A DNA stretch of 64,000 nt, from positions 1 through 64,000 of IMG/VR virus record IMGVR_UViG_3300017971_000280. One strand, 5' to 3'. Below, one piece after another: positions 1-64,000 of this stretch; within the stretch, counting starts at the first letter, position 1; each line of letters opens with the position of its first letter. The notes under the pieces were generated by a model. It was not told where the DNA came from. It did no database searches and worked only from the letters and a program-made list of their open reading frames with translations. The DNA comes from a virus. The position numbers and the translations under genes were made by a program.

Positions 1-145
1 CTTTAAGTTTCTCCCCACGTTCTGTTACATAGCTCGCTGGAACTTCGCCATTGCAGTACCTATCAAACGCTCTGAGATACACCATCAAACGGTGTTGCTG
101 AATGATTGGCTTGCGACCTCGCTTAACTCCTTTTGCCAGTGACAT
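1..145 (-). CDS. Hypothetical protein, 3' part cut by window edge
   Basis: Leftward frame open from an ATG at 143-145 to the window edge, giving 48 visible residues that begin MSLAKGVKRGRK. A Shine-Dalgarno AAGGAG lies 8 nt upstream of the ATG. It overlaps the end of the next gene (stop at 123-125) by 23 nt, as is usual in this block. The visible part is basic, with no domain I recognise. Confidence 0.6.
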   Translation of the reverse strand, partial: MSLAKGVKRGRKPIIQQHRLMVYLRAFDRYCNGEVPASYVTERGEKLK

Positions 146-452
146 TCCTATTACTCCTTGCTAAATTATTTTGTGCAATTATCAATGATGCTCTCACATT
201 TATTCGGTTAACTACACCAGAAATTACCTCTCTGGAATAGTTGCCTCGCTTTGTTTGTAGAATTAGGTTTGTGAGCACATCAGCAACCCTGTTTATACTA
301 CTATTTACCCCATCCCCTTCAACTATCTTGCCAGCTTCCTTCACCTTGTCTACCCACTCTGAAATCTGCTCATTAAGAATAGAATTGCTTGCCCTGTTCT
401 CAGTGGAGCGAGACTTGGCGAGTTCATACTTGTGCATCTTTGATTTACTCAT
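123..452 (-). CDS. Hypothetical protein, 109 aa
   Basis: Small leftward gene. I start it at the ATG at 450-452, which overlaps the stop of the upstream gene as ATGA, the usual sign of translational coupling; a GTG 15 nt further upstream would add five residues. The product is basic and mostly helical, polar, with no signal peptide or membrane segment. I do not recognise a family. It lies at the downstream end of the transcript from the promoter at 614-642. Confidence 0.65.
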   Translation of the reverse strand: MSKSKMHKYELAKSRSTENRASNSILNEQISEWVDKVKEAGKIVEGDGVNSSINRVADVLTNLILQTKRGNYSREVISGVVNRINVRASLIIAQNNLARSNRNVTGKRS

Positions 453-607
453 AGCCAGTAAACCCACCTTTCATTCATAATAGTTGCCTGTCTGTTCCAC
501 TTGTTGATAAGCTCAAGCATTGCAGGTCTATCCCAAGCTCTTGCATGGCTTGTCCCTTGCTGACCTGTTGGTGTAAATAGCCAGTGATATTCAAAAGTCT
601 TTTCCAT
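449..607 (-). CDS. Small hypothetical protein, 52 aa, probably read from a leaderless mRNA
   Basis: ATG at 605-607, stop TGA at 449-451 overlapping the next start. The product begins MEKTFEYHWLFTPTG and is rich in Trp (five). The ATG lies six bases after the -10 hexamer of the promoter at 614-642, so the predicted transcription start falls on or beside the A of the ATG. There is no room for a Shine-Dalgarno site in the mRNA. Function unknown. An overlapping frame at 475-681 crosses the promoter and looks like a shadow of this gene. Confidence 0.6.
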   Translation of the reverse strand: MEKTFEYHWLFTPTGQQGTSHARAWDRPAMLELINKWNRQATIMNERWVYWL

Positions 608-613
608 ACTCTT

Positions 614-642
614 ATTCTACCATACGCCGTAATTATTGTCAA
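614..642 (-). promoter_or_regulatory. Leftward sigma70-like promoter
   Basis: On the minus strand: TTGACA (642-637), 17-bp spacer, TAGAAT (619-614). The spacer ends ACGGCGTATGG. The same ACGGCRTRTGG block lies before the -10 at 2520-2548 and 4494-4522. It overlaps neither neighbour by more than their ends. Confidence 0.8.
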
Positions 643-644
643 GC

Positions 645-896
645 TTATATTTTGGTCAAGAATGATGGATGAACCGTCCATCTCCTGCCATTATCAGCAA
701 TGACACCCACTGTTTTCTGATTAACTTTGCTTATCTTCCCCTTAACAACGCCACCACGATTTCCAGCGTCAAATTGGACTCTGTTCCCCACTTTGAAGGA
801 TACCTTGAGCCGCTGTTCAATTATCTTGCTGAATTCGTGCAGTTCTGCTGTGCTCGCCCCTTTGATAACATTAAGGAAGTCCGATAAATTAGCCAT
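645..896 (-). CDS. Small protein with a KOW/SH3-like C-terminal half, 83 aa
   Basis: Start ATG at 894-896 with AGAAGGTG upstream. The N-terminal 35 residues look helical (DFLNVIKGASTAELHEF). The C-terminal half has the pattern VGNRVQFDAGNRGGVVKG followed by a beta-rich stretch, as in small KOW or SH3-like barrels that phages often encode. A nucleic-acid or ribosome-binding role would fit that fold, but this is inference. No other domain is visible. Confidence 0.7.
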   Translation of the reverse strand: MANLSDFLNVIKGASTAELHEFSKIIEQRLKVSFKVGNRVQFDAGNRGGVVKGKISKVNQKTVGVIADNGRRWTVHPSFLTKI

Positions 897-898
897 TT

Positions 899-1081
899 CT
901 ACACCTTCTGCATATTCGTTGCAATTTCGTTCATTAAATCGGCACAGTAGAGAAGAGCATTAGCATCCTTGGCATCACAGTCGGTTGGGTCTTGGTGGAC
1001 TTTTTTCAGTGACTTCGCCATATCTCTAATGTCCTTCTTGGAACAGAAAAACTCTAACGTAACTGTACTTTTACCTGCCAT
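899..1081 (-). CDS. Hypothetical protein, 60 aa
   Basis: ATG at 1079-1081 with GAAGGA six bases upstream; the start overlaps the end of the 55-residue gene at 1071-1238. The product is small, polar and charged, with three Cys that do not form a metal-binding pattern. No family recognised. The tight packing with both neighbours supports it being a real operon member. Confidence 0.6.
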   Translation of the reverse strand: MAGKSTVTLEFFCSKKDIRDMAKSLKKVHQDPTDCDAKDANALLYCADLMNEIATNMQKV

Positions 1082-1238
1082 TTTTCCTTCGCATCCTTTC
1101 TCTTTTATTTAGTTTACGGAGCGTGTTCTTGGCTTCCTTCTGGATAGACTCAACTGTTCTACCCGAAGCTGATGCCACCTTCTGAGCTACCTCACCAGTA
1201 ACCTCACTGACGATTTGCCTTGCCGTGTGCAGTTTCAT
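1071..1238 (-). CDS. Small basic hypothetical protein, 55 aa
   Basis: ATG at 1236-1238 preceded by a good Shine-Dalgarno stretch (GGTGAGGTAAAAGGGA), stop TAA at 1071-1073. It fills what would otherwise be a 160-nt gap. The N-terminal two thirds look like one long amphipathic helix; the C-terminus is strongly basic (KLNKRERMRRKNGR), which would suit nucleic-acid or membrane contact. Function unknown. Confidence 0.6.
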   Translation of the reverse strand: MKLHTARQIVSEVTGEVAQKVASASGRTVESIQKEAKNTLRKLNKRERMRRKNGR

Positions 1239-1244
1239 TCCCTT

Positions 1245-1601
1245 TTACCTCACCAAAATTATTCCGACTATATTGAATACACAAATGCCAACCATTAAAA
1301 TAACCAGTAGTTCAAACACTCGCCGCACAAGAAACCACTTGGTCAAGAGCTTGTGTTCAGCCAGAAGCTTGTCCAGTCCAATCAGTGCCAGAGATAAGAC
1401 AGTGCTTCCACCAACCTTGATGAGCCAAAATAGTGCTGGTGTTTGCAATGCTTCACGCATGAGAGGATTTAATTCTGTGCCAGTTCCATTCCCCACAAAG
1501 TACGCTGTCAAAGCACAATCTAGCACATTTAATCCTACGAATGCGACTGCCAGCTTTTTGACCGAGACTTCTTTTGCCTCTGACTTAATCAACTCTCCCA
1601 T
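1245..1601 (-). CDS. Small integral membrane protein, DUF5658-like, 118 aa
   Basis: Three hydrophobic segments are visible: roughly residues 16-36 (LAVAFVGLNVLDCALTAYFV), 57-76 and 92-116. The sequence DCALTAYF followed by ELNPLM resembles the DUF5658 pattern of small bacterial and phage membrane proteins, in which a TM helix precedes an N-P-hydrophobic loop. The role of that family is unknown to me. The start overlaps the end of the upstream gene by 17 nt, so it is translated with it. Confidence 0.75.
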   Translation of the reverse strand: MGELIKSEAKEVSVKKLAVAFVGLNVLDCALTAYFVGNGTGTELNPLMREALQTPALFWLIKVGGSTVLSLALIGLDKLLAEHKLLTKWFLVRRVFELLVILMVGICVFNIVGIILVR

Positions 1602-2481
1602 TTGCCGACCATGACCCTTGTGCTCTATTCTCTATTGCCTGGAATATCTTCATATTGTCAAGAGTAGAAAGCCTCAGCATCCGATGGTCACCACGACCAC
1701 CCCATCTGGTTTGATGCCGTATCTGTCCACTGACGAATATGCCGTACTGGTTTTCGTATCCTCTAGTTGCTATGTGCAGGTTACCATCGGGGTTTCTGTT
1801 TGGCAGGACAAAGTTCTTTTCCATCTTGGCGTATTCCTTTTTGATGAAAGCTTTATCATCACCCAAAGGCATTTCCACAAAGAACCACTCACCCTGCCGC
1901 TGGTAATCACCCTCTACCTCTGCTGGCTTCAGGGAAGCAAATGCTTCCTCAACAGTCTCTACAGGCTCAGGAAGCTTGCACAGGAAGAAGTTCCAGCCAT
2001 CCATTGATGATAGGTAGTAGTCACCCTCATATCGGAGAATGGCTGACTCAGGTCTACGTTCCTCTTGCTCACTGTAGCCTTCCTTCTCGTCTTTTGAGAG
2101 TGCCTGATATTCCTTATTGCTGATTACTTCCGTTTTGCCTCTCCGACTTCCATCATTTATCCACCGTTCCCACTTTCCAGTCTTATCCCACCGTTGAGGC
2201 TCATGGGACAAAAGCTCAAAGTTCCAGAATGGGATGCCAGCACTTTCCAGTGCTGAGAATGGTATCTGGATTGTAGCATGACGGAAGCAAGAACTTTGGT
2301 GGCTGGAAGTTGTTACTGAATACTTATCAGCATTCAGAAGGAAGCCAAAATCTCTCCGCACCAGCAACGGAAAGTGTCTGCCATAAGAGTAGAGAGTATC
2401 ATCCTCTACATACATATGGCTCGCTTCCCCTTTGGTTGCCCCTTTGACAAACTCATTTATTAGGGTACTTTGTGACTTCAT
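1585..2481 (-). CDS. Conserved phage-type hypothetical protein, 298 aa
   Basis: First gene after the promoter at 2520-2548, with AAAGGAG nine bases before the ATG. The N-terminal region has LYSYGRHFPLL and DKYSVTTSSHQS, a pattern I associate with phage and plasmid hypothetical proteins of unknown role. The middle is acidic and charged, and Trp and Tyr residues are frequent. No catalytic motif, signal peptide or membrane segment is visible. It is probably a soluble early protein. Confidence 0.7.
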   Translation of the reverse strand: MKSQSTLINEFVKGATKGEASHMYVEDDTLYSYGRHFPLLVRRDFGFLLNADKYSVTTSSHQSSCFRHATIQIPFSALESAGIPFWNFELLSHEPQRWDKTGKWERWINDGSRRGKTEVISNKEYQALSKDEKEGYSEQEERRPESAILRYEGDYYLSSMDGWNFFLCKLPEPVETVEEAFASLKPAEVEGDYQRQGEWFFVEMPLGDDKAFIKKEYAKMEKNFVLPNRNPDGNLHIATRGYENQYGIFVSGQIRHQTRWGGRGDHRMLRLSTLDNMKIFQAIENRAQGSWSANGRVD

Positions 2482-2519
2482 TTGCCGCTCCTTTGTATAG
2501 AATATTCCTCATTGTCTAT

Positions 2520-2548
2520 ATTATACCACATGCCGTTTAGCTTGTCAA
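2520..2548 (-). promoter_or_regulatory. Leftward sigma70-like promoter
   Basis: On the minus strand: TTGACA (2548-2543), 17-bp spacer, perfect TATAAT (2525-2520), with ACGGCATGTGG just before the -10. It overlaps the last codons of the GHKL gene (stop at 2537-2539) and drives the gene at 1585-2481, whose mRNA would have a leader of about 30 nt with a Shine-Dalgarno site. Confidence 0.9.
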
Positions 2549-3925
2549 GTCTTGCTTGAGTCCATAATTAAGACCAACCCTTTTGGCTTTTCTTTTCTCT
2601 GTAACCAGTGCCAGCCCAAGAGAAGCTATCACATCAGTTAAATCGTTCTCAAAATCTCTGCTGTTATCACTATGCCCACAGTTACCATGAACATATTCGT
2701 GCATTAGTGTGCCTACCATCTTCCCCAAATCTTCATTCTGGATTGTTTCCAGACAAACACCAGCTACGCCGTCAACATAATATCCTGTCTGGTCAAAATT
2801 GAAGAGCCGAGTTTCATCCTTTTTCTCTTTGTCTACGAATATCTTGACAGGGTAAGGTTTGAGTCCTGCTTCGCCAGCAATTTCATCCGCAATCCCTTTG
2901 CCTCTCTTGAAAAATTCCTTCTGACTTGCCGTTAGTCTGCTGAATGGTACAATCCGTTTTGTGTCTTTAATTACCACATCAGCTTTCGGCAGGATACGTT
3001 GTAGTGAGTACCAGAAGTTCCAAGGCAACTGTAGCACTACCCAATTCTTTTCAACTGCCGTCAGGTCAGTCTGTGGATTGTGAGAAGATAGACAAACTCT
3101 TCTGCCAAATAGCTCCTTGATTATCTTGAGCCAAGTGTTTTTTCGTGGGGTAAACATTACATCAAATTCAGCAGGAGTAGTACCTTTATCTGCCAATGCT
3201 TTTGCTGTGGTCAACAGATTAGAGATAACTTCCCTATTGGTAGTGTAAGATAGTGCCTCAGCTATGCAGTTCTTTATCTGACTGTGACCGATTGCCGCTC
3301 TGTCCCTGTTCACCAGTTCTTTTTTCTTAAAGTTATATCCATACAGGGCTTCAATCTTAGTCACTGCCAATCCGTTGACATAAATGATGCCAGGTGTATC
3401 AAGTATCTCTGAACCACTCACATCTGAGCCTGTTCCAATCTTGTCAACTACAGGCTGAGGATTTAACTGCATGAACAGATTGCGTGCCTTGCTGATTTCT
3501 TCTGTTGAGCACTGGATAATTACGGTAGTGCCTCTACTTGCTGTTTGGCGGTCTGTTATATCTATTGTGAGTAGCTTCTCTTGCCAAGTTCCATCATACT
3601 GAATGGAGAAGTCATAGCGTTTGCCGAGAGATACAATACTTACCTGCCGACCCTCACGTGCTAGGACAAGACAGCCAATTTTTAATCCCTCACCGAATTG
3701 CCCTATAACATTCTTATTGTCACGCTTTGAACTTCTGCCTATGATAAAATCAGACAGCTTGAGTCCAAGCCCACCATCACTGATTTCAACCAGTTCGCCA
3801 TCCTGTCCAAAGGTGATTTCTGTGCCTGTATCGAGTCCGTTCTGGATTATCTCCCGAATGGCATCTTGGATAGTCCAGTTCTCACAGTAATTGCTTTCGA
3901 TTGTCAGCGTTCTGCGTTCAGCCAT
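2537..3925 (-). CDS. GHKL-type ATPase domain joined to an HExxH metalloprotease motif, 462 aa
   Basis: The N-terminus carries the Bergerat ATP-binding fold shared by Hsp90, MutL, gyrase B and histidine kinases. The N-box is REIIQNGLD (E25, N29, D32), the G1 box ISDGGLG (D50, G52, G54) and the G2 box GQFGEGLKIG (75-84). The middle 300 residues match nothing I recognise. Near the C-terminus is HEYVHGNCGH (409-418), an HExxH zincin motif with a further His five residues on, within a predicted helix (VGTLMHEYVHG). An ATP-gated protease or a MORC-like DNA clamp with a peptidase tail are possible readings. Both motif sets look intact. It is the largest gene of the early block, and its target is unknown. 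Confidence 0.75.
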   Translation of the reverse strand: MAERRTLTIESNYCENWTIQDAIREIIQNGLDTGTEITFGQDGELVEISDGGLGLKLSDFIIGRSSKRDNKNVIGQFGEGLKIGCLVLAREGRQVSIVSLGKRYDFSIQYDGTWQEKLLTIDITDRQTASRGTTVIIQCSTEEISKARNLFMQLNPQPVVDKIGTGSDVSGSEILDTPGIIYVNGLAVTKIEALYGYNFKKKELVNRDRAAIGHSQIKNCIAEALSYTTNREVISNLLTTAKALADKGTTPAEFDVMFTPRKNTWLKIIKELFGRRVCLSSHNPQTDLTAVEKNWVVLQLPWNFWYSLQRILPKADVVIKDTKRIVPFSRLTASQKEFFKRGKGIADEIAGEAGLKPYPVKIFVDKEKKDETRLFNFDQTGYYVDGVAGVCLETIQNEDLGKMVGTLMHEYVHGNCGHSDNSRDFENDLTDVIASLGLALVTEKRKAKRVGLNYGLKQDLTS

Positions 3926-3926
3926 T

Positions 3927-4130
3927 TTATGACTCCTTCACTCTCTCTTTTTGCCCTCTGAGGTCATTTATCAGCTTGTGAAGAATGCCTCGTTCACGTT
4001 TGAGTTTAGCTTGCTCTTCTGCCAGAAGCTTGAAGTTATTTTTGTTGCGTATGATTTTATATTGAATACTGCCAAGCTCGTTCTCAAGCTTCTGCATTAC
4101 TGCATCATATGCCGCTTTCTTTACGTTCAT
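3927..4130 (-). CDS. Small coiled-coil protein, 67 aa
   Basis: Residues 10-65 form one continuous charged helix with heptad-like spacing of Leu and Ile (LENELGSIQYKI, KLLAEEQAKLKRER), ending in a basic tail. It lies directly before the GHKL/HExxH gene with a single-base gap and overlaps the gene upstream by 4 nt, so the three are probably co-translated. It may be a partner or adaptor of the GHKL protein; that is inference from position only. Confidence 0.6.
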   Translation of the reverse strand: MNVKKAAYDAVMQKLENELGSIQYKIIRNKNNFKLLAEEQAKLKRERGILHKLINDLRGQKERVKES

Positions 4131-4456
4131 TGTTCACCTCGCCGTCTTAAATAAGACTCCTCTGGTTTTAGTTGGATGCCGAAGTGCTTCTCGTATCTGT
4201 CTGGATGCCAATTCCGCATCGTGTCCAGTGCGTGTTTGTAGTGGTCTTTGAACATGAGAGGAAAAGCAACTGCCACCAGACACCAGTCACAATCTTCTTC
4301 ATACCAACCTGACTCAATCCGTAATTCTTCTGGCATCATTTCCAGAATTCTTGGTGTAACGTGGATGCCACCATGACTCGGAGTTGAGTATGACATAATG
4401 CCTCTTGCTATTTTCTCTGAGTAATCTGCCTCACCCCAAGGTGTCTGAGTTCCCAT
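4127..4456 (-). CDS. DUF7007-like phage protein, 109 aa
   Basis: The start is set by AAAGGAGAACGGC directly before the ATG at 4454-4456, downstream of the promoter at 4494-4522. The N-terminus reads TPWGEADYSEKIARGI followed by STPSHGGI, the pattern of DUF7007 domain proteins, common in phages and mobile elements with unknown role. After it come an acidic WYEEDCDWC stretch and an aromatic-rich helix. No catalytic assignment is possible. Confidence 0.65.
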   Translation of the reverse strand: MGTQTPWGEADYSEKIARGIMSYSTPSHGGIHVTPRILEMMPEELRIESGWYEEDCDWCLVAVAFPLMFKDHYKHALDTMRNWHPDRYEKHFGIQLKPEESYLRRRGEQ

Positions 4457-4493
4457 GCCGTTCTCCTTTCAGAATGCAGTCTCCCACATCTCT

Positions 4494-4522
4494 ATTCTAC
4501 CATATGCCGTGTTCATTGTCAA
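4494..4522 (-). promoter_or_regulatory. Leftward sigma70-like promoter
   Basis: On the minus strand: TTGACA (4522-4517), 17-bp spacer, TAGAAT (4499-4494), again with ACGGCATATGG before the -10. It overlaps the stop codon of the gene at 4519-4980 and reads into 4127-4456. Confidence 0.85.
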
Positions 4523-4980
4523 CCATAGATTACTTCCCCAAACAAGCAACACTGAAGGAACACATCGCCAGTAATCGCATCATCGTTTTCACCAATCCAG
4601 TCACCGAAATGTCTTGGGTATTTCTCCGCCAGAATTTTCACCCCACGCTGGATTGCCTCTAGGGTTAGGTTCTTGTGCTCGGCTTCTTCATCTTCAAGGT
4701 CACTGAACTCAATCCAGCCACCTCTGAATGGTAGTTCAATATGAGCAAACTCAATGCCCAAATCTTCTTTGGTTGCTTTGACTGTGGCTGTTTCCTCATG
4801 GAACTTCATGTGCTTGCCAGTTCCCTTACAATAGCTGTCCAGTGTCACCCTACCACACTTAGGGCATTTGTTTGGGTAGTGATACCGTTCAATTAAGTAC
4901 CAGTAATTGCTACCACCCTCAAGGGCATTACATAGCAGGTCTTGTATTCTTTCCTCTGGCATTTCTATTTCGACTTTCAA
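4519..4980 (-). CDS. Conserved phage hypothetical protein with a Cys-containing insert, 153 aa
   Basis: TTG start (MKVEIEM) preceded by AAGGAGG. The C-terminal half (KNLTLEAIQRGVKILAEKYP, then DDAITGDVFLQCC) resembles a widespread phage family of unknown function. Residues 39-55 hold CPKCGRVTLDSYC, a likely zinc-binding turn that may be an insertion in that family. There is no membrane segment. It sits between a phosphoribosyltransferase gene and a promoter. Confidence 0.65.
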   Translation of the reverse strand: MKVEIEMPEERIQDLLCNALEGGSNYWYLIERYHYPNKCPKCGRVTLDSYCKGTGKHMKFHEETATVKATKEDLGIEFAHIELPFRGGWIEFSDLEDEEAEHKNLTLEAIQRGVKILAEKYPRHFGDWIGENDDAITGDVFLQCCLFGEVIYG

Positions 4981-4991
4981 TTTGTGCCTCC

Positions 4992-5426
4992 TTATACAAT
5001 AATTACTTTGATACGGAATTGCCTTTCCAGCTTCTCGATTGTGTCTTGTGAGTTGAAGCCAGGAGCGTCTCCCACAAGTATAGTTGTGACGTTTAGCTCT
5101 CTTTCAGGTACGGCTTTCATCAACCTTCTCACTGTCCTGCCACTAGCGATAAAGTCGTCAACAATAGCACACGTACAATCATCTTGCATGCCGTACTCAA
5201 ACCCAACGAACTTGTCGCCGTGTGTTTTTAGTTCATAGGTCTTACGAATAAACACGTGCCTAAGATTTCTGTCGGATAATGCTACCATTGCCGTTGCTAT
5301 CGCACAACCGCTTGAGCCAGCAGAGACAAGAGTGTTCACATTTTTAGGTAATCTATTGAGGAAGTTTCTTGCCGCTACGTGTAATGTTCTACCATTGAAA
5401 AACGTTTTCTGATAATGTACTTCCAC
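4992..5426 (-). CDS. Phosphoribosyltransferase-family protein, 144 aa
   Basis: Residues 87-98 (AIVDDFIASGRT) are the PRPP-binding loop of type I phosphoribosyltransferases, preceded by a hydrophobic strand. An SAGSSG turn at 35-40 fits the pyrophosphate loop. The family joins or removes ribose 5-phosphate on purine or pyrimidine bases; the base here cannot be told. The start is GTG, set by AAGGAGG upstream. At 144 residues it is shorter than most (170-200), but the key motif is intact. It could serve nucleotide salvage, or, like some phage members, have another ligand. Confidence 0.8.
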   Translation of the reverse strand: MEVHYQKTFFNGRTLHVAARNFLNRLPKNVNTLVSAGSSGCAIATAMVALSDRNLRHVFIRKTYELKTHGDKFVGFEYGMQDDCTCAIVDDFIASGRTVRRLMKAVPERELNVTTILVGDAPGFNSQDTIEKLERQFRIKVIIV

Positions 5427-5437
5427 GTTTTGCCTCC

Positions 5438-5833
5438 TTATCCGTATTGTGGTAACAATGGGTTAGTATCCCATCTATCGCAAGTGCCAAAAGCATCACT
5501 GTGCCTTCTACCACCACGATAGCCCTTCAACCTCTCCCACACAGGGTCACCGTTTTGCCTGTCAGTCCGTAAGAAGTATTCATTAAGCGTCTCGCCAGTA
5601 GTATCCTTACAGAACAACAGATATTTTAATCCATAGAAGAATAAATGGTCTGGCATATTCATCAAGCGTTTTACTGTCTGTTCATGGTCTATGATACCTC
5701 TATTAGCCTTGATAATACCACCAAACCGTTCTCCAGCCTTATCGTTGTTACTATCAACGAATGCCTTATCTGCGGTACAGGCTACGCAATAGCCACGTTT
5801 TGTTTTAACTCCGCACAGTTTACACGTTGCCAT
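5438..5833 (-). CDS. Hypothetical protein with N-terminal zinc ribbon, 131 aa
   Basis: The first 20 residues read CKLCGVKTKRGYCVAC: two CxxC pairs 10 residues apart, a small zinc ribbon. The rest is charged, with a hydrophobic helix FFYGLKYLLFC near the middle and a Gly/Arg-rich tail (GYRGGRRHSDAFG). A nucleic-acid-binding role is likely for the ribbon; nothing more can be said. It lies 11 nt before the phosphoribosyltransferase gene. Confidence 0.6.
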   Translation of the reverse strand: MATCKLCGVKTKRGYCVACTADKAFVDSNNDKAGERFGGIIKANRGIIDHEQTVKRLMNMPDHLFFYGLKYLLFCKDTTGETLNEYFLRTDRQNGDPVWERLKGYRGGRRHSDAFGTCDRWDTNPLLPQYG

Positions 5834-5835
5834 AA

Positions 5836-6036
5836 CTACTCCTTTCCTTGCCTTTTCTTTAGCTCCTGTCTCGACCTAGCCAATCCATGCGGATTGCTGA
5901 CAGGTGCGGGAGTGGCAGTTTGTTCAAATGGGTCTGGCATTTCCCACCAGTAGTACGGTGTCCTACGTTCTTGTGCCTGTCTCTCCCGACTTGCTTTTGC
6001 CTTCTCGTAATCTTCACACATCACGTCGCCAGTCAT
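5836..6036 (-). CDS. Hypothetical protein, 66 aa
   Basis: Small, hydrophilic protein rich in Arg, Glu and Pro, with YYWWEMPDPF near the middle. It overlaps the gene upstream by 4 nt and ends 3 nt before the next start, so it is likely part of one polycistronic unit. No recognised domain. Confidence 0.5.
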   Translation of the reverse strand: MTGDVMCEDYEKAKASRERQAQERRTPYYWWEMPDPFEQTATPAPVSNPHGLARSRQELKKRQGKE

Positions 6037-6311
6037 TGTAAGCCCTTCACCTTCTCAAGTCCTTGCTGGTATTTTATTCGCCCAACACCAGACTTGTTCT
6101 GGAATGCCCTACCGTGTTGCTTCTCTACGACATAACCAATCCCATCACAACCCCAAATAGAACCTGGCTTCGACATTCTAAAGCAACTCAGAATATCGCC
6201 AGTGATAGACAGAGCTTCATCAAAGTCGCCATCGTCTGTTTGACGTACCCTGACGATTGATTGCCCATCATGCTCTATTGAGAACATACGCCCTTTTACT
6301 TTTACGTTCAT
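6033..6311 (-). CDS. Hypothetical protein, 92 aa
   Basis: ATG preceded by AAGGAGAAGGCAACCA. The N-terminal half is beta-rich (VKGRMFSIEHDGQSIVRVRQ) and the C-terminal part basic. No motif recognised. Packing with both neighbours supports it as a gene. Confidence 0.55.
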   Translation of the reverse strand: MNVKVKGRMFSIEHDGQSIVRVRQTDDGDFDEALSITGDILSCFRMSKPGSIWGCDGIGYVVEKQHGRAFQNKSGVGRIKYQQGLEKVKGLQ

Positions 6312-6328
6312 TGGTTGCCTTCTCCTTT

Positions 6329-6493
6329 CTATAGAGTTTTGAGCGAAGCCTTGAGAGCGTCAACCGATGCAATTGCCCGCTTGGTAACAGCGTCTCTGTA
6401 GCCTTTAGAAGCACCGCTATCAATGGCTTCTTGCACGTTCTTAACGTCTTTCTCGACCTGCTTGACTGCCGCATCTACCAACATATTACCCAT
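6329..6493 (-). CDS. Hypothetical helical protein, 54 aa
   Basis: I use the ATG at 6491-6493 because AAGGAGAAGGCA directly precedes it; a longer frame from 6535 would overlap the 53-residue Cys-containing gene. The product is one or two helices rich in Ala, Lys and Val (VEKDVKNVQEAIDSG). Function unknown. Confidence 0.55.
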   Translation of the reverse strand: MGNMLVDAAVKQVEKDVKNVQEAIDSGASKGYRDAVTKRAIASVDALKASLKTL

Positions 6494-6647
6494 TGCCTTC
6501 TCCTTCCATTGGACATTCACCCATTGGCGGGTCACAGTCTAGCTCTATTTCTGGCGGAAATCTGTTTAGAGTCTGTCCCTTAAAGACCTGCTCGCCAGTA
6601 ACTTTACTATACCACTTTGCATATGGACAACTAAGACATTTATCCAT
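6486..6647 (-). CDS. Small Cys-containing protein, 53 aa
   Basis: ATG at 6645-6647 with AAAGGAGACGGCA upstream, stop TAA at 6486-6488. It overlaps both neighbours by 8 nt, which is the local style. It has four Cys (CLSCPYAKW near the N-terminus, then LDCD and GEC), a possible metal site, and a Pro-rich C-terminal half. Role unknown. Confidence 0.6.
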   Translation of the reverse strand: MDKCLSCPYAKWYSKVTGEQVFKGQTLNRFPPEIELDCDPPMGECPMEGEGNG

Positions 6648-7077
6648 TGCCGTCTCCTTTCGTTACTCTTGCTGTAGTAATTTTTGTTGCGTGTCTAGTT
6701 ACTTTGATACTGTAGCCTCTATCAAATTCAGTAATTGGAATATACTTGTGATTGTTAGAGCGATGCCGTTTGAAGAACATATCCACTCTAAACCTGACTG
6801 GAACGCCGTAACGACCTAGACCGTCACGCCATTTCAGAACTTCGTCAAGACCTTTGGCTACATCTTGACTTGTGATGTAGAAGAAGTCCTCGCCATTCTC
6901 AGTATGCTTACAGTCACATAACCAGATTACGCCGTCTTTGATGTCCACTGTCAGCGTGTCAATCTCTCTGGCAATACGGTAAGCAACGTTACCTTTGTCT
7001 TTCTGGCTTCTGACCTCATCCTGCTCTTGGCGAGTTGCTTCCTCATTCCGTTGAGCTTTTAATTCTGCCTCATTCAT
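6640..7077 (-). CDS. Hypothetical protein, 145 aa, possible nuclease-like fold
   Basis: The start is placed at MNEAELKAQ because GAGGTAGAC precedes that ATG; an upstream GTG would add nine residues. The first 40 residues are charged helix. Then comes a beta-rich region with TLTVDIKDGVIWLCDCKHT, a D-x(n)-hydrophobic-C-K pattern slightly like a PD-(D/E)XK core, but the second acidic residue is a Cys, so I do not call it a nuclease. The C-terminus is basic. Confidence 0.6.
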   Translation of the reverse strand: MNEAELKAQRNEEATRQEQDEVRSQKDKGNVAYRIAREIDTLTVDIKDGVIWLCDCKHTENGEDFFYITSQDVAKGLDEVLKWRDGLGRYGVPVRFRVDMFFKRHRSNNHKYIPITEFDRGYSIKVTRHATKITTARVTKGDGNG

Positions 7078-7084
7078 GTCTACC

Positions 7085-7495
7085 TCATTTAGCCTTGACA
7101 CCAATGAGCTTTCCAGAGTTTACCTCTACGCCGTAGATTTCCTCTGGATTGTCGGCTTTCTTCAAGAACATCCTTACAGATTTTGGTGTTTTGAAAGCTT
7201 TGATGGTGCGTGCTGTGCCTTCTTCTTTTACCTGGTATGGAGTAAGATTGTGAACCGTACCAGTTAAGACTCTAGGCTCGGCTCTGAAGTAATGCTTGTG
7301 CTCAACACAATGTGGACATAAATCCCACTCTAGGAATGGGCTAAGTCCTCTGGTCTTGCAGAAGCATCTGCTCTGCCGCATCCAACCTTCACCGTCATAG
7401 CGAATGTCGGCTACGTCTTGTGCTCCACGTGACGGACACACGTTATTGAAATAGAAGCCGTCACAGTGGAATGTCTCTTGCTTCTTCCTAGCCAT
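7085..7495 (-). CDS. Cys- and His-rich hypothetical protein, 136 aa
   Basis: First gene of the leftward block, downstream of the promoter at 7531-7559, with AAAGGAGAGC before the ATG. Cys and His residues are concentrated in the first 70 residues (FHCDGFY, NVCP, RCFCKTRG, LCPHCVEHKHYF), suggesting one or two zinc sites. The C-terminal half is basic and beta-rich. Its position as the first early gene suggests an early takeover or regulatory role, but that is inference. Confidence 0.6.
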   Translation of the reverse strand: MARKKQETFHCDGFYFNNVCPSRGAQDVADIRYDGEGWMRQSRCFCKTRGLSPFLEWDLCPHCVEHKHYFRAEPRVLTGTVHNLTPYQVKEEGTARTIKAFKTPKSVRMFLKKADNPEEIYGVEVNSGKLIGVKAK

Positions 7496-7530
7496 TCTGC
7501 TCTCCTTTCCATAGTATTCCCACTATTAAG

Positions 7531-7559
7531 ATCTTAGCACAAGCCTAGAAATATGTCAA
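7531..7559 (-). promoter_or_regulatory. Main leftward early promoter candidate
   Basis: On the minus strand: TTGACA (7559-7554), 17-bp spacer, TAAGAT (7536-7531). The spacer and -10 read CTAGGCTTGTGCTAAGATCT, almost identical to the divergent rightward promoter at 8137-8165. This shared block is not found in the other promoters and may be an operator. Confidence 0.8.
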
Positions 7560-8136
7560 GTGTTTTGTTTGGCAGAGATCAAGTGAAGTGGCTCTGTTCT
7601 ACAACACGGCATTGGCTCAGAATGGGTGGGTGTGCTTTGGTTTATAGTCTGTTATCTCACTATACTATATACAAGGCACACACTATACTATTACTTGGAC
7701 ATTGGCTTCATAGAATACGCTAGGTGTAAACAGAGAATAGAACAAGGGTAGAGTCAAGAATGGCACGCAGAACACAGGTAGAACAGTAACGTTTCTCTCA
7801 TGTTCAGCAAACTTTTCAAAGTTGCCGCCTTGTCATGTTCAGCATATGGCACAGAGTATGTTCAGCGTAATGGCTTCCTTGTGTTTTGTATAGTATAGTA
7901 GTGGTATTATTGCCTAGCGGTAATACAAGAAAGGAATGCCACCACCCACCCTGCTGTTCAGCTTAACGGCTGTTTTGCCATACTTAACGTTCTGTTCAGA
8001 AAAACGTGCCATGACCTGCTGTTCTATACTACGGCACTATTGCCATTATTTATTTGCGGCAATTTTGCCACTGGCATTATTGCCTCACATCTCTAAAGTA
8101 CCGCACTACGGATTTTATTCCGCCATAAGAAAACAC
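7560..8136. other. Non-coding divergent control region
   Basis: About 580 bp between two divergent promoters with no convincing gene. It contains TGTTCAGC repeats (7801, 7836, 7859, 7955) and CGGC...TTGCC dyads in its right half, a GTATTA/TAATAC inverted repeat at about 7905-7926, and AT-rich stretches such as TATACTATATAC. This is where transcription changes direction. An origin of replication or operator region is the natural reading, by inference. Confidence 0.6.
7954..8124 (+). repeat. 27-bp repeat array with CGGC-N5-TTGCC dyads, array 1
   Basis: Two full 27-bp units (7954-7980, 8019-8045) start CTGTTC and end GGC-N5/6-TTGCCA. The internal imperfect palindrome CGGCnnTnTTGCC occurs at 7967, 8032 and 8057, as TGGCATTATTGCC at 8072, and as a looser form at 8107-8124. 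A further copy is at 7902-7914. The copies are not equally spaced. Confidence 0.75.
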
Positions 8137-8165
8137 TTGACAAAATCCTAGGCTTGTGCTATGAT
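8137..8165 (+). promoter_or_regulatory. Main rightward early promoter candidate
   Basis: TTGACA (8137-8142), 17-bp spacer, TATGAT (8160-8165), with CTAGGCTTGTGCTATGATCT across the spacer and -10, matching the leftward promoter at 7531-7559. Predicted transcription starts near 8172, three bases before the ATG of the GIY-YIG gene. Confidence 0.85.
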
Positions 8166-8174
8166 CTAGGTAGC

Positions 8175-8507
8175 ATGAATAAAGTAAATAATGATAACGC
8201 TCCAAGTGAAGTCTATATTCTACACTTCCAGTCACCCTACTGGACACGCTGTAGACACTATGTAGGGTATACCACTAGAGACGTAGAGACTAGAGTCTCA
8301 GAGCATCGCTCTGGTAAAGGCTCGCTTTTAGTCAACTACGCTCACAACAAGAAGGGCATTGACTTTGTTGTGGGACTTGTGGAGCAATTCGCAACACGTA
8401 AGCTTGCAAGGTGGCGTGAGAAACAACTCAAGAGAGAAGGACACTTATCACGCCATTGCAAAATATGTCAGGAAAGGAGAGCCGATGATGGAAATTGTCA
8501 TGAGTAA
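8175..8507 (+). CDS. GIY-YIG nuclease domain protein, 110 aa
   Basis: Single-domain GIY-YIG nuclease. The signature reads EVYILHFQSP, then HYVGYTTRDVETRVSEHRSG: the Y-I and Y-V-G elements, the catalytic Arg, and His and Gly at the usual spacing. Later come ATRKLARWREKQLK and a small CKICQERR turn. Proteins of this size resemble UvrC/Slx1-type domains and phage homing nucleases; without a DNA-binding tail, homing is less sure. I start at 8175 because an upstream in-frame ATG at 8154 lies inside the promoter. The mRNA leader would be about three bases, so translation may be leaderless. Confidence 0.85.
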   Translation: MNKVNNDNAPSEVYILHFQSPYWTRCRHYVGYTTRDVETRVSEHRSGKGSLLVNYAHNKKGIDFVVGLVEQFATRKLARWREKQLKREGHLSRHCKICQERRADDGNCHE

Positions 8508-8637
8508 GGACAAAGAGACGCCAGGTGCGGTAAGGTACAGTGATGGCGAAAACCATAACATTTACCTCCGCAAATCAGAAGCGGCTGAGATGGGTAATCC
8601 CGAATCGGTCAAGGTAACCATCGAACCTGAGAAGTAG
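8485..8637 (+). CDS. Hypothetical protein, 50 aa
   Basis: ATG at 8485 with AAAGGAG seven bases upstream (a second ATG follows at once). It overlaps the end of the nuclease gene by 23 nt. The pattern GAVRYSDGENHNIYLRKSE followed by a beta strand could be a small swapped-hairpin (AbrB-like) or beta-barrel fold, but that is only a visual impression. A longer frame opening at 8359 lacks a ribosome site. Confidence 0.55.
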   Translation: MMEIVMSKDKETPGAVRYSDGENHNIYLRKSEAAEMGNPESVKVTIEPEK

Positions 8638-8673
8638 CTCAGGCAAAAATAAACGAAAGGAGTTAAAAAGCCG

Positions 8674-8943
8674 ATGAGCAGGGCGAAAGACCGAGCCAGA
8701 GCAGAGTCGGGACTAATCTTCAGAGATGGGCATTTAGTCAACAAAGAAGATTGGTACAAGGCACATCCAACCAGAGCACAACTTCAGGCACAGGTTGATG
8801 AAGCTGTCCACGCTGAGATGGCGAGGAAGGAAAAGGCAAAGAATATCCCTTCTCGCTATTATTGTACTGCCTGTAGGAAGCACCACATCAAAACTTCAAA
8901 GGTCGGCACTGAGCACATGAATTTTTATCTTGAGGAGGCATAA
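8674..8943 (+). CDS. Hypothetical protein, 89 aa, with CxxC-type site
   Basis: ATG with AAAGGAG about 15 nt upstream. The product is basic and helical over residues 25-55, then has RYYCTACRKHHIKTSK, a short Cys/His motif that could bind zinc with the neighbouring His residues. It ends three bases before the next start. No family recognised. Confidence 0.6.
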   Translation: MSRAKDRARAESGLIFRDGHLVNKEDWYKAHPTRAQLQAQVDEAVHAEMARKEKAKNIPSRYYCTACRKHHIKTSKVGTEHMNFYLEEA

Positions 8944-8945
8944 TC

Positions 8946-9191
8946 TTGTTTACCAACGAATTGAAAAAAGGCGACAAAGTTAGACTCCGCAATGGATGGG
9001 ATGCCAAGCTTGAGGATAACATGAAAGGCAACACCAGACTTTGCACAGTCTACGGCTTCTGCACTGAGATGGGTAGTGTGTATTCCCATGACATCATGTG
9101 GAAGCAAAATGAAGACGGCTCAACAACTCCGATAGAACACACGCCAGCACAGCTCAAGCTCAAGGAACGTTGTGCGGCGATGGGGTTTTAG
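8946..9191 (+). CDS. Small beta-barrel-like hypothetical protein, 81 aa
   Basis: TTG start, supported by GAGGAGG upstream. The N-terminus reads LKKGDKVRLRNGWDAKLED, a typical SH3-like or KOW-type opening strand and turn. The rest includes TRLCTVYGF and a charged C-terminal helix. Phages commonly encode such small barrels; the function is unknown. Confidence 0.6.
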   Translation: MFTNELKKGDKVRLRNGWDAKLEDNMKGNTRLCTVYGFCTEMGSVYSHDIMWKQNEDGSTTPIEHTPAQLKLKERCAAMGF

Positions 9192-9192
9192 T

Positions 9193-9276
9193 GTGGAGGC
9201 ATTGGCATTTGCAATATTTATCGGAGTCTTTATCGGCGTTGTAGTAGTTGAGTCAAAGAGGCGGAACAAGTGGTAG
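9193..9276 (+). CDS. Possible 27-residue membrane peptide
   Basis: GTG-started frame encoding a hydrophobic stretch (LAFAIFIGVFIGVVVV) followed by a basic end (SKRRNKW), the profile of a single-span membrane peptide. The ribosome site is weak, and it begins two bases after the preceding stop. The amino-acid pattern is the main support. Confidence 0.35.
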   Translation: MEALAFAIFIGVFIGVVVVESKRRNKW

Positions 9277-9379
9277 GTGACCGTTCAGCAAGACGGCACG
9301 CAGAAAGGGGGTGATTAACGGCTACAAGTAAAAGCTGAAGAGCAGAACTGATTGGCTTTATTAAATTATTAGACATAGG

Positions 9380-9404
9380 AGAAAGCGGGCATGGCTCGCT
9401 TTCT
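9380..9404 (+). terminator. Probable rho-independent terminator
   Basis: Perfectly pairing 11-bp stem with one G-T wobble: AGAAAGCGGGC (9380-9390), loop ATG, GCTCGCTTTCT (9394-9404), followed by a pyrimidine-rich TCTGTTCTG. It would end the transcript of the genes at 8175-9276. Confidence 0.6.
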
Positions 9405-9405
9405 T

Positions 9406-9597
9406 CTGTTCTGTATTATGGCTACTTTGCCAGAAAGGCAACTTCTGTTCAGTTTATTTTGCCATAATTTTTATTTACGGCATTTTTGCCCAAGATCTGA
9501 GGCTCTTGGCGGTTCAGCATATTCTGCCACTATTGCACTTTACATAACGGCGATTTTGCCTACTTTACATAACGTTGCCGATTACGGCACTATTGCC
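9406..9597 (+). repeat. 27-bp repeat array, array 2
   Basis: Second array of the same repeat family as at 7954-8124. One full 27-bp unit is at 9406-9432, a shortened one starts at 9445 (CTGTTCAG to TTTTGCCA), and the CGGC...TTGCC dyad occurs at 9478, 9548 and 9585, with a T-G-G-C variant at 9419. It lies just after the terminator and before the promoter at 9670. Confidence 0.75.
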
Positions 9598-9669
9598 GCA
9601 TATGTAGGAAAGCGTAAGCATAGGACTAAAGTACCATGTAAAATAATGTAAAAAAAGTGATAAAAACAC

Positions 9670-9698
9670 TTGACAAACATAAAATAATCCTTTATGAT
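9670..9698 (+). promoter_or_regulatory. Rightward sigma70-like promoter
   Basis: TTGACA (9670-9675), 17-bp spacer, TATGAT (9693-9698), followed by CTAGATG. Its -10 and downstream bases (TATGATCTAG) match the promoter at 8160. It drives 9906-10535 after a leader of about 200 nt. Confidence 0.75.
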
Positions 9699-9905
9699 CT
9701 AGATGTAAGCTAAAATAAAATATAAGGTTAGGATATGAATTGAATAAAAAAGCTAGGTGTAAAGCAAAAAGTAAGCACCATAAATCAGAGCTAGAATAAC
9801 TAGCAATGCTGGAAGTGAGGTAACCAGCAAGGGATATTGAGACAATACCCTAAAAAGCACTAACAAAAGTGTAACAGTCTTAAAATAAAATTGTGAGGTA
9901 ATAAC
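9699..9905 (+). other. Long untranslated leader with a possible 19-codon peptide
   Basis: A/T-rich leader without a recognised riboswitch. A TTG-started frame at 9740-9799 after AAGGTTAGGA would encode a 19-residue, strongly basic peptide (KKARCKAKSKHHKSELE). The phrase TAAAATAAAAT occurs near both ends of the leader and again at 10590-10600, before the next gene. I see no clear attenuator hairpin. Confidence 0.3.
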
Positions 9906-10535
9906 GTGGTAGACAACAATACCAAAACTGGAATATCACCATCAACACTAGGTCGTGAGCGTAAACGGTATTTTGAGATGTCACAGCTTGACGGTGTGAC
10001 TAAAAAGCAAGTGGAAGCACAAATGCGACTTGACGCTAAACGCTACGCTAAAAAGCTGAATAAACCAATCAGCTTTGAGGATTACAAAGCTGATATTGAG
10101 ACACTCCCACAGCGTAGCAATAGCGGAAAGCGTGAAGCTGACAAGCTAACACGTGACACGCTTATACTTGAGACGCAAGAGCTAAACGCTGTCAATAACC
10201 TTGCTATACTCTCACATCGTGGTGAGGTAACCTTGACGGATGCTGACAAAGTGAAAGCTTTTGACGCAATGGGTGAGCGTGGAGACACGTTAGCAAGTCA
10301 CATGAATACCGCTTTTGATGGTGTGAAAGCACTAACCATGATACACGCACCAGATAACTTGCTTTGTGTCCACATTGCAGGTTGGGAAGATGGTAGCAAA
10401 AATTACCGCTTTCAATACGCACCTCGTAAACTTCCCATAACCAAACGCTCAGGATACCGTGACGATAGCTTTACCGCACCAGTGTATAACGTCAATCCTA
10501 CTCCAGAGACGGAAGCACCACCAGCGGAAAGCTAA
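9906..10535 (+). CDS. Hypothetical protein, 209 aa
   Basis: GTG start with GTGAGGT upstream. The product is soluble and charged; the first 70 residues are basic and helical (GRERKRYFEMSQLDG, AKRYAKKLNK). The central region has MNTAFDGVKALTM and then a beta-rich CVHIAGWEDGSKNYRFQYA. The last 20 residues are Pro, Glu and Ser rich and probably disordered. It is the first gene of its own transcript and may be highly expressed, given its simple promoter. No family recognised. Confidence 0.65.
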   Translation: MVDNNTKTGISPSTLGRERKRYFEMSQLDGVTKKQVEAQMRLDAKRYAKKLNKPISFEDYKADIETLPQRSNSGKREADKLTRDTLILETQELNAVNNLAILSHRGEVTLTDADKVKAFDAMGERGDTLASHMNTAFDGVKALTMIHAPDNLLCVHIAGWEDGSKNYRFQYAPRKLPITKRSGYRDDSFTAPVYNVNPTPETEAPPAES

Positions 10536-10618
10536 CCAGCTTGTCAATATTCTGCTAGTCTTTAAGACGTTAAAATTAAGACTAGCACAATAAAATAAAA
10601 TTGGAGGTACTTAACATA

Positions 10619-10759
10619 ATGTGTGAGAAGTGCGGGCGAAAGAATTGTCCTATACTAAACAAAACGGAATGCCCTATATATCAATTATGGGCAGAGGCAG
10701 AAGAGCTAGACAATAGCAAGGCAAGGCTACTGGCTGAGGCGGAGGCGATAGTAAAATGA
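10619..10759 (+). CDS. Small zinc-finger-like protein, 46 aa
   Basis: ATG with GGAGGT 11 nt upstream; its TGA overlaps the next ATG (ATGA). The first 20 residues contain CEKCGRKNCPILNKTECP, four Cys suited to one zinc ion, followed by a helix rich in Ala and Glu. Too small to assign a role. Confidence 0.6.
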   Translation: MCEKCGRKNCPILNKTECPIYQLWAEAEELDNSKARLLAEAEAIVK

Positions 10760-11025
10760 TACATAATATAATGAGTATGAACGAACTAGAAAAAACACTA
10801 GCACACAAGCCGAAGCCTACAAGTGAGACAACCAAAAAAGCAATTTTATTTTTACGTGGGCTTGATAGTGAGCACGCCCATAAATTCACACTAGATAACT
10901 ACATTGAAGCCGATGCCTTGACGGCTCACTATAGGTCAATAGCATATAGGTATAATGTACCCGCCAAAGTTAGCAAGCGTGATAATGTTGTATATGTATG
11001 GAAGCCTAGAGCCTATGAGTGCTAA
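10756..11025 (+). CDS. Hypothetical protein, 89 aa
   Basis: Translationally coupled to the 46-residue gene through an ATGA overlap. The product is basic, with an N-terminal helix, then DNYIEADALTAHYRSIAYRY and a C-terminal hairpin ending VVYVWKPRAYEC. The layout of helix followed by a short beta-hairpin suggests a small winged-helix-like domain, but I cannot confirm this. Confidence 0.55.
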   Translation: MIHNIMSMNELEKTLAHKPKPTSETTKKAILFLRGLDSEHAHKFTLDNYIEADALTAHYRSIAYRYNVPAKVSKRDNVVYVWKPRAYEC

Positions 11026-11157
11026 CTTGACATAACATTGCAATCCCGTAGCCCCCGCCCACTTTACATAAAAAACGGGCGTCCAAGCCACGAATTGCGA
11101 TGTTGTGTTGGATCTATTAGTCTAGAAGATTTTTGAAAGTTGCCTCCTGACTACGCT

Positions 11158-11206
11158 AAACACCTACTGGAAAATGTAGAGCTAATACTCATCGAAATAG
11201 GTGTTT
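11158..11206 (+). repeat. 9-bp inverted repeat in an intergenic region
   Basis: AAACACCTA (11158-11166) and TAGGTGTTT (11198-11206) pair perfectly across a 31-nt loop, in the 260-bp gap 11026-11286. There is no T tract after it. The same gap holds CGCCC/GGGCG arms at about 11056-11083. These could be operator or RNA structures before the promoter at 11214. Confidence 0.5.
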
Positions 11207-11213
11207 CACTGGA

Positions 11214-11242
11214 TAGACAACTATACATCTATATGGTATAAT
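11214..11242 (+). promoter_or_regulatory. Rightward sigma70-like promoter
   Basis: TAGACA (11214-11219), 17-bp spacer, TATAAT (11237-11242) preceded by TATGG and followed by TAAAGTAGAGG, the same frame of bases as in the promoters at 11516 and 60067. It drives the small membrane protein at 11287. Confidence 0.8.
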
Positions 11243-11286
11243 TAAAGTAGAGGTGAGGAGAGGAACGTAACCCAGGAGGTGTGCTG

Positions 11287-11451
11287 ATGGATATTTTAAT
11301 TATCATTGCTCTAGTTATTGCAATACCAGTTATTCTGTTTCCTGCGGCTTTTGTTTGGTACTTAAACATCAGTGGTATCTTGACCGTACTTAAACACAGC
11401 GTTATCAAACATAGAGTTAGGGAAGCTAGACGTAAAGCTGTACATGCGTAA
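11287..11451 (+). CDS. Small single-span membrane protein, 54 aa
   Basis: ATG with AGGAGGTG upstream, placed between its own promoter and its own terminator, so it is a one-gene transcript. Residues 2-26 are hydrophobic (ILIIIALVIAIPVILFPAAF), then a short linker and a strongly basic tail (KHRVREARRKAVHA). A one-helix protein with a basic cytoplasmic tail could be a membrane effector such as a superinfection-exclusion or holin-like peptide. The family is unknown and these are guesses. Confidence 0.65.
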   Translation: MDILIIIALVIAIPVILFPAAFVWYLNISGILTVLKHSVIKHRVREARRKAVHA

Positions 11452-11457
11452 CAGCGT

Positions 11458-11492
11458 GGGGGCGGAGTATTTATTTGCTTCGTCCCCTTTTT
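11458..11492 (+). terminator. Rho-independent terminator
   Basis: Ten-pair stem GGGGGCGGAG (11458-11467) with CTTCGTCCCC (11478-11487), including two G-T pairs, a 10-nt loop and a run of T directly after. It ends the membrane-protein transcript. Confidence 0.85.
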
Positions 11493-11515
11493 GTTAAAAG
11501 ACCTGTTAAAAAGGC

Positions 11516-11544
11516 TTGACAACTCCATGTTCATGTGGTATAAT
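11516..11544 (+). promoter_or_regulatory. Rightward sigma70-like promoter
   Basis: GGCTTGACAACT start, 17-bp spacer, TATAAT (11539-11544) with TGTGG before it and AGAGG shortly after. Same class as 14704, 60067 and 60174. Confidence 0.9.
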
Positions 11545-11561
11545 ATATATAGAGGTGAGAA

Positions 11562-11747
11562 ATGGATAAATACCATGTTCATATTTACATTGTTCAAGCT
11601 TTAGCTGAGGTGGGGGTTGATGCTTGTGACCCTGTTCAAGCTAAAGAGTTAGCTTTGGAGCAAGTTAAGAGTCTACCATTTGGTAAACCTGATTGTCATT
11701 GCATCGCTATTGCTTTCAGAGAGGTTGAGGATGAAAACAATTTATAG
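11562..11747 (+). CDS. Hypothetical protein, 61 aa
   Basis: ATG with AGAGGTGAG five bases upstream, about 12 nt after the predicted transcription start. The product begins with a beta strand (YHVHIYIVQ) and ends in strand and charged tail (CHCIAIAFREVEDEN). The ferredoxin-like arrangement is only suggestive. It overlaps the next gene by 17 nt. Confidence 0.6.
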   Translation: MDKYHVHIYIVQALAEVGVDACDPVQAKELALEQVKSLPFGKPDCHCIAIAFREVEDENNL

Positions 11748-12153
11748 TGAAGGTGCATTTGGAGAACCATATCGGATTGAAGTCAGTGATGACCTTCTTC
11801 ATGAGGTTAGGTCTGCTCAACGTATGCTAAGAATGCTTCCTTGGAATGGTGAGATGTTCTTACCTGTTCCTATCACTCCTCTAAGCGTAGATAAAAAGCT
11901 CAATGCTGAGATAGTGGTGGGGAAGAGGTTGGTGTCTATTTGTATTGAAGGTCCAGAAGGACGTGAGTCCTTATTGGATGGTTTGGATAACTTACTTGAA
12001 ATACCAGACATATATTTGAGCAGAGCGTTCGAATTTGACCTGAATGAGCATATGTTTAGTTTAATACCACGTGACATAGACGTGATAGCTACTTGGAAGG
12101 AACTTAAACGTAAGAAATTAGAAAATTTCGAAGATAATTGCGATTTTTCCTAA
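11731..12153 (+). CDS. Hypothetical acidic protein, 140 aa
   Basis: I start at MKTIYSEG (11731) because GAGGTTGAGG lies just before it; the longer frame from 11680 begins inside the previous gene without a ribosome site. The product is acidic, with alternating strands and helices (DGLDNLLEIPDIYLSRAFE) and a Lys-rich C-terminal helix. No recognised domain. Confidence 0.6.
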   Translation: MKTIYSEGAFGEPYRIEVSDDLLHEVRSAQRMLRMLPWNGEMFLPVPITPLSVDKKLNAEIVVGKRLVSICIEGPEGRESLLDGLDNLLEIPDIYLSRAFEFDLNEHMFSLIPRDIDVIATWKELKRKKLENFEDNCDFS

Positions 12154-12174
12154 TTTTATTGGTATTTAAACGGT

Positions 12175-12220
12175 AAAAAAGTGGTCTAATGTACCACAAA
12201 GCGTTAGTGATCGATCAGGG
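12175..12220 (+). promoter_or_regulatory. 46-bp composite element, copy 1, before the tmRNA
   Basis: AAAAAAGTGGTCTAATG (12175-12191), ten unlike bases, then CGTTAGTGATCGATCAGGG (12202-12220). The same two blocks with the same 10-bp gap occur at 34847-34892, with 35 of 36 block positions equal. It contains the perfect palindrome TGATCGATCA with two GATC sites. It lies 16 bp before the tmRNA gene. A phage-specific promoter or operator is likely by inference. Confidence 0.65.
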
Positions 12221-12236
12221 GATGTTCATAACGTTC

Positions 12237-12584
12237 GGGGGTGCGTGGATTCGACAGGGTGTTGAGTATAGATATAAGCAGGTAGTTATGGTACAACTAT
12301 AAAGACCGAAAAAAATAAGTGCAGAACTTAAATTATTCGTAGTCCTAGAAGAAGGATTACTCTTCTTAAACGATGAAGCTGAGGTCGTTAAAGAAGACCG
12401 TTTCTCAGCAGAACCAGTTGAAGCTCTGGCAACTGTCTAGAGAAATCTAGAAAACCTTAGAGTTACACTCCTTACCCTCTTTTCCATTCAGGTGAGTAAA
12501 GTGTATGCTTAGGAATGGAATAAACCTGTAGAAAATATTTATATAGATATTCTGGACAGGGAGTTCGACCCTCCCTCACCTCCA
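12237..12584 (+). ncRNA. ssrA: Transfer-messenger RNA (tmRNA)
   Basis: tmRNA rescues stalled ribosomes and adds a degradation tag. The 5' end GGGGGTG pairs with CACCTCC (12577-12583) in a 7-bp acceptor stem, followed by discriminator A. The 5' D-like segment has GGATTCGACAGGG. The T arm is GGGAG-TTCGACC-CTCCC (12559-12575). CCA is not encoded. A pseudoknot-like pair GGT..TTAT / ATAA..ACC lies before an A-rich stretch and the likely resume codon GCA at 12321-12323, 85 nt from the 5' end as usual. From there the frame stays open for 39 codons to TAG at 12438-12440, ending EALATV, far longer than the usual 8-35. The tag reading is uncertain; the RNA call is not. Confidence 0.93.
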
Positions 12585-12659
12585 CAAAGGCAACGCTTGG
12601 TATAGTACGGTATGGTAATATGCTGTCGTTAACCTTCAATTACGGTAATGGAGACGACC

Positions 12660-12845
12660 ATGCGTAAGTTGTATAAGATGCGTTGCAAAAACAAGAATTG
12701 TAAAGTCGAAGGTGGTTACCAGTATTACTATGAGGGAGAATCCTATGAATATGAGAGATGTCCCATATGCGGTTACGGAGCACCTTTTTTAGAATTCGTG
12801 GAGAGGATAATACGTGAAATCAAGACAAGTTATAATACAAGATGA
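12660..12845 (+). CDS. Small zinc-ribbon protein, 61 aa
   Basis: I use the ATG at 12660 with GGAG six bases upstream rather than an ATG 12 nt earlier. The pattern MRCKNKNCKVEGG ... YERCPICGYG gives two Cys pairs about 20 residues apart, a rubredoxin-like zinc ribbon. It is first in a run of Cys-containing small genes after the tmRNA. Probably nucleic-acid or protein binding. Confidence 0.6.
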   Translation: MRKLYKMRCKNKNCKVEGGYQYYYEGESYEYERCPICGYGAPFLEFVERIIREIKTSYNTR

Positions 12846-13050
12846 TTGTGAAGAACCGCATGAGTCGTTCTGGTGTGACGCTACCAACTGTGATGATTGT
12901 GTACTGAGATTTCAGTGTTTTACATCTCGTTCTGAAACAATTATCGTTACCTTTCCATTAGAAACCATTGATGAAGAGATAAAAAAGGTTAACGCACAAA
13001 AATGGAGATTAAGGGATGGAAGCTCAAAGTATAGGCAAGCTCGTGTGTGA
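12814..13050 (+). CDS. Cys-rich hypothetical protein, 78 aa
   Basis: GTG start with GAGAGGA upstream, overlapping the previous gene by 32 nt. Residues 21-36 have CDATNCDDCVLRFQCF, a Cys spacing similar to the following gene (CDKCPFRFQCYTQRECC), so the two may be diverged copies. The rest is a charged helix and basic tail. Function unknown. Confidence 0.55.
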   Translation: MKSRQVIIQDDCEEPHESFWCDATNCDDCVLRFQCFTSRSETIIVTFPLETIDEEIKKVNAQKWRLRDGSSKYRQARV

Positions 13051-13204
13051 TAAATGTCCGTTCAGGTTTCAATGTTATACTCAACGTGAGTGCTGTCAGC
13101 TTACGACTGATGTTTTTATGAATTTTACTCCTGAACAGCGAGAAGAGATGCACATACTTAAAGCGAAAAAACAGGGACGCTACTTCCCGAATAGAGCGGA
13201 TTAG
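13016..13204 (+). CDS. Cys-rich hypothetical protein, 62 aa
   Basis: ATG at 13016 after GGAGATTAAGGG, overlapping the previous gene by 35 nt. CDKCPFRFQCYTQRECC lies at residues 11-27, like the motif in its neighbour, then an Asp/Phe/Thr-Pro segment and a basic helix. Possible zinc-binding or redox-active protein. No known family. Confidence 0.55.
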   Translation: MEAQSIGKLVCDKCPFRFQCYTQRECCQLTTDVFMNFTPEQREEMHILKAKKQGRYFPNRAD

Positions 13205-13249
13205 TCCGCTAGGTGTCGGGAGAATATATGGGCGGACCCGACTGGACCA

Positions 13250-13609
13250 ATGGACAAAATCGAGAGACGCTACCATATTTACAAAAATGCACCAAAATGT
13301 CCTGACTGTGGAGTACCTATGGCATATTTATATACTCATATAGCTTCAAACAGAAGTGTTTGGAAATGTAGAAAATGTAATGTCAGAGAAGAGGTTACTC
13401 ACGGTTATCCAGAAGACGATGGTGACCCTAGTAAACGGACGATGATATTCGTAGTCACATTAGATTGCGAATATATTATTGTGCCTGGAGATAATTATGG
13501 AGATAGAAGAGTTAGAGAAAATTATCTCAGGTTTAAGGATAAACAAACCGAAATTTCGGGGAGAGGAAGTAGAGAACAAGTCTCTGCCGTTTATGCTCTC
13601 CACATTTAG
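13250..13609 (+). CDS. Zinc-ribbon hypothetical protein, 119 aa, unusual 3' overlap
   Basis: Residues 17-43 contain CPDCG and WKCRKCN separated by about 20 residues, a clear zinc ribbon. The ribosome site is weak (GGCGGACC, nine bases back). The last 113 nt overlap the next gene in another frame. The last 35 residues (basic, low hydrophobicity) read less like a folded protein than the other frame does, so this gene may once have ended earlier. Confidence 0.5.
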   Translation: MDKIERRYHIYKNAPKCPDCGVPMAYLYTHIASNRSVWKCRKCNVREEVTHGYPEDDGDPSKRTMIFVVTLDCEYIIVPGDNYGDRRVRENYLRFKDKQTEISGRGSREQVSAVYALHI

Positions 13610-14081
13610 AGAATTAATAAAAGATGAGATTCCACCAACCCAAGAGGAGTTTATTAATACTTTTAAAACTAAATATCCTGACCTGAAGCTTAGAGGAATA
13701 GTATCGAGATTGAAGAGAGCTTACTTGTCCTACATTCGGGAGTACCATTTAGGGTATCTATTAAAGAAGCACTTCAAGAAGGTTCTATATGACGAAAAGA
13801 CTGATATAGCGGGTGTGGATTATGTAATCTATTATCGTGGTATCAAGTTTAATATTCATGCTTATGTTAACACTGAGAATGGTAAGTACTGGAGAGAAGT
13901 TAAGAATGGTAGACATAAGTTTCGTGGTGAACACTTAGATATACCTATGGATTTAGATAAGGGTAAACGTTGTGGCAAACTCATTCTTTATACAGATGAC
14001 CACGTAAAAAAGCTGAAAGAAGAAATGGGAAAAATTGCTGATAAGAGATACCCTAAAAAGGAGAAAACCAGTGGTCTGTGA
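13497..14081 (+). CDS. Hypothetical basic protein, 194 aa, weak PD-(D/E)XK-like pattern
   Basis: ATG with TGGAG eight bases upstream. The N-terminal 100 residues are helical and basic. The C-terminal half has GVDYVIYYRGIKFNIHAYVN and then YWREVKNGRHKFRG, roughly the D-x(n)-hydrophobic strand-x-K layout of restriction-like nucleases, though the acidic residue before the Lys is not placed convincingly. A DNA-processing role is possible but unproven. A shorter start near 13593 would remove the overlap with the previous gene but has no ribosome site. Confidence 0.6.
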   Translation: MEIEELEKIISGLRINKPKFRGEEVENKSLPFMLSTFRELIKDEIPPTQEEFINTFKTKYPDLKLRGIVSRLKRAYLSYIREYHLGYLLKKHFKKVLYDEKTDIAGVDYVIYYRGIKFNIHAYVNTENGKYWREVKNGRHKFRGEHLDIPMDLDKGKRCGKLILYTDDHVKKLKEEMGKIADKRYPKKEKTSGL

Positions 14082-14139
14082 CATTCTAACAAAAAATTTA
14101 GCTTCGGTTGTGACATTCCGAAAGACCATTGGCAAAAGT

Positions 14140-14202
14140 GATCTTAATAAGATCATAAGATCAGATCTAAACATTGATCCTAACTGATCTATGATCTTGA
14201 TC
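14140..14202 (+). repeat. Cluster of eight GATC sites in an intergenic region
   Basis: GATC begins at 14140, 14151, 14159, 14164, 14176, 14186, 14193 and 14199, within 63 bp. The gap 14082-14216 also has the direct repeat TGTGACATTC (about 14078 and 14110). The right end, TTGATCAGGCAGGG, resembles the right end of the 46-bp element (GATCGATCAGGG). GATC is rare in the rest of the window. Candidates are a Dam-sensitive switch, an origin or an operator. Confidence 0.8.
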
Positions 14203-14216
14203 AGGCAGGGAAGGAC

Positions 14217-14438
14217 ATGGGCGAGGAAATTACCAAACAGGATATAATAAAAGCTTTAAAAAAGCATCGGAGAGAAATCACTTCAATTATCAACGGTTTA
14301 GAACAACTTGATGAGACTGATGACAGGAGTTTTAATCGAGTGGTTGTTCAAAAGATAATATTTACCCTGTTTGAGTTTGTTGATACGTTCGTTGGTACAG
14401 AAATTAATATCCACAATTTTATGAAGAGGAGAGGATAA
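14217..14438 (+). CDS. Hypothetical helical protein, 73 aa
   Basis: ATG with GGGAAGGAC upstream, directly after the GATC cluster. The product is helical: KQDIIKALKKHRREITSIIN, then LFEFVDTFVGTEI. It may be a small DNA-binding or dimeric regulatory protein, but no helix-turn-helix is certain. Its stop overlaps the next ATG. Confidence 0.55.
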   Translation: MGEEITKQDIIKALKKHRREITSIINGLEQLDETDDRSFNRVVVQKIIFTLFEFVDTFVGTEINIHNFMKRRG

Positions 14439-14707
14439 TGGATTGTTATTTGAAGAAAGAATTACCAGAAGAGCACGCAAGTATGCGAGACCCTAGATAC
14501 GAAAATATTGTGTTCATGTGTCCAGTTTTTGAGCGTCAAATTTGTATGTGGTGTTGTCTCCATGTTCGTGATGTTTCAAACCCATTAAGTAGAAACTACG
14601 CTACTGACCACCACCCAACTTATGCTGTTAAAGCACCAGAAATTTCTGGAAGAAATCTTGATAGTATTTGGGAAACTTGTGCTCGTTGTCATAACGTACA
14701 GGCTTGA
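14438..14707 (+). CDS. Cys-rich hypothetical protein, 89 aa
   Basis: ATG preceded by AGAGGAGAGGATA and overlapping the previous stop. Eight Cys: C4, CPVF, CMWCCLHV and at the end CARCHN, which could form two metal sites with nearby His residues. The middle is polar. It ends over the -35 box of the promoter at 14704. Function unknown. Confidence 0.6.
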   Translation: MDCYLKKELPEEHASMRDPRYENIVFMCPVFERQICMWCCLHVRDVSNPLSRNYATDHHPTYAVKAPEISGRNLDSIWETCARCHNVQA

Positions 14708-14732
14708 CAACTAAGGGTTTGTATGGTATAAT
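14704..14732 (+). promoter_or_regulatory. Rightward sigma70-like promoter
   Basis: GGCTTGACAACT, 17-bp spacer, TATAAT (14727-14732) with TATGG before it. The ATG of the following gene (14731-14733) overlaps the -10 box, so a transcript from here starts inside that gene and would mainly serve the ClpP-like gene and the nucleotide-metabolism genes after it. Confidence 0.85.
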
Positions 14733-14928
14733 GGAAGTAGACAGGTTAAAAAGACAAACCAAAGAACTGAGAGAGAAAACTGCTGAACTTTCGTCTCCTG
14801 GGTTCTCTTATTATGAACAGGAGCTTATTAGGAGAGTTATAAAAGCTGTTCTTCCTCAGATGACCGACAATACCGATATTAGTACAGCAAAAGAAATTCT
14901 TAAAAGGACGGAATGGTTGGATGGATGA
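14731..14928 (+). CDS. Hypothetical coiled protein, 65 aa
   Basis: The frame MEVDRLKRQTKELREKTAEL is a charged helix followed by two shorter helices. The ATG falls inside the -10 of the promoter at 14704-14732, so this gene must be read from upstream transcripts or from an internal start. It overlaps the ClpP-like gene by 8 nt. No family recognised. Confidence 0.45.
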   Translation: MEVDRLKRQTKELREKTAELSSPGFSYYEQELIRRVIKAVLPQMTDNTDISTAKEILKRTEWLDG

Positions 14929-15499
14929 AGAGCTTTTAGTTGTAACAGAATTTGAGCGTAGAAAATTAAGAGAGAATAGAGTAGTAGTGGTTAGTGGGGA
15001 TATTGATTCTGGTGGTGCTCATGAGTTTATAAACGATATTCATGTGTTACTGCAAGAAGAATCAAAAGAACCGATTACAGTTATTATAGCATCACCTGGT
15101 GGAGAAGCGTTTTCAGGATTTGCAATGGTGAGAGCTATAAAATTGGCACAAAAGCAAGGAATCAGGGTTATTGGTAATGTTCATGGTTACGCATGTTCTA
15201 TGGCTTTCTTCCTATTACAAGTCTGTGATGAGAGAATCATGGGTAAGTTAGATGTTTTGATGGCTCATGGTATTACTACTGGTTTTACTGGCGACATGAA
15301 GAATATTGAGGCAGAGACAAAGTTACTAACATACTGGCACACCGAGTGGGCGGAGTTGGTTGCTAAGAGATGTGTTGGTGATTACACAGAATCAGGTTTC
15401 TGGTTTGAAATATTCAGAGACAACACTCCTCAGTGGTATACTGCTGGAGAATGTAAAGAAATGGGGTTAATTGATAAGATTGATGACTCAGACAATTAA
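14921..15499 (+). CDS. ClpP-like serine protease, 192 aa
   Basis: ClpP peptidases form a barrel that degrades unfolded or tagged proteins delivered by an AAA+ unfoldase; phage members can also act in head maturation. The oxyanion-loop motif ASPGGEAFSG (57-66), the nucleophile in GYACSMAFF (S93) and the His in LMAHG (H116) all follow the ClpP/SppA pattern at normal spacing. Length fits (about 195-200). It sits with dUTPase and ribonucleotide reductase, not with capsid genes, which argues for general proteolysis rather than prohead processing. No Clp ATPase is in this window, so it would need a host or distant phage partner. Confidence 0.85.
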   Translation: MDEELLVVTEFERRKLRENRVVVVSGDIDSGGAHEFINDIHVLLQEESKEPITVIIASPGGEAFSGFAMVRAIKLAQKQGIRVIGNVHGYACSMAFFLLQVCDERIMGKLDVLMAHGITTGFTGDMKNIEAETKLLTYWHTEWAELVAKRCVGDYTESGFWFEIFRDNTPQWYTAGECKEMGLIDKIDDSDN

Positions 15500-15917
15500 A
15501 ATTAAGAAAATTCACCCAAAAGCAATTGTACCAAAGATAGCCACGAAGGACTCAGCTTGTTTTGACTTGTATTCTTGTGAGGAGTTTGTTCTTTATAATG
15601 GTTACTTCCATATGACAAAAACTGGAATAATTATGGAAATACCTCAAGGATTTCATGTGGAGGTTTACAGTAGAAGCGGCATGGCAAAGAAAGGTATCAT
15701 CATACCTAACGCACCTGGAATTGTTGATTCTGATTACAGGGGTGAAGCTATGGTGATGTTATATGGACTTTTTATGAAGAAGCATGAACTGTTCCAAGTG
15801 GGGAGTAGAGTTGCTCAATGTAGGCTTGTTAAGAATGTTGATACACACTTTCAAGTGGTCAGCAAACTTTCAGAGACTAAGCGTGGTTCTGGTGGATTCG
15901 GTTCTACTGGAAAATAG
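15483..15917 (+). CDS. dut: dUTP diphosphatase (trimeric dUTPase), 144 aa
   Basis: Hydrolyses dUTP to dUMP and pyrophosphate, keeping uracil out of DNA and supplying dTMP synthesis. All five motifs are present in order: DSACFDLYS, SRSGMAKKG, GIVDSDYRGE with the catalytic Asp, RVAQCRLV, and the Gly-rich C-terminal arm RGSGGFGSTG. The length is normal. I use the ATG at 15483 (MTQTIKIK), which overlaps the ClpP-like gene by 17 nt. Confidence 0.93.
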   Translation: MTQTIKIKKIHPKAIVPKIATKDSACFDLYSCEEFVLYNGYFHMTKTGIIMEIPQGFHVEVYSRSGMAKKGIIIPNAPGIVDSDYRGEAMVMLYGLFMKKHELFQVGSRVAQCRLVKNVDTHFQVVSKLSETKRGSGGFGSTGK

Positions 15918-15926
15918 GAGAGGATT

Positions 15927-16403
15927 ATGGGAAAACAATATGAAGTCTATCTGGCGGGAAGGATAGCTAATCTTAGTTATGATGAAGCTATGGCAGACCG
16001 AGATGAGATGATTAACAAATTAAATAAAGTGGGGATTAAATGTCGGACTCCAATGCGGGGTAAACAACACCTTGTAGGTACTAAGAAGATTACTGGTGAT
16101 GCGTTTAAGAATGGTTTATCAATACAAGAGGTAATCCAACGAGATTTGAGTGACCTTCGTGAAGTTGACGCAATAGTTATCCTTACTGGTGATGATGCTA
16201 GTTGGGGAACTGCTGGTGAGTTCTACTATTGTACGTGGATTACCAATAAACCATCGGTAGTTATTGCAAAGAATCATGTCGGTGGTTGGGTTGAGCATTA
16301 TGCCACTAGGATTGTTCCCGACTTTGACGAAGCAGTAAAAGTACTGAAGCATTGGAAGAAATATTGGAATAGTAAAGGTTCGGGAATATACGATACGAGG
16401 TAG
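15927..16403 (+). CDS. Nucleoside 2-deoxyribosyltransferase-like protein, 158 aa
   Basis: The N-terminal YLAGRIANLSYDEAMADRDE matches the start of the NDT/DUF4406 fold (Y-L-A-G then R near the base site). Later come RDLSDLREVDAIVI and DDASWGTAGEFYY, with the Asp and the Gly-E pair of the family active site. Such enzymes swap or hydrolyse the base of deoxynucleosides or nucleotides. It lies with dUTPase and ribonucleotide reductase, which supports nucleotide salvage or a modified-base role. Substrate unknown. Confidence 0.75.
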   Translation: MGKQYEVYLAGRIANLSYDEAMADRDEMINKLNKVGIKCRTPMRGKQHLVGTKKITGDAFKNGLSIQEVIQRDLSDLREVDAIVILTGDDASWGTAGEFYYCTWITNKPSVVIAKNHVGGWVEHYATRIVPDFDEAVKVLKHWKKYWNSKGSGIYDTR

Positions 16404-16411
16404 AAAAGCAA

Positions 16412-16723
16412 ATGGAAAATAGATTTGGATGGGGTTCAACTCCCCTGTTACACATATTAAGTGATACTGCTATTGACGCTCCAGGAACGGGCAAGAGAAT
16501 ATGGATTACTGATTTGTTTATAGAGTGTGCTGTTAATACTACTCTAGCTCTTAAAGAACCCGATGGTGGTGAATTTATAACACCAGCAATTAATAAAATA
16601 GACCACACGTTTGATGCACCAATAAAGATAGCTGAGAACAAAGGTGTTGATATTAACAAAACTGGTGCTGGACTGGCTGTTATTATGATTGGTTATTACA
16701 TTGAGGGGGCAGACCATAATTGA
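16412..16723 (+). CDS. Small beta-sandwich protein, possibly structural, 103 aa
   Basis: The sequence is almost all strands: WITDLFIECAVNTTLAL ... TFDAPIKIAENKGVDINK ... GAGLAVIMIGYY. This pattern (a rightmost strand ending G-Y-Y after a lone G-A-G turn) is common in small phage head-fibre or tail-decoration proteins. It lies inside the nucleotide module, which is unusual for a virion protein, so the assignment is only by fold impression. Confidence 0.5.
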   Translation: MENRFGWGSTPLLHILSDTAIDAPGTGKRIWITDLFIECAVNTTLALKEPDGGEFITPAINKIDHTFDAPIKIAENKGVDINKTGAGLAVIMIGYYIEGADHN

Positions 16724-16724
16724 A

Positions 16725-18770
16725 ATGAGGGTAATTAAGAGAGATGGTAGGATTGTTAAATTCAATCCTGATAAGATAGTACTTGCCGTATCAAAAGCGA
16801 TGAAGTCTATTAGTAAGATAGATGACGAAATTGCACAAAGTGTTGCAAACACCGTTACTGATAGCTTAAATGGCAATAAAGAAATATCTGTAGAAGAAAT
16901 TCAGGACAAAGTTGAAGATGCCCTTATTAAATTAGGTGATGCCCAACTAGCTAAGACTTACATCTTATATAGAGCAAAGAGGGCAGAAGTTCGTGGTTTT
17001 AGAGAAGCCATAGGTATTGAAGAGGACACACTTAAATTAGGAGTCAATGCTCTAGCTCTATTAGATAAGAGATACTTGAAAAGTTTCGATGGGAAGAAGG
17101 AATCACCATCACAAATGTTCCGTAGAGTAGCTAATCATGTAGCATCAGTAGAAAAAACTTTTGGTGGTAGCCCCGATTATTGGAGTAAAACTTTTTATAA
17201 TCTAATGGCTAACCAAATATTTTTGCCGAATACACCGTGTCTAGCTAATTCTGGCAATCCAGACTTGAACTACCTGTTTGCTTGTTATGCGTTTGAAGTA
17301 GGTGACTCGATGGAAGAGATACTACAGACGGCGAAGGATTGTGGAATGGTTCAGAAGACAGGTGGTGGAGTTGGTTTAAACATATCAAAACTAAGACCCG
17401 CTGGTGACAAGGTAAAGACTACTGAAGGTGTTGCTAGTGGACCTATTGACTTTATGCGAATTTATGATACGGTGAGTGATGTTATCAAGCAAGGTGGTAT
17501 TAGACGTGGTGGTAATTTGGGGTTACTACTAATCAATCACCCTGACATAATTGATTTTATAAAATGTAAGAATGATGAAACCAGATTAAATAATTTTAAT
17601 ATTTCAGTCGCTATCACTGACGAGTTTATGCGTTGTGTAAAGAATGATAGCGATTTTCCTTTAATAAACCCCAAGAGTGGGGAAGTGGTTCAAAATGTTA
17701 ATTCTAGGCATCTGTTTAGGTTTATCGCTGAATCTGCTTGGAGAAACGGAGAGCCTGGATTTGTATTTTGGGACAAAATTGAACAAGACAACCCAACCCC
17801 AAAGCAAGGACACCTTATAAAGAACTTGTGCGGAGAGCAGGACTTACTACCATATGAGGCATGCGTTCTAGGTTCTATTAACCTAGTAAAGTTTGTTGAG
17901 GATGGTCAAATTGTATATAACTCACTGAGAAAGGTTGTTCATCACGCTGTCAGATTTCTTGATGATGTTATAAATGCTTCAGATTATCCTCTGGTAACCA
18001 TTCGTGATAAGGTCTTACAAAACAGAAAGATAGGTTTAGGTGTGATGGGATTCGCTAATTTGCTACTGGTACTTGGTGTTCCATACGATTCTGAAGAAGC
18101 TGAAAAGATAGCAGAGGAGGTGATGGACTTTGTTAATGTAGAAGCGAGAAAAGCTTCTGCACGTTTGGCTGAGGATCGTGGTGACTTCCCAGGTATCGAA
18201 GATTCTATCATTTCATCACCGCAGAGAAATGCTACTATGACTACTATTGCTCCAACGGGAAGCATAAGCATTATTGCAGAGACATCTAGTGGTATTGAAC
18301 CTATTTTTGCTGTGGTTTATCAGAAGACTAACATTTTGGAGAATAACACATTTTTTGAGGTTAACCCTATTTTTGAAAGGGTTGGTAGACAAGAGGGGTG
18401 GTACTCTCAAGCATTGGTCAATAAGATTATCAGGAATGGTGGTAAGGTGTCAGGTATTCCCGAAGTACCAGAAAAATGGCAGAAAGTTTTCAGGACAGCG
18501 TTGGAGGTTTCTCCTGAGTGGCATGTTAGGATGCAAGCCGCATTTCAACGCCATGTCAATAACTCTATATCAAAGACTATAAATCTACCACACAATGCTA
18601 CAATTGATGATGTCGAGCGAGTTATTAAGCTCGCATATGACATGAACCTCAAAGGGCTTACGGTGTTCCGTAACCAAAGTAGGACTAAGCAAGTTCTCGA
18701 AACACTCTGTGTTGAGTGTGAAGATGATGTTTGTCCTATTCCTCAAGAATTAGTTTCTGAGCTAGAATAG
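16725..18770 (+). CDS. nrdJ: Class II (B12-dependent) ribonucleotide reductase, 681 aa
   Basis: Reduces ribonucleotides to deoxyribonucleotides using adenosylcobalamin. An ATP-cone occupies the first 90 residues (VIKRDGRIVKFNPDKI). Then come FLPNTPCLANSG, TGGGVGLNISKLRPAG, GEQDLLPYEACVLGSINL and APTGSISIIAETSSGIEP, the usual order for NrdJ-type enzymes. The C-terminus ends CVECEDDVCP, the swinging Cys pair. No small subunit gene (nrdB) is nearby, consistent with class II. I start at MRVIKRDG (16725), just after the previous stop. The host or medium would have to supply B12. Confidence 0.9.
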   Translation: MRVIKRDGRIVKFNPDKIVLAVSKAMKSISKIDDEIAQSVANTVTDSLNGNKEISVEEIQDKVEDALIKLGDAQLAKTYILYRAKRAEVRGFREAIGIEEDTLKLGVNALALLDKRYLKSFDGKKESPSQMFRRVANHVASVEKTFGGSPDYWSKTFYNLMANQIFLPNTPCLANSGNPDLNYLFACYAFEVGDSMEEILQTAKDCGMVQKTGGGVGLNISKLRPAGDKVKTTEGVASGPIDFMRIYDTVSDVIKQGGIRRGGNLGLLLINHPDIIDFIKCKNDETRLNNFNISVAITDEFMRCVKNDSDFPLINPKSGEVVQNVNSRHLFRFIAESAWRNGEPGFVFWDKIEQDNPTPKQGHLIKNLCGEQDLLPYEACVLGSINLVKFVEDGQIVYNSLRKVVHHAVRFLDDVINASDYPLVTIRDKVLQNRKIGLGVMGFANLLLVLGVPYDSEEAEKIAEEVMDFVNVEARKASARLAEDRGDFPGIEDSIISSPQRNATMTTIAPTGSISIIAETSSGIEPIFAVVYQKTNILENNTFFEVNPIFERVGRQEGWYSQALVNKIIRNGGKVSGIPEVPEKWQKVFRTALEVSPEWHVRMQAAFQRHVNNSISKTINLPHNATIDDVERVIKLAYDMNLKGLTVFRNQSRTKQVLETLCVECEDDVCPIPQELVSELE

Positions 18771-18888
18771 CAATAAAAGAAACGTTCTTTACTGTGTAAC
18801 TTATACCTGTGTATGATGTTAGAAAATAGCTTAGAAATGGCAAAAATGCCACTGGTCTTCGGGAAACCAATTATATTTGGTGTACTGT

Positions 18889-19173
18889 ATGATCTATAAA
18901 TGTGCGATATGCGAAACTAGAATTTATCGTCCCATGCGTTATTTTTGTTGGAGTTGCTATAAACAATTTAGAGATGACATTCGTGAGAAGAAAGAATGGA
19001 CTAAATTTATGGTTAGCGAGGAATCGAAAAGACGGAGACGGGAGATTAATGCCCCCACGTTTGTTTACTTGGGGAATAAATGGGATATTGATATGGAAGG
19101 TAATCTAATTCGCAAGGACGGTTATCGTTATGGGCAGGAAAAGAAAAGGTCAAGAAGTTCAAGAGAAAATTGA
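18889..19173 (+). CDS. Hypothetical zinc-finger protein, 94 aa
   Basis: The first 25 residues have CAICETRIYRPMRYFCWSC: two Cys pairs, a treble-clef-like zinc site. The following region is strongly basic (ESKRRRREIN) and the C-terminus is basic too, suggesting DNA binding. It overlaps the small-terminase candidate by 44 nt. The ribosome site is weak. The 110-bp gap before it has a short AAAGAA/TTCTTT hairpin at 18777-18791 and a TATGAT without a good -35. Confidence 0.55.
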   Translation: MIYKCAICETRIYRPMRYFCWSCYKQFRDDIREKKEWTKFMVSEESKRRRREINAPTFVYLGNKWDIDMEGNLIRKDGYRYGQEKKRSRSSREN

Positions 19174-19687
19174 ACGGTACTTAGAAGAATACGAGCTTGA
19201 TGAACTTAATCAAGCTAACGATATGGCGGCTCTAACTCAAATGTGCCAAATAGAGGTTAATATAGAGCAGATTCAAAAAGCCCTTAGTGATATAAAAGAC
19301 CCGCTAGAAGAATCAAAAAAGATTAGGGAACTTCAAAGCTCTTTACGTGATGCTAACCAGAGTTGGGTATCTTTGCAGACTGAATTAGGTATTAACAGAA
19401 AAAAGAGGCAGAGCGAGAGCGAGGAAAGTCCATTACAGTATATTGAAAGACTTCAAGACCTTGGTAAAAAATTTATAAATGTTAGACTGAAGAAGCTAGT
19501 GTGTCCGAAATGTGGACAAGTTTTGGGTAAGTATTTTTTCTATGTGACTGATAAAGGTGAAAAAGGGTCAATAGAGAGTGAAACTAAACCAATCGAACCA
19601 TATAAATATACCGTTCGTCACGAATGCTGGAAGTGTGGAGAGATGGCTGAAGAGTCTAATGAAGATTTCGTGGTTGTTCAAAGATGA
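19130..19687 (+). CDS. Small terminase subunit candidate, with zinc ribbon, 185 aa
   Basis: It overlaps the start of the large terminase gene by 4 nt, where a small terminase belongs. The N-terminal 110 residues are coiled coil and helices with a basic start (GRKRKGQEVQEKIERYL). The C-terminal third has CPKCGQVLG and HECWKCGE, a zinc ribbon. Small terminases bind packaging sites and form rings. The zinc ribbon is not typical, so this is a positional call. Confidence 0.6.
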   Translation: MGRKRKGQEVQEKIERYLEEYELDELNQANDMAALTQMCQIEVNIEQIQKALSDIKDPLEESKKIRELQSSLRDANQSWVSLQTELGINRKKRQSESEESPLQYIERLQDLGKKFINVRLKKLVCPKCGQVLGKYFFYVTDKGEKGSIESETKPIEPYKYTVRHECWKCGEMAEESNEDFVVVQR

Positions 19688-21276
19688 AGGAAAAAGTAAC
19701 ACTTAGCGAGGGAGACCTAGCTGTATTAGAGATAATGGAAGACCCTGTTCTATTTAGTGAGTTCATCAGAACCACTGATGAGGAGATAGACCAAGGTATG
19801 GGTTGGCATTATGACAACTACCAACGAAAAATGTTGATTGATAGCTCTAATTACATTAGTATAGCCACTGGTCGTACTACTGGTAAAACTGCCAGCATGG
19901 AGACCAAAATTGTTCATACTGCTGTTTCAAATATGTACAAGAAAGCTAGTGCTAATGAGATATTATTGGTAGTTCAGAACAAATCACAGCTAGAACCAGT
20001 GTTTTTGCGTCTTATTAACTTTTTCAGACGACATCATTTATTAAAACACTTTGTTGATAGATTTGGTGTTAACATGTCAAGTCATGAGATAAGACTTTTG
20101 AATGGTGCTTTGATAAGGTGCAGAATTGTTGGTTCTACGGCAGATAGCAATGTTATTGGTCTTCACGTTCCATGTATATATGTTGATGAGGGTCAGGTGT
20201 TCAACTATACGGCATGGAATTCTCTAATGCAGTGTTTGACCACGTGGGATGAAGGGTTTAACTTGTGGGTTAGCGGTGTTCCGAATGGTCTTCGTGAGAA
20301 GAACGTTTTATTCGAATGTGACCAATTAGATGAAAAATTCTCACGTCATAACGTGTCAAGATTAAGTAGTGTTAGATACACGAAGGAACAGCACGCTTTT
20401 GACCTTAAACAGTATGGTGGAGAAAACGGTGATGACTACGTTCACTTAGTTCTTGGCGAACATGGCTCACCAGCTTTCTCAGTGTTTGATAGAAAATTGA
20501 TGCTGATAGAGGATTATCCTGTAACGGTGTCTATTTTAAATAATGTCTCCTTAGAACAACACGGTGGACAGTACAACGAACTTCTAAGAGCACCAGACCT
20601 GTCTGCTGATATACAGAAGAAGCACGATTTGATAATAGCTGGAATAGATGCTGGTTTTTCTAATGACCCCACTATCATTACTATTTTGTGGAGAGATAGG
20701 GAATCTTTAGTATGGAGAGAATTTGTTCGGTTTGAATTGAGGAGAATTAAGTATCCAATACAAGCTAAGATAATTGACTGGTTGGATACAATCTATAGAT
20801 TCAATATGATAACTATTGATGCTGGACACTCTGGTTTAGCATTATGTCAAATTCTACAGGATGACACTGGAGAGTTTAAGGGTAAGAATTTTATTAAGAG
20901 ATTAATTCCAGTTGACTTCCAAGCAAATGTTGTAACTGGATATGATGAAGATGAGAAAGAGATAAAAGATAGGGTAAGGAAGTTTACAATCCAGACATTA
21001 CAGAAGTGGAGTCAAAACGACCAAATCATTGCTTTTAGTTCACAGGATGATGATGTTATTTCAGAACTTGAGAGAGTTGGGTTCACTAGAGACATGCTTG
21101 GTCAACCTAAGTTCTTTGTATATTCACCACAAGGTGGACAGAAAGGTGAAGACCACTTATTAGCTTCACTGCTAACGTGGGTGTATGGATATTATTATAA
21201 GTATTACTCTCCTGAAAAACCAAATAGTAAGGGTAAATATAGTGATTTAGCCAAGGGTGGTTGGTTTGTTCGGTAG
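19684..21276 (+). CDS. terL: Terminase large subunit, 530 aa
   Basis: DNA packaging motor and nuclease. Walker A is GRTTGKT (63-69), Walker B CIYVDEGQ (164-171), followed by a coupling motif region WVSGVPNG. The C-terminal nuclease has three acidic sites: AGIDAGFSNDP, MITIDAGHSG and KGEDHLLAS, as in RNase H-like terminases. The length is typical (450-600). It is co-translated with the gene before it and precedes the portal gene. Confidence 0.95.
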   Translation: MKEKVTLSEGDLAVLEIMEDPVLFSEFIRTTDEEIDQGMGWHYDNYQRKMLIDSSNYISIATGRTTGKTASMETKIVHTAVSNMYKKASANEILLVVQNKSQLEPVFLRLINFFRRHHLLKHFVDRFGVNMSSHEIRLLNGALIRCRIVGSTADSNVIGLHVPCIYVDEGQVFNYTAWNSLMQCLTTWDEGFNLWVSGVPNGLREKNVLFECDQLDEKFSRHNVSRLSSVRYTKEQHAFDLKQYGGENGDDYVHLVLGEHGSPAFSVFDRKLMLIEDYPVTVSILNNVSLEQHGGQYNELLRAPDLSADIQKKHDLIIAGIDAGFSNDPTIITILWRDRESLVWREFVRFELRRIKYPIQAKIIDWLDTIYRFNMITIDAGHSGLALCQILQDDTGEFKGKNFIKRLIPVDFQANVVTGYDEDEKEIKDRVRKFTIQTLQKWSQNDQIIAFSSQDDDVISELERVGFTRDMLGQPKFFVYSPQGGQKGEDHLLASLLTWVYGYYYKYYSPEKPNSKGKYSDLAKGGWFVR

Positions 21277-21290
21277 AGTGGAGTTTTACA

Positions 21291-22802
21291 ATGGCAAAGA
21301 AGGATGAAGAAAAAACAACTAAAGTAGCTACTGGAGAGCTAAGTCCAGGTAAACTGGTTAAAGCGGCAGTTAATGTTTTGACAGACCCAACTCAGACTGG
21401 CTTGTTGTTCACTGAAGAAGTGGACAAAATGGAGATACCTAAGCAGTATCACAAGTTGATAAAAACATGTAGGTTCTTTTACAAGCGTGACCCGATTGCT
21501 GGTACTGTTTTGAACAAGATGGTGGATTGTGCCATTACTCCTCTATCAAACAGGAAGTCGGAGTGTACTGATGAGGAGTACGAAGTATATAACGCCCTAA
21601 CTGAGATGCTTCAGGAGTTCTTCAGAAATGTGTGTCTAGAATATTTGCTTTCTGGTTTGGTTATTCCTCATTACGAGTGGGTAAGAATGAGAGGTAGTGA
21701 CCTTTCTCAGAAGTTGAATTCTAGACGTAGGGTGACTGTTCCTGATAATATTTGGTTCAGAGACCCCGCAACGGTGACCGTCAAAAATTCAGTTATTCCG
21801 AATAAGAAATATTACTATGTTGATGTTGACGCAAGGACTATATCCTTTATCAAGAATAAGGGTAAATATCCTGACGGTACGGTTGACAAGGAAACGTATG
21901 AGGAATTGTTAAGAAATTACCCCGCATTTGTAAAGGCAATTCAAGAACTAAAAGGTACTAAGATGCAGATTAAACTGGAGGATATTAGACCGATTCTTGC
22001 GAAAACACTTCCAGAGGACGCATATCCAATACCTTACATGGAAAATGCTTTGGAGTCACTAATTCATAAGAGAAATCTTAGGAAAATGGACTATGCGATT
22101 GCGTCTAGGGTGGTTTCATCTATCCAATTGATTAAGTTGGGTAGCGATGAGTTCCCATGTACTGATGAGGCTGATTTTGACCATATAAAGAATCAGATGA
22201 ACTATAGAACTTCTACAGGGTATCAAGAGCGTGTTTATCAATTGTTTGCAAACCATACTCTTAATATTGAGTGGGTATTTCCTGATACACAAGCAATGAT
22301 TAACACTGAGAAATATCGTGCTGTAGAAGATGATATAATTGCGGCATTCGGATTTCCTAGAACATTGATTACTGGTGAAACTTTAAGGTCTAATGTTCAA
22401 GGTGGTTCTGATTTTGCGGCATTTTCTCCTATTGCTACTATGGAAACAATAAGAGACAGATTACTTGAGTGGACTAAGGAATTATATAAGGAAATTAGAG
22501 ATAAGAATGAGTATATCAAGAATTACCCTATGCCTCAGTTCACACCTATGAGACTTTACAGACTACTTGACCTTAATATTATTGGTCAATCTCTATACAT
22601 GGAGGGTAATATTTCAAGGAAATCAAGACAGGAACTTGTTGGTCTTGACTTTGATACTGAAATTGAGAGAAAAGCCGAGGAAGAGAAGAGGATGAAGGAA
22701 TTAGGTATACCAGAAGCACCCGAACTACCGTTCTCTTCACCGCAGATTGGTAATCCTAACCAAAGGAGAGGAAATGAAAACAAGGATGAACCTACAGGAT
22801 AA
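21291..22802 (+). CDS. Portal protein, 503 aa
   Basis: Directly follows the large terminase, in the standard position. The family trait of a long polar protein with a central helical core is present, with LLSGLVIPHYEW and VFPDTQAMINTEKYRAVEDD matching portal-type patterns, and GETLRSNVQGGSDFAAFSP typical of portals of siphoviruses. Portals form the dodecameric ring at one capsid vertex through which DNA passes. The start at 21291 follows GTGGAG; an earlier in-frame ATG lies inside the terminase gene. Its last 29 nt overlap the first glyco gene. Confidence 0.85.
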   Translation: MAKKDEEKTTKVATGELSPGKLVKAAVNVLTDPTQTGLLFTEEVDKMEIPKQYHKLIKTCRFFYKRDPIAGTVLNKMVDCAITPLSNRKSECTDEEYEVYNALTEMLQEFFRNVCLEYLLSGLVIPHYEWVRMRGSDLSQKLNSRRRVTVPDNIWFRDPATVTVKNSVIPNKKYYYVDVDARTISFIKNKGKYPDGTVDKETYEELLRNYPAFVKAIQELKGTKMQIKLEDIRPILAKTLPEDAYPIPYMENALESLIHKRNLRKMDYAIASRVVSSIQLIKLGSDEFPCTDEADFDHIKNQMNYRTSTGYQERVYQLFANHTLNIEWVFPDTQAMINTEKYRAVEDDIIAAFGFPRTLITGETLRSNVQGGSDFAAFSPIATMETIRDRLLEWTKELYKEIRDKNEYIKNYPMPQFTPMRLYRLLDLNIIGQSLYMEGNISRKSRQELVGLDFDTEIERKAEEEKRMKELGIPEAPELPFSSPQIGNPNQRRGNENKDEPTG

Positions 22803-23727
22803 GAAAATTCTAGTCACTGGTGGTAAGGGTTTTTTGGGTCAATGGGTAATAAAAGAACTTATTGCTAATGGAGCAAAGGATATTACCATACCCGATTCTT
22901 CAAATTGTGACCTGAGAGACGAGAATAACTGCTATAGAGCTATGGTTGATGCAGATTTGTGCATCCACTTAGCGGCACGTGTTGGTGGTATTGGACTTAA
23001 TAATGCCAAACCTGCCGACCTGTTCTTCGATAACATGAGTATGGGACTTAATATGATTCATCTCGCCAATATACTAAAATTGGAGAAGATTCTTGTGGTC
23101 GGAACGATATGTGCCTATCCTAAGTTCACTCCCGTACCATTCAAAGAGGAAGACTTGTGGTGTGGTTATCCAGAAGAGACAAACGCACCTTACGGTATCG
23201 CAAAGAAATCATTATTAGTCTACCTGCAAGCTTGTCGTAAGCAGTATGGTCTTAATGGTATATTTTTACTACCAGTAAATCTATATGGACCTGGTGATGA
23301 CTTTGACCCTGAAAGTTCTCATGTCATTCCTGCACTAATAAAGAAAGTGTACGATGCACGTGAAGCTAATGCAGACCATATTGATGTATGGGGTACTGGC
23401 AAAGCCACTAGGGAATTTTTGTATGTTGAAGATTGTGCTGAAGGGATTGTTAAAGCCCTAATAAACTACGATAAACCAGACCCAATCAATTTAGGTAAGG
23501 GTTTTGAAATATCCATAAAGGATTTAGTAGATAAAATAGTGTCATTGATGGAGTTCAAGGGTGAAGTTATTTGGGATACCTCTAAGCCAGATGGACAACC
23601 TAGAAGGATGTTAGACACAACAAAGGCAGAACAAGAGTTTGGATTTAAGGCAAAAACTTCATTCGATGAAGGACTGTTAAAGACTATAAGGTGGTATGAG
23701 AGTGAAAAAAGAAGTAGTGCTATCTGA
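22774..23727 (+). CDS. fcl: GDP-L-fucose synthase / GDP-4-keto-6-deoxymannose epimerase-reductase, 317 aa
   Basis: Short-chain dehydrogenase family enzyme that converts GDP-4-keto-6-deoxymannose to GDP-L-fucose with NADPH. It has the Rossmann motif GGKGFLG (16-22), then GTICAYP (110-116), carrying the epimerase Cys, and Tyr140/Lys144 in YGIAK, plus GQPRRMLD near the end, a hallmark of this enzyme. The length is normal. The start follows AGGAGAGG and overlaps the portal gene by 29 nt, so it is read with it. Its substrate is the product of the dehydratase at 25383. Confidence 0.93.
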   Translation: MKTRMNLQDKKILVTGGKGFLGQWVIKELIANGAKDITIPDSSNCDLRDENNCYRAMVDADLCIHLAARVGGIGLNNAKPADLFFDNMSMGLNMIHLANILKLEKILVVGTICAYPKFTPVPFKEEDLWCGYPEETNAPYGIAKKSLLVYLQACRKQYGLNGIFLLPVNLYGPGDDFDPESSHVIPALIKKVYDAREANADHIDVWGTGKATREFLYVEDCAEGIVKALINYDKPDPINLGKGFEISIKDLVDKIVSLMEFKGEVIWDTSKPDGQPRRMLDTTKAEQEFGFKAKTSFDEGLLKTIRWYESEKRSSAI

Positions 23728-24922
23728 GGATAACTTTATTAGTAGTAGTAAGCATGTCTTTAAGCTGGATGGTAAGATGTACAGGGGGTATGACAATGCT
23801 CATGCTCCAGACATTAGAAGTTTTATATTTAACTTGGAGAGACTATACGATTTAGGTCTAGTTCGTACTTCTATAGCTCCACTTGTTTCTAAAGAATTTG
23901 GTCTGATTTTAGAGCACGAAACTATTGATTTTATTACGTATCGTGAAGAATGGACTAATAAAATGTTTTTGGATGCGGCAATTATGATGATTGACCTGCA
24001 AACAGAGCTAGTTAAGAATGAGATGTGTTTGTATGATGGACACGCTTCTAATGTTCTGTATGATTACACCAGACCAGTATTTATTGATTTGGATTCAATT
24101 ATACCATTATCAGGTTCAATAGCGTGGTTTAATGGGTTTTATCCCCAATTTGTGAAGACACTCGCTCAACGTAGTAATCAAGACCCTAGTTATTGGTATG
24201 AGTTGATAGAGAAGACAATAAATTCCCCCAAGTCAAAAGGCAGTGCCTCAGCTTGGCAAGACGCATTTTTGGATTTGCTGATAGAGACTCGTAGCTGGTT
24301 CTCCAGCATGAGTGTTAACGAAAAGATTACACCTTGGAGTACTTATACTCAACCCACAGCAGAGTTGACTAATAATAAGCAGAAAGTAACAGCACAACTT
24401 CTTAACAGGATATATTCTGATGGTATGACACTATTTGACGTGGGTGCTAACGAGGGATGGTACTCAAACTTTGCTTGCAATATTGGGTATCGTGTTGTGG
24501 CAGTTGAGATAGATGAGCAATGTATGACCAAGTTATATCTACAAGCTAAAGAATCAAATGTAAAGATTTTACCATTAGCATTTAATTTCTTACATCCTTG
24601 GCAAGCTCATCCTCCATACATGGATGCTATTGATAGATTGAAGTGCGAAGTGTGTCTAGGATTGGCTGTGGTTCATCATATGGTATTTTCACAGAAGTCA
24701 ACGTTTCCTGAGATTGCTTCCAAATTCAACGATTTCTCAAAGAAATATGCTATTGTTGAGTTTCCACCAGAAGATGATATTTTTGTGCATAATTGGGTTA
24801 CACCTGAAACTAACTGGTATAACTTAGATAACTTTATTGCTGAGATGTCAAAATATTTCCCCAAGCATGAGGTATTTGACTCACACCCAAAACCAAGGAC
24901 AATAATCTTATTTGAAAAGTAA
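23696..24922 (+). CDS. Fusion of a kinase-like domain and a SAM methyltransferase, 408 aa
   Basis: N-terminal residues 1-210 include YDGHASNVLYD and PVFIDLDSI, the D-G-H..N and D-L-D catalytic and metal-binding patterns of aminoglycoside/choline-kinase-like enzymes. The C-terminal half starts LFDVGANEGWYS, the SAM-binding glycine motif I, followed by an acidic loop (VAVEID) typical of Rossmann methyltransferases, and LGLAVVHHMV. The pair suggests a modified sugar or lipid acceptor in this cassette. Substrates unknown. Related joined proteins occur in sugar loci (NoeA-like), which I note from memory only. Confidence 0.7.
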   Translation: MRVKKEVVLSEDNFISSSKHVFKLDGKMYRGYDNAHAPDIRSFIFNLERLYDLGLVRTSIAPLVSKEFGLILEHETIDFITYREEWTNKMFLDAAIMMIDLQTELVKNEMCLYDGHASNVLYDYTRPVFIDLDSIIPLSGSIAWFNGFYPQFVKTLAQRSNQDPSYWYELIEKTINSPKSKGSASAWQDAFLDLLIETRSWFSSMSVNEKITPWSTYTQPTAELTNNKQKVTAQLLNRIYSDGMTLFDVGANEGWYSNFACNIGYRVVAVEIDEQCMTKLYLQAKESNVKILPLAFNFLHPWQAHPPYMDAIDRLKCEVCLGLAVVHHMVFSQKSTFPEIASKFNDFSKKYAIVEFPPEDDIFVHNWVTPETNWYNLDNFIAEMSKYFPKHEVFDSHPKPRTIILFEK

Positions 24923-24932
24923 AGGAGAGGAT

Positions 24933-25382
24933 ATGTACATTGAAGAAGAACTTTATAAGAAATTTGTGGATTTGATGCCTATTGCATGTGTTGATGTTCT
25001 TATACATGATGATGATGGCAATATACTTCTTGTAAAGAGAAACCAAGAACCAGCTAAGGACAAGTGGTGGGTTATCGGTGGTAGGTTATTAAAAGAAGAG
25101 ACAATGCCAGAAGCGGCGGTACGGAAAGCTAAGGAAGAGGTTATGTTAGATGTTGAGGTTGAAAAGTTTATTGGTGTCTATGATGAATTCTTTGATACCA
25201 GTATTCAAGGATTCCCAACTCATACAGTCTGTGTCGCTTTTTTAGCTAAAGCAAACAACTTACTGATGGCTGACGTTGACTACACTTGTGACGGCTTTAA
25301 AGTTGTCAATAGTGTTGACGACAGTTACGACCCATATGTTTTAAGGGTCATAAAAGATAGTGGAATTTTGGAGAGGAAGTAA
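24933..25382 (+). CDS. Nudix hydrolase, GDP-mannose mannosyl hydrolase-like, 149 aa
   Basis: The altered Nudix box at 49-69 begins GGRLLKEETMPEAAVR and continues with KAKEE. It lacks the first Glu at the position seen in ordinary Nudix boxes, as in GDP-mannose mannosyl hydrolases. Those enzymes cleave GDP-mannose to GDP and sugar and help to tune sugar-nucleotide pools. DKWWVIGGRL also fits this subgroup. It lies between fcl and gmd genes, which supports GDP-sugar as substrate. ATG at 24933, after AAAGGAGAGG. Confidence 0.8.
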   Translation: MYIEEELYKKFVDLMPIACVDVLIHDDDGNILLVKRNQEPAKDKWWVIGGRLLKEETMPEAAVRKAKEEVMLDVEVEKFIGVYDEFFDTSIQGFPTHTVCVAFLAKANNLLMADVDYTCDGFKVVNSVDDSYDPYVLRVIKDSGILERK

Positions 25383-26450
25383 ATGAAAAAAGCTTTAATT
25401 ACAGGAATTACAGGACAAGATGGGTCATATCTTGCTGAGTTACTTTTGTCCAAAGGATATGAAGTTCATGGGATAATAAGAAGGGCTAGTACCTTTAATA
25501 CTGGTAGACTTGACAACATTTATGTTGACCCTCATACACCAGGTGCAAGGTTGTTCCTGCATTATGGTGACTTAACAGATTGCGAACAGATTTCTAACAT
25601 AATCTACAATGAGCATCCAGATGAGGTTTATCATCTAGGAGCACAGAGTCACGTTAGGGTAAGTTTTGATTGTCCAGAGTATACTACTAATGTTACTGCA
25701 TTAGGTACTACTAGGATACTGGAAGCCATACGAAGAAGTAAGAGTGAAACAAAGTTCTATCAGGCTTCTAGTAGTGAAATGTTTGGTGCTTCTACCCCAC
25801 CACAGAACGAAGATACAGCATTTAAACCTAGGAGTCCATATGCGTGTTCTAAGGCTTATGCGTACTGGATGGTTAAGAACTATCGAGAGGGGTATGATGT
25901 TTTTGCGTCTAATGGCATCCTATTTAACCATGAAAGTCCACGTAGAGGCGAAACTTTCGTAACTAGAAAGATTACTAGAGCTATTGCTAATATCTTAAAA
26001 GGAACTCAGGATAAACTTTATCTTGGTAACCTTGAGGCAAAAAGAGATTGGGGATATTCTCCAGAGTATGTTGAGGGAATGTGGCGTATTTTACAACATG
26101 ACAACCCTGATGATTTTGTTCTAGGTACTGGTGAAACGCACAGTGTTCAAGAGTTTGTTCAAGCGGCATTTGCATACGCTGGACTCGATTGGAAGGACTA
26201 TGTTGAGATTGACCCACGTTACTTTAGACCTACAGAAGTTGAAGCTCTGCAAGCTGATGCTTCTAAAGCAAAAGAGTTATTAGGATGGAAACCTAGAATT
26301 GCTTTTAAGGAAATAGTGTGGATTATGGTTGATTCTGATATGCAAGGAGTAGGTTTAAGCCCAATTGGTCAGGGAATCAAGGTTATAGAGAACAAATTTG
26401 ATTGGCATGTATGGGACGGTGCAGGAAAGGTGGTTTTCTATGGAGATTAG
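25383..26450 (+). CDS. gmd: GDP-mannose 4,6-dehydratase, 355 aa
   Basis: Converts GDP-D-mannose to GDP-4-keto-6-deoxymannose, the branch point for fucose, rhamnose and perosamine. NADP-binding [11 protein letters not shown] at 8-18, the catalytic SSSEMFG (129-135), Tyr153 and Lys157 in SPYACSK, and [16 protein letters not shown], a signature of this enzyme. Length and motif order are normal. It begins directly after the Nudix gene stop. Confidence 0.95.
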
Positions 26451-26880
26451 GCGTCTAGACTATGAGCACATTGACGGATTAATTGACCTCTATGAATTTA
26501 ACGAAAAAGAGTTTGGACGTTTCACACCTCATCCTTTCACTAGAGAGTCACTGACCAAAATCATAAAAGAGTCCGTTCTCGACTTGTTCTATGTGGCTGT
26601 GTTTAACTCAACAATTATAGGATACACCATGTTGAGGGGAATGGATGAGGGATATGCTGTCCCCCGACTTGGTATAGCTGTTGATAAAGGTGTTTATGGT
26701 ACTGGTGTAGCTACTACGTTAATGGAACATCTTGAAGCTACTTGTAGACTTCGTGGTTATAAGGAAATTAGTCTCAGAGTTTACAAAGACAATCCTAGAG
26801 CATATAATTTCTATATAAAATTAGGATATGACTATAGACCATACGATAATGAGTCAGTGTTGGGGTTTAAGGAGCTATAA
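26440..26880 (+). CDS. GNAT-family N-acetyltransferase, 146 aa
   Basis: Acetyl-CoA-dependent transferase. The cofactor site is at [17 protein letters not shown] (a variant of the R/Q-x-x-G-x-G/A motif A), then [13 protein letters not shown], the usual motif B ending of GNAT proteins. The start at 26440 overlaps the gmd gene by 11 nt. In a locus with a DegT aminotransferase, N-acetylation of an amino sugar such as GDP-perosamine is a plausible job, but the substrate cannot be read from sequence. Confidence 0.8.
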
Positions 26881-27110
26881 TGGACATAAGCAAAAAGTCT
26901 ATAAGCATGTTGATTGATGAATTGATTACTACTAATATTAAGTGTTGGTTTGCTCAGGAGAGGTTGATGTCAGCTACCAATGACCATGATGTGGCTGAAG
27001 CGGCAAGGGATGCACAATCGCTTAACGCACGAAGAAATGCTCTTATGAGGGCGATTGATGAAATGTTAGGTCAGGGTAGTATAACATTAACGGAGAAGTC
27101 GTATGGATAG
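26880..27110 (+). CDS. Small helical protein, 76 aa
   Basis: ATG overlaps the previous stop. The product is one helical hairpin: MLIDELITTNIKCWFAQERL, then SLNARRNALMRAIDEMLG. The R-x-x-L-x-x-x-I-D-E ending recalls short DUF4254-type proteins that occur in sugar-nucleotide loci. Function unknown; it may be an accessory subunit. Confidence 0.55.
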   Translation: MDISKKSISMLIDELITTNIKCWFAQERLMSATNDHDVAEAARDAQSLNARRNALMRAIDEMLGQGSITLTEKSYG

Positions 27111-28131
27111 AAAGAAAATATTCATGTATGCCACACAGAGTAAGTTAGTTGAGGAAGAATCTTTTCTATTTCACAAACTAGGTTTTGATGTTTATACAGC
27201 GGCGTGGGCAACTGACCAGACTACTCATTTTAGGGGATATAAGGACTATAACCCAAACCACTTCTATCAAGGTAAATGTGATTTTCTAACTGATGATGAG
27301 ATTAATGTATTATCAAAGGTTGATGTTAGTTGGGACAAGCTACCAACAGTTTCAACAAGATATGTTCCCGAAGTTAGAGATGTCTTATTGGATAAGTTTG
27401 ATATACTGTACGTAATAGCACCTACTCCTTGGTTGCTGTATGGTGAGGACTTTCTTAAAGCTGGTAAGAAGGTAGTATTCAGACCCTTTGGTTATGCTCC
27501 TTATACGTGGGGGAAATCAGTAGACATATCTGTATTGTCTAATTATGAAGATTTCCATGTGGTTACTTGTACTCCATATGATGTAAAGCATTACAAAAAC
27601 GTGTCAACAGCGATAACTATGGTCAACAAAGACCTTATTTTAGACCCTGCACCACAGGGTGACCACATATTTACCATTTTCCCGATTGTTAATGGTCAAA
27701 TAAAGAACGACCTTGCAATCAAACTCAATGCTTTAAAAATTCCTTGGGTATTACATGAGTACCACTATGAGTGGAAGTCTAGTGTAGACATGGATAAGTT
27801 GTTTAGCTCTAGTGTTCTATATTTTGATTTGAACTCGATGGTCAGGTATCCCATCTTGGAAGCAATGGCACATGGCAAAGCTGTTGTTATGAGGGGGAGC
27901 TTATCTCCCAAAACACCACAAGCATTCGTTTTCTTGGTTGATGCTGGACTAGACCCAACTATACCGTGTTATTATAAGGATTTTGGTAATGCTCCAAGTG
28001 TAGTAGCTAAATTATATGCAAGTTCTGAGCTTAGAGATAGAGTTGCTACTGTCCAAACAACGTGGTTAGATTCTATGATAGATAAGGCGATTGAGGTATG
28101 GTCTAGAGTATTGGAGGTTAACAATGGGTAG
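27103..28131 (+). CDS. Glycosyltransferase-like protein, GT-B type, 342 aa
   Basis: The C-terminal half has YPILEAMAHGKAVVMRGSL, the EAMAxG-K-x-V motif of GT-B transferases (GT4/GT1) that contacts the nucleotide sugar. The N-terminal domain has alternating strands and helices (DILYVIAPTPWLLYG). It lies between the amino-sugar genes and a methyltransferase, so it probably transfers a GDP- or UDP-sugar. No signal peptide: it acts in the cytoplasm. Confidence 0.7.
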   Translation: MDRKKIFMYATQSKLVEEESFLFHKLGFDVYTAAWATDQTTHFRGYKDYNPNHFYQGKCDFLTDDEINVLSKVDVSWDKLPTVSTRYVPEVRDVLLDKFDILYVIAPTPWLLYGEDFLKAGKKVVFRPFGYAPYTWGKSVDISVLSNYEDFHVVTCTPYDVKHYKNVSTAITMVNKDLILDPAPQGDHIFTIFPIVNGQIKNDLAIKLNALKIPWVLHEYHYEWKSSVDMDKLFSSSVLYFDLNSMVRYPILEAMAHGKAVVMRGSLSPKTPQAFVFLVDAGLDPTIPCYYKDFGNAPSVVAKLYASSELRDRVATVQTTWLDSMIDKAIEVWSRVLEVNNG

Positions 28132-28828
28132 ATTTTATGGACAATGGAATCCACCAGTAGACAAGGTTCTTTATGATAATTACTTCACTGATGTTAGAGA
28201 TGGTTACTTCATAGACTGTGGAGCGGCTGAAGGGGCTTTATATAGTAATACTAAATTCTTCGATGAAACTATGGGTTGGAATGGTATTTGCATAGAGCCA
28301 TCAGTGGCATTTGAGCAACTTGTTGTTAATAGACCAAGAGCAATTAACTTGAATATCGCCCTGTCCGATAAGAATGGTGTCATTGGTTTCACTGAGGCAG
28401 TACACGCAAAGGGACACAACGTTCCAGGTTTACCACCAGGTGGCTCAATTCATTATAACGATATTCCATTGCTTAAAAATGAAATTGGACGTTGGGGATA
28501 TATCTTCACTGAGCGTGAAGTTGAGACATTAACTTACAAGTCATTAATTGATAAGTATAGTGTAGATAAGGTTGACCTTTTAGTTATTGATGTAGAGGGT
28601 CACGAAATGGCGGTTATTAGGGGGATAGAAGGAGCATTAGTAATGCCTAGCGTTGTTTGTGTCGAATACCCTATAACTGGTATAAACAAAATAACAAGAG
28701 CTTTGCTTGAATTTGGGTATCGGTTTGATTTCATGAGTTTTAATAACGCTTTCTTTTCAATCGGATTTCCTGAGAAGGAATGGACTGGTACTACAGATAA
28801 GTGGGGAACTTGTTATCAGGAGGATTAG
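28124..28828 (+). CDS. FkbM-family methyltransferase, 234 aa
   Basis: The SAM-binding motif YFIDCGAAEGALYS is near residue 30, followed by an acidic loop (GICIEP). Later there is VDLLVIDVEGHEM, the VDVEGxE motif typical of FkbM methyltransferases, which O-methylate sugars and polyketides. ATG at 28124 after GGAGGTTAAC. It probably methylates a sugar hydroxyl made by this cassette. Confidence 0.85.
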   Translation: MGRFYGQWNPPVDKVLYDNYFTDVRDGYFIDCGAAEGALYSNTKFFDETMGWNGICIEPSVAFEQLVVNRPRAINLNIALSDKNGVIGFTEAVHAKGHNVPGLPPGGSIHYNDIPLLKNEIGRWGYIFTEREVETLTYKSLIDKYSVDKVDLLVIDVEGHEMAVIRGIEGALVMPSVVCVEYPITGINKITRALLEFGYRFDFMSFNNAFFSIGFPEKEWTGTTDKWGTCYQED

Positions 28829-28829
28829 T

Positions 28830-29912
28830 GTGATACCATACGCAAAACCTTTTTTGAGTGGTAAGGAAGTAGAATATGTGGCTGATGCTGTAGCATCTAC
28901 TTGGATTTCTGGTGGTAAGTATCTTAATAAACTAGAAGATGAATTATCTGATATTTTAGGTAAGCGTGTTCTAACTACATCTAACGGTACTACTGCTATT
29001 CAACTAGCTTATTTAGTTGCGGGGCTTAAAGCTGGTGATGAGATAATAGTTCCAGGATTCACTTTTATGGCTGTGGCAAATTTGGCATTGCATGTTGGTA
29101 TAAAACCAATTTTTGCCGATGTTGATTTTCATACTTGGTGTGTTACTGCTAAGAACATAGAGAAGAAGCTAACCAATAAGACCAAAGCTATTGTTCCTGT
29201 TCACACTTATGGGAATGTGTGTGATATGGATGAGATAGTAAAACTAGCGTCCCGTAATAATATTATAGTGATAGAGGATGGTGCTGAGGCTTTGTTCTCC
29301 AAGTATAAAAATAACTATTGTGGTACTTTCGGAGAGATAGGTACTTTCAGTATGCACGCTACTAAAACTATAACTACTGGAGAGGGTGGTTTTGTGGTTT
29401 GTGATGACTCATTAACTGAAGTGATGTCTTTATATAGGAGTCATGGGTTATTGGAACGTGGTTCGTATGACCACCTAGTAGCAGGACATAATTTTAGGTT
29501 AACTAATATACAAGCGGCTTTGGGGTGTGCTCAGTTAGAGAATATAACTACTATACTTGCAGAGAAGAATAGAATTCTTAGTGTCTACAGGTCTCGTTTA
29601 GAAAATATAGATGGGATATACTTGCAGGAGTACAGACCAGAAGTTGACCCCGTTGTGTGGGTAGTAGCAGTTAGACTTGATGACTTAGCGTTTCCTCAGA
29701 GCAGGGATGGGGTGCTCAAGCAACTTAAAGCGGCAGGTGTAGAGGCTAGACCAGGTTTTGTAGCGTCCAGTAAGCTTAAATATTTCGCACCACATAAATT
29801 ACCAGTGTCGGAGGAGTTGAGCAGAACTGTGCTTAGTCTCCCAACATACCCTGATTTAAAAAACGAAGAAATACATCAAATTTGTGATGTTTTAATCGAG
29901 GCAAGGAGTTAA
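28830..29912 (+). CDS. DegT/DnrJ/EryC1 aminotransferase, perosamine synthase-like, 360 aa
   Basis: PLP-dependent sugar aminotransferase. The Schiff-base lysine is K179 in SMHATKTITTGEGG, with IVIEDGAEA (147-154) holding the cofactor Asp150 and SNGTTAIQLA near the phosphate-binding site. The family converts 4-keto-6-deoxy sugars to amino sugars. With GDP-mannose dehydratase beside it, GDP-4-keto-6-deoxymannose to GDP-perosamine is the likely reaction. The substrate is inferred from context. GTG start, preceded by AGGAGG. Confidence 0.88.
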   Translation: MIPYAKPFLSGKEVEYVADAVASTWISGGKYLNKLEDELSDILGKRVLTTSNGTTAIQLAYLVAGLKAGDEIIVPGFTFMAVANLALHVGIKPIFADVDFHTWCVTAKNIEKKLTNKTKAIVPVHTYGNVCDMDEIVKLASRNNIIVIEDGAEALFSKYKNNYCGTFGEIGTFSMHATKTITTGEGGFVVCDDSLTEVMSLYRSHGLLERGSYDHLVAGHNFRLTNIQAALGCAQLENITTILAEKNRILSVYRSRLENIDGIYLQEYRPEVDPVVWVVAVRLDDLAFPQSRDGVLKQLKAAGVEARPGFVASSKLKYFAPHKLPVSEELSRTVLSLPTYPDLKNEEIHQICDVLIEARS

Positions 29913-29913
29913 T

Positions 29914-31182
29914 ATGAGAAAGTGTAGAATTTCTGGTGATGATTTAGTTCCCCTTTTTACATTGGGTGACTTGTATGTATCAGACTTCATTCCCCAAAAT
30001 GAAGAACCAAATAGAGATAAGTATGAATTGAAGCTCATGCTTTCTAGAACGTCAGGTTTGGTTCAGTTGGAACATGCACCACCTTTAGATTTAATGTATG
30101 GCAAATATTGGTATAGGTCAGGAATAAGCAATACAATGAGAGCGGAGCTTAAAAATATAGCTGATTCTTGTATTGATGCTATTCATCCTGAAGATGGTGA
30201 TGTATTCTTGGACATTGCTAGTAATGATGGTACATTATTAAGCTTTGTTCCTGCTAATATAATTAAAATAGGAATTGACCCTGTAGAGGGTTCGTTTCAG
30301 GACGATGCTAAGAAGTATGCTGATGAGGCTATTCAAGATTACTTTACAGCAGACGTTTACAAAGCTGGTAGGTATGGTGGTAAGAAAGCTAAAATAATTA
30401 CCGTTATTGCTATGTTCTATGACCTTGAGGATTCAGCATCATTCTTAGACGATATTGATGAGATAATGGACGATGATGGTTTACTTGTTCTACAACTTAG
30501 TTACACTCCTCTAATGCTTCAACAGTTAGCTTTTGATAACCTTTGTCATGAACACATTTGTTATTATTCTTTGTCTTCTATGAAATACTTATTAGACCGT
30601 AAGGGTTTTAAGATATTAGACTGTCAACTGAACGATACTAATGGTGGTAGCTTCAGAGTCTACATTATGAAGGACAAGGGAGATGAGACTAAATTTAGGA
30701 CACACCCCTACAGAGATGTTGCTAAATTTAGAGTTGAGTCAATATTGGAATATGAACGTAAGTTAAAGTTGAATGAACCAGAAATCTACCTTAATTTCTA
30801 TAAAAAGGTGTGCGAGCTAAAGGATAATACTGTATCATTTATTAAACAGGAAAAGGATAGAGGTAAATCCATTTGGGGTTATGGGGCGTCTACTAAAGGT
30901 AATACTCTACTACAGTGGTATGGACTAAATGAGACACACATAGACGCTATCGCTGAAAGGTCTACGTTCAAATACGGATTAAAAACAATAGGTAGTAACA
31001 TTCCTATTGTTTCTGAAGCAGAGATGAGAGAGGCACAACCTGATTACTTGCTTGTTCTCCCTTGGCACTTTGTTAAAGAGTTTAAACAGCGAGAATGCGA
31101 ATATTTGAACAGGGGTGGTAAATTTATTATTCCTTGTCCAGCTTTTTATGTCATGTCTGATAAAGGGGTGGAGTATGACTAA
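29914..31182 (+). CDS. Sugar C-methyltransferase, TylCIII/NovU-like, 422 aa
   Basis: Three-domain layout of sugar C-3/C-5 methyltransferases: an N-terminal zinc-like domain, a central SAM domain (VFLDIASNDGTLL) and a C-terminal domain with DTNGGSFRVY and GYGASTKGNTLLQW. HEHICYYSLSS is a conserved active-site stretch. Such enzymes methylate a carbon of 4-keto-6-deoxy sugar nucleotides. The N-terminal domain has only CRISG where family members usually have CxxC pairs, so the zinc site looks lost. It follows the aminotransferase by a one-base gap. Confidence 0.85.
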   Translation: MRKCRISGDDLVPLFTLGDLYVSDFIPQNEEPNRDKYELKLMLSRTSGLVQLEHAPPLDLMYGKYWYRSGISNTMRAELKNIADSCIDAIHPEDGDVFLDIASNDGTLLSFVPANIIKIGIDPVEGSFQDDAKKYADEAIQDYFTADVYKAGRYGGKKAKIITVIAMFYDLEDSASFLDDIDEIMDDDGLLVLQLSYTPLMLQQLAFDNLCHEHICYYSLSSMKYLLDRKGFKILDCQLNDTNGGSFRVYIMKDKGDETKFRTHPYRDVAKFRVESILEYERKLKLNEPEIYLNFYKKVCELKDNTVSFIKQEKDRGKSIWGYGASTKGNTLLQWYGLNETHIDAIAERSTFKYGLKTIGSNIPIVSEAEMREAQPDYLLVLPWHFVKEFKQRECEYLNRGGKFIIPCPAFYVMSDKGVEYD

Positions 31183-32065
31183 TAGATTAATCTTCTATAA
31201 TCACTATGGTAATGGTGACCTGTTTATAGCTAGGGAATTTGTCAGAGAGATGATGCGAATAATTCCAGCTAAGGAGTATTATTACTCTCATGGCAAAAAT
31301 ATTAGAATGTTTGCTGATTTTCCTGAACTGAAGTTTACTCCGATTACAGACAACCACATTATGAGAAAGCATGGGTATCGTTTAGATGATGATATATACA
31401 TAAATACGTGGTTAGGTGTTGATTCTAACTATGTTACACCCGCAAACTCTTGTTCAATAGATAATTCTTTTAGAATGTACAACGATATTTTACGTGACTT
31501 GGGATTTCCTCTGTTGTCACAATCACTTGAAGAATATCTTCCACGTATTGATTACAGTTTCTTTGACACCGCTCCAGTGGACAAGTTCATAAGAGATAAT
31601 AAGGATAGGCAAATGGTATTCATCGCTAATTGTTTGGTTCAGTCTAACCAAGCGGAGAATTTTGAGTTTGCACCAATTATAACTAGATTATGTGAAGAGC
31701 ATCCTGATATACTCTTTATTATTTCAGACCCAATTAATGAAGTGTTCGATAATTTAGTCACTACGAAGGAGATTACTCAAAGTAAAGATGGATTTGACCT
31801 TAATGAACTTTCATATCTTAGTCTTTTTATCAACCTCTTGGTTGGACGAAGTTCAGGACCACAAATATTTTCTATGGTTTCGGAGAATTGCATGAATCCT
31901 CAAAAAGCTTTCTTATCCTTCACTTACCGTCCAGAAAGTGCTCATATAGTTAGTGGTAAACCACCTATAAAGTCTAAGATTTACTGGAGCAATTTAACAA
32001 GTGACTCAGAGGTATACGCTGTGATATGCAAGGTTTTATGCGATACGGAATTGGAGGTAAAATGA
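31175..32065 (+). CDS. Possible glycosyltransferase (heptosyltransferase-like), 296 aa
   Basis: ATG at 31175 after GGGGTGGAG, overlapping the previous gene by 8 nt. The N-terminus LIFYNHYGNGDLFIAREF resembles the start of GT9-like heptosyltransferases (a G-x-G-D turn then a helix), and NLLVGRSSGPQIFSM resembles their C-terminal donor loop (G-R-S-S-G-P). The fit is loose and other GT-B roles are possible. No membrane segment. Confidence 0.55.
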   Translation: MTNRLIFYNHYGNGDLFIAREFVREMMRIIPAKEYYYSHGKNIRMFADFPELKFTPITDNHIMRKHGYRLDDDIYINTWLGVDSNYVTPANSCSIDNSFRMYNDILRDLGFPLLSQSLEEYLPRIDYSFFDTAPVDKFIRDNKDRQMVFIANCLVQSNQAENFEFAPIITRLCEEHPDILFIISDPINEVFDNLVTTKEITQSKDGFDLNELSYLSLFINLLVGRSSGPQIFSMVSENCMNPQKAFLSFTYRPESAHIVSGKPPIKSKIYWSNLTSDSEVYAVICKVLCDTELEVK

Positions 32066-32994
32066 GTAAAACATTGTTAGGTATGGTGACGTTTGGGAAT
32101 TTGATGTTTAGTAGACTAACAATAGAGTCCATATTAAACACGACTACTAAGCCTCTTGACCTTTTTGTAGTTGTTGGTAAACCTGGTGATACAGAGACTA
32201 TAGAATGGTTAGAGAGTAAGGGTATTCCTCATATTATTCACCCTGAGAACTATGGGTTTCCTTGGGGGCTGAATGACATCTATGATCGTGGATGGAAGGA
32301 AGGTTCTTATGATAACATCATTATTGCTGGTAATGATATTATAGCATACCCAAACGCAATAGATTCACTTATTGAGGTTGCAGATACAACCAAGTATGAG
32401 TGGATTTCAGCTTGTCAGTATGATGTAAAAGCACTACTTAAAGACTTTCCAGAGTGTAGTGACTTTTTCAAAGGTGGTACGTGCCAAATTGATGATGCTG
32501 GATTGGAAAGTAAGTGTTGGGACAAGTTTAAGGGTTATGAAGGTCGTTCTGTTCAAGTTTCTCAACCTGGACTAAGTGACATCCATAACTTGGCACTTTA
32601 TAAGAGAGCAGTTTATGAGAAGGTCGGCTATATTGATGTAAACTTTTATCCAGCATATTATTCAGATAATGACTATGCAAGACGTGGAGTCAATCTAGGT
32701 ATGGCTGACGTAGCTGGTACTTTGTTGAGTGCGGTTTATTTCCATTTTTGGAGTAGAACGATTCATCAAGGTGAAAACATAGTGATGGACAAGCATCACG
32801 CTTATTTTCGTAACAACGCACAATTTTACAATGTCAAATGGGGTGGAGGGTTTGGTCAGGAATCTTATAATATACCATTTGGTGGCAAACATTTTATGTT
32901 AGCTCCAGGTATTACATTAGACCCTACTCTCAATATACAATCAAGAAATAATGAAGAGAGCATTGTAAGATTCTGGAGAAACTTAGCCACTTAA
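32062..32994 (+). CDS. Glycosyltransferase, GT2-like (GT-A fold), 310 aa
   Basis: N-terminal LLGMVTFGNLMFSRLTIESI and LFVVVGKPGDTETIEWLE are the strand-helix pattern of GT2 enzymes. ENYGFPWGLNDIYDRGWKEG, then NIIIAGNDIIAYP, places an N-D near the metal-binding DxD position, and YYSDNDYARR near residue 205 matches the usual ED(Y) acceptor motif. The start at 32062 follows GGAGGTAAA. It ends the glyco cassette. Confidence 0.75.
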   Translation: MSKTLLGMVTFGNLMFSRLTIESILNTTTKPLDLFVVVGKPGDTETIEWLESKGIPHIIHPENYGFPWGLNDIYDRGWKEGSYDNIIIAGNDIIAYPNAIDSLIEVADTTKYEWISACQYDVKALLKDFPECSDFFKGGTCQIDDAGLESKCWDKFKGYEGRSVQVSQPGLSDIHNLALYKRAVYEKVGYIDVNFYPAYYSDNDYARRGVNLGMADVAGTLLSAVYFHFWSRTIHQGENIVMDKHHAYFRNNAQFYNVKWGGGFGQESYNIPFGGKHFMLAPGITLDPTLNIQSRNNEESIVRFWRNLAT

Positions 32995-33004
32995 CGAGGC
33001 TGAA

Positions 33005-33112
33005 GTGAAAGTATGTACGAAATGTAAAAGAGTAGTTGATAATAAAACAGAGAAATGTCCAACATGTGGGAATGATGAATTTCAGACCCTTATGTTCTTG
33101 GAAGGACAGTAG
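33005..33112 (+). CDS. Small zinc-ribbon protein, 35 aa
   Basis: GTG-started frame of 35 codons with CTKCKRVV and CPTCGND, two CxxC knuckles 11 residues apart. It fills the gap between the last glyco gene and the head genes and is followed by AGAGGTGAG for the next start. Very small; supported by the zinc pattern. Confidence 0.5.
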   Translation: MKVCTKCKRVVDNKTEKCPTCGNDEFQTLMFLEGQ

Positions 33113-33123
33113 AGGTGAGTTAA

Positions 33124-33636
33124 ATGCCTTATGGAATAAAAAACGAAACTCCTGAACAGACTAAGTGGATGGAGAAGTGTGTTGATAGTATAAGTGGTAC
33201 TAATAAGAGAACTGGTAAACCTTATACAAAAGGTGAGAAAATAGCCATCTGTAAGGTTCAGTTAAAAAAGACTGGAGCTTCTGAAGACGCTATTAGCGAA
33301 GAGAGTATGAGGGAGCAGTTCTATGAGTTTGAGGACAAAATAAGAGAAGCTCTCTCTCCAATGCGTGACATGGTGCAACCGTCATATGGTCCTTACGTGG
33401 CTGATATTTTTGATGACTATGTTATCGTAGAGAAAGATAATGATTTGTATAAAGTACCTTATACCATGAAGGGTGACGATGTTTCTTTTGATTGGAGCAA
33501 AGCTATTGAAGTGAAGAGAACAACCGTTTATGAACCAGTTGGGGAGGCTGAAAGAGAGATTGTAACTAAAGTACCTTACATACCTAGTAGAGAAGGTGGA
33601 AGAGTTGTTACCTATGGTGGCAGAACTGTAAATTAA
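33124..33636 (+). CDS. Hypothetical head-module protein, 170 aa
   Basis: The N-terminal 50 residues are basic and Gly/Thr rich (GTNKRTGKPYTKGEK). Then a helix (MREQFYEFEDKIREAL) and a C-terminal beta region with DDYVIVEKDNDLYKVPYT, a pattern I have seen in phage capsid-protease or scaffold-associated proteins. It lies at the start of the head block, so an assembly role is likely. The function is not proven. Confidence 0.6.
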   Translation: MPYGIKNETPEQTKWMEKCVDSISGTNKRTGKPYTKGEKIAICKVQLKKTGASEDAISEESMREQFYEFEDKIREALSPMRDMVQPSYGPYVADIFDDYVIVEKDNDLYKVPYTMKGDDVSFDWSKAIEVKRTTVYEPVGEAEREIVTKVPYIPSREGGRVVTYGGRTVN

Positions 33637-33654
33637 GCTGAAAGGAGTGGATTT

Positions 33655-34809
33655 ATGAAAGTACTTTGGATAGGAGATGCCATAGTTAACAGTGGGTTCT
33701 CAGTGGTTACTCATGGTATCTGTAATGAGTTAGCTGAAAAGTGTGACTTGGTAGTGTATGGTGTTCGTTATGATGGTAGATTAAGACATAAGTGTAGCTA
33801 TCATGTATATCCTGGGCAACGTGATGGAGACATGTACGGCTTTGAATTTGCCGCACAAGTTGCACTTCAAGAAGACCCCGATGTTATAGTAGTATTCAAT
33901 GATGACCACATTGTTAATTTGTATATTGATGCCCTTCGTGTATCAGGGGAGAGACATGGTTCTAGGGCTAGAATAGTTCCTCTTTTTCCTGTTAATTTGC
34001 TTCCTCTTAATAAAGATATAATGTTTTACTTTTCAGTTAAGGGAGTCGAGCAGATTATGACTTATACCAATTTTTCTAAACACAAAATTGAGGAAATCAA
34101 CCCAAATCTAAAGATTAGTCCTATTTATCATGGTGTGGACAGTAGTTTGTATTTCCCTATAATTAATGCTAAACATGAGTTGGGGGTTAAAAATGATTTT
34201 ATCGTTGGTAATGTCAACTCTAATACTTACAGAAAACGTCTCGACTTGTTTTTAGAAGGATTTGCTAAATTTGCTAAAGGTAAAACTGATGTAAAGTGTC
34301 TCATTCATGCAAGTACCCACGAAAAAGCATACGATTTACCATCTTTAGCAAGTGACTTTGGGATTGTGGATAAGGTTATATTAAGTACTGGTAACCTAAC
34401 TGTAGATAAGTTAAATGTCCTTTATAATGTAATGGATGTTAATACCAACACGTCACTTGGTGAAGGATTCGGTCTTTCCCTTGTAGAAGGAGCGGCTTGT
34501 GGTATTCCTATCCTATGTGCTGAACATGGTAATCTAAAAGATATTTGGGGTAAAAATGCTGACTATATTAAGATAGAGCGTTCTGAGTATATCGCTGGAA
34601 CTATGTGGAAAGGTGATGTAATAAGCACTGATGACTTTGCTGAGAAGTTGAATAGGTTCTACGAAGACCGTTCTTATTTGGCGGAGCGTAAAGAAGCTAT
34701 TCTTGAGGTTAGCAAAGACACTAAATTCCAGTGGTCAACCATATCAGATAAGGTAATGAAGGTACTTATTAGTGCAAACAAAGGAAGATTGAGCTTTGTC
34801 TCTCAATAA
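33655..34809 (+). CDS. GT4 glycosyltransferase, 384 aa, embedded in head genes
   Basis: GT-B fold with LWIGDAIVNSGFSVVTHG at the N-terminus (acceptor domain), HGVDSSLYFP at the linker, and SLGEGFGLSLVEGAACGIPI, the E-x7-E motif that binds the donor nucleotide sugar. It is a paralogue of the gene at 40132-41442, sharing LWIGD, YGF and GEGFGLS blocks. It lies between head-module genes, which fits late expression and a virion protein as target. Acceptor unknown. Confidence 0.85.
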   Translation: MKVLWIGDAIVNSGFSVVTHGICNELAEKCDLVVYGVRYDGRLRHKCSYHVYPGQRDGDMYGFEFAAQVALQEDPDVIVVFNDDHIVNLYIDALRVSGERHGSRARIVPLFPVNLLPLNKDIMFYFSVKGVEQIMTYTNFSKHKIEEINPNLKISPIYHGVDSSLYFPIINAKHELGVKNDFIVGNVNSNTYRKRLDLFLEGFAKFAKGKTDVKCLIHASTHEKAYDLPSLASDFGIVDKVILSTGNLTVDKLNVLYNVMDVNTNTSLGEGFGLSLVEGAACGIPILCAEHGNLKDIWGKNADYIKIERSEYIAGTMWKGDVISTDDFAEKLNRFYEDRSYLAERKEAILEVSKDTKFQWSTISDKVMKVLISANKGRLSFVSQ

Positions 34810-34846
34810 TCATGATTTATTTTAGATTATTTTTAAAATTCTTGCC

Positions 34847-34892
34847 AAAAAAGTGGTCTGATGGCGTACTTTTCGTTAGTGATCGATCAGGG
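34847..34892 (+). promoter_or_regulatory. 46-bp composite element, copy 2, before the head protease candidate
   Basis: AAAAAAGTGGTCTGATG (34847-34863), ten unlike bases, CGTTAGTGATCGATCAGGG (34874-34892). Same layout as at 12175-12220. It lies 50 bp before the ATG at 34942 in the gap 34810-34941, where a GCCC-GTTT-GGGC hairpin (34909-34920) also occurs. An in-frame ATG at 34861 lies inside the element and would be an unlikely start. Confidence 0.65.
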
Positions 34893-34941
34893 AAGCCTAA
34901 CACTTGTATGCCCGTTTGGGCAAGTTAAACGGAGTATTAGT

Positions 34942-35538
34942 ATGGATGAAAAAGAAACTAAGTTTACAATAAGTCTTAACTTCATCGAAGATGGTGATTT
35001 AGCCCAAGCTGGTATTCCTGATGAGTATAAGAACCCTTTGTTGACGTGGGTGCGGTTCATCTTCACGGATGACCAACCAAACGCAAACAATCAAGGAATT
35101 GGGCAAGATGAGTTCGGAAATCTCATTAAGTCCATGTCTTATATGCCAATCAAAGCTAACTTCGATTCTGAATTCGGACTTGAGGGACACTCTGATGCTC
35201 TTATAATTGGATGTATTAAACAAGGACAACAACAGGGAAATACGGTGGTTGCTATTGGTGCAGTCTACCATGATGAGTTCCCTGATATTGTTGACTTCTT
35301 TAAGAAAGAAATGAATGAGGGCGGAAGTGTTGATTTCTCTTGGGAAATAAGATATAAAGATTCAGAAGAAAGAGATGGTGTCGAGTGGCTAAAGGAAATA
35401 ACAACTAAAGCTGTGACGGCTGTTCAACACCCTGCTTACCAAGGTAGGACACCGTTAGTTTCTATCAGTGCAAAGGATTTAATCCAATTGATAGATGAAG
35501 AGCTAAAGGATAGAAAAGAAACTGAGGTGGTTAAATGA
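34942..35538 (+). CDS. Prohead protease candidate (XkdF-like), 198 aa
   Basis: I start at MDEKETKFT after CGGAG; a longer frame to 34861 runs through a repeated non-coding element. LEGHSDALIIGCI and GGSVDFSWEI supply a His and Ser in the order of capsid-maturation serine proteases, with IKANFDSEFGLEGH and AVQHPAYQGRTP as further conserved-looking blocks. It is followed by a coiled scaffold candidate, the usual order. Similar PBSX XkdF proteins are known from head operons. Catalytic roles are inferred. Confidence 0.6.
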   Translation: MDEKETKFTISLNFIEDGDLAQAGIPDEYKNPLLTWVRFIFTDDQPNANNQGIGQDEFGNLIKSMSYMPIKANFDSEFGLEGHSDALIIGCIKQGQQQGNTVVAIGAVYHDEFPDIVDFFKKEMNEGGSVDFSWEIRYKDSEERDGVEWLKEITTKAVTAVQHPAYQGRTPLVSISAKDLIQLIDEELKDRKETEVVK

Positions 35539-36503
35539 ATAGATTGTTAGACCTAAGTGGTGTATCTACTCCTCAGTTATTGGAGATTAAGAAGGTATTG
35601 AGTGCTGGCGTTCCTGCTCAGGCAGAAGATACTAGCACAGTAGCTCAGGATTATCTTTGTCATAAAAGTCCTCCAAAGGGTTATCCCAAGGAGAAAGGAC
35701 AATACGGTGACCCCGAATGTTACAGATACCCACTTAACACAAAAGCTAGATGTTTAGCCGCTTGGAGATACGTTCACCAAGAGCAAAATAAATCCATCTT
35801 GGGTGGTAAGTTCAAGAAGGTAGAAAGCAAAATTAAAAGTTATGCCAAACGGCATTTCAACCTGGATCTTCAGGTTGGCGAGTCAGAAGAGTTCGATTGG
35901 GAAAAGGCATTCATGGAGTTCTATGATGCAGAGACAATGGGCGAGCGTTGCGAGCTTATTGAGCTTGAACCAGAAGACTCTGAAGAGGCATCAAACCGTG
36001 AGGGAGTAGAAATTATGGACTACACAAAAGAACAGATAGAAGCTCTTGAACAGGAGAATAAGTCTTTGAAGGGCGACAATGAGACCTTGACGAAAGAAAA
36101 GGAAACTTGGGCTACTGAAAAGGCTGAGTTAGAGGAAAAAGCTTCTCAGGTTGAGACTCTTACAACAGAGATTAAAACCATGACGGACGAGCTTGAGACT
36201 CTACGCACGTTCAAGAAAGAAACTGATGAAGCCGCAGAAAGAGCGGAAAAAATTAAGGGTATCAAGGCTAAGTTAGACGAAGCCGAGCTTGATGCTGACG
36301 TGGAAACGGACGCTGATTACTGGTTGAGTATGACTGATGAGACTCTTGAGAAGACAATCGCAAAAATGAGCGATTTGAAAAAGGGGACACAGGCTTCAGC
36401 AAGTATGAAAGTTCCCCCTGTTAATAGCGGAGACGAGTCTGATGCAAGATCTATTGTTTCAGATGGTCTGAAAGAACTAAAACAGGCGAAGGACAAGAAA
36501 TAG
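35535..36503 (+). CDS. Scaffold candidate with DUF6582-like N-terminal region, 322 aa
   Basis: The N-terminal 120 residues include YGDPECYRYPLNTKARC and KKVESKIKSYAKRHF, matching a DUF6582-type domain seen in phage head proteins. Residues 165-240 are a long coiled coil (EQENKSLKGDNETLTKEKET). The end is polar and likely disordered. The layout of a disordered, coiled, acidic protein placed between a protease candidate and a capsid candidate is that of scaffolds. It overlaps the previous gene by 4 nt. Confidence 0.7.
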   Translation: MNRLLDLSGVSTPQLLEIKKVLSAGVPAQAEDTSTVAQDYLCHKSPPKGYPKEKGQYGDPECYRYPLNTKARCLAAWRYVHQEQNKSILGGKFKKVESKIKSYAKRHFNLDLQVGESEEFDWEKAFMEFYDAETMGERCELIELEPEDSEEASNREGVEIMDYTKEQIEALEQENKSLKGDNETLTKEKETWATEKAELEEKASQVETLTTEIKTMTDELETLRTFKKETDEAAERAEKIKGIKAKLDEAELDADVETDADYWLSMTDETLEKTIAKMSDLKKGTQASASMKVPPVNSGDESDARSIVSDGLKELKQAKDKK

Positions 36504-36521
36504 TCTTAGAGAGGTATTCTA

Positions 36522-37121
36522 ATGGGAGTAGAAATTAGATTAAGAGGTACAGCTATCGCTTGTATAGCACAAGAAGACATTCAGGCAGGACTTGCTGTTA
36601 AACTTGGAGCCGCTAGTAACGCACCTAGAGTGTTGGCTGGAAATGCAGACCCAGATCCAAGACTACAGGGCGGAATCTACAACGTTTTGCAGGGTGCTTC
36701 AAAGCCTACATCAGATGATGATGCAACGGCTAAGTATGTAGCCGCATTCCGTGTATACAATGAGAAACCTCCACTTTACCAGTCTCTACCTACACAGGAT
36801 ATTGGCAATAGCACAGTACCATATACGTTGAGAGAGTTCATTGCGGGTCAAGAAAACTTACCTGCCGATGTTAACCTAAAAATGGTCGTTCCAAGATTGA
36901 AGGAAGATGCCACAATTCCTTCTGGTGCATTGATGTTGGCATATGACGAAGGTATTTACACCGTAACAAGTGGATGCTTCGTTGCTGGCACATACACAAT
37001 TGGAAATGCTATAAGTGTGAAGAGTGGTGGTCAGTGGTACGAAGGTGCTGGTGGTCAGGTTGGTATTGTTTTCGAACAAAATACAACCAAGAACACACTA
37101 ACAATCAAGACTTCACAATAA
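36522..37121 (+). CDS. Head decoration protein candidate, 199 aa
   Basis: A beta-rich protein without charged helices: VEIRLRGTAIACIAQEDIQA near the start and QVGIVFEQNTTKNTLTIK at the end. It lies between scaffold and major capsid candidates, the place where decoration proteins are usual, and is followed by a strong hairpin as are other abundant products. No specific family is certain. Confidence 0.6.
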   Translation: MGVEIRLRGTAIACIAQEDIQAGLAVKLGAASNAPRVLAGNADPDPRLQGGIYNVLQGASKPTSDDDATAKYVAAFRVYNEKPPLYQSLPTQDIGNSTVPYTLREFIAGQENLPADVNLKMVVPRLKEDATIPSGALMLAYDEGIYTVTSGCFVAGTYTIGNAISVKSGGQWYEGAGGQVGIVFEQNTTKNTLTIKTSQ

Positions 37122-37137
37122 GTGGGAAGCTAAATAT

Positions 37138-37159
37138 GGGGAGGGTTAATCCCCTCCCC
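37138..37159 (+). other. Strong intercistronic hairpin
   Basis: GGGGAGGG (37138-37145), loop TTAATC, CCCTCCCC (37152-37159). No T tract follows, so it is a weak candidate for a terminator. Similar G-rich stems lie after the capsid (38115) and next gene (38740). Confidence 0.75.
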
Positions 37160-37177
37160 GAATAGGTGAAAATAAAA

Positions 37178-38098
37178 ATGGACGAACAAAAGTTTAAAGA
37201 AGCTGTTGCTCAGATAGCAAAAAGTGATAAGAGAGCACTGGCTGAACTTATTGTCGAATACGTTGACCCTAAGCATGTTACTCAGGACATCGTAGGTATG
37301 TTCCTAAATACTAGGAGCTTAAATCCTGGTGATGCTCTAGTAAAGAAAGTTAGAAGGGGTATTGAAGTTCGTCAGTTAGTTCCTGGTCAGGATACTCTTG
37401 CTAGCCAAATCACAGTGAAAGAAGTTGTAACTTACAACTTGGACACAGCTTACGCAGAAGTTGCCCACAATGAGTGGGAGGTAGAGTCAGGTGAAATTGG
37501 CACTGTTGACGAAATAAGACGTGAGATGATGGCGAAACTGTCAGACTTTTACGTTGTTAAGGTTATGAATGCGTTATATACGTTAGCTACGATTAACGAT
37601 AGCACAAACTTCTGGTATGTTACCGCTCCTATAACAAGAAGCACACTAGAAGATGCTATTGATAGCATTGCTGATATAGCTGGAAATGTCAAGGCTGTGG
37701 TTGGTAGAAGGACTGCTTTAGCTCCTATCACAAAGTTCGCTGGATATAGGGTTGGCGTTGGTGCTACCGAGGCGGCTGGTTCAGCCGTACCTGTATCAAG
37801 TGCTCTGGAAGAGATTAGGAGAACTGGTTGGTTTGGCATCTACTACGGTGCAAACTTCATCAGCTTAGAGCAAGTCTATGACAACCCATATGACAGAAAC
37901 GGATTAATCAAGGATAACCTAATAACCGTGATTGGTGATAATTGTGGTGAGTTTATTACTTACGGAGACGTAAGGGAAGACCAGTGGACCGATATGGTTA
38001 CTGCTCCTCCAACTTGGCACATTAGAATCTATCAACAGTTCGGTCTCCTATTTGACCGTATGGAAAATGTGGGCATCATAAGAACTGACTCACCGTAA
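37178..38098 (+). CDS. Major capsid protein candidate (HK97-fold), 306 aa
   Basis: Structural shell protein. It follows scaffold and decoration candidates, has about 300 residues, and shows alternating strands and helices, with VKKVRRGIEVRQLVPGQDT near the N-arm and DNLITVIGDNCGEFITYGD and WTDMVTAPPTWHIRIYQQFG at the end, as in capsid A and P domains. ATG at 37178, after AGGTGAAAA; a GTG 12 nt earlier is possible. Flanking hairpins suggest high expression. Fold assignment is by position and pattern. Confidence 0.75.
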   Translation: MDEQKFKEAVAQIAKSDKRALAELIVEYVDPKHVTQDIVGMFLNTRSLNPGDALVKKVRRGIEVRQLVPGQDTLASQITVKEVVTYNLDTAYAEVAHNEWEVESGEIGTVDEIRREMMAKLSDFYVVKVMNALYTLATINDSTNFWYVTAPITRSTLEDAIDSIADIAGNVKAVVGRRTALAPITKFAGYRVGVGATEAAGSAVPVSSALEEIRRTGWFGIYYGANFISLEQVYDNPYDRNGLIKDNLITVIGDNCGEFITYGDVREDQWTDMVTAPPTWHIRIYQQFGLLFDRMENVGIIRTDSP

Positions 38099-38114
38099 AC
38101 GATGAGTAAATAGT

Positions 38115-38138
38115 GGGGGGAGCTAAATTACTCCCCCC
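38115..38138 (+). other. Strong intercistronic hairpin
   Basis: GGGGGGAG (38115-38122), loop CTAAATTA, CTCCCCCC (38131-38138), in the 104-bp gap after the capsid gene. It is followed by TATTAG, not by a T tract. Confidence 0.8.
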
Positions 38139-38202
38139 TATTAGAAACTGGATGGAAGAGAGGTTCAGAAGTTCAGTATAAAAATCATAAAGGAGATATA
38201 CA

Positions 38203-38706
38203 ATGGAAGACAAAAAGTATCCAAGAATTTTCAAGAAAGCTATTAAGGGTTCAGTGGGTGGTACATTTATCAACACAAGAGGAGAAGTAGAAGAGTTTCT
38301 TCTAAAAGGTGACCCAAATACGAAAGATGTTGAGCAGATAACTGTAGAAGTTCAAGATGCGGAAGCTGAGAAGTTCTTTATAAAGAACAACAAAATCGCA
38401 ATAGTCAATGGCTATTTAGTCGAGGTAACCGAAGGTTATGAAATGACTTTGGATGAAGTAAATGCGGTTAGTGATGGATTTTTGAAGGACTTATTAAGGT
38501 CACCTTACGCAAAAATGAAGAAAAGAGTAGAAGAATTTACGTCACCTGTCCCTGTGGATAGATTGCTCACCTTTGCTTTAGAGGCTAATAAGCCGTTCAA
38601 GACTATCGAGTTCTTGAAGGCATCCTTGAATAAGTTTAATGAAAGAGGTGGAGTACCCAACGTAGCTGAAATTGGTGGTGTGAAGATTGGTGGTTCTACA
38701 CAATAG
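38203..38706 (+). CDS. Hypothetical head/neck protein, 167 aa
   Basis: ATG with AAAGGAGATATACA. The N-terminal half is beta-rich (VEQITVEVQDAEAEKFFI) and the C-terminal half helical (LLTFALEANKPFKTIEFLKA), ending Gly-rich. It directly follows the capsid gene, where neck or head-completion proteins are coded. No family recognised. Confidence 0.6.
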   Translation: MEDKKYPRIFKKAIKGSVGGTFINTRGEVEEFLLKGDPNTKDVEQITVEVQDAEAEKFFIKNNKIAIVNGYLVEVTEGYEMTLDEVNAVSDGFLKDLLRSPYAKMKKRVEEFTSPVPVDRLLTFALEANKPFKTIEFLKASLNKFNERGGVPNVAEIGGVKIGGSTQ

Positions 38707-38739
38707 AATAAATTACACACAACCTCAAGAAAAAATAGC

Positions 38740-38758
38740 GGGGGAGAAAACCTCCCCC
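38740..38758 (+). other. Strong intercistronic hairpin
   Basis: GGGGGAG (38740-38746), loop AAAAC, CTCCCCC (38752-38758), followed by AATCGG. Third of three G-rich stems flanking head genes. Confidence 0.75.
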
Positions 38759-38774
38759 AATCGGAGCAGAGCGG

Positions 38775-39263
38775 ATGCCAGAGACGACAACGTTAGCATA
38801 TTTAATACCTCAATTTAGGAGACATCTATCAGACTATACGTCTCCTTACACCTATGATGATGCCACGTTATCTGGTTTTCTATTCGACTCTATTAAAGCA
38901 TTAGGACACAGATGGAATAATAAGTATTACGTTGCCACTGTAGCTGGTGTTTCTGATTTGATTGTCAGAAACGAGAATTTCAACTTATTTGATTTTTCCG
39001 AACCTCCAGTTATCCAGACTCAAGATGAGCGAGCTATCATTTTACAAGCTTCTGTTATTATAAAGAGTAGCACGAAGTGGAGTGAATCTGGTAGTGCTGT
39101 TAATTGGAGAGACGATGAAATCTCATACTCTAATGTTCAGTCAGCAAGACAAAGAAGCTCAACATTAGAGGATGATATAAAAGAATTGAATGAATTATTC
39201 CCTGTTAAGTTAGCCCAATCTAAGTATGGTAGATTGTATGGCTGGACTAGAGACTGGCAATAA
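38775..39263 (+). CDS. Head-tail adaptor candidate, 162 aa
   Basis: N-terminal YLIPQFRRHLSDYTSPYTYD, then FDSIKALGHRWNNKYYV, a helical pattern like gp6/connector proteins of siphoviruses that bind below the portal. The C-terminal third is helical and charged. Position between capsid and neck genes agrees. Confidence 0.6.
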   Translation: MPETTTLAYLIPQFRRHLSDYTSPYTYDDATLSGFLFDSIKALGHRWNNKYYVATVAGVSDLIVRNENFNLFDFSEPPVIQTQDERAIILQASVIIKSSTKWSESGSAVNWRDDEISYSNVQSARQRSSTLEDDIKELNELFPVKLAQSKYGRLYGWTRDWQ

Positions 39264-39272
39264 TTTATTAGC

Positions 39273-39353
39273 GGTATTAAGTGGATGTCCTTAATGCCAG
39301 ATGTCGGATGATAAATCTATGTTCACGGTATCAAGTACTGACTTTGACACCGT
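39273..39353 (+). other. Two hairpins in the 136-bp gap before the phosphoesterase gene
   Basis: GGTATTAAG (39273-39281) pairs with CTTAATGCC (39290-39298). ACGGT (39325-39329) with ACCGT (39349-39353) encloses a TCAAGT / ACTTTGA stem. The second is followed by an A/T-rich stretch (TTAATATATTT), so it may be a weak terminator or processing site. Confidence 0.5.
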
Positions 39354-39399
39354 TTAATATATTTAAAATAGTTACGTTGAGTTAAAAAGGAGAGGAATT

Positions 39400-40116
39400 G
39401 TGGAAGAAAAGGAAAAGGACGGGCAGAAGATTACTTTAAAGATTATCCAGATTTCAGACCTACACATTACATCTTTTCGAAATCTATTGACCCCGATGAT
39501 TGACGCTATAAACCGTGAACCAGTGGACTTGGTTGTTGTAACTGGTGACACTGTTCATGATTCTTGTGATATGAAGTTGTTTAAGGAAGCTTCCGACACT
39601 TTAAACAAGATTAAGCACAGAGTAGTTGTCATTCCTGGGGATTATGATGGCGGAAATTTGTGGAAAGAATATTTTGGGGAGAGTCGTCTGAGGGCTTTTA
39701 ACCTTAATGGCTTTTGTTTAGATTTTCTGGATACCTCATTTATGAGGCATAGGTATGGAGTTGGTTGGGGAGATGTTCTGAAGGAAGACCCTGAACAAGA
39801 TGAATGGTTAAAGAAGCAGTTAAAAACTGATAAATACCATATCATATTTTCCCATCATCCATTTTGGACACAACCAACGAAAGAGGGAGATGAGTACTTA
39901 ACTGATAATGTAAGGGCTGTATATTCAGGACACCTACATGAACCAGTAAAGTTTTACTTTAAGTATGACAAACCGAAATCTCATTTTCCAAATGGGTTTA
40001 CATGTGTTCCAATGAAATTTCACGGTAATGCGTGTTACATGGTTATCTTGGTTAAGCAAAACGGTGAGATGGTTAATTTCCCTAGAGTCGTTACTGCAAA
40101 GCGGACGGCATGGTAA
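39400..40116 (+). CDS. Calcineurin-like metallophosphoesterase, 238 aa
   Basis: Binuclear-metal hydrolase fold: QISDLHITS (D-x-H), VVTGDTVHD (GDxxxD), VIPGDYDGG where most members have GNHD, SHHPF, and YSGHLHEP (GHxH). The motif order is complete except for Asn to Asp in GNHD. GTG start after AAGGAGAGGAATT. It sits directly before a glycosyltransferase, so its substrate could be a sugar or nucleotide phosphate. Its role in a head module is unclear. Confidence 0.85.
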   Translation: MEEKEKDGQKITLKIIQISDLHITSFRNLLTPMIDAINREPVDLVVVTGDTVHDSCDMKLFKEASDTLNKIKHRVVVIPGDYDGGNLWKEYFGESRLRAFNLNGFCLDFLDTSFMRHRYGVGWGDVLKEDPEQDEWLKKQLKTDKYHIIFSHHPFWTQPTKEGDEYLTDNVRAVYSGHLHEPVKFYFKYDKPKSHFPNGFTCVPMKFHGNACYMVILVKQNGEMVNFPRVVTAKRTAW

Positions 40117-40131
40117 GAAAAGGAGTGGATA

Positions 40132-41442
40132 ATGAACGGTAAGATAAGACTTTTATGGATTGGAGATTCACCAGCAGTTAGCACAGGTTTCGGACGTGTG
40201 TCGCAGGGAATTTTAGAAGGATTGTATCAAACTGGAAAATATGATGTAGCAGTTCTTGGTATCAATCATCAAATAGGTGACCCTCATCGTTACGAGGGTA
40301 TGTTTAGAATCTATCCCGCTAGAGCGAGGGGGAATGTTTACGGGTTCAATAGGGTTCAGGAAGTTATCGCAAAGGAGAGACCTGATTTAATCCTTATTAA
40401 CAATGATTTGTGGATAACTTCAGAGTATGTTAAAGAAATTCCTGAGAATAATAGAATTATAACTTACTCACCAGTAGATGCTTTACCAGTACAACCAGAG
40501 TGGATAGAGGTTCTAGATAAAGTTAATGCTAATGTTACAACTTACACGGAGTTTGCTAAACACGGTATACAGGGAGCAAAGGATATTAAGGTGAACGTTA
40601 TCGGTCATGCTGTAGATACTGATGAGTTTTACCCTATAGAAGATGCTAGAAGTTTCATGGCAAACATCCCACCAGATTCTTTTATTGTACAGAACATAAA
40701 TAGGAATCAACCAAGGAAGAGATTAGACCTATACTTGAAGGCAATGCAGTTGTGGTTGTCTCGTTTACCAAGAAGCGATAGAGAAAACATTAACTTCTAC
40801 TATCATGGCACTTTAAGAGACGTTGGTTGGAATCTTGTTCAATTGGCTCAGAGATGGGGAATTGACGATAGATTCTTGATAACCGACCAAACACACATCA
40901 GTCCAGCACAAGGTGTCTCCATTCAAATGTTATGCAAGATTTACAATTGTGCTGATGTTCACGTTATGACCTCAATGGGAGAAGGATTCGGGTTGAGTCC
41001 ATTCGAGAGTGCGGCATGTGGTGTGGCACAGATTGTTCCAGACCACTCTGCTTGTAAAGAATTATGGGTAGGAAAAGCACCGTTAATCAATATTGACCAT
41101 TGGGAGGTTCTTACTGGTGGTGTTAACACCGAAGGTGGGGTAATTGATGTTGAGCATTTGGTAAGTATCCTAGACGATTTATACCACAATAGAGAAAAGG
41201 TTAAAGAATACGGAAAGTTAGCTTATGAATTTGTTCAACGTGAAGAGTTCACTTGGGGTTACATTTCTAATGAGTTTGATAAAATCATTACTGACATAAT
41301 GGAGGCTGGTGATTCGTCATTATCTAAAAAGTTTTCCACAGAACCAACAACGTTTGTTGAAGCTCCCGAAGTAGAGAATAAGGAAGCCACCATAGCGGGA
41401 GAAAAAGAGAAGAAAGATGACGATAACGTTTCCAGCAACTAA
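40132..41442 (+). CDS. GT4 glycosyltransferase, 436 aa, in the neck-gene region
   Basis: Paralogue of the gene at 33655: LLWIGDSPAVSTGFGRVSQG, GNVYGFNRVQEVI, VIGHAVDTDEFYP and SMGEGFGLSPFESAACGVAQ with the E-x7-E donor motif. The extra C-terminal 40 residues are Glu/Lys rich and likely disordered. It follows a phosphoesterase gene by 15 nt and overlaps the next gene by 26 nt. Position inside the virion operon suggests a virion acceptor. Confidence 0.88.
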   Translation: MNGKIRLLWIGDSPAVSTGFGRVSQGILEGLYQTGKYDVAVLGINHQIGDPHRYEGMFRIYPARARGNVYGFNRVQEVIAKERPDLILINNDLWITSEYVKEIPENNRIITYSPVDALPVQPEWIEVLDKVNANVTTYTEFAKHGIQGAKDIKVNVIGHAVDTDEFYPIEDARSFMANIPPDSFIVQNINRNQPRKRLDLYLKAMQLWLSRLPRSDRENINFYYHGTLRDVGWNLVQLAQRWGIDDRFLITDQTHISPAQGVSIQMLCKIYNCADVHVMTSMGEGFGLSPFESAACGVAQIVPDHSACKELWVGKAPLINIDHWEVLTGGVNTEGGVIDVEHLVSILDDLYHNREKVKEYGKLAYEFVQREEFTWGYISNEFDKIITDIMEAGDSSLSKKFSTEPTTFVEAPEVENKEATIAGEKEKKDDDNVSSN

Positions 41443-41869
41443 ATCAACTAAGGATGCTATTAGGAATGCAATTGGTCAAGTAGTTACATTCATAATTCGT
41501 GGTGACCAATCAGCATGTCCAGTATGTAGCGGGTTAGATTTATATGATGAGGTTAATGAGGTTAGTCTTGACCCATATTGCACGACATGTTCAGGTCAAT
41601 ACTGGATAACTGCCGATGTTTACTCTGGTGTGATGGCTCACGTAAGATGGAGAACACAAGACCAACCAGATATGGGAGTTGGTGGAGAAACTTTTGATGG
41701 TGACTGTATGATTACCATTGATATAAATGCTCTTTCAGAGGCTAATATTGTCAAGGTAAAAGAAGTAATAGCGGATTCACGTAAGTTACAAATATACAGA
41801 GCTATACATAGAGGAGTCCCAACAAGGGATAGAATCAGATTTGTATGCAGAGAATTTGGGAAGGAGTAA
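41417..41869 (+). CDS. Neck-region protein with zinc knuckle, 150 aa
   Basis: Residues 34-60 have CPVCSGLDLYDEV and CTTCSGQYW, two CxxC knuckles 20 residues apart. The rest is beta-rich (SGVMAHVRWRTQDQPD, CMITIDINALSE), with a basic C-terminal. It is read by overlap with the glycosyltransferase gene. The position suggests head completion or tail-adaptor function; small zinc proteins of this kind occur in siphovirus neck regions. Confidence 0.6.
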   Translation: MTITFPATKSTKDAIRNAIGQVVTFIIRGDQSACPVCSGLDLYDEVNEVSLDPYCTTCSGQYWITADVYSGVMAHVRWRTQDQPDMGVGGETFDGDCMITIDINALSEANIVKVKEVIADSRKLQIYRAIHRGVPTRDRIRFVCREFGKE

Positions 41870-41873
41870 AGGA

Positions 41874-42098
41874 ATGGGCAAAGAATTTCAAGGTTTGACG
41901 GAATTAGAAATCGTTAAACTAATAAATAAAAGGAAGAAAAGGTACTGTGCAATTGCACTAAATGACCTTGAGGAAGAAATCCAAGACCCTGAATTATTCA
42001 AGAGAGTAAGGAAGGTTGTTCTTGATAATATGAATAGCTTCACACGAAGCGTTTTTACGGTGGTTGGAATTAACGTAGAAGGAATTGAGGATGAGTAG
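41874..42098 (+). CDS. Hypothetical neck-region protein, 74 aa
   Basis: ATG at 41874 after AAGGAGTAAAGG, four bases past the previous stop. The product is helical and charged: LTELEIVKLINKRKKRYCAI, DPELFKRVRKVVLDNM. Role unknown; a head-tail joining subunit by position. Confidence 0.55.
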   Translation: MGKEFQGLTELEIVKLINKRKKRYCAIALNDLEEEIQDPELFKRVRKVVLDNMNSFTRSVFTVVGINVEGIEDE

Positions 42099-42101
42099 TA
42101 A

Positions 42102-42974
42102 ATGGAATTTCGCTTTTCACATAGGATATTCAACTTCAATCCTGTTGGAGTCCTAGGAGCTTTAGGAATAACTCCAAGAACATATCCATTCAGATACCAA
42201 GCTCTTATAAGTGAGGTTTATTTTGTAATAGAAACTCAAGTTAAGGTTTCGGCACAGAAATTAAATTTCTTAGTTAAAGAAGCGTACAGAAGGGATATGA
42301 TGGACATTGAGGAATACATCAGGTTTCCTGGGTATATCTCAGTGATGGAACAAGCATTAAGCAATCCCGCTCATGTTGATGTTTTTTGGGATGAGAAAAA
42401 TGTAGTTCAAGCGAAATTTATTGATACTGATAGATTAGGTGATGTTGGTGACCTTCAAGCGATACAACAACTTGTGTATCCATTGAGAGGTACTCTGGAC
42501 AGATGGAGAGGTTTGTATGTTGCTTGGTTAGAAGGAAGAAGTAACAGATATGCTGAGACAGTTGGACGTAGATTAGACTTAATGAGGACTTTTGGTGTAG
42601 CACCATTTTGGGAACTCATAGAATATGGAAATCAGCAATATCCAGCATACCCAACAAATGGTCCAAAGAGGACTCTTTCTAACTTCAAAGGCATATACAA
42701 CCGAGAGATGACTATTACTTACCAAAAAGTACTAGGACTTGTTCGACAGCTAATTGGAGCACCAGACCTTATCTTTAGGGAATTTCAAGCCGCTACAGTT
42801 ACATATCAAAACCAACCCCAATTTGGATATTCTTGGAAATCAAGGATGGGAAAGAATGTATTTGCACTGGCAGGGACAGAAAAATTAATTGGTGACCGTC
42901 TCACAGCTAGAGGTTTTTTGTTAGACCCACAAGGTGTGGTGATTAAGAAATGGAGCGGATGGTTGCCGAGATAA
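42102..42974 (+). CDS. Hypothetical neck or tail protein, 290 aa
   Basis: ATG three bases after the previous stop. Aromatic-rich N-terminal (EFRFSHRIFNFNPVG), a long helical middle (LRGTLDRWRGLYVAWLEGRS) and GYSWKSRMGKNVFALAG near the end. Mixed alpha/beta, no catalytic motif. By position a minor head, neck or tail-completion protein. Confidence 0.6.
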   Translation: MEFRFSHRIFNFNPVGVLGALGITPRTYPFRYQALISEVYFVIETQVKVSAQKLNFLVKEAYRRDMMDIEEYIRFPGYISVMEQALSNPAHVDVFWDEKNVVQAKFIDTDRLGDVGDLQAIQQLVYPLRGTLDRWRGLYVAWLEGRSNRYAETVGRRLDLMRTFGVAPFWELIEYGNQQYPAYPTNGPKRTLSNFKGIYNREMTITYQKVLGLVRQLIGAPDLIFREFQAATVTYQNQPQFGYSWKSRMGKNVFALAGTEKLIGDRLTARGFLLDPQGVVIKKWSGWLPR

Positions 42975-42986
42975 GGAGCTTACGCT

Positions 42987-43247
42987 ATGGATATGAATTC
43001 AAGAAATGGGATATTAGAAAGTGCGGTAAGACAAGCTGTCGAGAAACTAGCAGAAAAAGGAGTTGAAGGGTGTACAACGAAAGATGTAATCCTGGCTTCC
43101 TTTGCTTCTCTGTCTCTAAATGGTGGTCTTGCATCATCTGTTGAGGTACGTTCTATAGCTACTGAAATTAAAAAGTTCGGGTGGAGAATAGCTAGTATGT
43201 GTTTTACCACTCTTATAGCAATTATACTTGTACTAATCTTTCTATAA
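42987..43247 (+). CDS. Small C-terminally anchored membrane protein, 86 aa
   Basis: The first 60 residues are polar, and the C-terminal 22 are a membrane segment (FTTLIAIILVLIFL at the end). Such tail-anchored small proteins in phage structural regions may be holin-like or have another membrane role; no endolysin lies nearby, so lysis is not supported. Confidence 0.6.
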   Translation: MDMNSRNGILESAVRQAVEKLAEKGVEGCTTKDVILASFASLSLNGGLASSVEVRSIATEIKKFGWRIASMCFTTLIAIILVLIFL

Positions 43248-43259
43248 AGGTGAGGGTTA

Positions 43260-43763
43260 ATGGTAACAGGAAAGTTTCATAATGAGGATTTGAGTGTCTA
43301 TTTCTTTATTAAGTTTCTCGATATTAATGGGACACCGTTAGGAGAGATTGCTCGGATTGTAGATGGTTACCCTTACAACGAGATAGAGGAAGGTACGCTT
43401 ACATTACCGACTATATCTATTGAGGCTAGTCTGACATCTGATGAAGGTGTTGGTGAGATGGGTGCTAGTTGGTTTAGACGTACTTGGGCTATAGACATCT
43501 TTGCACAAACTGATGTTCAGAGAGATGACTTGGCAGATAGAATCTTCCAAGCATTGGATGTTGCTGTCCCTATAAAAGACTACTCAGGTGGTTACAGAGC
43601 AGATACAGGAAAAAGCAGGGCAGGTACGGATTTACGCATCATAGAGTATATGAATGTGGATAATCGGACAATACGACCTACTTATGCGTTTAATTTGTAC
43701 GCCAAGATTAAGTATTGGAGGGCTACAGTAGGATTCGAAACTGTATCAACTCAGGCAAGCTAA
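43260..43763 (+). CDS. Tail completion protein candidate, 167 aa
   Basis: Beta-rich with RTWAIDIFAQTDVQRDDLADRI, a pattern like tail terminator and tail-completion proteins (a strand then R-D-D-L-A-D-x-I helix). It stands just before the tail tube gene, apart from a homing-like gene. Good ribosome site (AAAGGTGAGGG). Confidence 0.65.
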   Translation: MVTGKFHNEDLSVYFFIKFLDINGTPLGEIARIVDGYPYNEIEEGTLTLPTISIEASLTSDEGVGEMGASWFRRTWAIDIFAQTDVQRDDLADRIFQALDVAVPIKDYSGGYRADTGKSRAGTDLRIIEYMNVDNRTIRPTYAFNLYAKIKYWRATVGFETVSTQAS

Positions 43764-44185
43764 TGATTATTGAGGTAGATAAGAGGTTAATTGCTTGGTG
43801 TTTAGCATTAGAAGGTTCTATAATGTTAATAAAAAATCGTGGAGCGTATACTCCTTGTGTAGAGTTCATTAACACCAATCCTGAGTTAATAACCAAATTT
43901 TCTAAACTTATTATTGATATTCCTCATCATATTAATCGTAAAGATTATAATGATAAACGTTCAACTAATTATCGCTGTAGGTGTAGAACTTTAGAATCGG
44001 CTAAGTGTATATTGGACACAGTGAAGGATTACTTACCAAGTAAGAATAAACAAGCTGAATTACTGCTTGAATTCATAAACTCTAGATTGGATAATAAGTT
44101 CTCCATCACAACAGAAAGGGAACGGGAAATTCATAATGAAATTAAAGAGTTGAATAAACTAGGTAAAGGCAAACGAGAAGGATAG
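43763..44185 (+). CDS. LAGLIDADG-like homing endonuclease, 140 aa
   Basis: The N-terminal RLIAWCLALEGSIMLIKNRG fits a single LAGLIDADG helix (x-A-x-x-L-A-L-E-G-S) and the following VEFINTNPELITKFSKLI fits the beta-helix that comes after. Single-motif members act as dimers that cut DNA at long sites, so this gene can move itself. The start overlaps the previous stop. It sits between tail completion and tail tube genes, as free-standing homing genes do. Confidence 0.65.
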   Translation: MIIEVDKRLIAWCLALEGSIMLIKNRGAYTPCVEFINTNPELITKFSKLIIDIPHHINRKDYNDKRSTNYRCRCRTLESAKCILDTVKDYLPSKNKQAELLLEFINSRLDNKFSITTEREREIHNEIKELNKLGKGKREG

Positions 44186-44371
44186 GTTTGGAAAAAGGTG
44201 GGTAAGGAGCACAAAGGAAGGGATTGGATTTAGTTAAGAAACAAATGGAACATCTCTCTTAGGTTCGGTAGATAAAACATTCGGGTTGAATAAAGGTAAG
44301 GCATTGCTCGTGGTAGAAAACGGTCAATTGGTAAAAAGGTTGTTTGAGAGAGAGGTTGGAGGTATATTCTA
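44186..44371 (+). other. 186-bp gap with an orphan open frame
   Basis: No ribosome-bound start, but the frame from about 44240 to the TAG at 44369 is open and reads like protein (SLLGSVDKTFGLNKGKALLV). It may be the remainder of a gene cut by the homing element, or chance. GGAGG near 44360 serves the next gene. Confidence 0.35.
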
Positions 44372-45571
44372 GTGAGTAAAAGAATTGCTGTCCCTTACAA
44401 GGACGTAAAATTAAGGATAGTAGGACCAAAAGCTGACTTCTATGCCTACCGTGTTCAACGTCTAGATATACCTGTTACGCTACCTAACACTACAATTAAC
44501 GAACTTGGTAACCCAGGTCACGCAGGAATTGTGACAGACCTTCCTGAAGTGACTGCAACTTTCCAAGCGTTCGATGTTTCACACAAGATATTTGCTATCT
44601 TGGTTGGTGAAGATGTTGACGCATATCCTGCTTCTGGTGTGGATGTTGCAAATCTTGGTTACGTTGACTTGGTTGGTTATGTAAAAGAAGCAACTGTCGC
44701 TGAAATGTTGAAGTGTATCCATGCTAAGTATATGAGAATTACTGACTTCACGTTCACGTACACAGTTGATGGTGAAAGCACAGAGGAATATAGTTGTGCT
44801 GGTAGTGAAAAGAGGTATTTTGCTAATGATGTTGTAGTGGATTCTGGTTACTTGGATGCTAATGGACAGATGACTCTTTCTTATAGTCCAAATCAATTGA
44901 AGAATTCTGATTACTTGTTAAGTTTCATTGTTGATGGAGACTGGAAAGAAGAGACTACGTTTGCGGCACTTGCAAGTGACAAGTATTACGTTAGCGGCAC
45001 TACCGTAACATTGAGTGGTGGTACTGCGGCTGACTATGCTTTAGCTGTGTATCATACACAGAGTGGAGTTCTAGCATGGACTAACATCTCTGACAGTACT
45101 GTTCCAGCCGCTATTCGTGGTAAGAACATTCCTGTTACGATTGGTGTTGAGTCAATGTACAGAGTTCAGAGTGTAACAATTAGAGGTACGTTCCCTAATA
45201 CTAAGGTTATGGAAATGGGTAACACCTCAGTTGTTGGTTACGTTGTAGACCCACCTGACATCAGTGGAGACATTACCGTTCTTGATACAGATAATGAAAT
45301 CGTTGCTCTGTTGACAACTGGTAATAAAGATGATGGTGATGGTTATGGTGAGTATGGTGTAGACGAGTATGAAGAGAGAACGTTAGCATTGGCAATCCAA
45401 TTGAAAGACCCTGCTGACAATACCACAGTCCAGAAGACAGTTCAGATTCCATATATGAGAATTACTTCAGATGGAACAACTTCAAATGTTGGTGGTCAGT
45501 TAACACAAACATTCTCATTCATGTCTAATGATGCACAATGTATCGTGTACTCTGGTGGAATTCCAGCATAA
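44372..45571 (+). CDS. Major tail tube protein candidate, 399 aa, with internal duplication
   Basis: GTG start after TTGGAGG. Residues 27-75 (VQRLDIPVTLPNTTINELGN ... PEVTATFQAFD) and 263-310 (VQSVTIRGTFPNTKVMEMGN ... PPDISGDITVLD) repeat the same pattern, so two tail-tube-type folds are joined. A Thr/Gly-rich insert lies between. Tail tubes form hexameric or trimeric rings; a doubled fold would make trimers act as hexamers. It is followed by a strong hairpin (45644). Confidence 0.75.
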   Translation: MSKRIAVPYKDVKLRIVGPKADFYAYRVQRLDIPVTLPNTTINELGNPGHAGIVTDLPEVTATFQAFDVSHKIFAILVGEDVDAYPASGVDVANLGYVDLVGYVKEATVAEMLKCIHAKYMRITDFTFTYTVDGESTEEYSCAGSEKRYFANDVVVDSGYLDANGQMTLSYSPNQLKNSDYLLSFIVDGDWKEETTFAALASDKYYVSGTTVTLSGGTAADYALAVYHTQSGVLAWTNISDSTVPAAIRGKNIPVTIGVESMYRVQSVTIRGTFPNTKVMEMGNTSVVGYVVDPPDISGDITVLDTDNEIVALLTTGNKDDGDGYGEYGVDEYEERTLALAIQLKDPADNTTVQKTVQIPYMRITSDGTTSNVGGQLTQTFSFMSNDAQCIVYSGGIPA

Positions 45572-45643
45572 ACAGTAGAATAGGAAAAGTATAGGTCATC
45601 CTATCAAAAGATTAAAGGAATTTGATATACGTATCAGATTATT

Positions 45644-45692
45644 AGGGGAGTCTTTGATGGCGATTATTCAAAATCGTTACATGGACTCCCCT
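45644..45692 (+). terminator. Possible terminator hairpin after the tail tube gene
   Basis: AGGGGAGTC (45644-45652) pairs with GACTCCCCT (45684-45692), enclosing a smaller stem (ATGGCGATT / AATCGTTACAT); TTTATTATTATAAG follows, a T-rich run broken by A. Termination may be partial, giving more tube than downstream protein. Confidence 0.6.
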
Positions 45693-45718
45693 TTATTATT
45701 ATAAGAGAGGAAAGGAAA

Positions 45719-46411
45719 ATGGGAAAATTATCAAAACTTTTTAGATGGCACAGAAAAGTAGAAATCAGAGAAGGAGACAAGGTTCTTGAGACAGTATATG
45801 TGAGACTTGTTGGAGATGCTGAGTTCCAAGAAGCTAAAATTGCGGCTTTAAAACGTAGTAAGCAATTGAGAACCCAATTAAGGAATAAGGATTCCAATGA
45901 TTATCAGGCAAGTTTTTCTGACTTGGATTCTCTGACAAGAGATGAGTTAACTATGGGAATCACCTTTGGTGAAATCCCTGACTATAGGGATGAAGGTTTG
46001 CTTACACTTCCAGAGAGAGAAGTACCAGAGCTACCCGATAATCCTACTCTAGAGCAACAAGAAGAGCACGAAACCAAGTTAGAAGAGCTACAAGCTGAAA
46101 GAGCTAAAACTCTTACTGAGTTTATTGAGAAACGAGCGGAAGAAAGAAAAGAAGAGATTGGAAAAGTTGAGGACATAGATAAACTGCGTGAGATGTATGT
46201 ACATTCTGTCATCAATATGAAATGTAGTGAAGAGTTTACTAGAGCGTTCAGAGAGTATCAGGTTTTCAAGGGAACTTTTGCAGATAATAAGTTCAAAACT
46301 CTAGCTTTTGATGATTTTGATGATTTTGATGGGTGTGCTCCACAACTGAAAAGTCAATTGATTTCGGCATACGTCAGTCTAGAGATGACAGGGGAAGACT
46401 TAAAAAACTAG
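45719..46411 (+). CDS. Tail assembly chaperone, upstream frame (gpG-like), 230 aa
   Basis: It lies directly before the tape measure, with an A-rich slippery site (46402-46408) before its stop. The product is helical and charged; residues 105-160 form a coiled coil (EHETKLEELQAERAKTLTEF). Such proteins bind the tape measure and guide tube growth. A share of ribosomes is expected to shift -1 and make a longer product. Confidence 0.8.
   Translation: MGKLSKLFRWHRKVEIREGDKVLETVYVRLVGDAEFQEAKIAALKRSKQLRTQLRNKDSNDYQASFSDLDSLTRDELTMGITFGEIPDYRDEGLLTLPEREVPELPDNPTLEQQEEHETKLEELQAERAKTLTEFIEKRAEERKEEIGKVEDIDKLREMYVHSVINMKCSEEFTRAFREYQVFKGTFADNKFKTLAFDDFDDFDGCAPQLKSQLISAYVSLEMTGEDLKN
46402..46408 (+). 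other. Slippery heptamer for -1 ribosomal frameshift
   Basis: Codons TTA AAA AAC just before TAG contain A-AAA-AAC, the classic -1 slip site. After slipping, the frame continues CTA GCT GAG into the second chaperone frame. The distance to the stop is zero codons, so the site is in the last two sense codons. Confidence 0.85.
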
Positions 46412-46704
46412 CTGAGGACAATGCGTTTGTGGGGGTTTGGCGTATTGTCAAAGAGTTAAATTATCCTCTTCATGAAAGTTTACGTGGTCTATCTGTATTC
46501 GAGTACCCCCACACTTTCAGTTACGTGATAAAGAGACGAATGCAGTTAGACTCCTACCTAGAACTACCCGAAGAGAAACGTCCTCCTCGTTCAATTTGGG
46601 ACAAACCATCAGAACTTGACGAATGGTTCAACAGAATATTCTCTGATGGAGAAAAACAAACCGAGTTTAGTCTTCCTGTAAATGAAGATGAAATCGAGAG
46701 GTAA
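46408..46704 (+). CDS. Tail assembly chaperone, frameshifted extension (gpT-like)
   Basis: Reading frame -1 to 45719-46411, open from before the slip site (an ATG-initiated form could start at 46333) to 46704. After a shift the fusion has 230 plus 98 residues. The extension contains LAEDNAFVGVWRIVKELN and YPHTFSYVIKRRMQL, then LDEWFNRIFSDGEK. It has no good ribosome site of its own. This matches the G/GT arrangement of siphoviruses. It ends 5 bp before the tape measure start. Confidence 0.8.
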   Translation, partial: LAEDNAFVGVWRIVKELNYPLHESLRGLSVFEYPHTFSYVIKRRMQLDSYLELPEEKRPPRSIWDKPSELDEWFNRIFSDGEKQTEFSLPVNEDEIER

Positions 46705-46709
46705 AGTAA

Positions 46710-49700
46710 ATGGCATTATTCCAGTTTGGTCAGTCAGCATTCAATGCTAAAGCACAACAGCAAGCGTTAGATGCGACAGCACTAAAATATGACAAGTTAT
46801 CTATGGCGGCTGGAAGAGCGGCAACTGAAACCGCTTCATTCACTGATGCCACTGGTCGTGGTAGAATCACGATGGAGAACTTTGGTAGAACGTTTGATAA
46901 CGCTACAAGAAAGGTTCTTATCTGGCAGTTTGCTATCATGGCTGTGTACGGAGCTATCCGTAAGATTGGTGAAACAATCCAAACATGGAAAGACTTGGAA
47001 GTTACATTAGCTAGAATCAGTATTACAACGAGTGCTCTTGGTTCAAGACTACAGGCATATTTCAAAGAGGTTGCTGATGTTGCTATCAGCTTCGGTATGC
47101 CAATCGAGCAGACTTTAACTGGTATGGACTTAGCATTGAGAGCTACTGCTAGGTATTCAGAACAAGCGAATAGGGGTGCTATAGCTGTTAGTTTGTTGAG
47201 TTCTGCTTCTGCTCTTGCTAACATTACTGGTATGCAATATAGTCAGTCTATTGACATCTTGGTTGGTTCTTTGAGACAGTCAGGTATGGAACTAGACCAA
47301 GGTATTGACTTACTTGATAAGTGGGTAGCTGTAGCTAAGAATGCGGCTGTGTCTGTTAACGACCTTTCACAAGGTTTTGCTATTATGGCTGATGCTGGTA
47401 GAGCGGCTGGTCTTTCTGTTGACCAAATTAACGGTTTGATTGCGGCTTTGAGCGAAACTGTTACCTTGGGTCCAGTTGAGATTGGTAATGCTATTAGAGC
47501 TTTAATGTCAACCTTGTATAATCCAGGTTCTATTTCTTTACTACAAAAGTATGGTGTTGCGGTTAGAGATACCTCTGGTGAAGTTAGGAGCTTTTGGGAA
47601 GTCATGCAACAACTTTCATCTATGAGAGTAGCTAACGTAATGGATGAATCAGTTTGGTTAGAAATAGCTAAAGCGGCTGGTGCTGGTCAAAGACGTTACG
47701 CTCAGTTCTTGGCTTTACTTAACAACTTCTCAACTGCTATGCGTGTTGCGAAGATTAGTTCTAATGCTGAAGGGCAAGCAATGGAAGCTAACAGAAAGAT
47801 TGTTGATACCTTGACTAACACATGGGATAAGTTCACAGCGGCACAACGTAAATTCCTGTTTACAATGGGTGAACAAACAGGAGCAATTGAAGACCTAACA
47901 AGTGCTATACAGGGATTGGCTAACTTCTTTGACATGCTTTCTAATGCAAGTGATGGTGTGTATAAGCTTGGTAGGGCTGTTATGTTCTTGGTTGGTACTC
48001 TTGGTGCTTTAAAGATTGCAACTCTTGCTATGGGATGGATGGGAGTCGGTCCTAAAGTTGGAGCATTGATGGGTAGATTTGCTGGTGTACCTCCGACTGC
48101 TGTCGCTGGTTCTGCGGCATATGCTAGAGCAGTTCAAGCAGGTGGATTTACAAGTGCTCAACAAGCGGCACAAGCAGGTCTTGGAACAGTAGCTCCAGGA
48201 TTATCTTCACAAGCTGGTTTATATGCTCTATCAGGATTACTTCCTTCATTCATGTTCAGAAAACTGTGGGGTGCTGGTCCTGCACCAACAGTACCAGGTG
48301 CGGAAAACGTATTTAGACCAGGTGGTGGACAATATGTTGGTGGAAAGTGGATGCCAGGTGGTGGACGTTGGACTGCTCCTACTGTTGCTCCCATGACGTG
48401 GGGTGGAGCGGCAAGAGGTGTTGGTGGATGGTTAACGAGACCTATGGGTGGAATGGGAAGAGCCGTAGGTGGACTAGCTATGGGTGCGGCGGCATATGGT
48501 CTAACTGGTGAATGGCAGTCTGCTGTAGGTGCTGGTATTGGTTCAGCAATTGGAGCTTCATTCGGTCCTCTTGGTATGGTTATTGGCGGTGGTATCGGTA
48601 CTTTAATAGGACATACGGCGGCAGATGCCTTCATTTCAAGAGAAGACAGACTAAGAGCAGTTTTTGAGAAGATGGCAGAAGACTTCACCCTAGACCTATC
48701 TGATGTGATGGATAGATATTTCGAACAAGCGGCAAAGGAGACAGGAGAAGATGCTAGACGTGCGGCGGCACTTGCCGCACCTAAGATGGCTGAAGCTAGA
48801 GCGGCAGAAGCACAACCATTCTGGAAAAGACTTCTAGCTGGTGTTCAACTTGGTGAAGCTAGATTAGGATGGTCATTAAGTGGTGAAGCGGCATTTACTC
48901 CATTTGGTCGTACAGACGAAGAAGAGTGGAAGAGGGGTCTTGGTGGTCTTAATGAGTTAAACCAAGCTCTTGTTGATGGTGTTATCACAATTGATGAGTA
49001 TAGGAGAGCTAAACAATCTGACCATATTGCTTGGCAAGAATTAACGGATGATGCCAAAGCATACATGACTGCCATTCGTGGTACAAAAGTTGCTATTGGT
49101 GAAGAGCTTGCGGCATTTGAAGCTATAGCTACTGCTATACCAGAGCAAATAGCACAAAAAAGAGAATTAGCATCAATTACAAATAGATACAGTGAATCAC
49201 AGTCTAGAATTAAGCAAATTATGCTAGAAACTGGTGCGGTTATTGATGGTATGTCTCTTAAAGAGTGGGAGCAAGCTAAAGTATCACAACTTCTTGCTGA
49301 CCAGGTTAATAAAACTGCTGAGGATTTCCAAGCTTGGTATAACGTTCTGCTTGGTTCAGCTTATGGTTATGCTTCTCATGTGGAAGCTATCCAACAATTA
49401 AAACCACTTCTTGCAGAATATGGATTAGCTATTGATAGAATTCCAGAGGATAAGTGGTTAATGATTCAGAGATGGGACCCTCAGTTAGCTACCGATATTG
49501 TCCAAACTATAGGTACATTGTTAGAGCTTAATGACGCTATTGATAAGTTCCAAGTTACGTTCCCTGATATGTTAAGACTTGCTAATATTGAAGGAACAAT
49601 TAGTGATATTGATAGGGTAAAGGAAGCACTTCTAAAACTTCATGAAGAGACTGGTGACGAGAAGTATGCTAATGCCCTTGAGCAAATAGACCAATATCTA

Positions 49701-50456
49701 GGAAATGTTCTCCAGAAAGAAATTGAAGCTAGGAGAGTAACAACCTATGCTGGTAGAGGTGCGGAGTTCCAAAGACCTACACAGGTCAGGTTAGTTGATG
49801 CCGAAACCATTAAAGCATACAGAGAGAATCTTGGTAGATTACCAGCGTTCACTGATATGGCTAAGAGTCTAGGCAAGACTGCTGATTCTGTATTAACATT
49901 GGTTGACCCACTAACTGGTGAAATGCTTAGGTTAGAGGAAAATACTCTAGCTTTGGAGATGTTAGGTCGTATCGTTGGGGAAAATACTTCTGTTCAAGAG
50001 AAGAGACTAGAAGCAGAGTATAATCTACCAGGATGGTATCAGAGACCTAACAGATATATGGCTTTGAGACAAACAGGTGGTGCTGGTGGTTTCGGTCCAG
50101 CACAAGAAGGTCTGTGGGGAACTTGGTTAGAGTTTGTGAGAAACAGAAGTATGCAGACTGGCGGTACTGTTCCCGAAACTGGACCTTATTATCTACACAG
50201 GAGAGAAGTTGTTGTTTCAGGTGAGACGTTAACAAGCACTAATGTTCTTTTGGGAAATTCTTATAGAGTGCTCCTATCATCACAGCAATATTTGTCAAAT
50301 ATTAACCTTGGAATCCTTGGGGTGAGACAAGAAATTCAGCAATTAAGACAGCAATTGCTGGCATCAAGGACGGCTGAAGAAGGTACTACAGATTTTGGTA
50401 GAATAACGAAGGCTGAATATCTTGGTGTGAGTTCTTTGGGAGTAAGGAGAAAGTAA
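46710..50456 (+). CDS. Tail tape measure protein, 1248 aa
   Basis: Longest gene of the window, placed after the chaperones. Its N-terminal 420 residues are helical with IWQFAIMAVYGAIRKIGETI and repeated N-A-x-x-V patterns of the phage tape-measure family. Then come a hydrophobic segment (about 425-450), a glycine-rich region (about 560-640, GAGIGSAIGASFGPLGM) and a helical C-terminus. Tape measures set tail length at about 0.15 nm per residue, giving near 185 nm here. The gene confirms a non-contractile or contractile long tail; no sheath gene is seen, so siphovirus is likely. Confidence 0.9.
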   Translation: MALFQFGQSAFNAKAQQQALDATALKYDKLSMAAGRAATETASFTDATGRGRITMENFGRTFDNATRKVLIWQFAIMAVYGAIRKIGETIQTWKDLEVTLARISITTSALGSRLQAYFKEVADVAISFGMPIEQTLTGMDLALRATARYSEQANRGAIAVSLLSSASALANITGMQYSQSIDILVGSLRQSGMELDQGIDLLDKWVAVAKNAAVSVNDLSQGFAIMADAGRAAGLSVDQINGLIAALSETVTLGPVEIGNAIRALMSTLYNPGSISLLQKYGVAVRDTSGEVRSFWEVMQQLSSMRVANVMDESVWLEIAKAAGAGQRRYAQFLALLNNFSTAMRVAKISSNAEGQAMEANRKIVDTLTNTWDKFTAAQRKFLFTMGEQTGAIEDLTSAIQGLANFFDMLSNASDGVYKLGRAVMFLVGTLGALKIATLAMGWMGVGPKVGALMGRFAGVPPTAVAGSAAYARAVQAGGFTSAQQAAQAGLGTVAPGLSSQAGLYALSGLLPSFMFRKLWGAGPAPTVPGAENVFRPGGGQYVGGKWMPGGGRWTAPTVAPMTWGGAARGVGGWLTRPMGGMGRAVGGLAMGAAAYGLTGEWQSAVGAGIGSAIGASFGPLGMVIGGGIGTLIGHTAADAFISREDRLRAVFEKMAEDFTLDLSDVMDRYFEQAAKETGEDARRAAALAAPKMAEARAAEAQPFWKRLLAGVQLGEARLGWSLSGEAAFTPFGRTDEEEWKRGLGGLNELNQALVDGVITIDEYRRAKQSDHIAWQELTDDAKAYMTAIRGTKVAIGEELAAFEAIATAIPEQIAQKRELASITNRYSESQSRIKQIMLETGAVIDGMSLKEWEQAKVSQLLADQVNKTAEDFQAWYNVLLGSAYGYASHVEAIQQLKPLLAEYGLAIDRIPEDKWLMIQRWDPQLATDIVQTIGTLLELNDAIDKFQVTFPDMLRLANIEGTISDIDRVKEALLKLHEETGDEKYANALEQIDQYLGNVLQKEIEARRVTTYAGRGAEFQRPTQVRLVDAETIKAYRENLGRLPAFTDMAKSLGKTADSVLTLVDPLTGEMLRLEENTLALEMLGRIVGENTSVQEKRLEAEYNLPGWYQRPNRYMALRQTGGAGGFGPAQEGLWGTWLEFVRNRSMQTGGTVPETGPYYLHRREVVVSGETLTSTNVLLGNSYRVLLSSQQYLSNINLGILGVRQEIQQLRQQLLASRTAEEGTTDFGRITKAEYLGVSSLGVRRK

Positions 50457-50457
50457 G

Positions 50458-50865
50458 ATGGCTACAATAACTAGATGGCAATTTGACATTGGTGGTTCGT
50501 ATGAATATGCTTTTCCACGAAATCCAGATAGGTATGGTGGAGATAGTGGTTGGATATATGAACCTAGAATGGCTGAAATGGAAGTTGTTGGTTCTAACCA
50601 ACCTTATCTTCAGATTGATGGGTTTTCTGGAGCAAGGAGAACTATACGATTTACTGCCATAACTGGTACAATGTCACGTAAATTACAGGACTTCTTTTTA
50701 AGAAAAACCATTATATATACTTGTAGAGACCATCTATATCCTACTCATGCTCAGTTCAATTGTTTCATCATCTCTTTTTCTCAACAGGTGCATCCAACTA
50801 CAGGTAGTTTTCCTGGTTCTGGTGAAGATACTTATGACGTAGAGATGACGTTAGTTAAGATGTAA
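50458..50865 (+). CDS. Tail tip protein candidate, 135 aa
   Basis: Beta-rich, with ITRWQFDIGGSYEYAFPRNP and DTYDVEMTLVKM at the end, a pattern like proteins just below the tape measure in tail tips (distal tail-like). It starts two bases after the tape measure stop. Specific fold not certain. Confidence 0.6.
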   Translation: MATITRWQFDIGGSYEYAFPRNPDRYGGDSGWIYEPRMAEMEVVGSNQPYLQIDGFSGARRTIRFTAITGTMSRKLQDFFLRKTIIYTCRDHLYPTHAQFNCFIISFSQQVHPTTGSFPGSGEDTYDVEMTLVKM

Positions 50866-50867
50866 TT

Positions 50868-52484
50868 ATGGGAATAGCTGAAGAATATGCAAAAAGGGTA
50901 AAGACACCTATCATAAAGGTGACAGTTACCAAATTTATTGAGGGTGAGAAACCAGGTGTAGAGAATCAAGGGTATGATTATTACCCTGAAGTAATTACTT
51001 GCGACATAACTTATGGATTTGACCAAGCAAGTACAACCTGTACACTGGAACTAAAAACTCCGCTTGATGAAAATGGTGATTATGTTCGTTTTGCCCCGAT
51101 GAATAGAGTTAAAGTCGAGCAGGGATGGAACAAACCATCAACATATAGAATTACGTTTTTTGGTTTCATTGATAAGGTAGAATATGCTAATCCACCCAAA
51201 ACGGTTAGATTAGAATGCCGTGACATCCTGAAGTTGGCACAAGATAATTACTATATTCATGGTAATAGGAGAGTATACTCAGCAATTCCAGCAGAGAGTG
51301 AGTTGGATGACAGTGGTAATCCTATGGGTGGGCAGGCTGTTGAAGACAGACAAGCTCAAGAGATTATTACTGATTTTATGACAGATAGTGGTATTCCTGA
51401 AACCAGACTCCATCTTGATTTTGAGACATATCCCGCTTCTGGTGCGATTGTTATTGGTAACAACGCTGTAGCTGTATTTGTATATGAGTCCGCTATGGAT
51501 GCTTGTACTCGTATTACTGACCTTATCGGATACCGTATATGGGCAGATAAAGGTGGTCACGTTCAAGCTAGGGAAATAAGACCAATCGGTTCATCAACCC
51601 CATCTTTGACGTATCGGAGTCAAGAGGAAGCATATGCTGGAGACGGTTCGTGGACGGTTACTCAATCAGGTAATCTATTAGCTCTTAGTGCAAGTAGAGA
51701 CGATGATTTAAGGAATTGGGTTACAGTTTATGGTTATGATGGAATAAACACTACAGTTGCGGGTGAATCTGATTATGTACCTTCCCCACCTACATATAGA
51801 AGAACTGAGATTAGGTCATATTTATTAGACACTCCAGAGTTACTTGTTACTGTGGCTAGTGGAATTTATAATGACTTGAACAGATTAAGATATACTGCTA
51901 GAGCAACCATTGAAGGTGACCCAAGACTTGAGATTGGACAAACAGTTCGTCTATATGACTCTCATGTGATGACGGACACCATTGACTATTTCTTATACGA
52001 CTACACTAGCTCTTTAAGAGCAGGTGTGTGGACTATGGAAATGACCTTAGTTGGTGGTGTTGGTGCTGGTACAGAAGGTTCACCACCAATTGCTAATATT
52101 GCTCCTGTAGCCATGTTTATATACAGAGTTGAACAAGAATTTCTTGCAGATGGTTCAGCTTTGTTTGATGTTACTGTAGATGCTACCCCCTCATACGACC
52201 CAAATGGTCCAGTTGAGGAGTTACTCTACACTTGGACATGTTCTGGTTTTGCTACTGCGAGTGGAATTATGCACACGTATTCTTTTACAGAAAGTGGAGT
52301 AGCTTATATCACACTTAATGTACAAGACCAAGGTACTCCTCAGTTAAGTAGTGAGATAACACTTCCAGTTACTTTAGACCCTGGTGAGGGGTTACAATGG
52401 AAAACAATTTTTGTCGCTTCAGGAAATTATGTCTACACTTCTGATAACAGTGGAGCAAGCTGGAGAGAACAAGAATTATGGTAA
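50868..52484 (+). CDS. Tail hub protein candidate with PKD-like domain, 538 aa
   Basis: N-terminal 400 residues resemble tail hub proteins (gp27-like): IIKVTVTKFIEGEKPG, YRITFFGFIDKVEYANPP and SMLMDAC-type turn VYESAMDACTRITDLIGYR. Residues 425-505 look like a PKD or Ig-like domain (TYSFTESGVAYITLNVQD). The last 25 residues, with YVYTSDNSGASW, start like a sialidase-type Asp box (S-x-D-x-G-x-x-W), a propeller blade fragment. It probably forms the baseplate hub, linked to fibre parts. Confidence 0.7.
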   Translation: MGIAEEYAKRVKTPIIKVTVTKFIEGEKPGVENQGYDYYPEVITCDITYGFDQASTTCTLELKTPLDENGDYVRFAPMNRVKVEQGWNKPSTYRITFFGFIDKVEYANPPKTVRLECRDILKLAQDNYYIHGNRRVYSAIPAESELDDSGNPMGGQAVEDRQAQEIITDFMTDSGIPETRLHLDFETYPASGAIVIGNNAVAVFVYESAMDACTRITDLIGYRIWADKGGHVQAREIRPIGSSTPSLTYRSQEEAYAGDGSWTVTQSGNLLALSASRDDDLRNWVTVYGYDGINTTVAGESDYVPSPPTYRRTEIRSYLLDTPELLVTVASGIYNDLNRLRYTARATIEGDPRLEIGQTVRLYDSHVMTDTIDYFLYDYTSSLRAGVWTMEMTLVGGVGAGTEGSPPIANIAPVAMFIYRVEQEFLADGSALFDVTVDATPSYDPNGPVEELLYTWTCSGFATASGIMHTYSFTESGVAYITLNVQDQGTPQLSSEITLPVTLDPGEGLQWKTIFVASGNYVYTSDNSGASWREQELW

Positions 52485-52494
52485 GAGGTAAATA

Positions 52495-53688
52495 ATGCCA
52501 ACATCAATATGGTGGGTTGACCCACCTAGAAGTTATACTGCGGGTGGATATATGACTTATAAGTACCACGATGATGAGGTGGATACGGTATATGTTCACA
52601 ATAACCGCTACTATTCTGGTTTTTGGTGTGTGAAGCAATGGTTCTTCCCACTAGATTTAATCTCTGACCACTATGAGTGTTGGACATATCATTTCTTTAC
52701 AAAATTTAAAGTTCCAACTACAGCAAGTGGTACGCTTGACAGTGCCGAACTTTACTTAATGCTTGGTGGTGCTGACTTAGTTATGAATGTTCTTCCCGTA
52801 TATATGGATATTGATGTTTATTATAAGTCTGTAGAAGATGCCAGTAGTTTCCCTTGGCAGACGCTGGATGAAGATGATTATGCTTCACCAACTTGGACAA
52901 AAGAGACTTCTATAGAAGACTTTTGGGATATGTGGGGAGATTTCATGGTAGAAGGACCACATTGGTTAGACCCTGTTACTGTGACATCTGGAGTTCAAAA
53001 AGCTATAGATGAGGGGTGGGAATGGATTGCTTTTAGGTTTACTCCAAATTATCTTACACCTCTAGACTATGATTGGGACAACCGACCTACACCATATGAC
53101 CAATTATGTTGGGTTGCCTTCTATGGTCCAGTTAATCCATATTGGGTAGAGTCACCATCTGGATTTCCAGAAGATGCGTGCTCTCCTTGCCCTTGGTTGA
53201 AAATTACCTATGCTACTGCTTCTGGTGAAGACCCACCACCTGACCAATGGGTGCCAGGTGAAGATGTTACTACATCAGGTGAGGGTTCTACTGTTAATTG
53301 CATAGCGGCAGACCCCAAAGCAAAGATGGCTATTGCTGGTACTGAAAGTGGTAACTTGTGGTATTGTTGGAGCGGTGGTGGAGTATGGGATAAGATAGTA
53401 GATGGGGACGAACCTATAACTGCTGTTCATATGGACTTTCTAAGAAACTTTCAAGATTACCCATACGACCAAATTTCTTGGTATGGGACACAAAGCGGCA
53501 ATTTGTATAAGAGTATAGATTCTCTCGGTAGCTTTGAGCTTATGAAAAACTTCTCAATCAAAGTAGTGGAGATTATGTCAAGCGACCAAGATTCAGATAA
53601 AGTGGTGGTAGGAGTTCTAGATGGAATTTGGACTTCTGTGGATGGTGGAGTTACTTGGGTAGAATCTTTAGAAGCACCAACGGAGTAA
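52495..53688 (+). CDS. Tail tip or fibre protein with Asp-box-like blades, 397 aa
   Basis: N-terminal 240 residues are aromatic-rich and beta, with a DNRLRE-like appearance (KFKVPTTASGTLDSAELYLM). The C-terminal 150 residues have propeller-type repeats AIAGTESGNLWYCWSGGGVW, YGTQSGNLYKSIDSLGSF and VLDGIWTSVDGGVTW, the last a proper Asp box. It starts 10 bp after the previous gene. Likely surface-exposed tail tip. Confidence 0.65.
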   Translation: MPTSIWWVDPPRSYTAGGYMTYKYHDDEVDTVYVHNNRYYSGFWCVKQWFFPLDLISDHYECWTYHFFTKFKVPTTASGTLDSAELYLMLGGADLVMNVLPVYMDIDVYYKSVEDASSFPWQTLDEDDYASPTWTKETSIEDFWDMWGDFMVEGPHWLDPVTVTSGVQKAIDEGWEWIAFRFTPNYLTPLDYDWDNRPTPYDQLCWVAFYGPVNPYWVESPSGFPEDACSPCPWLKITYATASGEDPPPDQWVPGEDVTTSGEGSTVNCIAADPKAKMAIAGTESGNLWYCWSGGGVWDKIVDGDEPITAVHMDFLRNFQDYPYDQISWYGTQSGNLYKSIDSLGSFELMKNFSIKVVEIMSSDQDSDKVVVGVLDGIWTSVDGGVTWVESLEAPTE

Positions 53689-53692
53689 TAAG

Positions 53693-55792
53693 ATGCCAAC
53701 ATTAATAATAGAAACTATACCAGAAGTTCCAGCGAATCGAAATTGGCAACTAAATTATACTATAAATCCTGGTGGCTCAATGGATTTGGTGAGAGATAAT
53801 GCCACAGGTACAGAGGGTACAGGAATAGGAGTTGTTCAATGTGCTAAAGGTACTGCCGCATCACCACCATTTTATTTTTGGACATTAGCACGTAGTATAC
53901 TTTGGTTTGACTTATCTGCTTATCCAACACCCCCAGGGGTTGTACAATCAGTCAAGATAAGACTTATGAAAGCCACTATTGGTGTATACTATGGTGCAGA
54001 TTGGGCAAATGATAGTCTTTACGCATTGGATGATGAAGGTAAAGTTCCCACTCAAGCTGATTTAACAAGTGACGATTACGGTAAATGGAAGAGTAATAAT
54101 ACTGTCTTAGGTACTATGGCTGGTGTTGATTATGGTGGTGCTGATGCAGGAGGCTACTACATCTACATAACGTTGAACTCTGCTGGTATAGCTCACTTGA
54201 ATTGGGGTGGTTTAACCGCTTTTGTATTGAGAACAGCAAAGGATGTTAATAACCTACAAACTCCATTAGAAACGACTGGTGAAGCTATGTATGGTTATGA
54301 TGGACCTACTCATGCTGACCCTCCCGCATTGGTTATCGAGCATTCGGGGCAACCATATTCTGAGTTTAAAGGTCTATTCTGTCGTGGTGACGAAATTCAA
54401 GCAGTTTTTGCAGATGGAAGGGGTTATAGGAGTCCAGATTTTGGAGCAAATTGGTATGCTATGGAAGGTGAACCAATAACAACAAGAGATGTGGGATTCG
54501 ATATTCTAAATGAAGAGGAGTCATTCCTTGGTGCTAGTGGACAACTATATCCATTTTTGAGTGCGGCGGGTGAGATTTTTACCTATGCGGCAGGAGCTAC
54601 AGTTAGTGGTGAGGTAACTAGGATTGATGTAGATTGGGATTCTAAGATTGCAGTTGTTGGTACAAGCGAAAAATTATACAAGACTCCCGATTTTGGTACG
54701 ACTGTTTATGAGTACTTGGATAAACCAGTTACCGATGTAGCTTTAGGTGGTAATGAGGTAGCTTTGTATGAAGACCCACCAACGAGTGGTTATATCCTTT
54801 CGGTTAATGGGGACTGCGACATCTATTACAAGAGTGGCTTTTATGGTTGGAGAGGTCAACCCGACCAACCAACAGGTTCTTATTGGTTGAACGTTCGTTA
54901 CAGGAACACAGAGTGGTATCCTAATACTTGGGGATATTTTGCTGGTACTTTCTTATGGAATGATATGAACTTGGTTACTATCCAAGCCACTTTCACAATG
55001 GAAAATCTACCTACAAGTGGATATGCTATTTGTAGTTCTCGTGGAATTGCTGAGGTTAGAGTTCTTAATTATTGTGGTAGGAGTGCTTATCCTTATGGTC
55101 ATATGCAGTATGATGTTAAAACTCATGGTGTTCATTATGTGACCGATGAGGATAGTCTTCCTGCTAGTAAGATTGACCTTAGAGCGGCAGGTATGACTAA
55201 GAACCCTAACACTGGACTTGGTTGGACTGCGGACGAAGTTGATGCTATGTGTGCTGGTTGTTATGCTGGTGATGTGGCAAGCTTTGGTACAGCCGCTCTC
55301 GACCAAGTACTTGTTGAGGTTTATCCAGAAGGAGATGGTGTTGATATTGTTGGAGCAACTCCTATAGATAGATACGAAGCTCTAGGTTTGGGTAATACAC
55401 TTCTAAGTCTCGCTCACCCTGCTCCTGCTGATGGTTATGTTCGTAAAGTACAGATTTATCTATATACTGAATGTACTAATATTAAAGTTGCTACCTTCTT
55501 TAATGTGAGTGGAAATAACTACTCAACGAGAAGTTGGCAAGCATTAACGGGAACATACAGTGCTGGATTCCATACACTGAGTGTTAACTTGGAGTGTAGC
55601 ACTGGAGATTTGATTGGTATTTTCAGCGATGGTATGATTGAAGCTGACGCTACTTGGAATGCCCTTAATATAGGAGCTTGGAAGGCAGTTGCAGGTGGAG
55701 ACAAAATTCCTTGTACCAATGAGGAATTTGAAAATGCTAAAACTCAGTTGAACGATATGCTTATATCAATTAGAGGAATAATTTATCACTAA
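53693..55792 (+). CDS. Tail tip or receptor-binding protein candidate, 699 aa
   Basis: N-terminal 230 residues again look DNRLRE-like (ILWFDLSAYPTPPGVVQSVK). Residues 230-360 continue propeller-like blades (YRSPDFGANWYAME, LYKTPDFGTTVYEY). The C-terminal 320 residues are rich in aromatic and Gly residues, with SGTGDLIGIFSD-type strands (EVYPEGDGVDIV, DGYVRKVQIYLYTE), suitable for carbohydrate or receptor contact. The stop overlaps the next ATG. Receptor role inferred. Confidence 0.6.
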   Translation: MPTLIIETIPEVPANRNWQLNYTINPGGSMDLVRDNATGTEGTGIGVVQCAKGTAASPPFYFWTLARSILWFDLSAYPTPPGVVQSVKIRLMKATIGVYYGADWANDSLYALDDEGKVPTQADLTSDDYGKWKSNNTVLGTMAGVDYGGADAGGYYIYITLNSAGIAHLNWGGLTAFVLRTAKDVNNLQTPLETTGEAMYGYDGPTHADPPALVIEHSGQPYSEFKGLFCRGDEIQAVFADGRGYRSPDFGANWYAMEGEPITTRDVGFDILNEEESFLGASGQLYPFLSAAGEIFTYAAGATVSGEVTRIDVDWDSKIAVVGTSEKLYKTPDFGTTVYEYLDKPVTDVALGGNEVALYEDPPTSGYILSVNGDCDIYYKSGFYGWRGQPDQPTGSYWLNVRYRNTEWYPNTWGYFAGTFLWNDMNLVTIQATFTMENLPTSGYAICSSRGIAEVRVLNYCGRSAYPYGHMQYDVKTHGVHYVTDEDSLPASKIDLRAAGMTKNPNTGLGWTADEVDAMCAGCYAGDVASFGTAALDQVLVEVYPEGDGVDIVGATPIDRYEALGLGNTLLSLAHPAPADGYVRKVQIYLYTECTNIKVATFFNVSGNNYSTRSWQALTGTYSAGFHTLSVNLECSTGDLIGIFSDGMIEADATWNALNIGAWKAVAGGDKIPCTNEEFENAKTQLNDMLISIRGIIYH

Positions 55793-57315
55793 TGGGAATT
55801 ACAAGACGAGAAGCCAAAGAAATTGTTGATTGGGTTATCCAAGAGATAATGAGACGTAGGTTTCCCTATGTTACTGATGGGAAATTAGATTTAAGTAAAT
55901 CTCCTGTTGGAACTGTCTCTGGAACTCAAACTTCTGGTGGTCCTATTGCTGAAAGTGCAATATGGGACCGTCATGTAGCTCCTGATGCCGATATTAGGGG
56001 AACTAAAATAAGAGTAGCCACAACCGCAGAACGTGGTACTGTTCAACTTGGGACTGAGGGTGAGGCTCTAGTTCCTACTATGTCTGGTTTACTCTCTACT
56101 GTTAGTGGTCTTGGTGCTAGTTTAGTTGGTATTTATGATGGTGAGGGAGAATTTGTTAGTGAAGACGTTGAATCAGCCTTACATGAATTATTTGCGATTA
56201 TTGGAGCTTTAACATTTGTAGACTTAACAGATACGCCTAGCAATTATACAAATAGATACCCACAAGTTCCAACCATCATTGCTAGTGAAGCTGGTTTAGA
56301 GTGGAGACCAGTAGATTACTATGATGGTGAGAGTGTTCTTACTACCGTCTCTGGTGCTGTTACTATAAGGCGTGAGAAAGCGATTGATGCTGAATCTGCT
56401 ACGATGGACAACATTCTTGATGGTGGTCTTGCGACTGATGTTGATGAAATTGAGCATGTTAACGGTCTTGGTGGTGAGGTTACAATAGTTGGTGGTGGAA
56501 TAAATGTTGTTAGTTTGGTTGGGCAGAGCATAGTAATAACTGCTACGGAAACTCCAGATGTATCATCTTTAAATGGATTAGTGAATGATGTTCTAATATC
56601 TGGTCAAGGATTAGTAGGTGTTAGTGAGGTAGGTCAGACAATTGTTCTAAATGTTGATAATCTTCCTGATGTTGATTCTCTTAATGGACTTACTGGAGTC
56701 GTAGTCTTGTCTGGTGAGGGAACAGTTCATATTAGTGAAGATGGACAAATCATAGTTATCTCTGGTTCAGATGAACCTTATCGTTCTTATTGGGATGACC
56801 TTCGTACACCTGTTAATATGTTAAAGTTCAGTGATACCAAACCTCCAGTATGGACATCTTACAAAGGTGGTTATGTTGCGGCTTTTGAAGACCAAGCTGT
56901 TAACTATCAATCATTATATTGGGCATGGCAGTTGCCCCACGAATGGGAAATAGGAACTGCTGTTGTTCCACATATCCACATTGTCCCTGAAGACGGTGGT
57001 GCGGGAAATGTTCATTGGGAATTTACGTATTCTATCGCTAAAAAAGGTGCTACTTTCCCCGTAGAAAGTACTATACATATCACACAAGCGATGCCAGAAC
57101 AAGCAGATGAGCACACCTACTTTGAACTTGTAACTATTAGTGGAGTAGAGCTTGGCACTGATCCAGAAGACATATCAACTATGTTGTTGTGTAGTTTATC
57201 TCGTAGGTCAGACCAACCAGAAGATACGTACGCTGGTAAAGATGTGTATTTGCTTGAGGTGGATATGCACTATTTGAAAGATTCGTGGGGAAGTCGCTTA
57301 GAGTTAAGTAAGTAG
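55792..57315 (+). CDS. Tail fibre protein with NGLTG repeats, 507 aa
   Basis: After an N-terminal helix come Ser/Thr-rich fibre segments. Residues 222-325 contain three repeats of about 35-38 residues: HVNGLGGEVTIVGGG, SLNGLVNDVLISGQG, SLNGLTGVVVLSGEG, each followed by V-x-x-G-Q-x-I-V-I. The same repeat appears once in the next gene. The C-terminal 180 residues are a globular beta domain (VWTSYKGGYVAAFED, VVPHIHIVPEDGG). Confidence 0.75.
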   Translation: MGITRREAKEIVDWVIQEIMRRRFPYVTDGKLDLSKSPVGTVSGTQTSGGPIAESAIWDRHVAPDADIRGTKIRVATTAERGTVQLGTEGEALVPTMSGLLSTVSGLGASLVGIYDGEGEFVSEDVESALHELFAIIGALTFVDLTDTPSNYTNRYPQVPTIIASEAGLEWRPVDYYDGESVLTTVSGAVTIRREKAIDAESATMDNILDGGLATDVDEIEHVNGLGGEVTIVGGGINVVSLVGQSIVITATETPDVSSLNGLVNDVLISGQGLVGVSEVGQTIVLNVDNLPDVDSLNGLTGVVVLSGEGTVHISEDGQIIVISGSDEPYRSYWDDLRTPVNMLKFSDTKPPVWTSYKGGYVAAFEDQAVNYQSLYWAWQLPHEWEIGTAVVPHIHIVPEDGGAGNVHWEFTYSIAKKGATFPVESTIHITQAMPEQADEHTYFELVTISGVELGTDPEDISTMLLCSLSRRSDQPEDTYAGKDVYLLEVDMHYLKDSWGSRLELSK

Positions 57316-57323
57316 GTGAAATT

Positions 57324-58199
57324 ATGGCAACAAAAATATATTTAAGAAGAGGAACACGTACCGAGATTTTGGCTATTGTTCCTGAAAGTGGTGAACCAGT
57401 TTGGGCTACAGATATTAAAAAGTTGTATATAGGTGATGATACAACCTCTGGTGGTATTTACGTTGGTGGTTTGGCAGGTCAAGTAGAATCTCTTAATGGG
57501 TTAACTGGTGTAGTTACAGTTTCGGGAATAAACGGTATAACTGTATATGAAGATGGACAAGTCATAGTTGTTTCAGGATATGATGAGTTTATTGAACTTT
57601 TGGATACGCCTGCCAGTTATGCGGGGGAAGGTGGAAAATTTGTTAGAGTAAATGCCACTGAAGATGGAGTAGAATTTGTAGCCGAGACCAGTGCTTTTAC
57701 TGGTTTAACAGACACACCAGCCAGTTTTTCTGGTTCATCAAGAAAAGTTGTTGCCGTTAATGCTGGTGAGTCCGCTTTAGAGTTTATCAAGAGAATAAAT
57801 GTTGAGGAAGAATTAACATCAGACCATGACTATGCTGGTTTAGTATGTAGTGGTGTTGCGGGTGAAGAATTGGTATTTGGTGAAGTAGCTTACTTTGCAA
57901 GTGATTTGACATGGTATAAAACAGATGCAGACGAATACAATAAAACTGCTGGTCATATAGCCATAGTTGGTTCAGGAGCGGGTGCGGCAGGCGTACTAGA
58001 GTTATTGTTACTTGGGTATATAAGAGATGATAGTTGGTCTTTCAATCCAGCAAGCGGTTTGTTTGTATCTACCACTGCTGGAGATATGACAACAACTCCA
58101 CCACCTGCGGCTGGTGATTTCATCAGGAGAGCAGGGTATGTCCACAAGGCAACTATTGTTTACTTCTGTCCTGACGGTACGGTATTAGAGAGGAGTTAA
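57324..58199 (+). CDS. Tail fibre protein, 291 aa
   Basis: N-terminal YLRRGTRTEILAIVPESGEP and KKLYIGDDTTSGG are the common fibre-attachment opening of phage tail proteins. SLNGLTGVVTVSGINGITVY is a copy of the repeat in the gene before it. Two LTDTPASF/LLDTPASYAG turns mark further repeats. The C-terminus is a small beta domain. Together with its neighbours it forms the distal tail. Confidence 0.75.
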   Translation: MATKIYLRRGTRTEILAIVPESGEPVWATDIKKLYIGDDTTSGGIYVGGLAGQVESLNGLTGVVTVSGINGITVYEDGQVIVVSGYDEFIELLDTPASYAGEGGKFVRVNATEDGVEFVAETSAFTGLTDTPASFSGSSRKVVAVNAGESALEFIKRINVEEELTSDHDYAGLVCSGVAGEELVFGEVAYFASDLTWYKTDADEYNKTAGHIAIVGSGAGAAGVLELLLLGYIRDDSWSFNPASGLFVSTTAGDMTTTPPPAAGDFIRRAGYVHKATIVYFCPDGTVLERS

Positions 58200-58200
58200 A

Positions 58201-59220
58201 ATGCCTACAACTACATTCAATAAGTGTGTTGGACACGATGATAGACAAAATATAACTGCGGGTGTTACTGCTAATGAGTGGCACACAGAGGATATGACTG
58301 CTTATGGTGTACCTGCGGGTGCGGCTGGTGCTATACTAGAATTTACGACTAGCTCTGGTTCTACCTCTAACTTATGTGGTGTAAGACATCCAGATTCTAG
58401 CGGAAATTATAGAAATTATATTTACACTAATTCTCATGTCTGGCTTATTGCCCCTTTAGATGCTTCTGGTAATGCGGAGATTTGGAGGTCATCTGCTCTT
58501 AGTGTTTATGTACATGGTTATATTGCGGCAGATGGTGGTGTTACACTCACAGAAAGAGTTACTAAGTCAATGACTGATGAGTATACTTGGGAAGACATTG
58601 ATTGTTCTGCTCAAGCTCCTGGAGCAGTAGCACTTATCTTTGAAGCTGAGACCTCTTATCCAAATGCTGGTACTATTGGTTATAGAAAGAAAGGGTCTAC
58701 TGACACGTATACTGGTTCTCTTAGGTATCACATGGGATTTATTGTTGCTTGCGATAGCAACCAAATTTGCCAGATTTATAGACAGAGTTCAGTGTCCGTT
58801 TATCTAATAGGTTATATTACAGAATCAGATGATACTCAGTTCAACATGCTTACAAATTGGTCTAACAAAACACCTCCTACTACTAATGAAACCGAGATGG
58901 ATTGTTCAGATGTGAGTGTGGTAAATTCAACTTGGTTCTTTGTGTGTACACCAAGTGCTAATACTTTGGTTAGTGGAAGACCTGATTCGGATTATGGTTT
59001 TGATTACAAGGTTGCAAGCGGTCCTGAAGCACTCTATACTCCTTGTGCAGTTCTTAGAAGTTTCTTAGCAAGGAGAGCGGGTGGGGCGATATACTATGAA
59101 GGATGTGCGGCAGAACCACCAACAGGTCCAGGTATCACAAGCGTGGATGGTATAGTGGGAATTGCTAGTGTAGACAATATTTCATGGGGTGGTTTGGCTA
59201 CAATTGATGGTGTAGGATAG
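58201..59220 (+). CDS. Tail protein with tandem beta-sandwich repeats, 339 aa
   Basis: Two clear and one partial copies of a domain of about 95 residues: residues 25-115 (MTAYGVPAGAAGAILEFTTS, ALSVYVHGYI), 128-212 (IDCSAQAPGAVALIFEAETS, SVSVYLIGYI) and 226-290 (MDCSDVSVVNSTWFFVC). The end has ITSVDGIVGIASVDNISW, a short repeat often seen at phage tail C-termini. ATG directly follows AGGAGTTAAA. Probably a virion surface protein. Confidence 0.7.
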   Translation: MPTTTFNKCVGHDDRQNITAGVTANEWHTEDMTAYGVPAGAAGAILEFTTSSGSTSNLCGVRHPDSSGNYRNYIYTNSHVWLIAPLDASGNAEIWRSSALSVYVHGYIAADGGVTLTERVTKSMTDEYTWEDIDCSAQAPGAVALIFEAETSYPNAGTIGYRKKGSTDTYTGSLRYHMGFIVACDSNQICQIYRQSSVSVYLIGYITESDDTQFNMLTNWSNKTPPTTNETEMDCSDVSVVNSTWFFVCTPSANTLVSGRPDSDYGFDYKVASGPEALYTPCAVLRSFLARRAGGAIYYEGCAAEPPTGPGITSVDGIVGIASVDNISWGGLATIDGVG

Positions 59221-59235
59221 GGGAGGTAGAAAAAT

Positions 59236-59550
59236 ATGTTGAGGTTTTTGAGTTCGATGGCTAAACAAACAGATATTATTGACATTGTGGAGCTTACACC
59301 TGATGAGGTGATAGCAAAAATCAATTCCGCAACTGTTCCAGTAACTAGGGCTAATGCTATAGATGCTCAAACTATCTTTGACTGGCAGGATGTCATCTTT
59401 GCATTGAGAGATGCTTGGAGGGGCAAACCTGAAAGGGATAGAGGAGTCATTTTTAGCGAACCTGTTAGTGGTCAAATGGTGGTAATTGATATACATAAGA
59501 GGGCAGATGGTCAATATGAATTTACTTATGATGATGAACCTATAGTGTAA
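59236..59550 (+). CDS. Hypothetical protein, 104 aa
   Basis: ATG after GGGGAGGTAG; a second ATG at 59260 is possible. Mixed alpha/beta: DIVELTPDEVIAKINSATVP, then MVVIDIHKRADGQYEFTYDD. It lies between fibre proteins and the replication genes. No family recognised. Possibly a small tail or baseplate partner. Confidence 0.6.
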   Translation: MLRFLSSMAKQTDIIDIVELTPDEVIAKINSATVPVTRANAIDAQTIFDWQDVIFALRDAWRGKPERDRGVIFSEPVSGQMVVIDIHKRADGQYEFTYDDEPIV

Positions 59551-59579
59551 ATTAATAACTTGACTTTCTTGGGGGCGAC

Positions 59580-60062
59580 ATGGCAAGGGACGTGTTAAAT
59601 AACATTGATAAGGTACGTAGCCCCGAAGATGCTAGTAGTCATAAAGTCAGTGTAAAGTATGTCTTCAATCCAGAGACAGGGGAGTTTTATCCAGAGAGTA
59701 GTGACTTGTATTCTGGTACTCCAGTACTTCATAGGGAAAACGTCACTCAAGTGGATACTGGAAGTCCTGATATTACTGCTGGATTAGACTGTTTAGGTTG
59801 GAAACGTTGTAGATTTGATGTCAGCGTTGTTGGAGAAAATATCACCCTGTTAAAAGTTGGAGTTCTAAGATGGAATACTACTACTTCGGGTTGGTTTTAT
59901 CCTAGTACAACGTTGGATTTAACTGATAGTGAATGTTTTACAATTAGTGGTGGAGATATATGCTTAATAGAGGACGAGGCATTCGGGGCTACGATTTTCT
60001 TGAAGGTTTTTGATTTTCAGGGGTCAAACTTTTGCCTAAATTGTTGGGCAATTCTGTGCTAG
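59580..60062 (+). CDS. Beta-rich structural-like protein, 160 aa
   Basis: ATG after GGGGGCG. After a polar N-terminal 40 residues the protein is all strand: CRFDVSVVGENITLLKVGVL, then DICLIEDEAFGATIFLKVF, like jelly-roll domains of fibre and decoration proteins. It is the last gene of the late block, and TTGACA of the next promoter begins 5 bp after its stop. Confidence 0.6.
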   Translation: MARDVLNNIDKVRSPEDASSHKVSVKYVFNPETGEFYPESSDLYSGTPVLHRENVTQVDTGSPDITAGLDCLGWKRCRFDVSVVGENITLLKVGVLRWNTTTSGWFYPSTTLDLTDSECFTISGGDICLIEDEAFGATIFLKVFDFQGSNFCLNCWAILC

Positions 60063-60066
60063 GGGC

Positions 60067-60095
60067 TTGACAACTCGGCTTTCGTATGGTATAAT
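60067..60095 (+). promoter_or_regulatory. Rightward sigma70-like promoter
   Basis: GGCTTGACAACT, 17-bp spacer, TATAAT (60090-60095) with TATGG before it and TAGTAGAGG after it. Same class as 11516 and 14704. Confidence 0.9.
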
Positions 60096-60173
60096 GTTAG
60101 TAGAGGAATAAGAAAGGTTTGGTAAGGAATGGAAAAGACAATAGAAAACTTATTCCTAAGCCACAAAAAAGGC

Positions 60174-60202
60174 TTGACATCTAGCCGTTTGTGTGGTATA
60201 AT
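60174..60202 (+). promoter_or_regulatory. Rightward sigma70-like promoter
   Basis: GGCTTGACATCT, 17-bp spacer, TATAAT (60197-60202) with TGTGG before it. Second of two promoters in tandem before the replication genes. A 34-codon frame (60129-60233) runs across it with a modest ribosome site (GGTAAGG), probably chance or a leader peptide. Confidence 0.9.
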
Positions 60203-60234
60203 TAAAATAGAAAGTAAAAAAGGAGAGTCTTAAA

Positions 60235-61005
60235 ATGAGTGAATTTGGAAAAACACTAGATGAGAGTGAAAAGAGAACAACTACAAGAGCTAGGTATGGT
60301 TCTGACTTTGTGAAGATTACAAGCGACCATCAAACAGTAATTAGAGTGCTTGATGGTAAGCCAGAAGTGAATTGGTCTCACTTCGTACCAAAGGGACATC
60401 ACGCCTTCCCTAATGCAAATGCGGGAAAGGGGATGTCTTTTATGTGCCCAGGATGGGATGATTGCCCTATATGTGCATGGAATAGAGCACAAAAGAAGGC
60501 TGACCCAAAGACCAAGGATACCTTGAATGCTAGAAAGCTATACACGTTCAATGTACTCGATAGAACCCCTGTTGTTTTTTGTCCTAGCTGTGAAGCTGAA
60601 CATTACGAGGGTGGTGGTTCTTATCCAACCGAGTGTGAATGTGGAGCAGACTTGTCTGAGGTAGAAGCAAAACCTCGCAACAAAATCCAAATCATGCAAA
60701 AAGGTAAGAGAATTGTAGACCAATTCAAATCTTTTGAAGAAGAACCCGAATTGGGTGACCTGAAAGATTATGACATCAAACTAGACACAAGAGGAAAAGG
60801 TAGCGAGTCAATGACTACTTGTGTTCCTAAGCAGAAGACTGAGCTTAACATGGCTGAAGCTGTCGGTGAAGATTGGGAAGACAAGATGTATGACATTAAA
60901 CAGGTTACTTCACCTCTACCTCCTGATGTTATTAAGAGAATTCTTGAAGGTGAAGACTACTATACCGTTTTAAGTTCCAAGAAAGACGAAGAAAAGACTT
61001 CATAG
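60235..61005 (+). CDS. Single-stranded DNA-binding protein, gp32-like, 256 aa
   Basis: ATG after AGGAGAGTCTTAAA. Residues 60-85 have FPNANAGKGMSFMCPGWDDC, then CAW, a T4 gp32-type OB-fold feature with CPGW..CPIC zinc binding. A second zinc ribbon (CPSCEAEHYE, CECGADL) follows near residue 120. The C-terminus is acidic and Lys/Glu rich, as in gp32. It heads the replication genes. Gp32 coats ssDNA during replication and recombination. Confidence 0.7.
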   Translation: MSEFGKTLDESEKRTTTRARYGSDFVKITSDHQTVIRVLDGKPEVNWSHFVPKGHHAFPNANAGKGMSFMCPGWDDCPICAWNRAQKKADPKTKDTLNARKLYTFNVLDRTPVVFCPSCEAEHYEGGGSYPTECECGADLSEVEAKPRNKIQIMQKGKRIVDQFKSFEEEPELGDLKDYDIKLDTRGKGSESMTTCVPKQKTELNMAEAVGEDWEDKMYDIKQVTSPLPPDVIKRILEGEDYYTVLSSKKDEEKTS

Positions 61006-61025
61006 TTTAACTGGAGATACCGAAT

Positions 61026-61547
61026 ATGAGCGATATTGAAGATAACGCTCGTAACCTAACATGGTGGTGGGTACAGTTAGATTTGAGTAGGGATTGGAAC
61101 TCAATGCCACGTAAGATGCGAGAAGAATTACGTGACAAGTTCCAGCAGGTCTTTCTTGCTCTCGCTGATTTTAACATTACAAAGCAAGAGATAACGGACT
61201 TAATCATTGCAACTGACCCACCCACTGTGTGGGAAGCGATGCTGGCTTTACGTGGACTCCCAAATTTAAAGAAAAAGAATCGGTGGGAAATCCTTGCCTA
61301 TTTGAATAAGGTAGTCACAAATATATGGAAGTTACAGCATCCGCTAGAGCAACCAACGTGGCAACCTGCACCCAAACCAGAGAAAAGAAAAAGACCTGCT
61401 TCTTTGGAGACTATTGAAAAGTGGGACTCAAGGAATTTTAAGAAGCGACATTGTGATGGTTGTGGAAAGTTGTTGCGTGGAGATAATGGAACAGGTTTGT
61501 GTAGAACCTGTCAGAGACAAAGGAATGGAAAGGACATTGAACATTAG
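61026..61547 (+). CDS. Replication-module protein with C-terminal zinc finger, 173 aa
   Basis: N-terminal 100 residues are helical with WWWVQLDLSRDWNSMPRK. A basic Pro-rich linker (PAPKPEKRKRPAS) leads to CDGCGKLLRGDNGTGLC and CRTC, a zinc ribbon. It overlaps the primase gene by 23 nt, so it is co-translated with it. A DNA-binding accessory to primase or helicase is a fair guess. Confidence 0.6.
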   Translation: MSDIEDNARNLTWWWVQLDLSRDWNSMPRKMREELRDKFQQVFLALADFNITKQEITDLIIATDPPTVWEAMLALRGLPNLKKKNRWEILAYLNKVVTNIWKLQHPLEQPTWQPAPKPEKRKRPASLETIEKWDSRNFKKRHCDGCGKLLRGDNGTGLCRTCQRQRNGKDIEH

Positions 61548-62526
61548 TATTGCTTTAGTTGACGATTTAAAAATACGTCAACGTAGAGAGCATGAGATAC
61601 TCGGAGTTTGTCCCGTCTGCGGGTGTGATGATGCTAACTTTAACACAGCTAAATTGATGTGGAGATGTTGGCATTGTCCTGCTAAGGGTATAATAATCCC
61701 CGAAGAGGGTTATGAGGTGCAAGAGGTTGAGGTTGTACAGTTAGACGTTCCCAAGGTACGAGAACTCTATACAAATATCTCTGATAAATACCACGATACC
61801 TTGACTCAACCAGCTTTGGATTACTTAAAAGCTAGAGGACTAACACAACAGACGATTGACGAGTTTAAATTGGGGTTCTGTTCTACAGAATTCTATGATG
61901 AGTATGCTAACAAACTAGCTGAAGATGCTGGACTTGTTTACCAAAATTATCCTGTGCTCTCAAATCGAATTACTATCCCCTACATTGTTAATGGTGAAAC
62001 CACAGACTTGAGAGGGAGAACACTTGAAACTGTTTTTAAGTATAAAGACAAGACTCCAACTTATATAAGTTTAGCTGGTAATCATTCTTCTAGGGGAGCA
62101 ACTTTCCTTTTTAATCATGATGTAATAGATAAAAATGATACTATCATTTTAACTGAGGGAGAATTTAAGGCAATCGTAGCACACCAACATGGTTTTGCCA
62201 TTGTGGCAACTCCAGGTATTTTTGGATGGCAAAAAGAGTGGTCACAATTGTTACAGGACAAGAAAGTTATTTTAGCGGCTGACTTTGATAGAGTTGTGGG
62301 TCTTCGTTCTCCTGCATATTTGATGGCTAAAATGCTCTCAAAAGAGTTACCCAATCTGAAAGTAGCGTTACTAGGGGTTGCACGTCATACTACTAAAGGT
62401 AAAATTGATATTGACTCACTGATAACTAATGGACACTTGAAGACCTTTGAGAGAGCAATAAAGGGAGCTATAGATGTTAAATGGTGGTTAAAGAGAGAGG
62501 GAACTATAGGATATGGTAGAAGATAA
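61525..62526 (+). CDS. DNA primase, zinc-finger and TOPRIM type, 333 aa
   Basis: I start at the ATG at 61525; a frame to 61414 lies within the previous gene. A CHC2-like zinc finger (CPVCGCDDANF ... CWHC) occupies residues 20-50. ALDYLKARGLTQQTIDEF is the helical linker of DnaG-like primases, then TDLRGRTLE and TOPRIM motifs LTEGEFKAIVA and AADFDRV. It makes RNA primers for the lagging strand. It overlaps the helicase gene by 14 nt. Confidence 0.88.
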   Translation: MERTLNISIALVDDLKIRQRREHEILGVCPVCGCDDANFNTAKLMWRCWHCPAKGIIIPEEGYEVQEVEVVQLDVPKVRELYTNISDKYHDTLTQPALDYLKARGLTQQTIDEFKLGFCSTEFYDEYANKLAEDAGLVYQNYPVLSNRITIPYIVNGETTDLRGRTLETVFKYKDKTPTYISLAGNHSSRGATFLFNHDVIDKNDTIILTEGEFKAIVAHQHGFAIVATPGIFGWQKEWSQLLQDKKVILAADFDRVVGLRSPAYLMAKMLSKELPNLKVALLGVARHTTKGKIDIDSLITNGHLKTFERAIKGAIDVKWWLKREGTIGYGRR

Positions 62527-64000
62527 GACACCTCTAACTAAAGAGGAGATTGATGAGATTGACTTACGAGCAGAGAATGAGGATGACCTGTTCGGTGAGA
62601 GTAAACAGAATACAGTAGAAACAGAGGATGAGACTAGGATTCCTGTTTCATATGAGAATGCTGAAGAGGCTCTTCTTGCTATGTTTATTCAGGATGACGA
62701 CATTGCAACATTAATTGCTCAAAGTGGGTTAAGAGACATTCATTTTCTCAAACGTAAAAATAAGATACTATTTCCTATCATTCTTAACGTCAGGTTTAAT
62801 AAGGGAGTTTGCAATTTTGATTTAATAGCTGACCAACTTGAAAAAGAAACTATGCAAGATGGTCAATCAGTGCTTGATTTCATTGGTGGGCTTGAGGAAC
62901 TAAATAAAATCATTGCTTGCACCCCTGCTGTGATGGACTTAAAGGTAGCTCAAGGATACATTGATATAGTTTTTGAGCAGTTCAAGTTGGCTAAAGTTAA
63001 GGAAGCGGCACGTTGGATAGTAAGTCAACGAAAGTTTGATGAAGCAAAGATTGTTGATAAAGTATCGGTGCTTCAACAAGCAATCTCTGATGATACTCTA
63101 GGTAAGTATGGGTTAGTTCCTCTTGATGTTCTTGCAGATGATTCATATGAGCGTTATAAGGATAGACGACTTAATCCAGAGAAACATGTGGGGATTAAAA
63201 CCGATTTTTACTGGATAGATAAATATAAAGCAATAGCTAAAAAGCATACATGTGTTATTGGTGCTAGGACAAGCGTTGGTAAAAGTGTATTTATTTCTAA
63301 CATTGTAACCAGAATGCTACTTGGTGATTTTAAGGTTCTATTATTTACTCCTGAGCTTGATAGGAAGGAATATATAGATAGGTTAATATGTGCATTGGCT
63401 CGTGTAGAAATAGACGCATACAAAAATGCTACAATTGATGATAGTGATGTGGATAAGATAGGTGTAGCAAAGTCAAAATTGCTAAAGAAGGCACATAACC
63501 TATACATAGAAGATAAAGGTTCTCAGAGTTGCGGGTTCATCTTAAACAGTGTCAGAAAGCATATGCTTAACCATCAAGTTGATGTAGTTGTCATTGATTA
63601 TCTACAAAAACTTCGTTATTATGGAGAGAATACAAAGAGAGCAATAACAGACATGATGGAAAAGTTCTGTTCCTTTGGCAAAGATAATAATATTGCGTTT
63701 ATTATCGCAAGTCAGTTGAGACGTAGTATTGAGGCAGAACCAAAAATATCCGATTTGAAGGAAAGTGGTGATATTGAAAACTTTGCGGATAGTGTTATAT
63801 TGCTACATAGAAATAGCATAACAAAGCACGAAGAGAGAAGCAAGGGATGGTATAGAATAGATAAAAATAGACAGGGGCAAATTACAGATAATGTTGCACT
63901 CACCTTCAATGAGCACATCTTAAAATTTACCGAAAATGACATTCCAACGGATGGAGTAGATGAGCAAGGGACACTCATTGGTGGTTATGATGATGTGGCT
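62513..64000 (+). CDS. Replicative DNA helicase, DnaB family, 3' end cut by window edge
   Basis: Frame open from ATG 62513 to the edge (496 codons). The first 50 residues are acidic and unlike DnaB, then a DnaB N-terminal helical domain (AEEALLAMFIQDDDIA), a linker, Walker A GARTSVGKS near residue 250, VVVIDYLQKLR (Walker B), IASQLRRSIE and LKESGDIENFADSVILLHR, the usual helicase motifs H3-H4. It unwinds DNA ahead of the phage polymerase. The N-terminal extension could contact the primase or the zinc-finger protein. Confidence 0.92.
   Translation, partial: MVEDKTPLTKEEIDEIDLRAENEDDLFGESKQNTVETEDETRIPVSYENAEEALLAMFIQDDDIATLIAQSGLRDIHFLKRKNKILFPIILNVRFNKGVCNFDLIADQLEKETMQDGQSVLDFIGGLEELNKIIACTPAVMDLKVAQGYIDIVFEQFKLAKVKEAARWIVSQRKFDEAKIVDKVSVLQQAISDDTLGKYGLVPLDVLADDSYERYKDRRLNPEKHVGIKTDFYWIDKYKAIAKKHTCVIGARTSVGKSVFISNIVTRMLLGDFKVLLFTPELDRKEYIDRLICALARVEIDAYKNATIDDSDVDKIGVAKSKLLKKAHNLYIEDKGSQSCGFILNSVRKHMLNHQVDVVVIDYLQKLRYYGENTKRAITDMMEKFCSFGKDNNIAFIIASQLRRSIEAEPKISDLKESGDIENFADSVILLHRNSITKHEERSKGWYRIDKNRQGQITDNVALTFNEHILKFTENDIPTDGVDEQGTLIGGYDDVA

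Follow-up and report, generated by a model that had tools for sequence, protein, structure and literature searches.

Two intergenic gaps of a 71,274-bp phage contig (G000, a virus record) are filled by clusters of a directional, two-part site, CTGTTC-N6-8-YGGC-N6-GCC, and by lone copies of its dyad, GGC-N2-T-N2-TGCC. The repeats are real, conserved and specific to this locus, and the corresponding gaps carry the site in all four relatives that were compared. The clusters are probably binding sites of a single DNA-binding regulator, which would control a few neighboring transcription units. The window, that is, the whole stretch of DNA that was analyzed, comprises 64,000 nucleotides (bases 1–64000 of the contig).

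A directional two-part site confined to one locus

A sequence-only reading of the window had described two arrays of a 27-bp repeat in the two largest gaps. The two gaps (9192–9905, 714 bp, and 7496–8174, 679 bp) are the largest of the contig, and all full units, lone dyads and copies of TGTTCAGC (7801, 7836, 7859, and 7955) named in that reading are present (table 1). Three copies have the full length, but many others are incomplete, and the intervals between copies vary irregularly (about 15 to 70 bp); the repeats are therefore clusters rather than tandem arrays; the term array is kept below for brevity. The end of the unit, given as GGC-N5/6-TTGCCA, had to be corrected, as the spacer has four bases in all three full units. 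A shorter form, CTGTTC-N10-GCC, has two copies in G000, and an extra site shared with relatives adjoins the leftward promoter. The open reading frames that cross the arrays had been attributed to chance. The matching arrays of G010 contain stops in all three forward frames, and a coding sequence through the arrays was rejected because the frames are not conserved. The ATG of one such frame (ORF 9391) sits within the loop of a terminator-like hairpin.

Table 1. Features of the two gaps and neighboring genes (positions in the window; array 1, gap 7496–8174; array 2, gap 9192–9905)
Feature	Position	Strand	Remarks
First gene of leftward group	7085–7495	−	
Promoter TTGACA-N17-TAAGAT	7531–7559	−	For leftward gene group; near-consensus, consensus match only
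Site CTGTTC-N8-GGC	7594–7610	+	Beside leftward promoter; common to G004 and G010
Degenerate part of array 1	7801–7880	+	TGTTCAGC at 7801, 7836, 7859; TGGC after 7836 and 7859
Full unit CTGTTC-N7-CGGC-N6-GCC-A	7954–7980	+	
Short unit CTGTTC-N10-GCC	7992–8010	+	
Full unit	8019–8045	+	
Lone dyad CGGCAATTTTGCCA	8057–8070	+	
Lone dyad TGGCATTATTGCCT	8072–8085	+	
CTAAAG-type element	8093–8105	+	44 bp before −35
Promoter TTGACA-N17-TATGAT	8137–8165	+	For 8175–9191; near-consensus, consensus match only
GIY-YIG family protein	8175–8507	+	First gene of rightward group; PF01541, E 7e-6; kept in G004 and G006
Conserved small protein	8674–8943	+	Own array and promoter in G004, G010, G006
Terminator-like hairpin	9375–9409	+	−18.8 kcal/mol, 16 pairs; between 8175–9191 group and array 2
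Full unit, array 2	9406–9432	+	
Short unit CTGTTC-N10-GCC, array 2	9445–9463	+	
Lone dyad	9478–9490	+	
TTATGTMAA block	9538–9572		
Second repeat TTATGTAAAG, copy 1	9538–9547	−	
Lone dyad	9548–9560	+	
Second repeat TTATGTAAAG, copy 2	9563–9572	−	
Lone dyad CGGCACTATTGCCG	9585–9598	+	
CTAAAG-type element	9626–9635	+	44 bp before −35
Promoter TTGACA-N17-TATGAT	9670–9698	+	For 9906 gene; near-consensus, consensus match only
Conserved 209-aa protein	9906–10535	+	Homologue preceded by array in 5/5 genomes

The arrays had been claimed to occur only here. Within the whole contig CGGCNNTNTTGCC is found six times, always on the + strand and within 7967–9597, and its backward reading, used as a control, has no match; with one mismatch allowed, 10 matches are found in the window versus 1.27 expected. 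Relatives were recruited through the protein encoded at 9906 and the terminase: G001 (13 kb), G004 (148 kb), G010 (66.5 kb), and the distant relative G006 (153 kb), whose 9906 homologue is 38% identical. Over the five genomes (∼446 kb), all 14 matches of CTGTTC-N6-8-YGGC-N6-GCC lie on the + strand of the homologous locus and none elsewhere (controls: 1 match in reversed sequences, 0 in Markov resamples). The looser pattern TGTTC-N6-8-YGGC has 24 matches in the locus, all on the + strand, versus 11 elsewhere, and the density of GGC-N5-TGCC in the locus is 27–258 times that of the rest of each contig. The full-genome motif search that had been proposed as a check places the full unit in this locus and nowhere else, and arrays were not seen in the other large gaps of the same genomes.

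The sites are kept in G006, where the neighboring protein is only 38% identical. Copy number and spacing vary among the relatives, with two to four arrays per genome. Among the + strand copies of GGC-N5-TGCC the third spacer base, which is free in the pattern, is T in 33 out of 35, and the near-palindromic dyad is therefore directional. Inside the dyad, the bases vary from genome to genome but are similar among the copies of each genome (mostly GATTAT in G006, NNTNTT in G000 and G010), as coevolution of a protein and its sites would predict. Beyond the known relatives, the matches listed in pattern scans of viral and bacterial collections were apparently chance singletons. The single outside viral contig whose cluster merited a closer look (L072) was discarded, its cluster being located in a coding region.

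Predicted promoters and genes next to the arrays

In G000, genes point leftward as far as 7495, and those from 8175 onward point rightward. The contig encodes a DnaB helicase, a primase, a class II ribonucleotide reductase, a ClpP-like protease and a terminase; a PolA-type DNA polymerase, capsid and tail proteins were assigned by reading the proteins. In a terminase search of annotated phages a single weak match was obtained, the closest being 22.8% identical, and the lineage is therefore essentially known from metagenomes. A megablast of 7000–12000 found no near relative among annotated phages. Neither an integrase (PF00589; a degenerate relative could be missed) nor an HTH_3 repressor (PF01381) was matched in six contigs (G000 and five relatives), and a lysogeny repressor system was rejected on the absence of both. 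Two further observations concern gene content. In G004, phage proteins match the Ku, IF3 C-terminal domain, ribosomal protein S21, DnaJ, RtcB, and DruA families, and in the window a block of sugar-nucleotide, glycosyltransferase and methyltransferase-like genes (22774–34809), as judged from reading the proteins, lies between the portal and capsid regions.

All promoters discussed here are predictions from matches to the sigma70-type consensus. Most arrays have such a promoter downstream on the same strand within about 100 bp. For the eight arrays in G000, G004, and G006 that precede a promoter found, the nearest site lies 29–100 bp before the −35 of TTGACA-N17-TANNNT, again on the same strand; in G010 and G001 the nearest site is 142–374 bp from the promoter found, and array 4 of G006 has no clear promoter. 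Multiple copies of one site are thus clustered at promoters and rare elsewhere, as in an operator array. The many strong promoters elsewhere in these genomes are without arrays, and the array promoters are often weaker than others (TATGAT or TAAGAT or, in G006, no TG before the −10). A second element, CTAAAG(G)TACGCA or a close variant, is located 43–45 bp before the −35 of six promoters (two in G000, three in G006, and one in G004, where the copy was identified by reading the sequence).

The arrays go along with their genes when the gene order changes. The GIY-YIG, 8674, and 8946 genes of G000 are under one array and promoter, and in G004 the GIY-YIG and 8674 homologues have a separate array and promoter each. 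The gene order differs in G006, and there a 60-aa ORF, the 8674 homologue, and the GIY-YIG gene are each preceded by a separate array, CTAAAG element, and promoter. The array-plus-promoter module therefore goes with the transcription unit.

Outside the locus (G000, G004, G010, and G006), leftward promoters have a GGC at spacer positions 8–13 in 23 out of 27 cases and rightward promoters a GGC just before the −35 in 20 out of 29; the two promoter classes by direction are possibly two temporal classes, and the YGGC of the leftward promoters resembles the array half-site. The long 5′ leader of the 9906 homologue (window 9765–9905; L033 7615–7735; L034 5755–5870; L035 6455–6570) contains hairpins with seven pairs changed on both sides in three sequences (G004, G010, and G006); the window leader folds well (z −3.66), but a five-sequence alignment supports no more than a weak common structure.

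Putative regulator and related systems

The proposed regulator would read a two-part site, in which CTGTTC is followed 7–8 bases on by the dyad GGC-N6-GCC with a T-rich center that gives direction. Each promoter has several sites ahead of it, usually 29–180 bp upstream of the −35, from where the protein would most likely act cooperatively, either in activation or in repression by looping or wrapping. Simple covering of the promoter is not expected, since the sites lie upstream of the −35. Given the weaker array promoters, the choice leans slightly toward activation.

The conserved neighbors of the arrays (7085, 6640, 8674, and 9906) have no family match in Pfam, and among the small proteins of G000 and G004 no transcription factor was recognized (best 25 of 29 families each). 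AlphaFold models of the 9906 and 7085 proteins were too weak to use (pLDDT 66 and 40), and a Foldseek comparison of the 9906 model with the PDB returned nothing at E ≤ 0.001. The site may instead be bound by a host protein. The site is a concrete control-site candidate for phages known only from metagenomes, and the conserved neighbors are a short list of proteins that could bind it; pairing the site with its protein would define a new family of regulators. In addition, the module may act as a sequence signature for locating the control region in related contigs.

Related systems are known. SPBRE of Bacillus phage SPbeta is a 15-bp element at various intergenic regions of the prophage; it was first recognized by sequence alone, and only afterwards was a phage regulator with an unexpected fold, the MrpR repressor, shown to bind it; MrpR has a tyrosine-recombinase fold (PMC10516654). 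The present site is likewise a short repeated element in phage intergenic regions, but it is bipartite, confined to one locus, and belongs to a phage without a detected integrase. The stoperators of cluster A mycobacteriophages have 13 bp and are distributed genome-wide, with an orientation that follows transcription (PMC9283540). The sites described here resemble cluster A operators and stoperators as directional intergenic sites near promoters but differ in that all are on the + strand of one locus, even beside the leftward promoter.

A more far-reaching version is decidedly unlikely: in a lineage of ∼150-kb phages in which neither an integrase nor a classical repressor is detectable, a regulator of a new type, with an as yet unrecognized fold, might read the directional bipartite site in upstream arrays, and array, fixed-distance CTAAAG element, and promoter might together be carried along with individual genes as a portable module, which would also link early transcription to an origin close by.

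Replication origin, neutral repeats, and RNA as alternatives

The sequence-only reading had likened the arrays either to the iterons of replication origins or to a series of operators. Iteron-type origins such as the O sites of phage lambda and the RepA iterons of P1 consist of repeated sites for protein binding, placed within or next to early genes of the phage and close to AT-rich DNA, and DnaA boxes beside iterons are common in plasmid iteron origins. One alternative, possible although rather unlikely, puts a phage origin at the point where the genome diverges: the arrays would be iterons bound by an initiator, and transcription from the promoters close by would assist in opening the origin. 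The predicted binding sites share the setting of iterons, and G000 encodes its own DnaB, primase, and PolA-type polymerase. Unlike iterons, the dyads do not form regular direct repeats (starts at 7968, 8033, 8058, and 8073 in array 1; 9420, 9479, 9549, and 9586 in array 2), the two to four arrays per genome are mostly each at a promoter, and no initiator family was recognized. No DnaA-box-like words occur in the G000 locus, and the loci of G004 and G006 have a single match apiece. The 9906 gene, next to the arrays, encodes a conserved protein that resembles no known family or solved structure. Of the two proposals the operator series has held up better, with sites ahead of promoters and each array staying with its gene. 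A promoter-control array is favored over iterons because a promoter follows most arrays, the module moves with the gene, and the CTAAAG element keeps its distance in three of the five genomes.

GC skew had been suggested as a check on the origin. In three out of four genomes, G000 (8240), G004 (27304), and G010 (35703), the cumulative skew reaches its lowest point at the locus, but this turn is inseparable from the switch in transcription. Gene direction flips at the minimum, and the left arms of G000, G004, and G010 have almost no skew at fourfold sites, so that GC skew does not decide the matter.

A better origin candidate than the arrays is a different repeat, TTATGTMAA, which occurs in both orientations and is concentrated in the gap before the 9906 homologue (two copies in G000, one in G004, nine in G010, four in G006, and seven in G001). 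This gap is ∼65% AT, and in each of the five genomes the repeat exceeds its background there by a factor of 35 to 200; further blocks are found in G010 (37344–37592) and in L001 (120–440). The copies might alternatively be autoregulatory sites. An origin in the 9906-gene gap is quite possible, since the skew turns in this region in three out of four genomes and TTATGTMAA is present in the second gap, and origin and promoter control need not exclude each other.

There is a slim chance that the arrays represent short repeats, neutral or selfish, which build up in the largest gaps. Such repeats would account for the variable copy number and spacing among the relatives, and the divergent gap of G010 (L034 3866–3985) contains a lineage-specific repeat, GGCTTCAGAG / YGGCTTCAGAGAAT, in four copies. 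They would not account for the restriction to one strand and one locus, the same bipartite form at 38% protein identity, or the empty state of the other large gaps.

A function as RNA, in guide arrays of the TIGR or CRISPR type or in a series of hairpins, is highly improbable. TIGR arrays consist of two short repeats that alternate, with short variable stretches in between (PMC12045711), an arrangement that the present arrays resemble, and in array 1 of G006 the dyads are 35–37 bp apart; for the 9906 model the match to TasH was weak and not significant (E 2.4). Elsewhere the spacing has no regular period, and the folding of single units is no better, or only slightly better, than that of shuffles. 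Located between divergent promoters, array 1 is transcribed from neither of these predicted promoters; array 2 follows the terminator-like hairpin and is therefore unlikely to be transcribed from the preceding genes. The Nop family (PF01798) is absent from five contigs, although a divergent Tas protein could be missed, and a guide-RNA array was rejected on the irregular spacing and the missing Nop match. Known RNA families have no match in the arrays; the sole match in the window is a phage-encoded tmRNA gene elsewhere (12237–12587, + strand; Rfam RF00023, 112.6 bits, E 5e-43). This copy was missed by ARAGORN, and a tmRNA gene is also present in the distant relative G006 (L035 9157–9490).

Follow-up and report, generated by a model that had tools for sequence, protein, structure and literature searches.

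Known GATC-dependent systems

Dam-sensitive promoters with GATC at the -10 position exist, the IS10 transposase promoter being of this type. The phage promoters described here resemble them in having GATC across the -10 hexamer of a promoter of sigma-70 type, but they form a clade-wide set whose orthologues in sister phages read TATAAT, and they are accompanied by an eight-site GATC block. Single GATC-sensitive promoters are already known; here GATC occurs across a clade at several early -10 boxes, in a putative tmRNA promoter, and in the many-site block.

Packaging in phage P1 requires Dam methylation at pac (PMC12707154), a site that resembles our locus in packing GATC words closely within the genome of a large phage. 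The block studied here differs in lying away from the small terminase gene, in not matching the P1 hexamer, and in having GATC promoters alongside. The replication origins oriC, that of the P1 plasmid, and ori2 of Vibrio cholerae place GATC within AT-rich DNA that adjoins short direct repeats (PMC5043065, PMC2865523), as is also seen here, but at our locus there is no cluster of DnaA boxes, no initiator gene was recognised, and the skew minimum is elsewhere. Finally, phiX174 has no GATC, and phage GATC avoidance has been linked to mismatch repair as well (PMC5014478). Our phage shares the strong depletion in coding sequence, but many Type II palindromes are missing too and conserved control sites retain GATC.

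The window and its relatives

The window, by which we mean the whole 64,000-base stretch analysed, comprises positions 1-64000 of a 71,274-bp IMG/VR virus record and belongs to a tailed phage, with genes for a terminase, a head maturation protease, ribonucleotide reductase, and replication proteins. Within the structural gene region lies a block of sugar-nucleotide and glycosyltransferase-like genes (22747-34809). Four IMG/VR relatives are 134-153 kb long, from which we infer that the window represents about half a genome. No near relative was found among 50,697 phage records, and the relatives used for comparison are IMG/VR contigs, several of them fragments. A search for terminase relatives in genome contigs, aimed at the host, found none, and other matches were only remote. 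An exact 15-mer scan over viral contigs was too unspecific, with 119 or more chance-like matches. The whole case is built on comparative sequence. In what follows, G000 is the window's phage, L144 is G009, L141 is G008, and L005 and L015 are counted together.

GATC avoidance

GATC is strongly depleted in the window. The sequence-only reading had estimated by eye some two dozen sites where about two hundred were predicted, and the exact figures bear this out: there are 25 sites in 64,000 bases (strand is immaterial because the word is palindromic), against 177-226 expected. Base composition predicts 226, a first-order Markov model 205, and a second-order model 177, while 20 dinucleotide shuffles of the window contained 190-233 (mean 211), so the depletion holds against both kinds of background (25 versus 177-211). 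All eight positions within 63 bp were confirmed exactly, as were seven further sites named in that reading (7530, 8163, 9696, 12209, 12213, 34881, and 34885). The proposed enrichment in non-coding DNA was also recovered, with coding and non-coding fractions taken from a crude gene set: 13 of the 25 sites fall in the 7.4% of sequence that is non-coding (binomial P = 4e-9), and the enrichment persists after clustered sites are collapsed to loci (P = 0.005).

GATC is not the most avoided word. CCGG, CGCG, GCGC, and GGCC have no copies in the window, where 30-60 of each are expected, GCAGC/GCTGC is absent, and many six-base palindromes are absent too. Avoidance of Type II sites in the window is therefore very broad. 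Among relatives the degree of GATC avoidance varies: observed over expected counts are 0/547 in G002, 1/377 in G008, and 0/39 in G010, compared with 44/425 in G001, 37/191 in G003, 192/520 in G007, and 43/43 in G009. This variability, together with the missing palindromes, fits host-specific restriction pressure and is in line with the external, restriction-type pressure that had been suggested. It had likewise been suggested that genes avoid GATC while control sites keep it. The kept sites do prove to be conserved control positions in relatives, which makes GATC-directed control plausible.

Early promoters with GATC at -10

The ordinary promoters of these phages have a clear TTGAC(A/T)-N17-TATAAT form. 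The relevant sites in the window are as follows.

7526..7559, minus strand: early leftward promoter TTGACA-N17-TAAGATC, with GATC at 7530-7533
7577..7580, no strand: another GATC, lying upstream of the leftward promoter and also present in G003 (35734)
8137..8166, plus strand: early rightward promoter TTGACA-N17-TATGATC; TATGATC in G001, TATAAT in G002
9670..9699, plus strand: early promoter of p9906, TTGACA-N17-TATGATC; TAAGATC in G001, TATAATT in GATC-poor G008
11111..11114, no strand: GATC within conserved TTGTGTTGGATCTATTAG, kept in G001 and G003; G002 is without GATC
14704..14732, plus strand: contrast case, a GATC-free promoter of the ordinary type (TTGACA-N17-TATAAT) that is conserved in both G001 and G002

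In the window, three early promoters depart from this form and finish with TAAGATC or TATGATC. G001 has three early promoters with GATC and G003 two, and across the clade the -10 forms with GATC are TATGATC, TAAGATC, and TACGATC. The departure from TATAAT at these promoters is precisely what creates GATC. Orthologous promoters in G002, G007, and G008 read TATAAT, TATACT, or TAAGATA, none with GATC. One orthologous promoter displays the swap directly, with AATCCTTTATGATC in G000, AATCCTTTAAGATC in G001, and TATCCTTTATAATT in G008.

Eight of the ten early promoters of the clade have GATC at -10 and two do not. Among the roughly 34 remaining promoters of these genomes there is none with GATC (Fisher P = 3e-7), nor is there any among about 10 orthologous early promoters in G002, G007, and G008 (P = 7e-4); since promoters were classified by eye from lists, these P values are indicative. 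G007 tolerates 192 GATC sites, yet has neither the block nor GATC promoters, which points to a link between these two features that is independent of avoidance.

Two other promoter-related patterns were noted in the window. Near-identical 59-nt consensus promoters of the form TTGACA-N17-TATAAT occur at 11206, 11508, 14696, 60059, and 60166 on the plus strand and at 613, 2519, and 4493 on the minus strand. The divergent early control region (7594-8100 and 9391-9500) contains many short repeats of the type TGTTCAGC..ACGGC..TTTTGCCAT.

A GATC-bearing element and the tmRNA gene

GATC also occurs on the -10 position of a repeated 46-bp element, one copy of which precedes a tmRNA gene. Taking the early promoters and this element together, GATC-free sisters have TATAAT or TATATAAT at these places.

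12175..12220, plus strand: 46-bp element copy 1, TGGTCT-N16-TTAGTGATCGATCAGGG, 17 nt before the tmRNA gene; G010 has TTAGTATATAATAGGGG there
34847..34892, plus strand: second copy of the 46-bp element, ahead of the gene at 34861, with GTAGTATATAATTAGAGG at the corresponding site of G002
12237..12587, plus strand: phage tmRNA gene (Rfam RF00023, 112.6 bits, E 6e-44)

The element was judged in relatives by direct comparison. Its GATC form, TTAGTGATCGATCAGGGG, stands against TTAGTATATAATAGGGG in G010 at copy 1 and GTAGTATATAATTAGAGG in G002 at copy 2. Based on its location, we place copy 1 as a putative tmRNA promoter; in L002, G001, and G003 the element comes after the p11680 gene and does not directly precede the tmRNA. 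The tmRNA gene was missed by ARAGORN and left unnamed in the sequence-only reading, and it is present at the same place in relatives.

The eight-site block

The block lies in a short intergenic gap between two genes of the same orientation.

13479..14081, plus strand: p13479, a conserved 200-aa neighbour with 56-88% identity among relatives
14077..14086, plus strand: direct repeat TGTGACATTC, copy 1; copy 2 is 32 nt on, and a TGACATT pair is kept in several relatives
14109..14118, plus strand: direct repeat TGTGACATTC, copy 2
14082..14216, no strand: intergenic gap p13479/p14217, position conserved in all relatives
14135..14154, plus strand: most conserved core, AAAGTGATCTTAATAAGATC; (A)TCTTAATAAG persists without GATC in L139 and L014
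14140..14202, no strand: eight-GATC block, by exact count, with homologous blocks in relatives
14217..14438, plus strand: p14217, 73 aa, first gene behind the block

The eight sites (14140, 14151, 14159, 14164, 14176, 14186, 14193, and 14199) compare with 0.022 expected in 63 bp at the genome's own GATC rate, and none of 5000 dinucleotide-preserving shuffles of the 135-bp gap reached eight or more. The gap is syntenic in every relative that covers it, and it contains 6 GATC sites in L002, 6 in L004, 5 in L005/L015, 9 in L011, and 7 in L144/G009, next to the 8 of the window. Single sites turn over among relatives and the total stays steady and high, and in G000, G001, and G003 the block is the densest GATC window of the genome. 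A core, AAAGTGATCTTAATA, is nearly invariant across the clade, and GATCATAAGATCAGATC is common to the window, L004, and G009. The spacers are 86% A+T. Flanks and spacings are loose, and the two bases beside each GATC are AT-rich like the spacers.

The view that the cluster exists only through avoidance elsewhere does not survive comparison with the distant relative G009, where GATC is at expectation (43/43) and the homologous gap still has seven sites. The block therefore needs no avoidance and is selected in its own right. On a ribonucleotide-reductase tree it occurs in the window's clade and in the separate G009, a distribution that may reflect an old trait since lost in some lineages, two separate origins, or transfer.

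Where GATC is missing, the gap is AT/TATA-rich or GTAC-rich. L139 and L014 keep (A)TCTTAATAAGGTC with GATC gone, the gaps of G002, L208, and L145 are TATA-rich, and that of G002 is its genome's densest TATA window. The gap of G008, a phage with one GATC in 134 kb, is that genome's densest GTAC window, with five sites in 55 bp at 93656-93707 (oriented); the genome-wide expectation of such a cluster is about 9e-4, uncorrected for the 16 words examined. G007 and L203 have mixed gaps, with three GTAC plus GATC in G007. Replacement of GATC by GTAC in the block is suggestive only. Rossellomorea phage phiT1, which has a p13479 homologue, contains no comparable block. A T4-type late promoter, TATAAATA, was considered and rejected, as it occurs in some sister gaps and not at other gene starts.

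How the GATC sites may be read

Across these genomes, comparison identifies GATC itself, and not a hairpin, as the conserved unit, and finds GATC words in the places that TATA words hold in sister phages. We infer that a GATC-reading factor acts on these control regions. The explanation that we favour, tentatively and as something just short of probable, is a clade-wide GATC-coded promoter regulon of which the block would be the largest operator or opening region, read most likely by adenine methylation. The block would then be the clade's version of a conserved AT-rich control region before the rightward operon that starts with p14217, with transcription from the gap as an assumption. In the block and at some of the promoters, GATC words occupy positions where sister phages have TATA/TATAAT words, which melt easily. 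In the simplest model a GATC-specific reader is involved, most likely in the form of adenine methylation, the GATC methyltransferase being that of the host or of the phage, and strand opening or polymerase binding would depend on methylation state. This state would separate early from replicated DNA, or a home from a foreign host, and the eight-site block would be the strongest such switch.

Methylation is favoured as the reading mechanism because only four bases are constrained, with flanks and spacings loose, and because methylation alters the ease of strand opening. Methylated adenines in the 13-mers of oriC are expected to favour strand separation (PMC5043065), and a stabilising effect on DNA is ascribed to GATC clusters that are hemimethylated or unmethylated (PMC493266). 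A Dam-family gene (PF02086) was not found in G000 (half a genome), G001, G003, or the other cluster-bearing records searched (several of them fragments), and PF02086 occurs only in G008, a phage with a GTAC-type gap. The sole methyltransferase of G001 (N6/N4) has an orthologue in this same GTAC-type phage, and its best solved-structure matches, to enzymes of the GANTC/GATC and N4C types, are confined to the conserved C-terminal motif. It also counts against the favoured explanation that no good sigma-70 promoter was found in the block, where the best candidate has 9 of 12 matches, and that two of the clade's ten early promoters are without GATC.

A bolder version of the methylation reading holds that the clade recoded the -10 and opening words of a defined set of control regions from TATA-type to GATC and purged GATC from its genes, making expression or opening methylation-dependent, and that GTAC substitutes in sister blocks, so that the control word tracks the modification landscape of the hosts. 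We regard this version as speculative and on balance rather unlikely. More generally, a phage clade with GATC placed in this way at promoters and in the block would provide a natural test of DNA modification as a viral control signal and not merely a shield, with the orthologous pairs of TATGATC and TATAAT promoters as ready-made experiments.

The main rival to methylation is a GATC-binding protein. A sequence-specific protein, such as a phage repressor or activator or a nucleoid protein, would read the same regulon, occupying the promoter sites one at a time and the block cooperatively, with methylation uninvolved, a possibility that we take seriously while considering it unlikely. GATC over the -10 box is a classical position for a repressor, the sites show homotypic clustering with turnover of single sites, and the other words used by sisters (five GTAC in G008; three GTAC plus GATC in G007) look as if reader specificity had changed. 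Streptomyces has a GATC-binding nucleoid protein, Gbn (PMC9239103). However, comparison of G001 with GATC-free genomes revealed no clade-specific DNA-binding gene (small or unannotated genes could escape such a comparison), and the loose AT-rich neighbours would leave the protein a site only four bases long.

The sequence-only reading had named an origin as plausible. We find it improbable that the gap is a replication origin with iteron-like TGTGACATT repeats beside an opening region and GATC as in oriC or the P1 plasmid origin. An AT-rich opening region with short repeats is indeed present (86% A+T spacers; two TGTGACATTC repeats 32 nt apart), TGACATT pairs are kept in several relatives, and the gap is AT/TATA-rich in GATC-free relatives. 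The GC-skew minimum, however, falls at the divergent early promoters, left of the gap by about 6 kb in G000, G001, and G003 and about 8 kb in G007 (skew also tracks gene direction). The window has 80 DnaA-box-like sites where chance predicts 88, with no cluster at 14.1 kb, there is only one direct-repeat pair, and GATC at promoters would be left unexplained.

We consider it still more doubtful that the block serves as a P1-like pac site, where methylation would control cutting by terminase. The dense block itself, its location on the genome's terminase side, and the differing points at which complete relatives begin, as circularly permuted genomes would, are consistent with packaging. The block is nevertheless about 5 kb from the terminase genes (large terminase 19684-21276, likely small subunit 19130-19687), and it is missing in close relatives whose large terminase is 81% identical. 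The P1 pac hexamer is TGATC(A/G), which fits one of the eight sites, 14199 (TGATCA), the others being TGATCT, AGATCT, or TGATCC. GATC at promoters is not accounted for by packaging either.

It is very improbable that the block is a relic or accident, that is, a palindromic AT-rich leader, RNA hairpin, or chance product with no GATC-specific function: GATC-rich leaders do fold well as RNA (z -1.3 to -3.0), but this signal vanishes once the spacers are shuffled around fixed GATCs (combined z -0.1), which traces the folding to the GATC words alone and led us to reject an RNA or DNA hairpin, GATC-free relatives do not fold, and conservation and clustering are well past chance.

Neighbouring genes and insertions

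The gene upstream of the gap, p13479, is highly conserved and matched no database family. Its product weakly resembles the PD-(D/E)XK nuclease fold (PspGI, Hjc, RecU, and VRR-NUC; Z at most 5.4, E at least 0.02), with N-x-H where this fold expects E-x-K. We considered p13479 as the GATC reader and rejected it, as it is well conserved but unchanged across the GATC/GTAC switch, and its fold is weakly nuclease-like. Open reading frames for homing endonucleases of HNH- or LAGLIDADG-like type are inserted in the gap beside the block in three or more relatives (L005, 4426-4626; L140, 6600-7000; L147, after 212).
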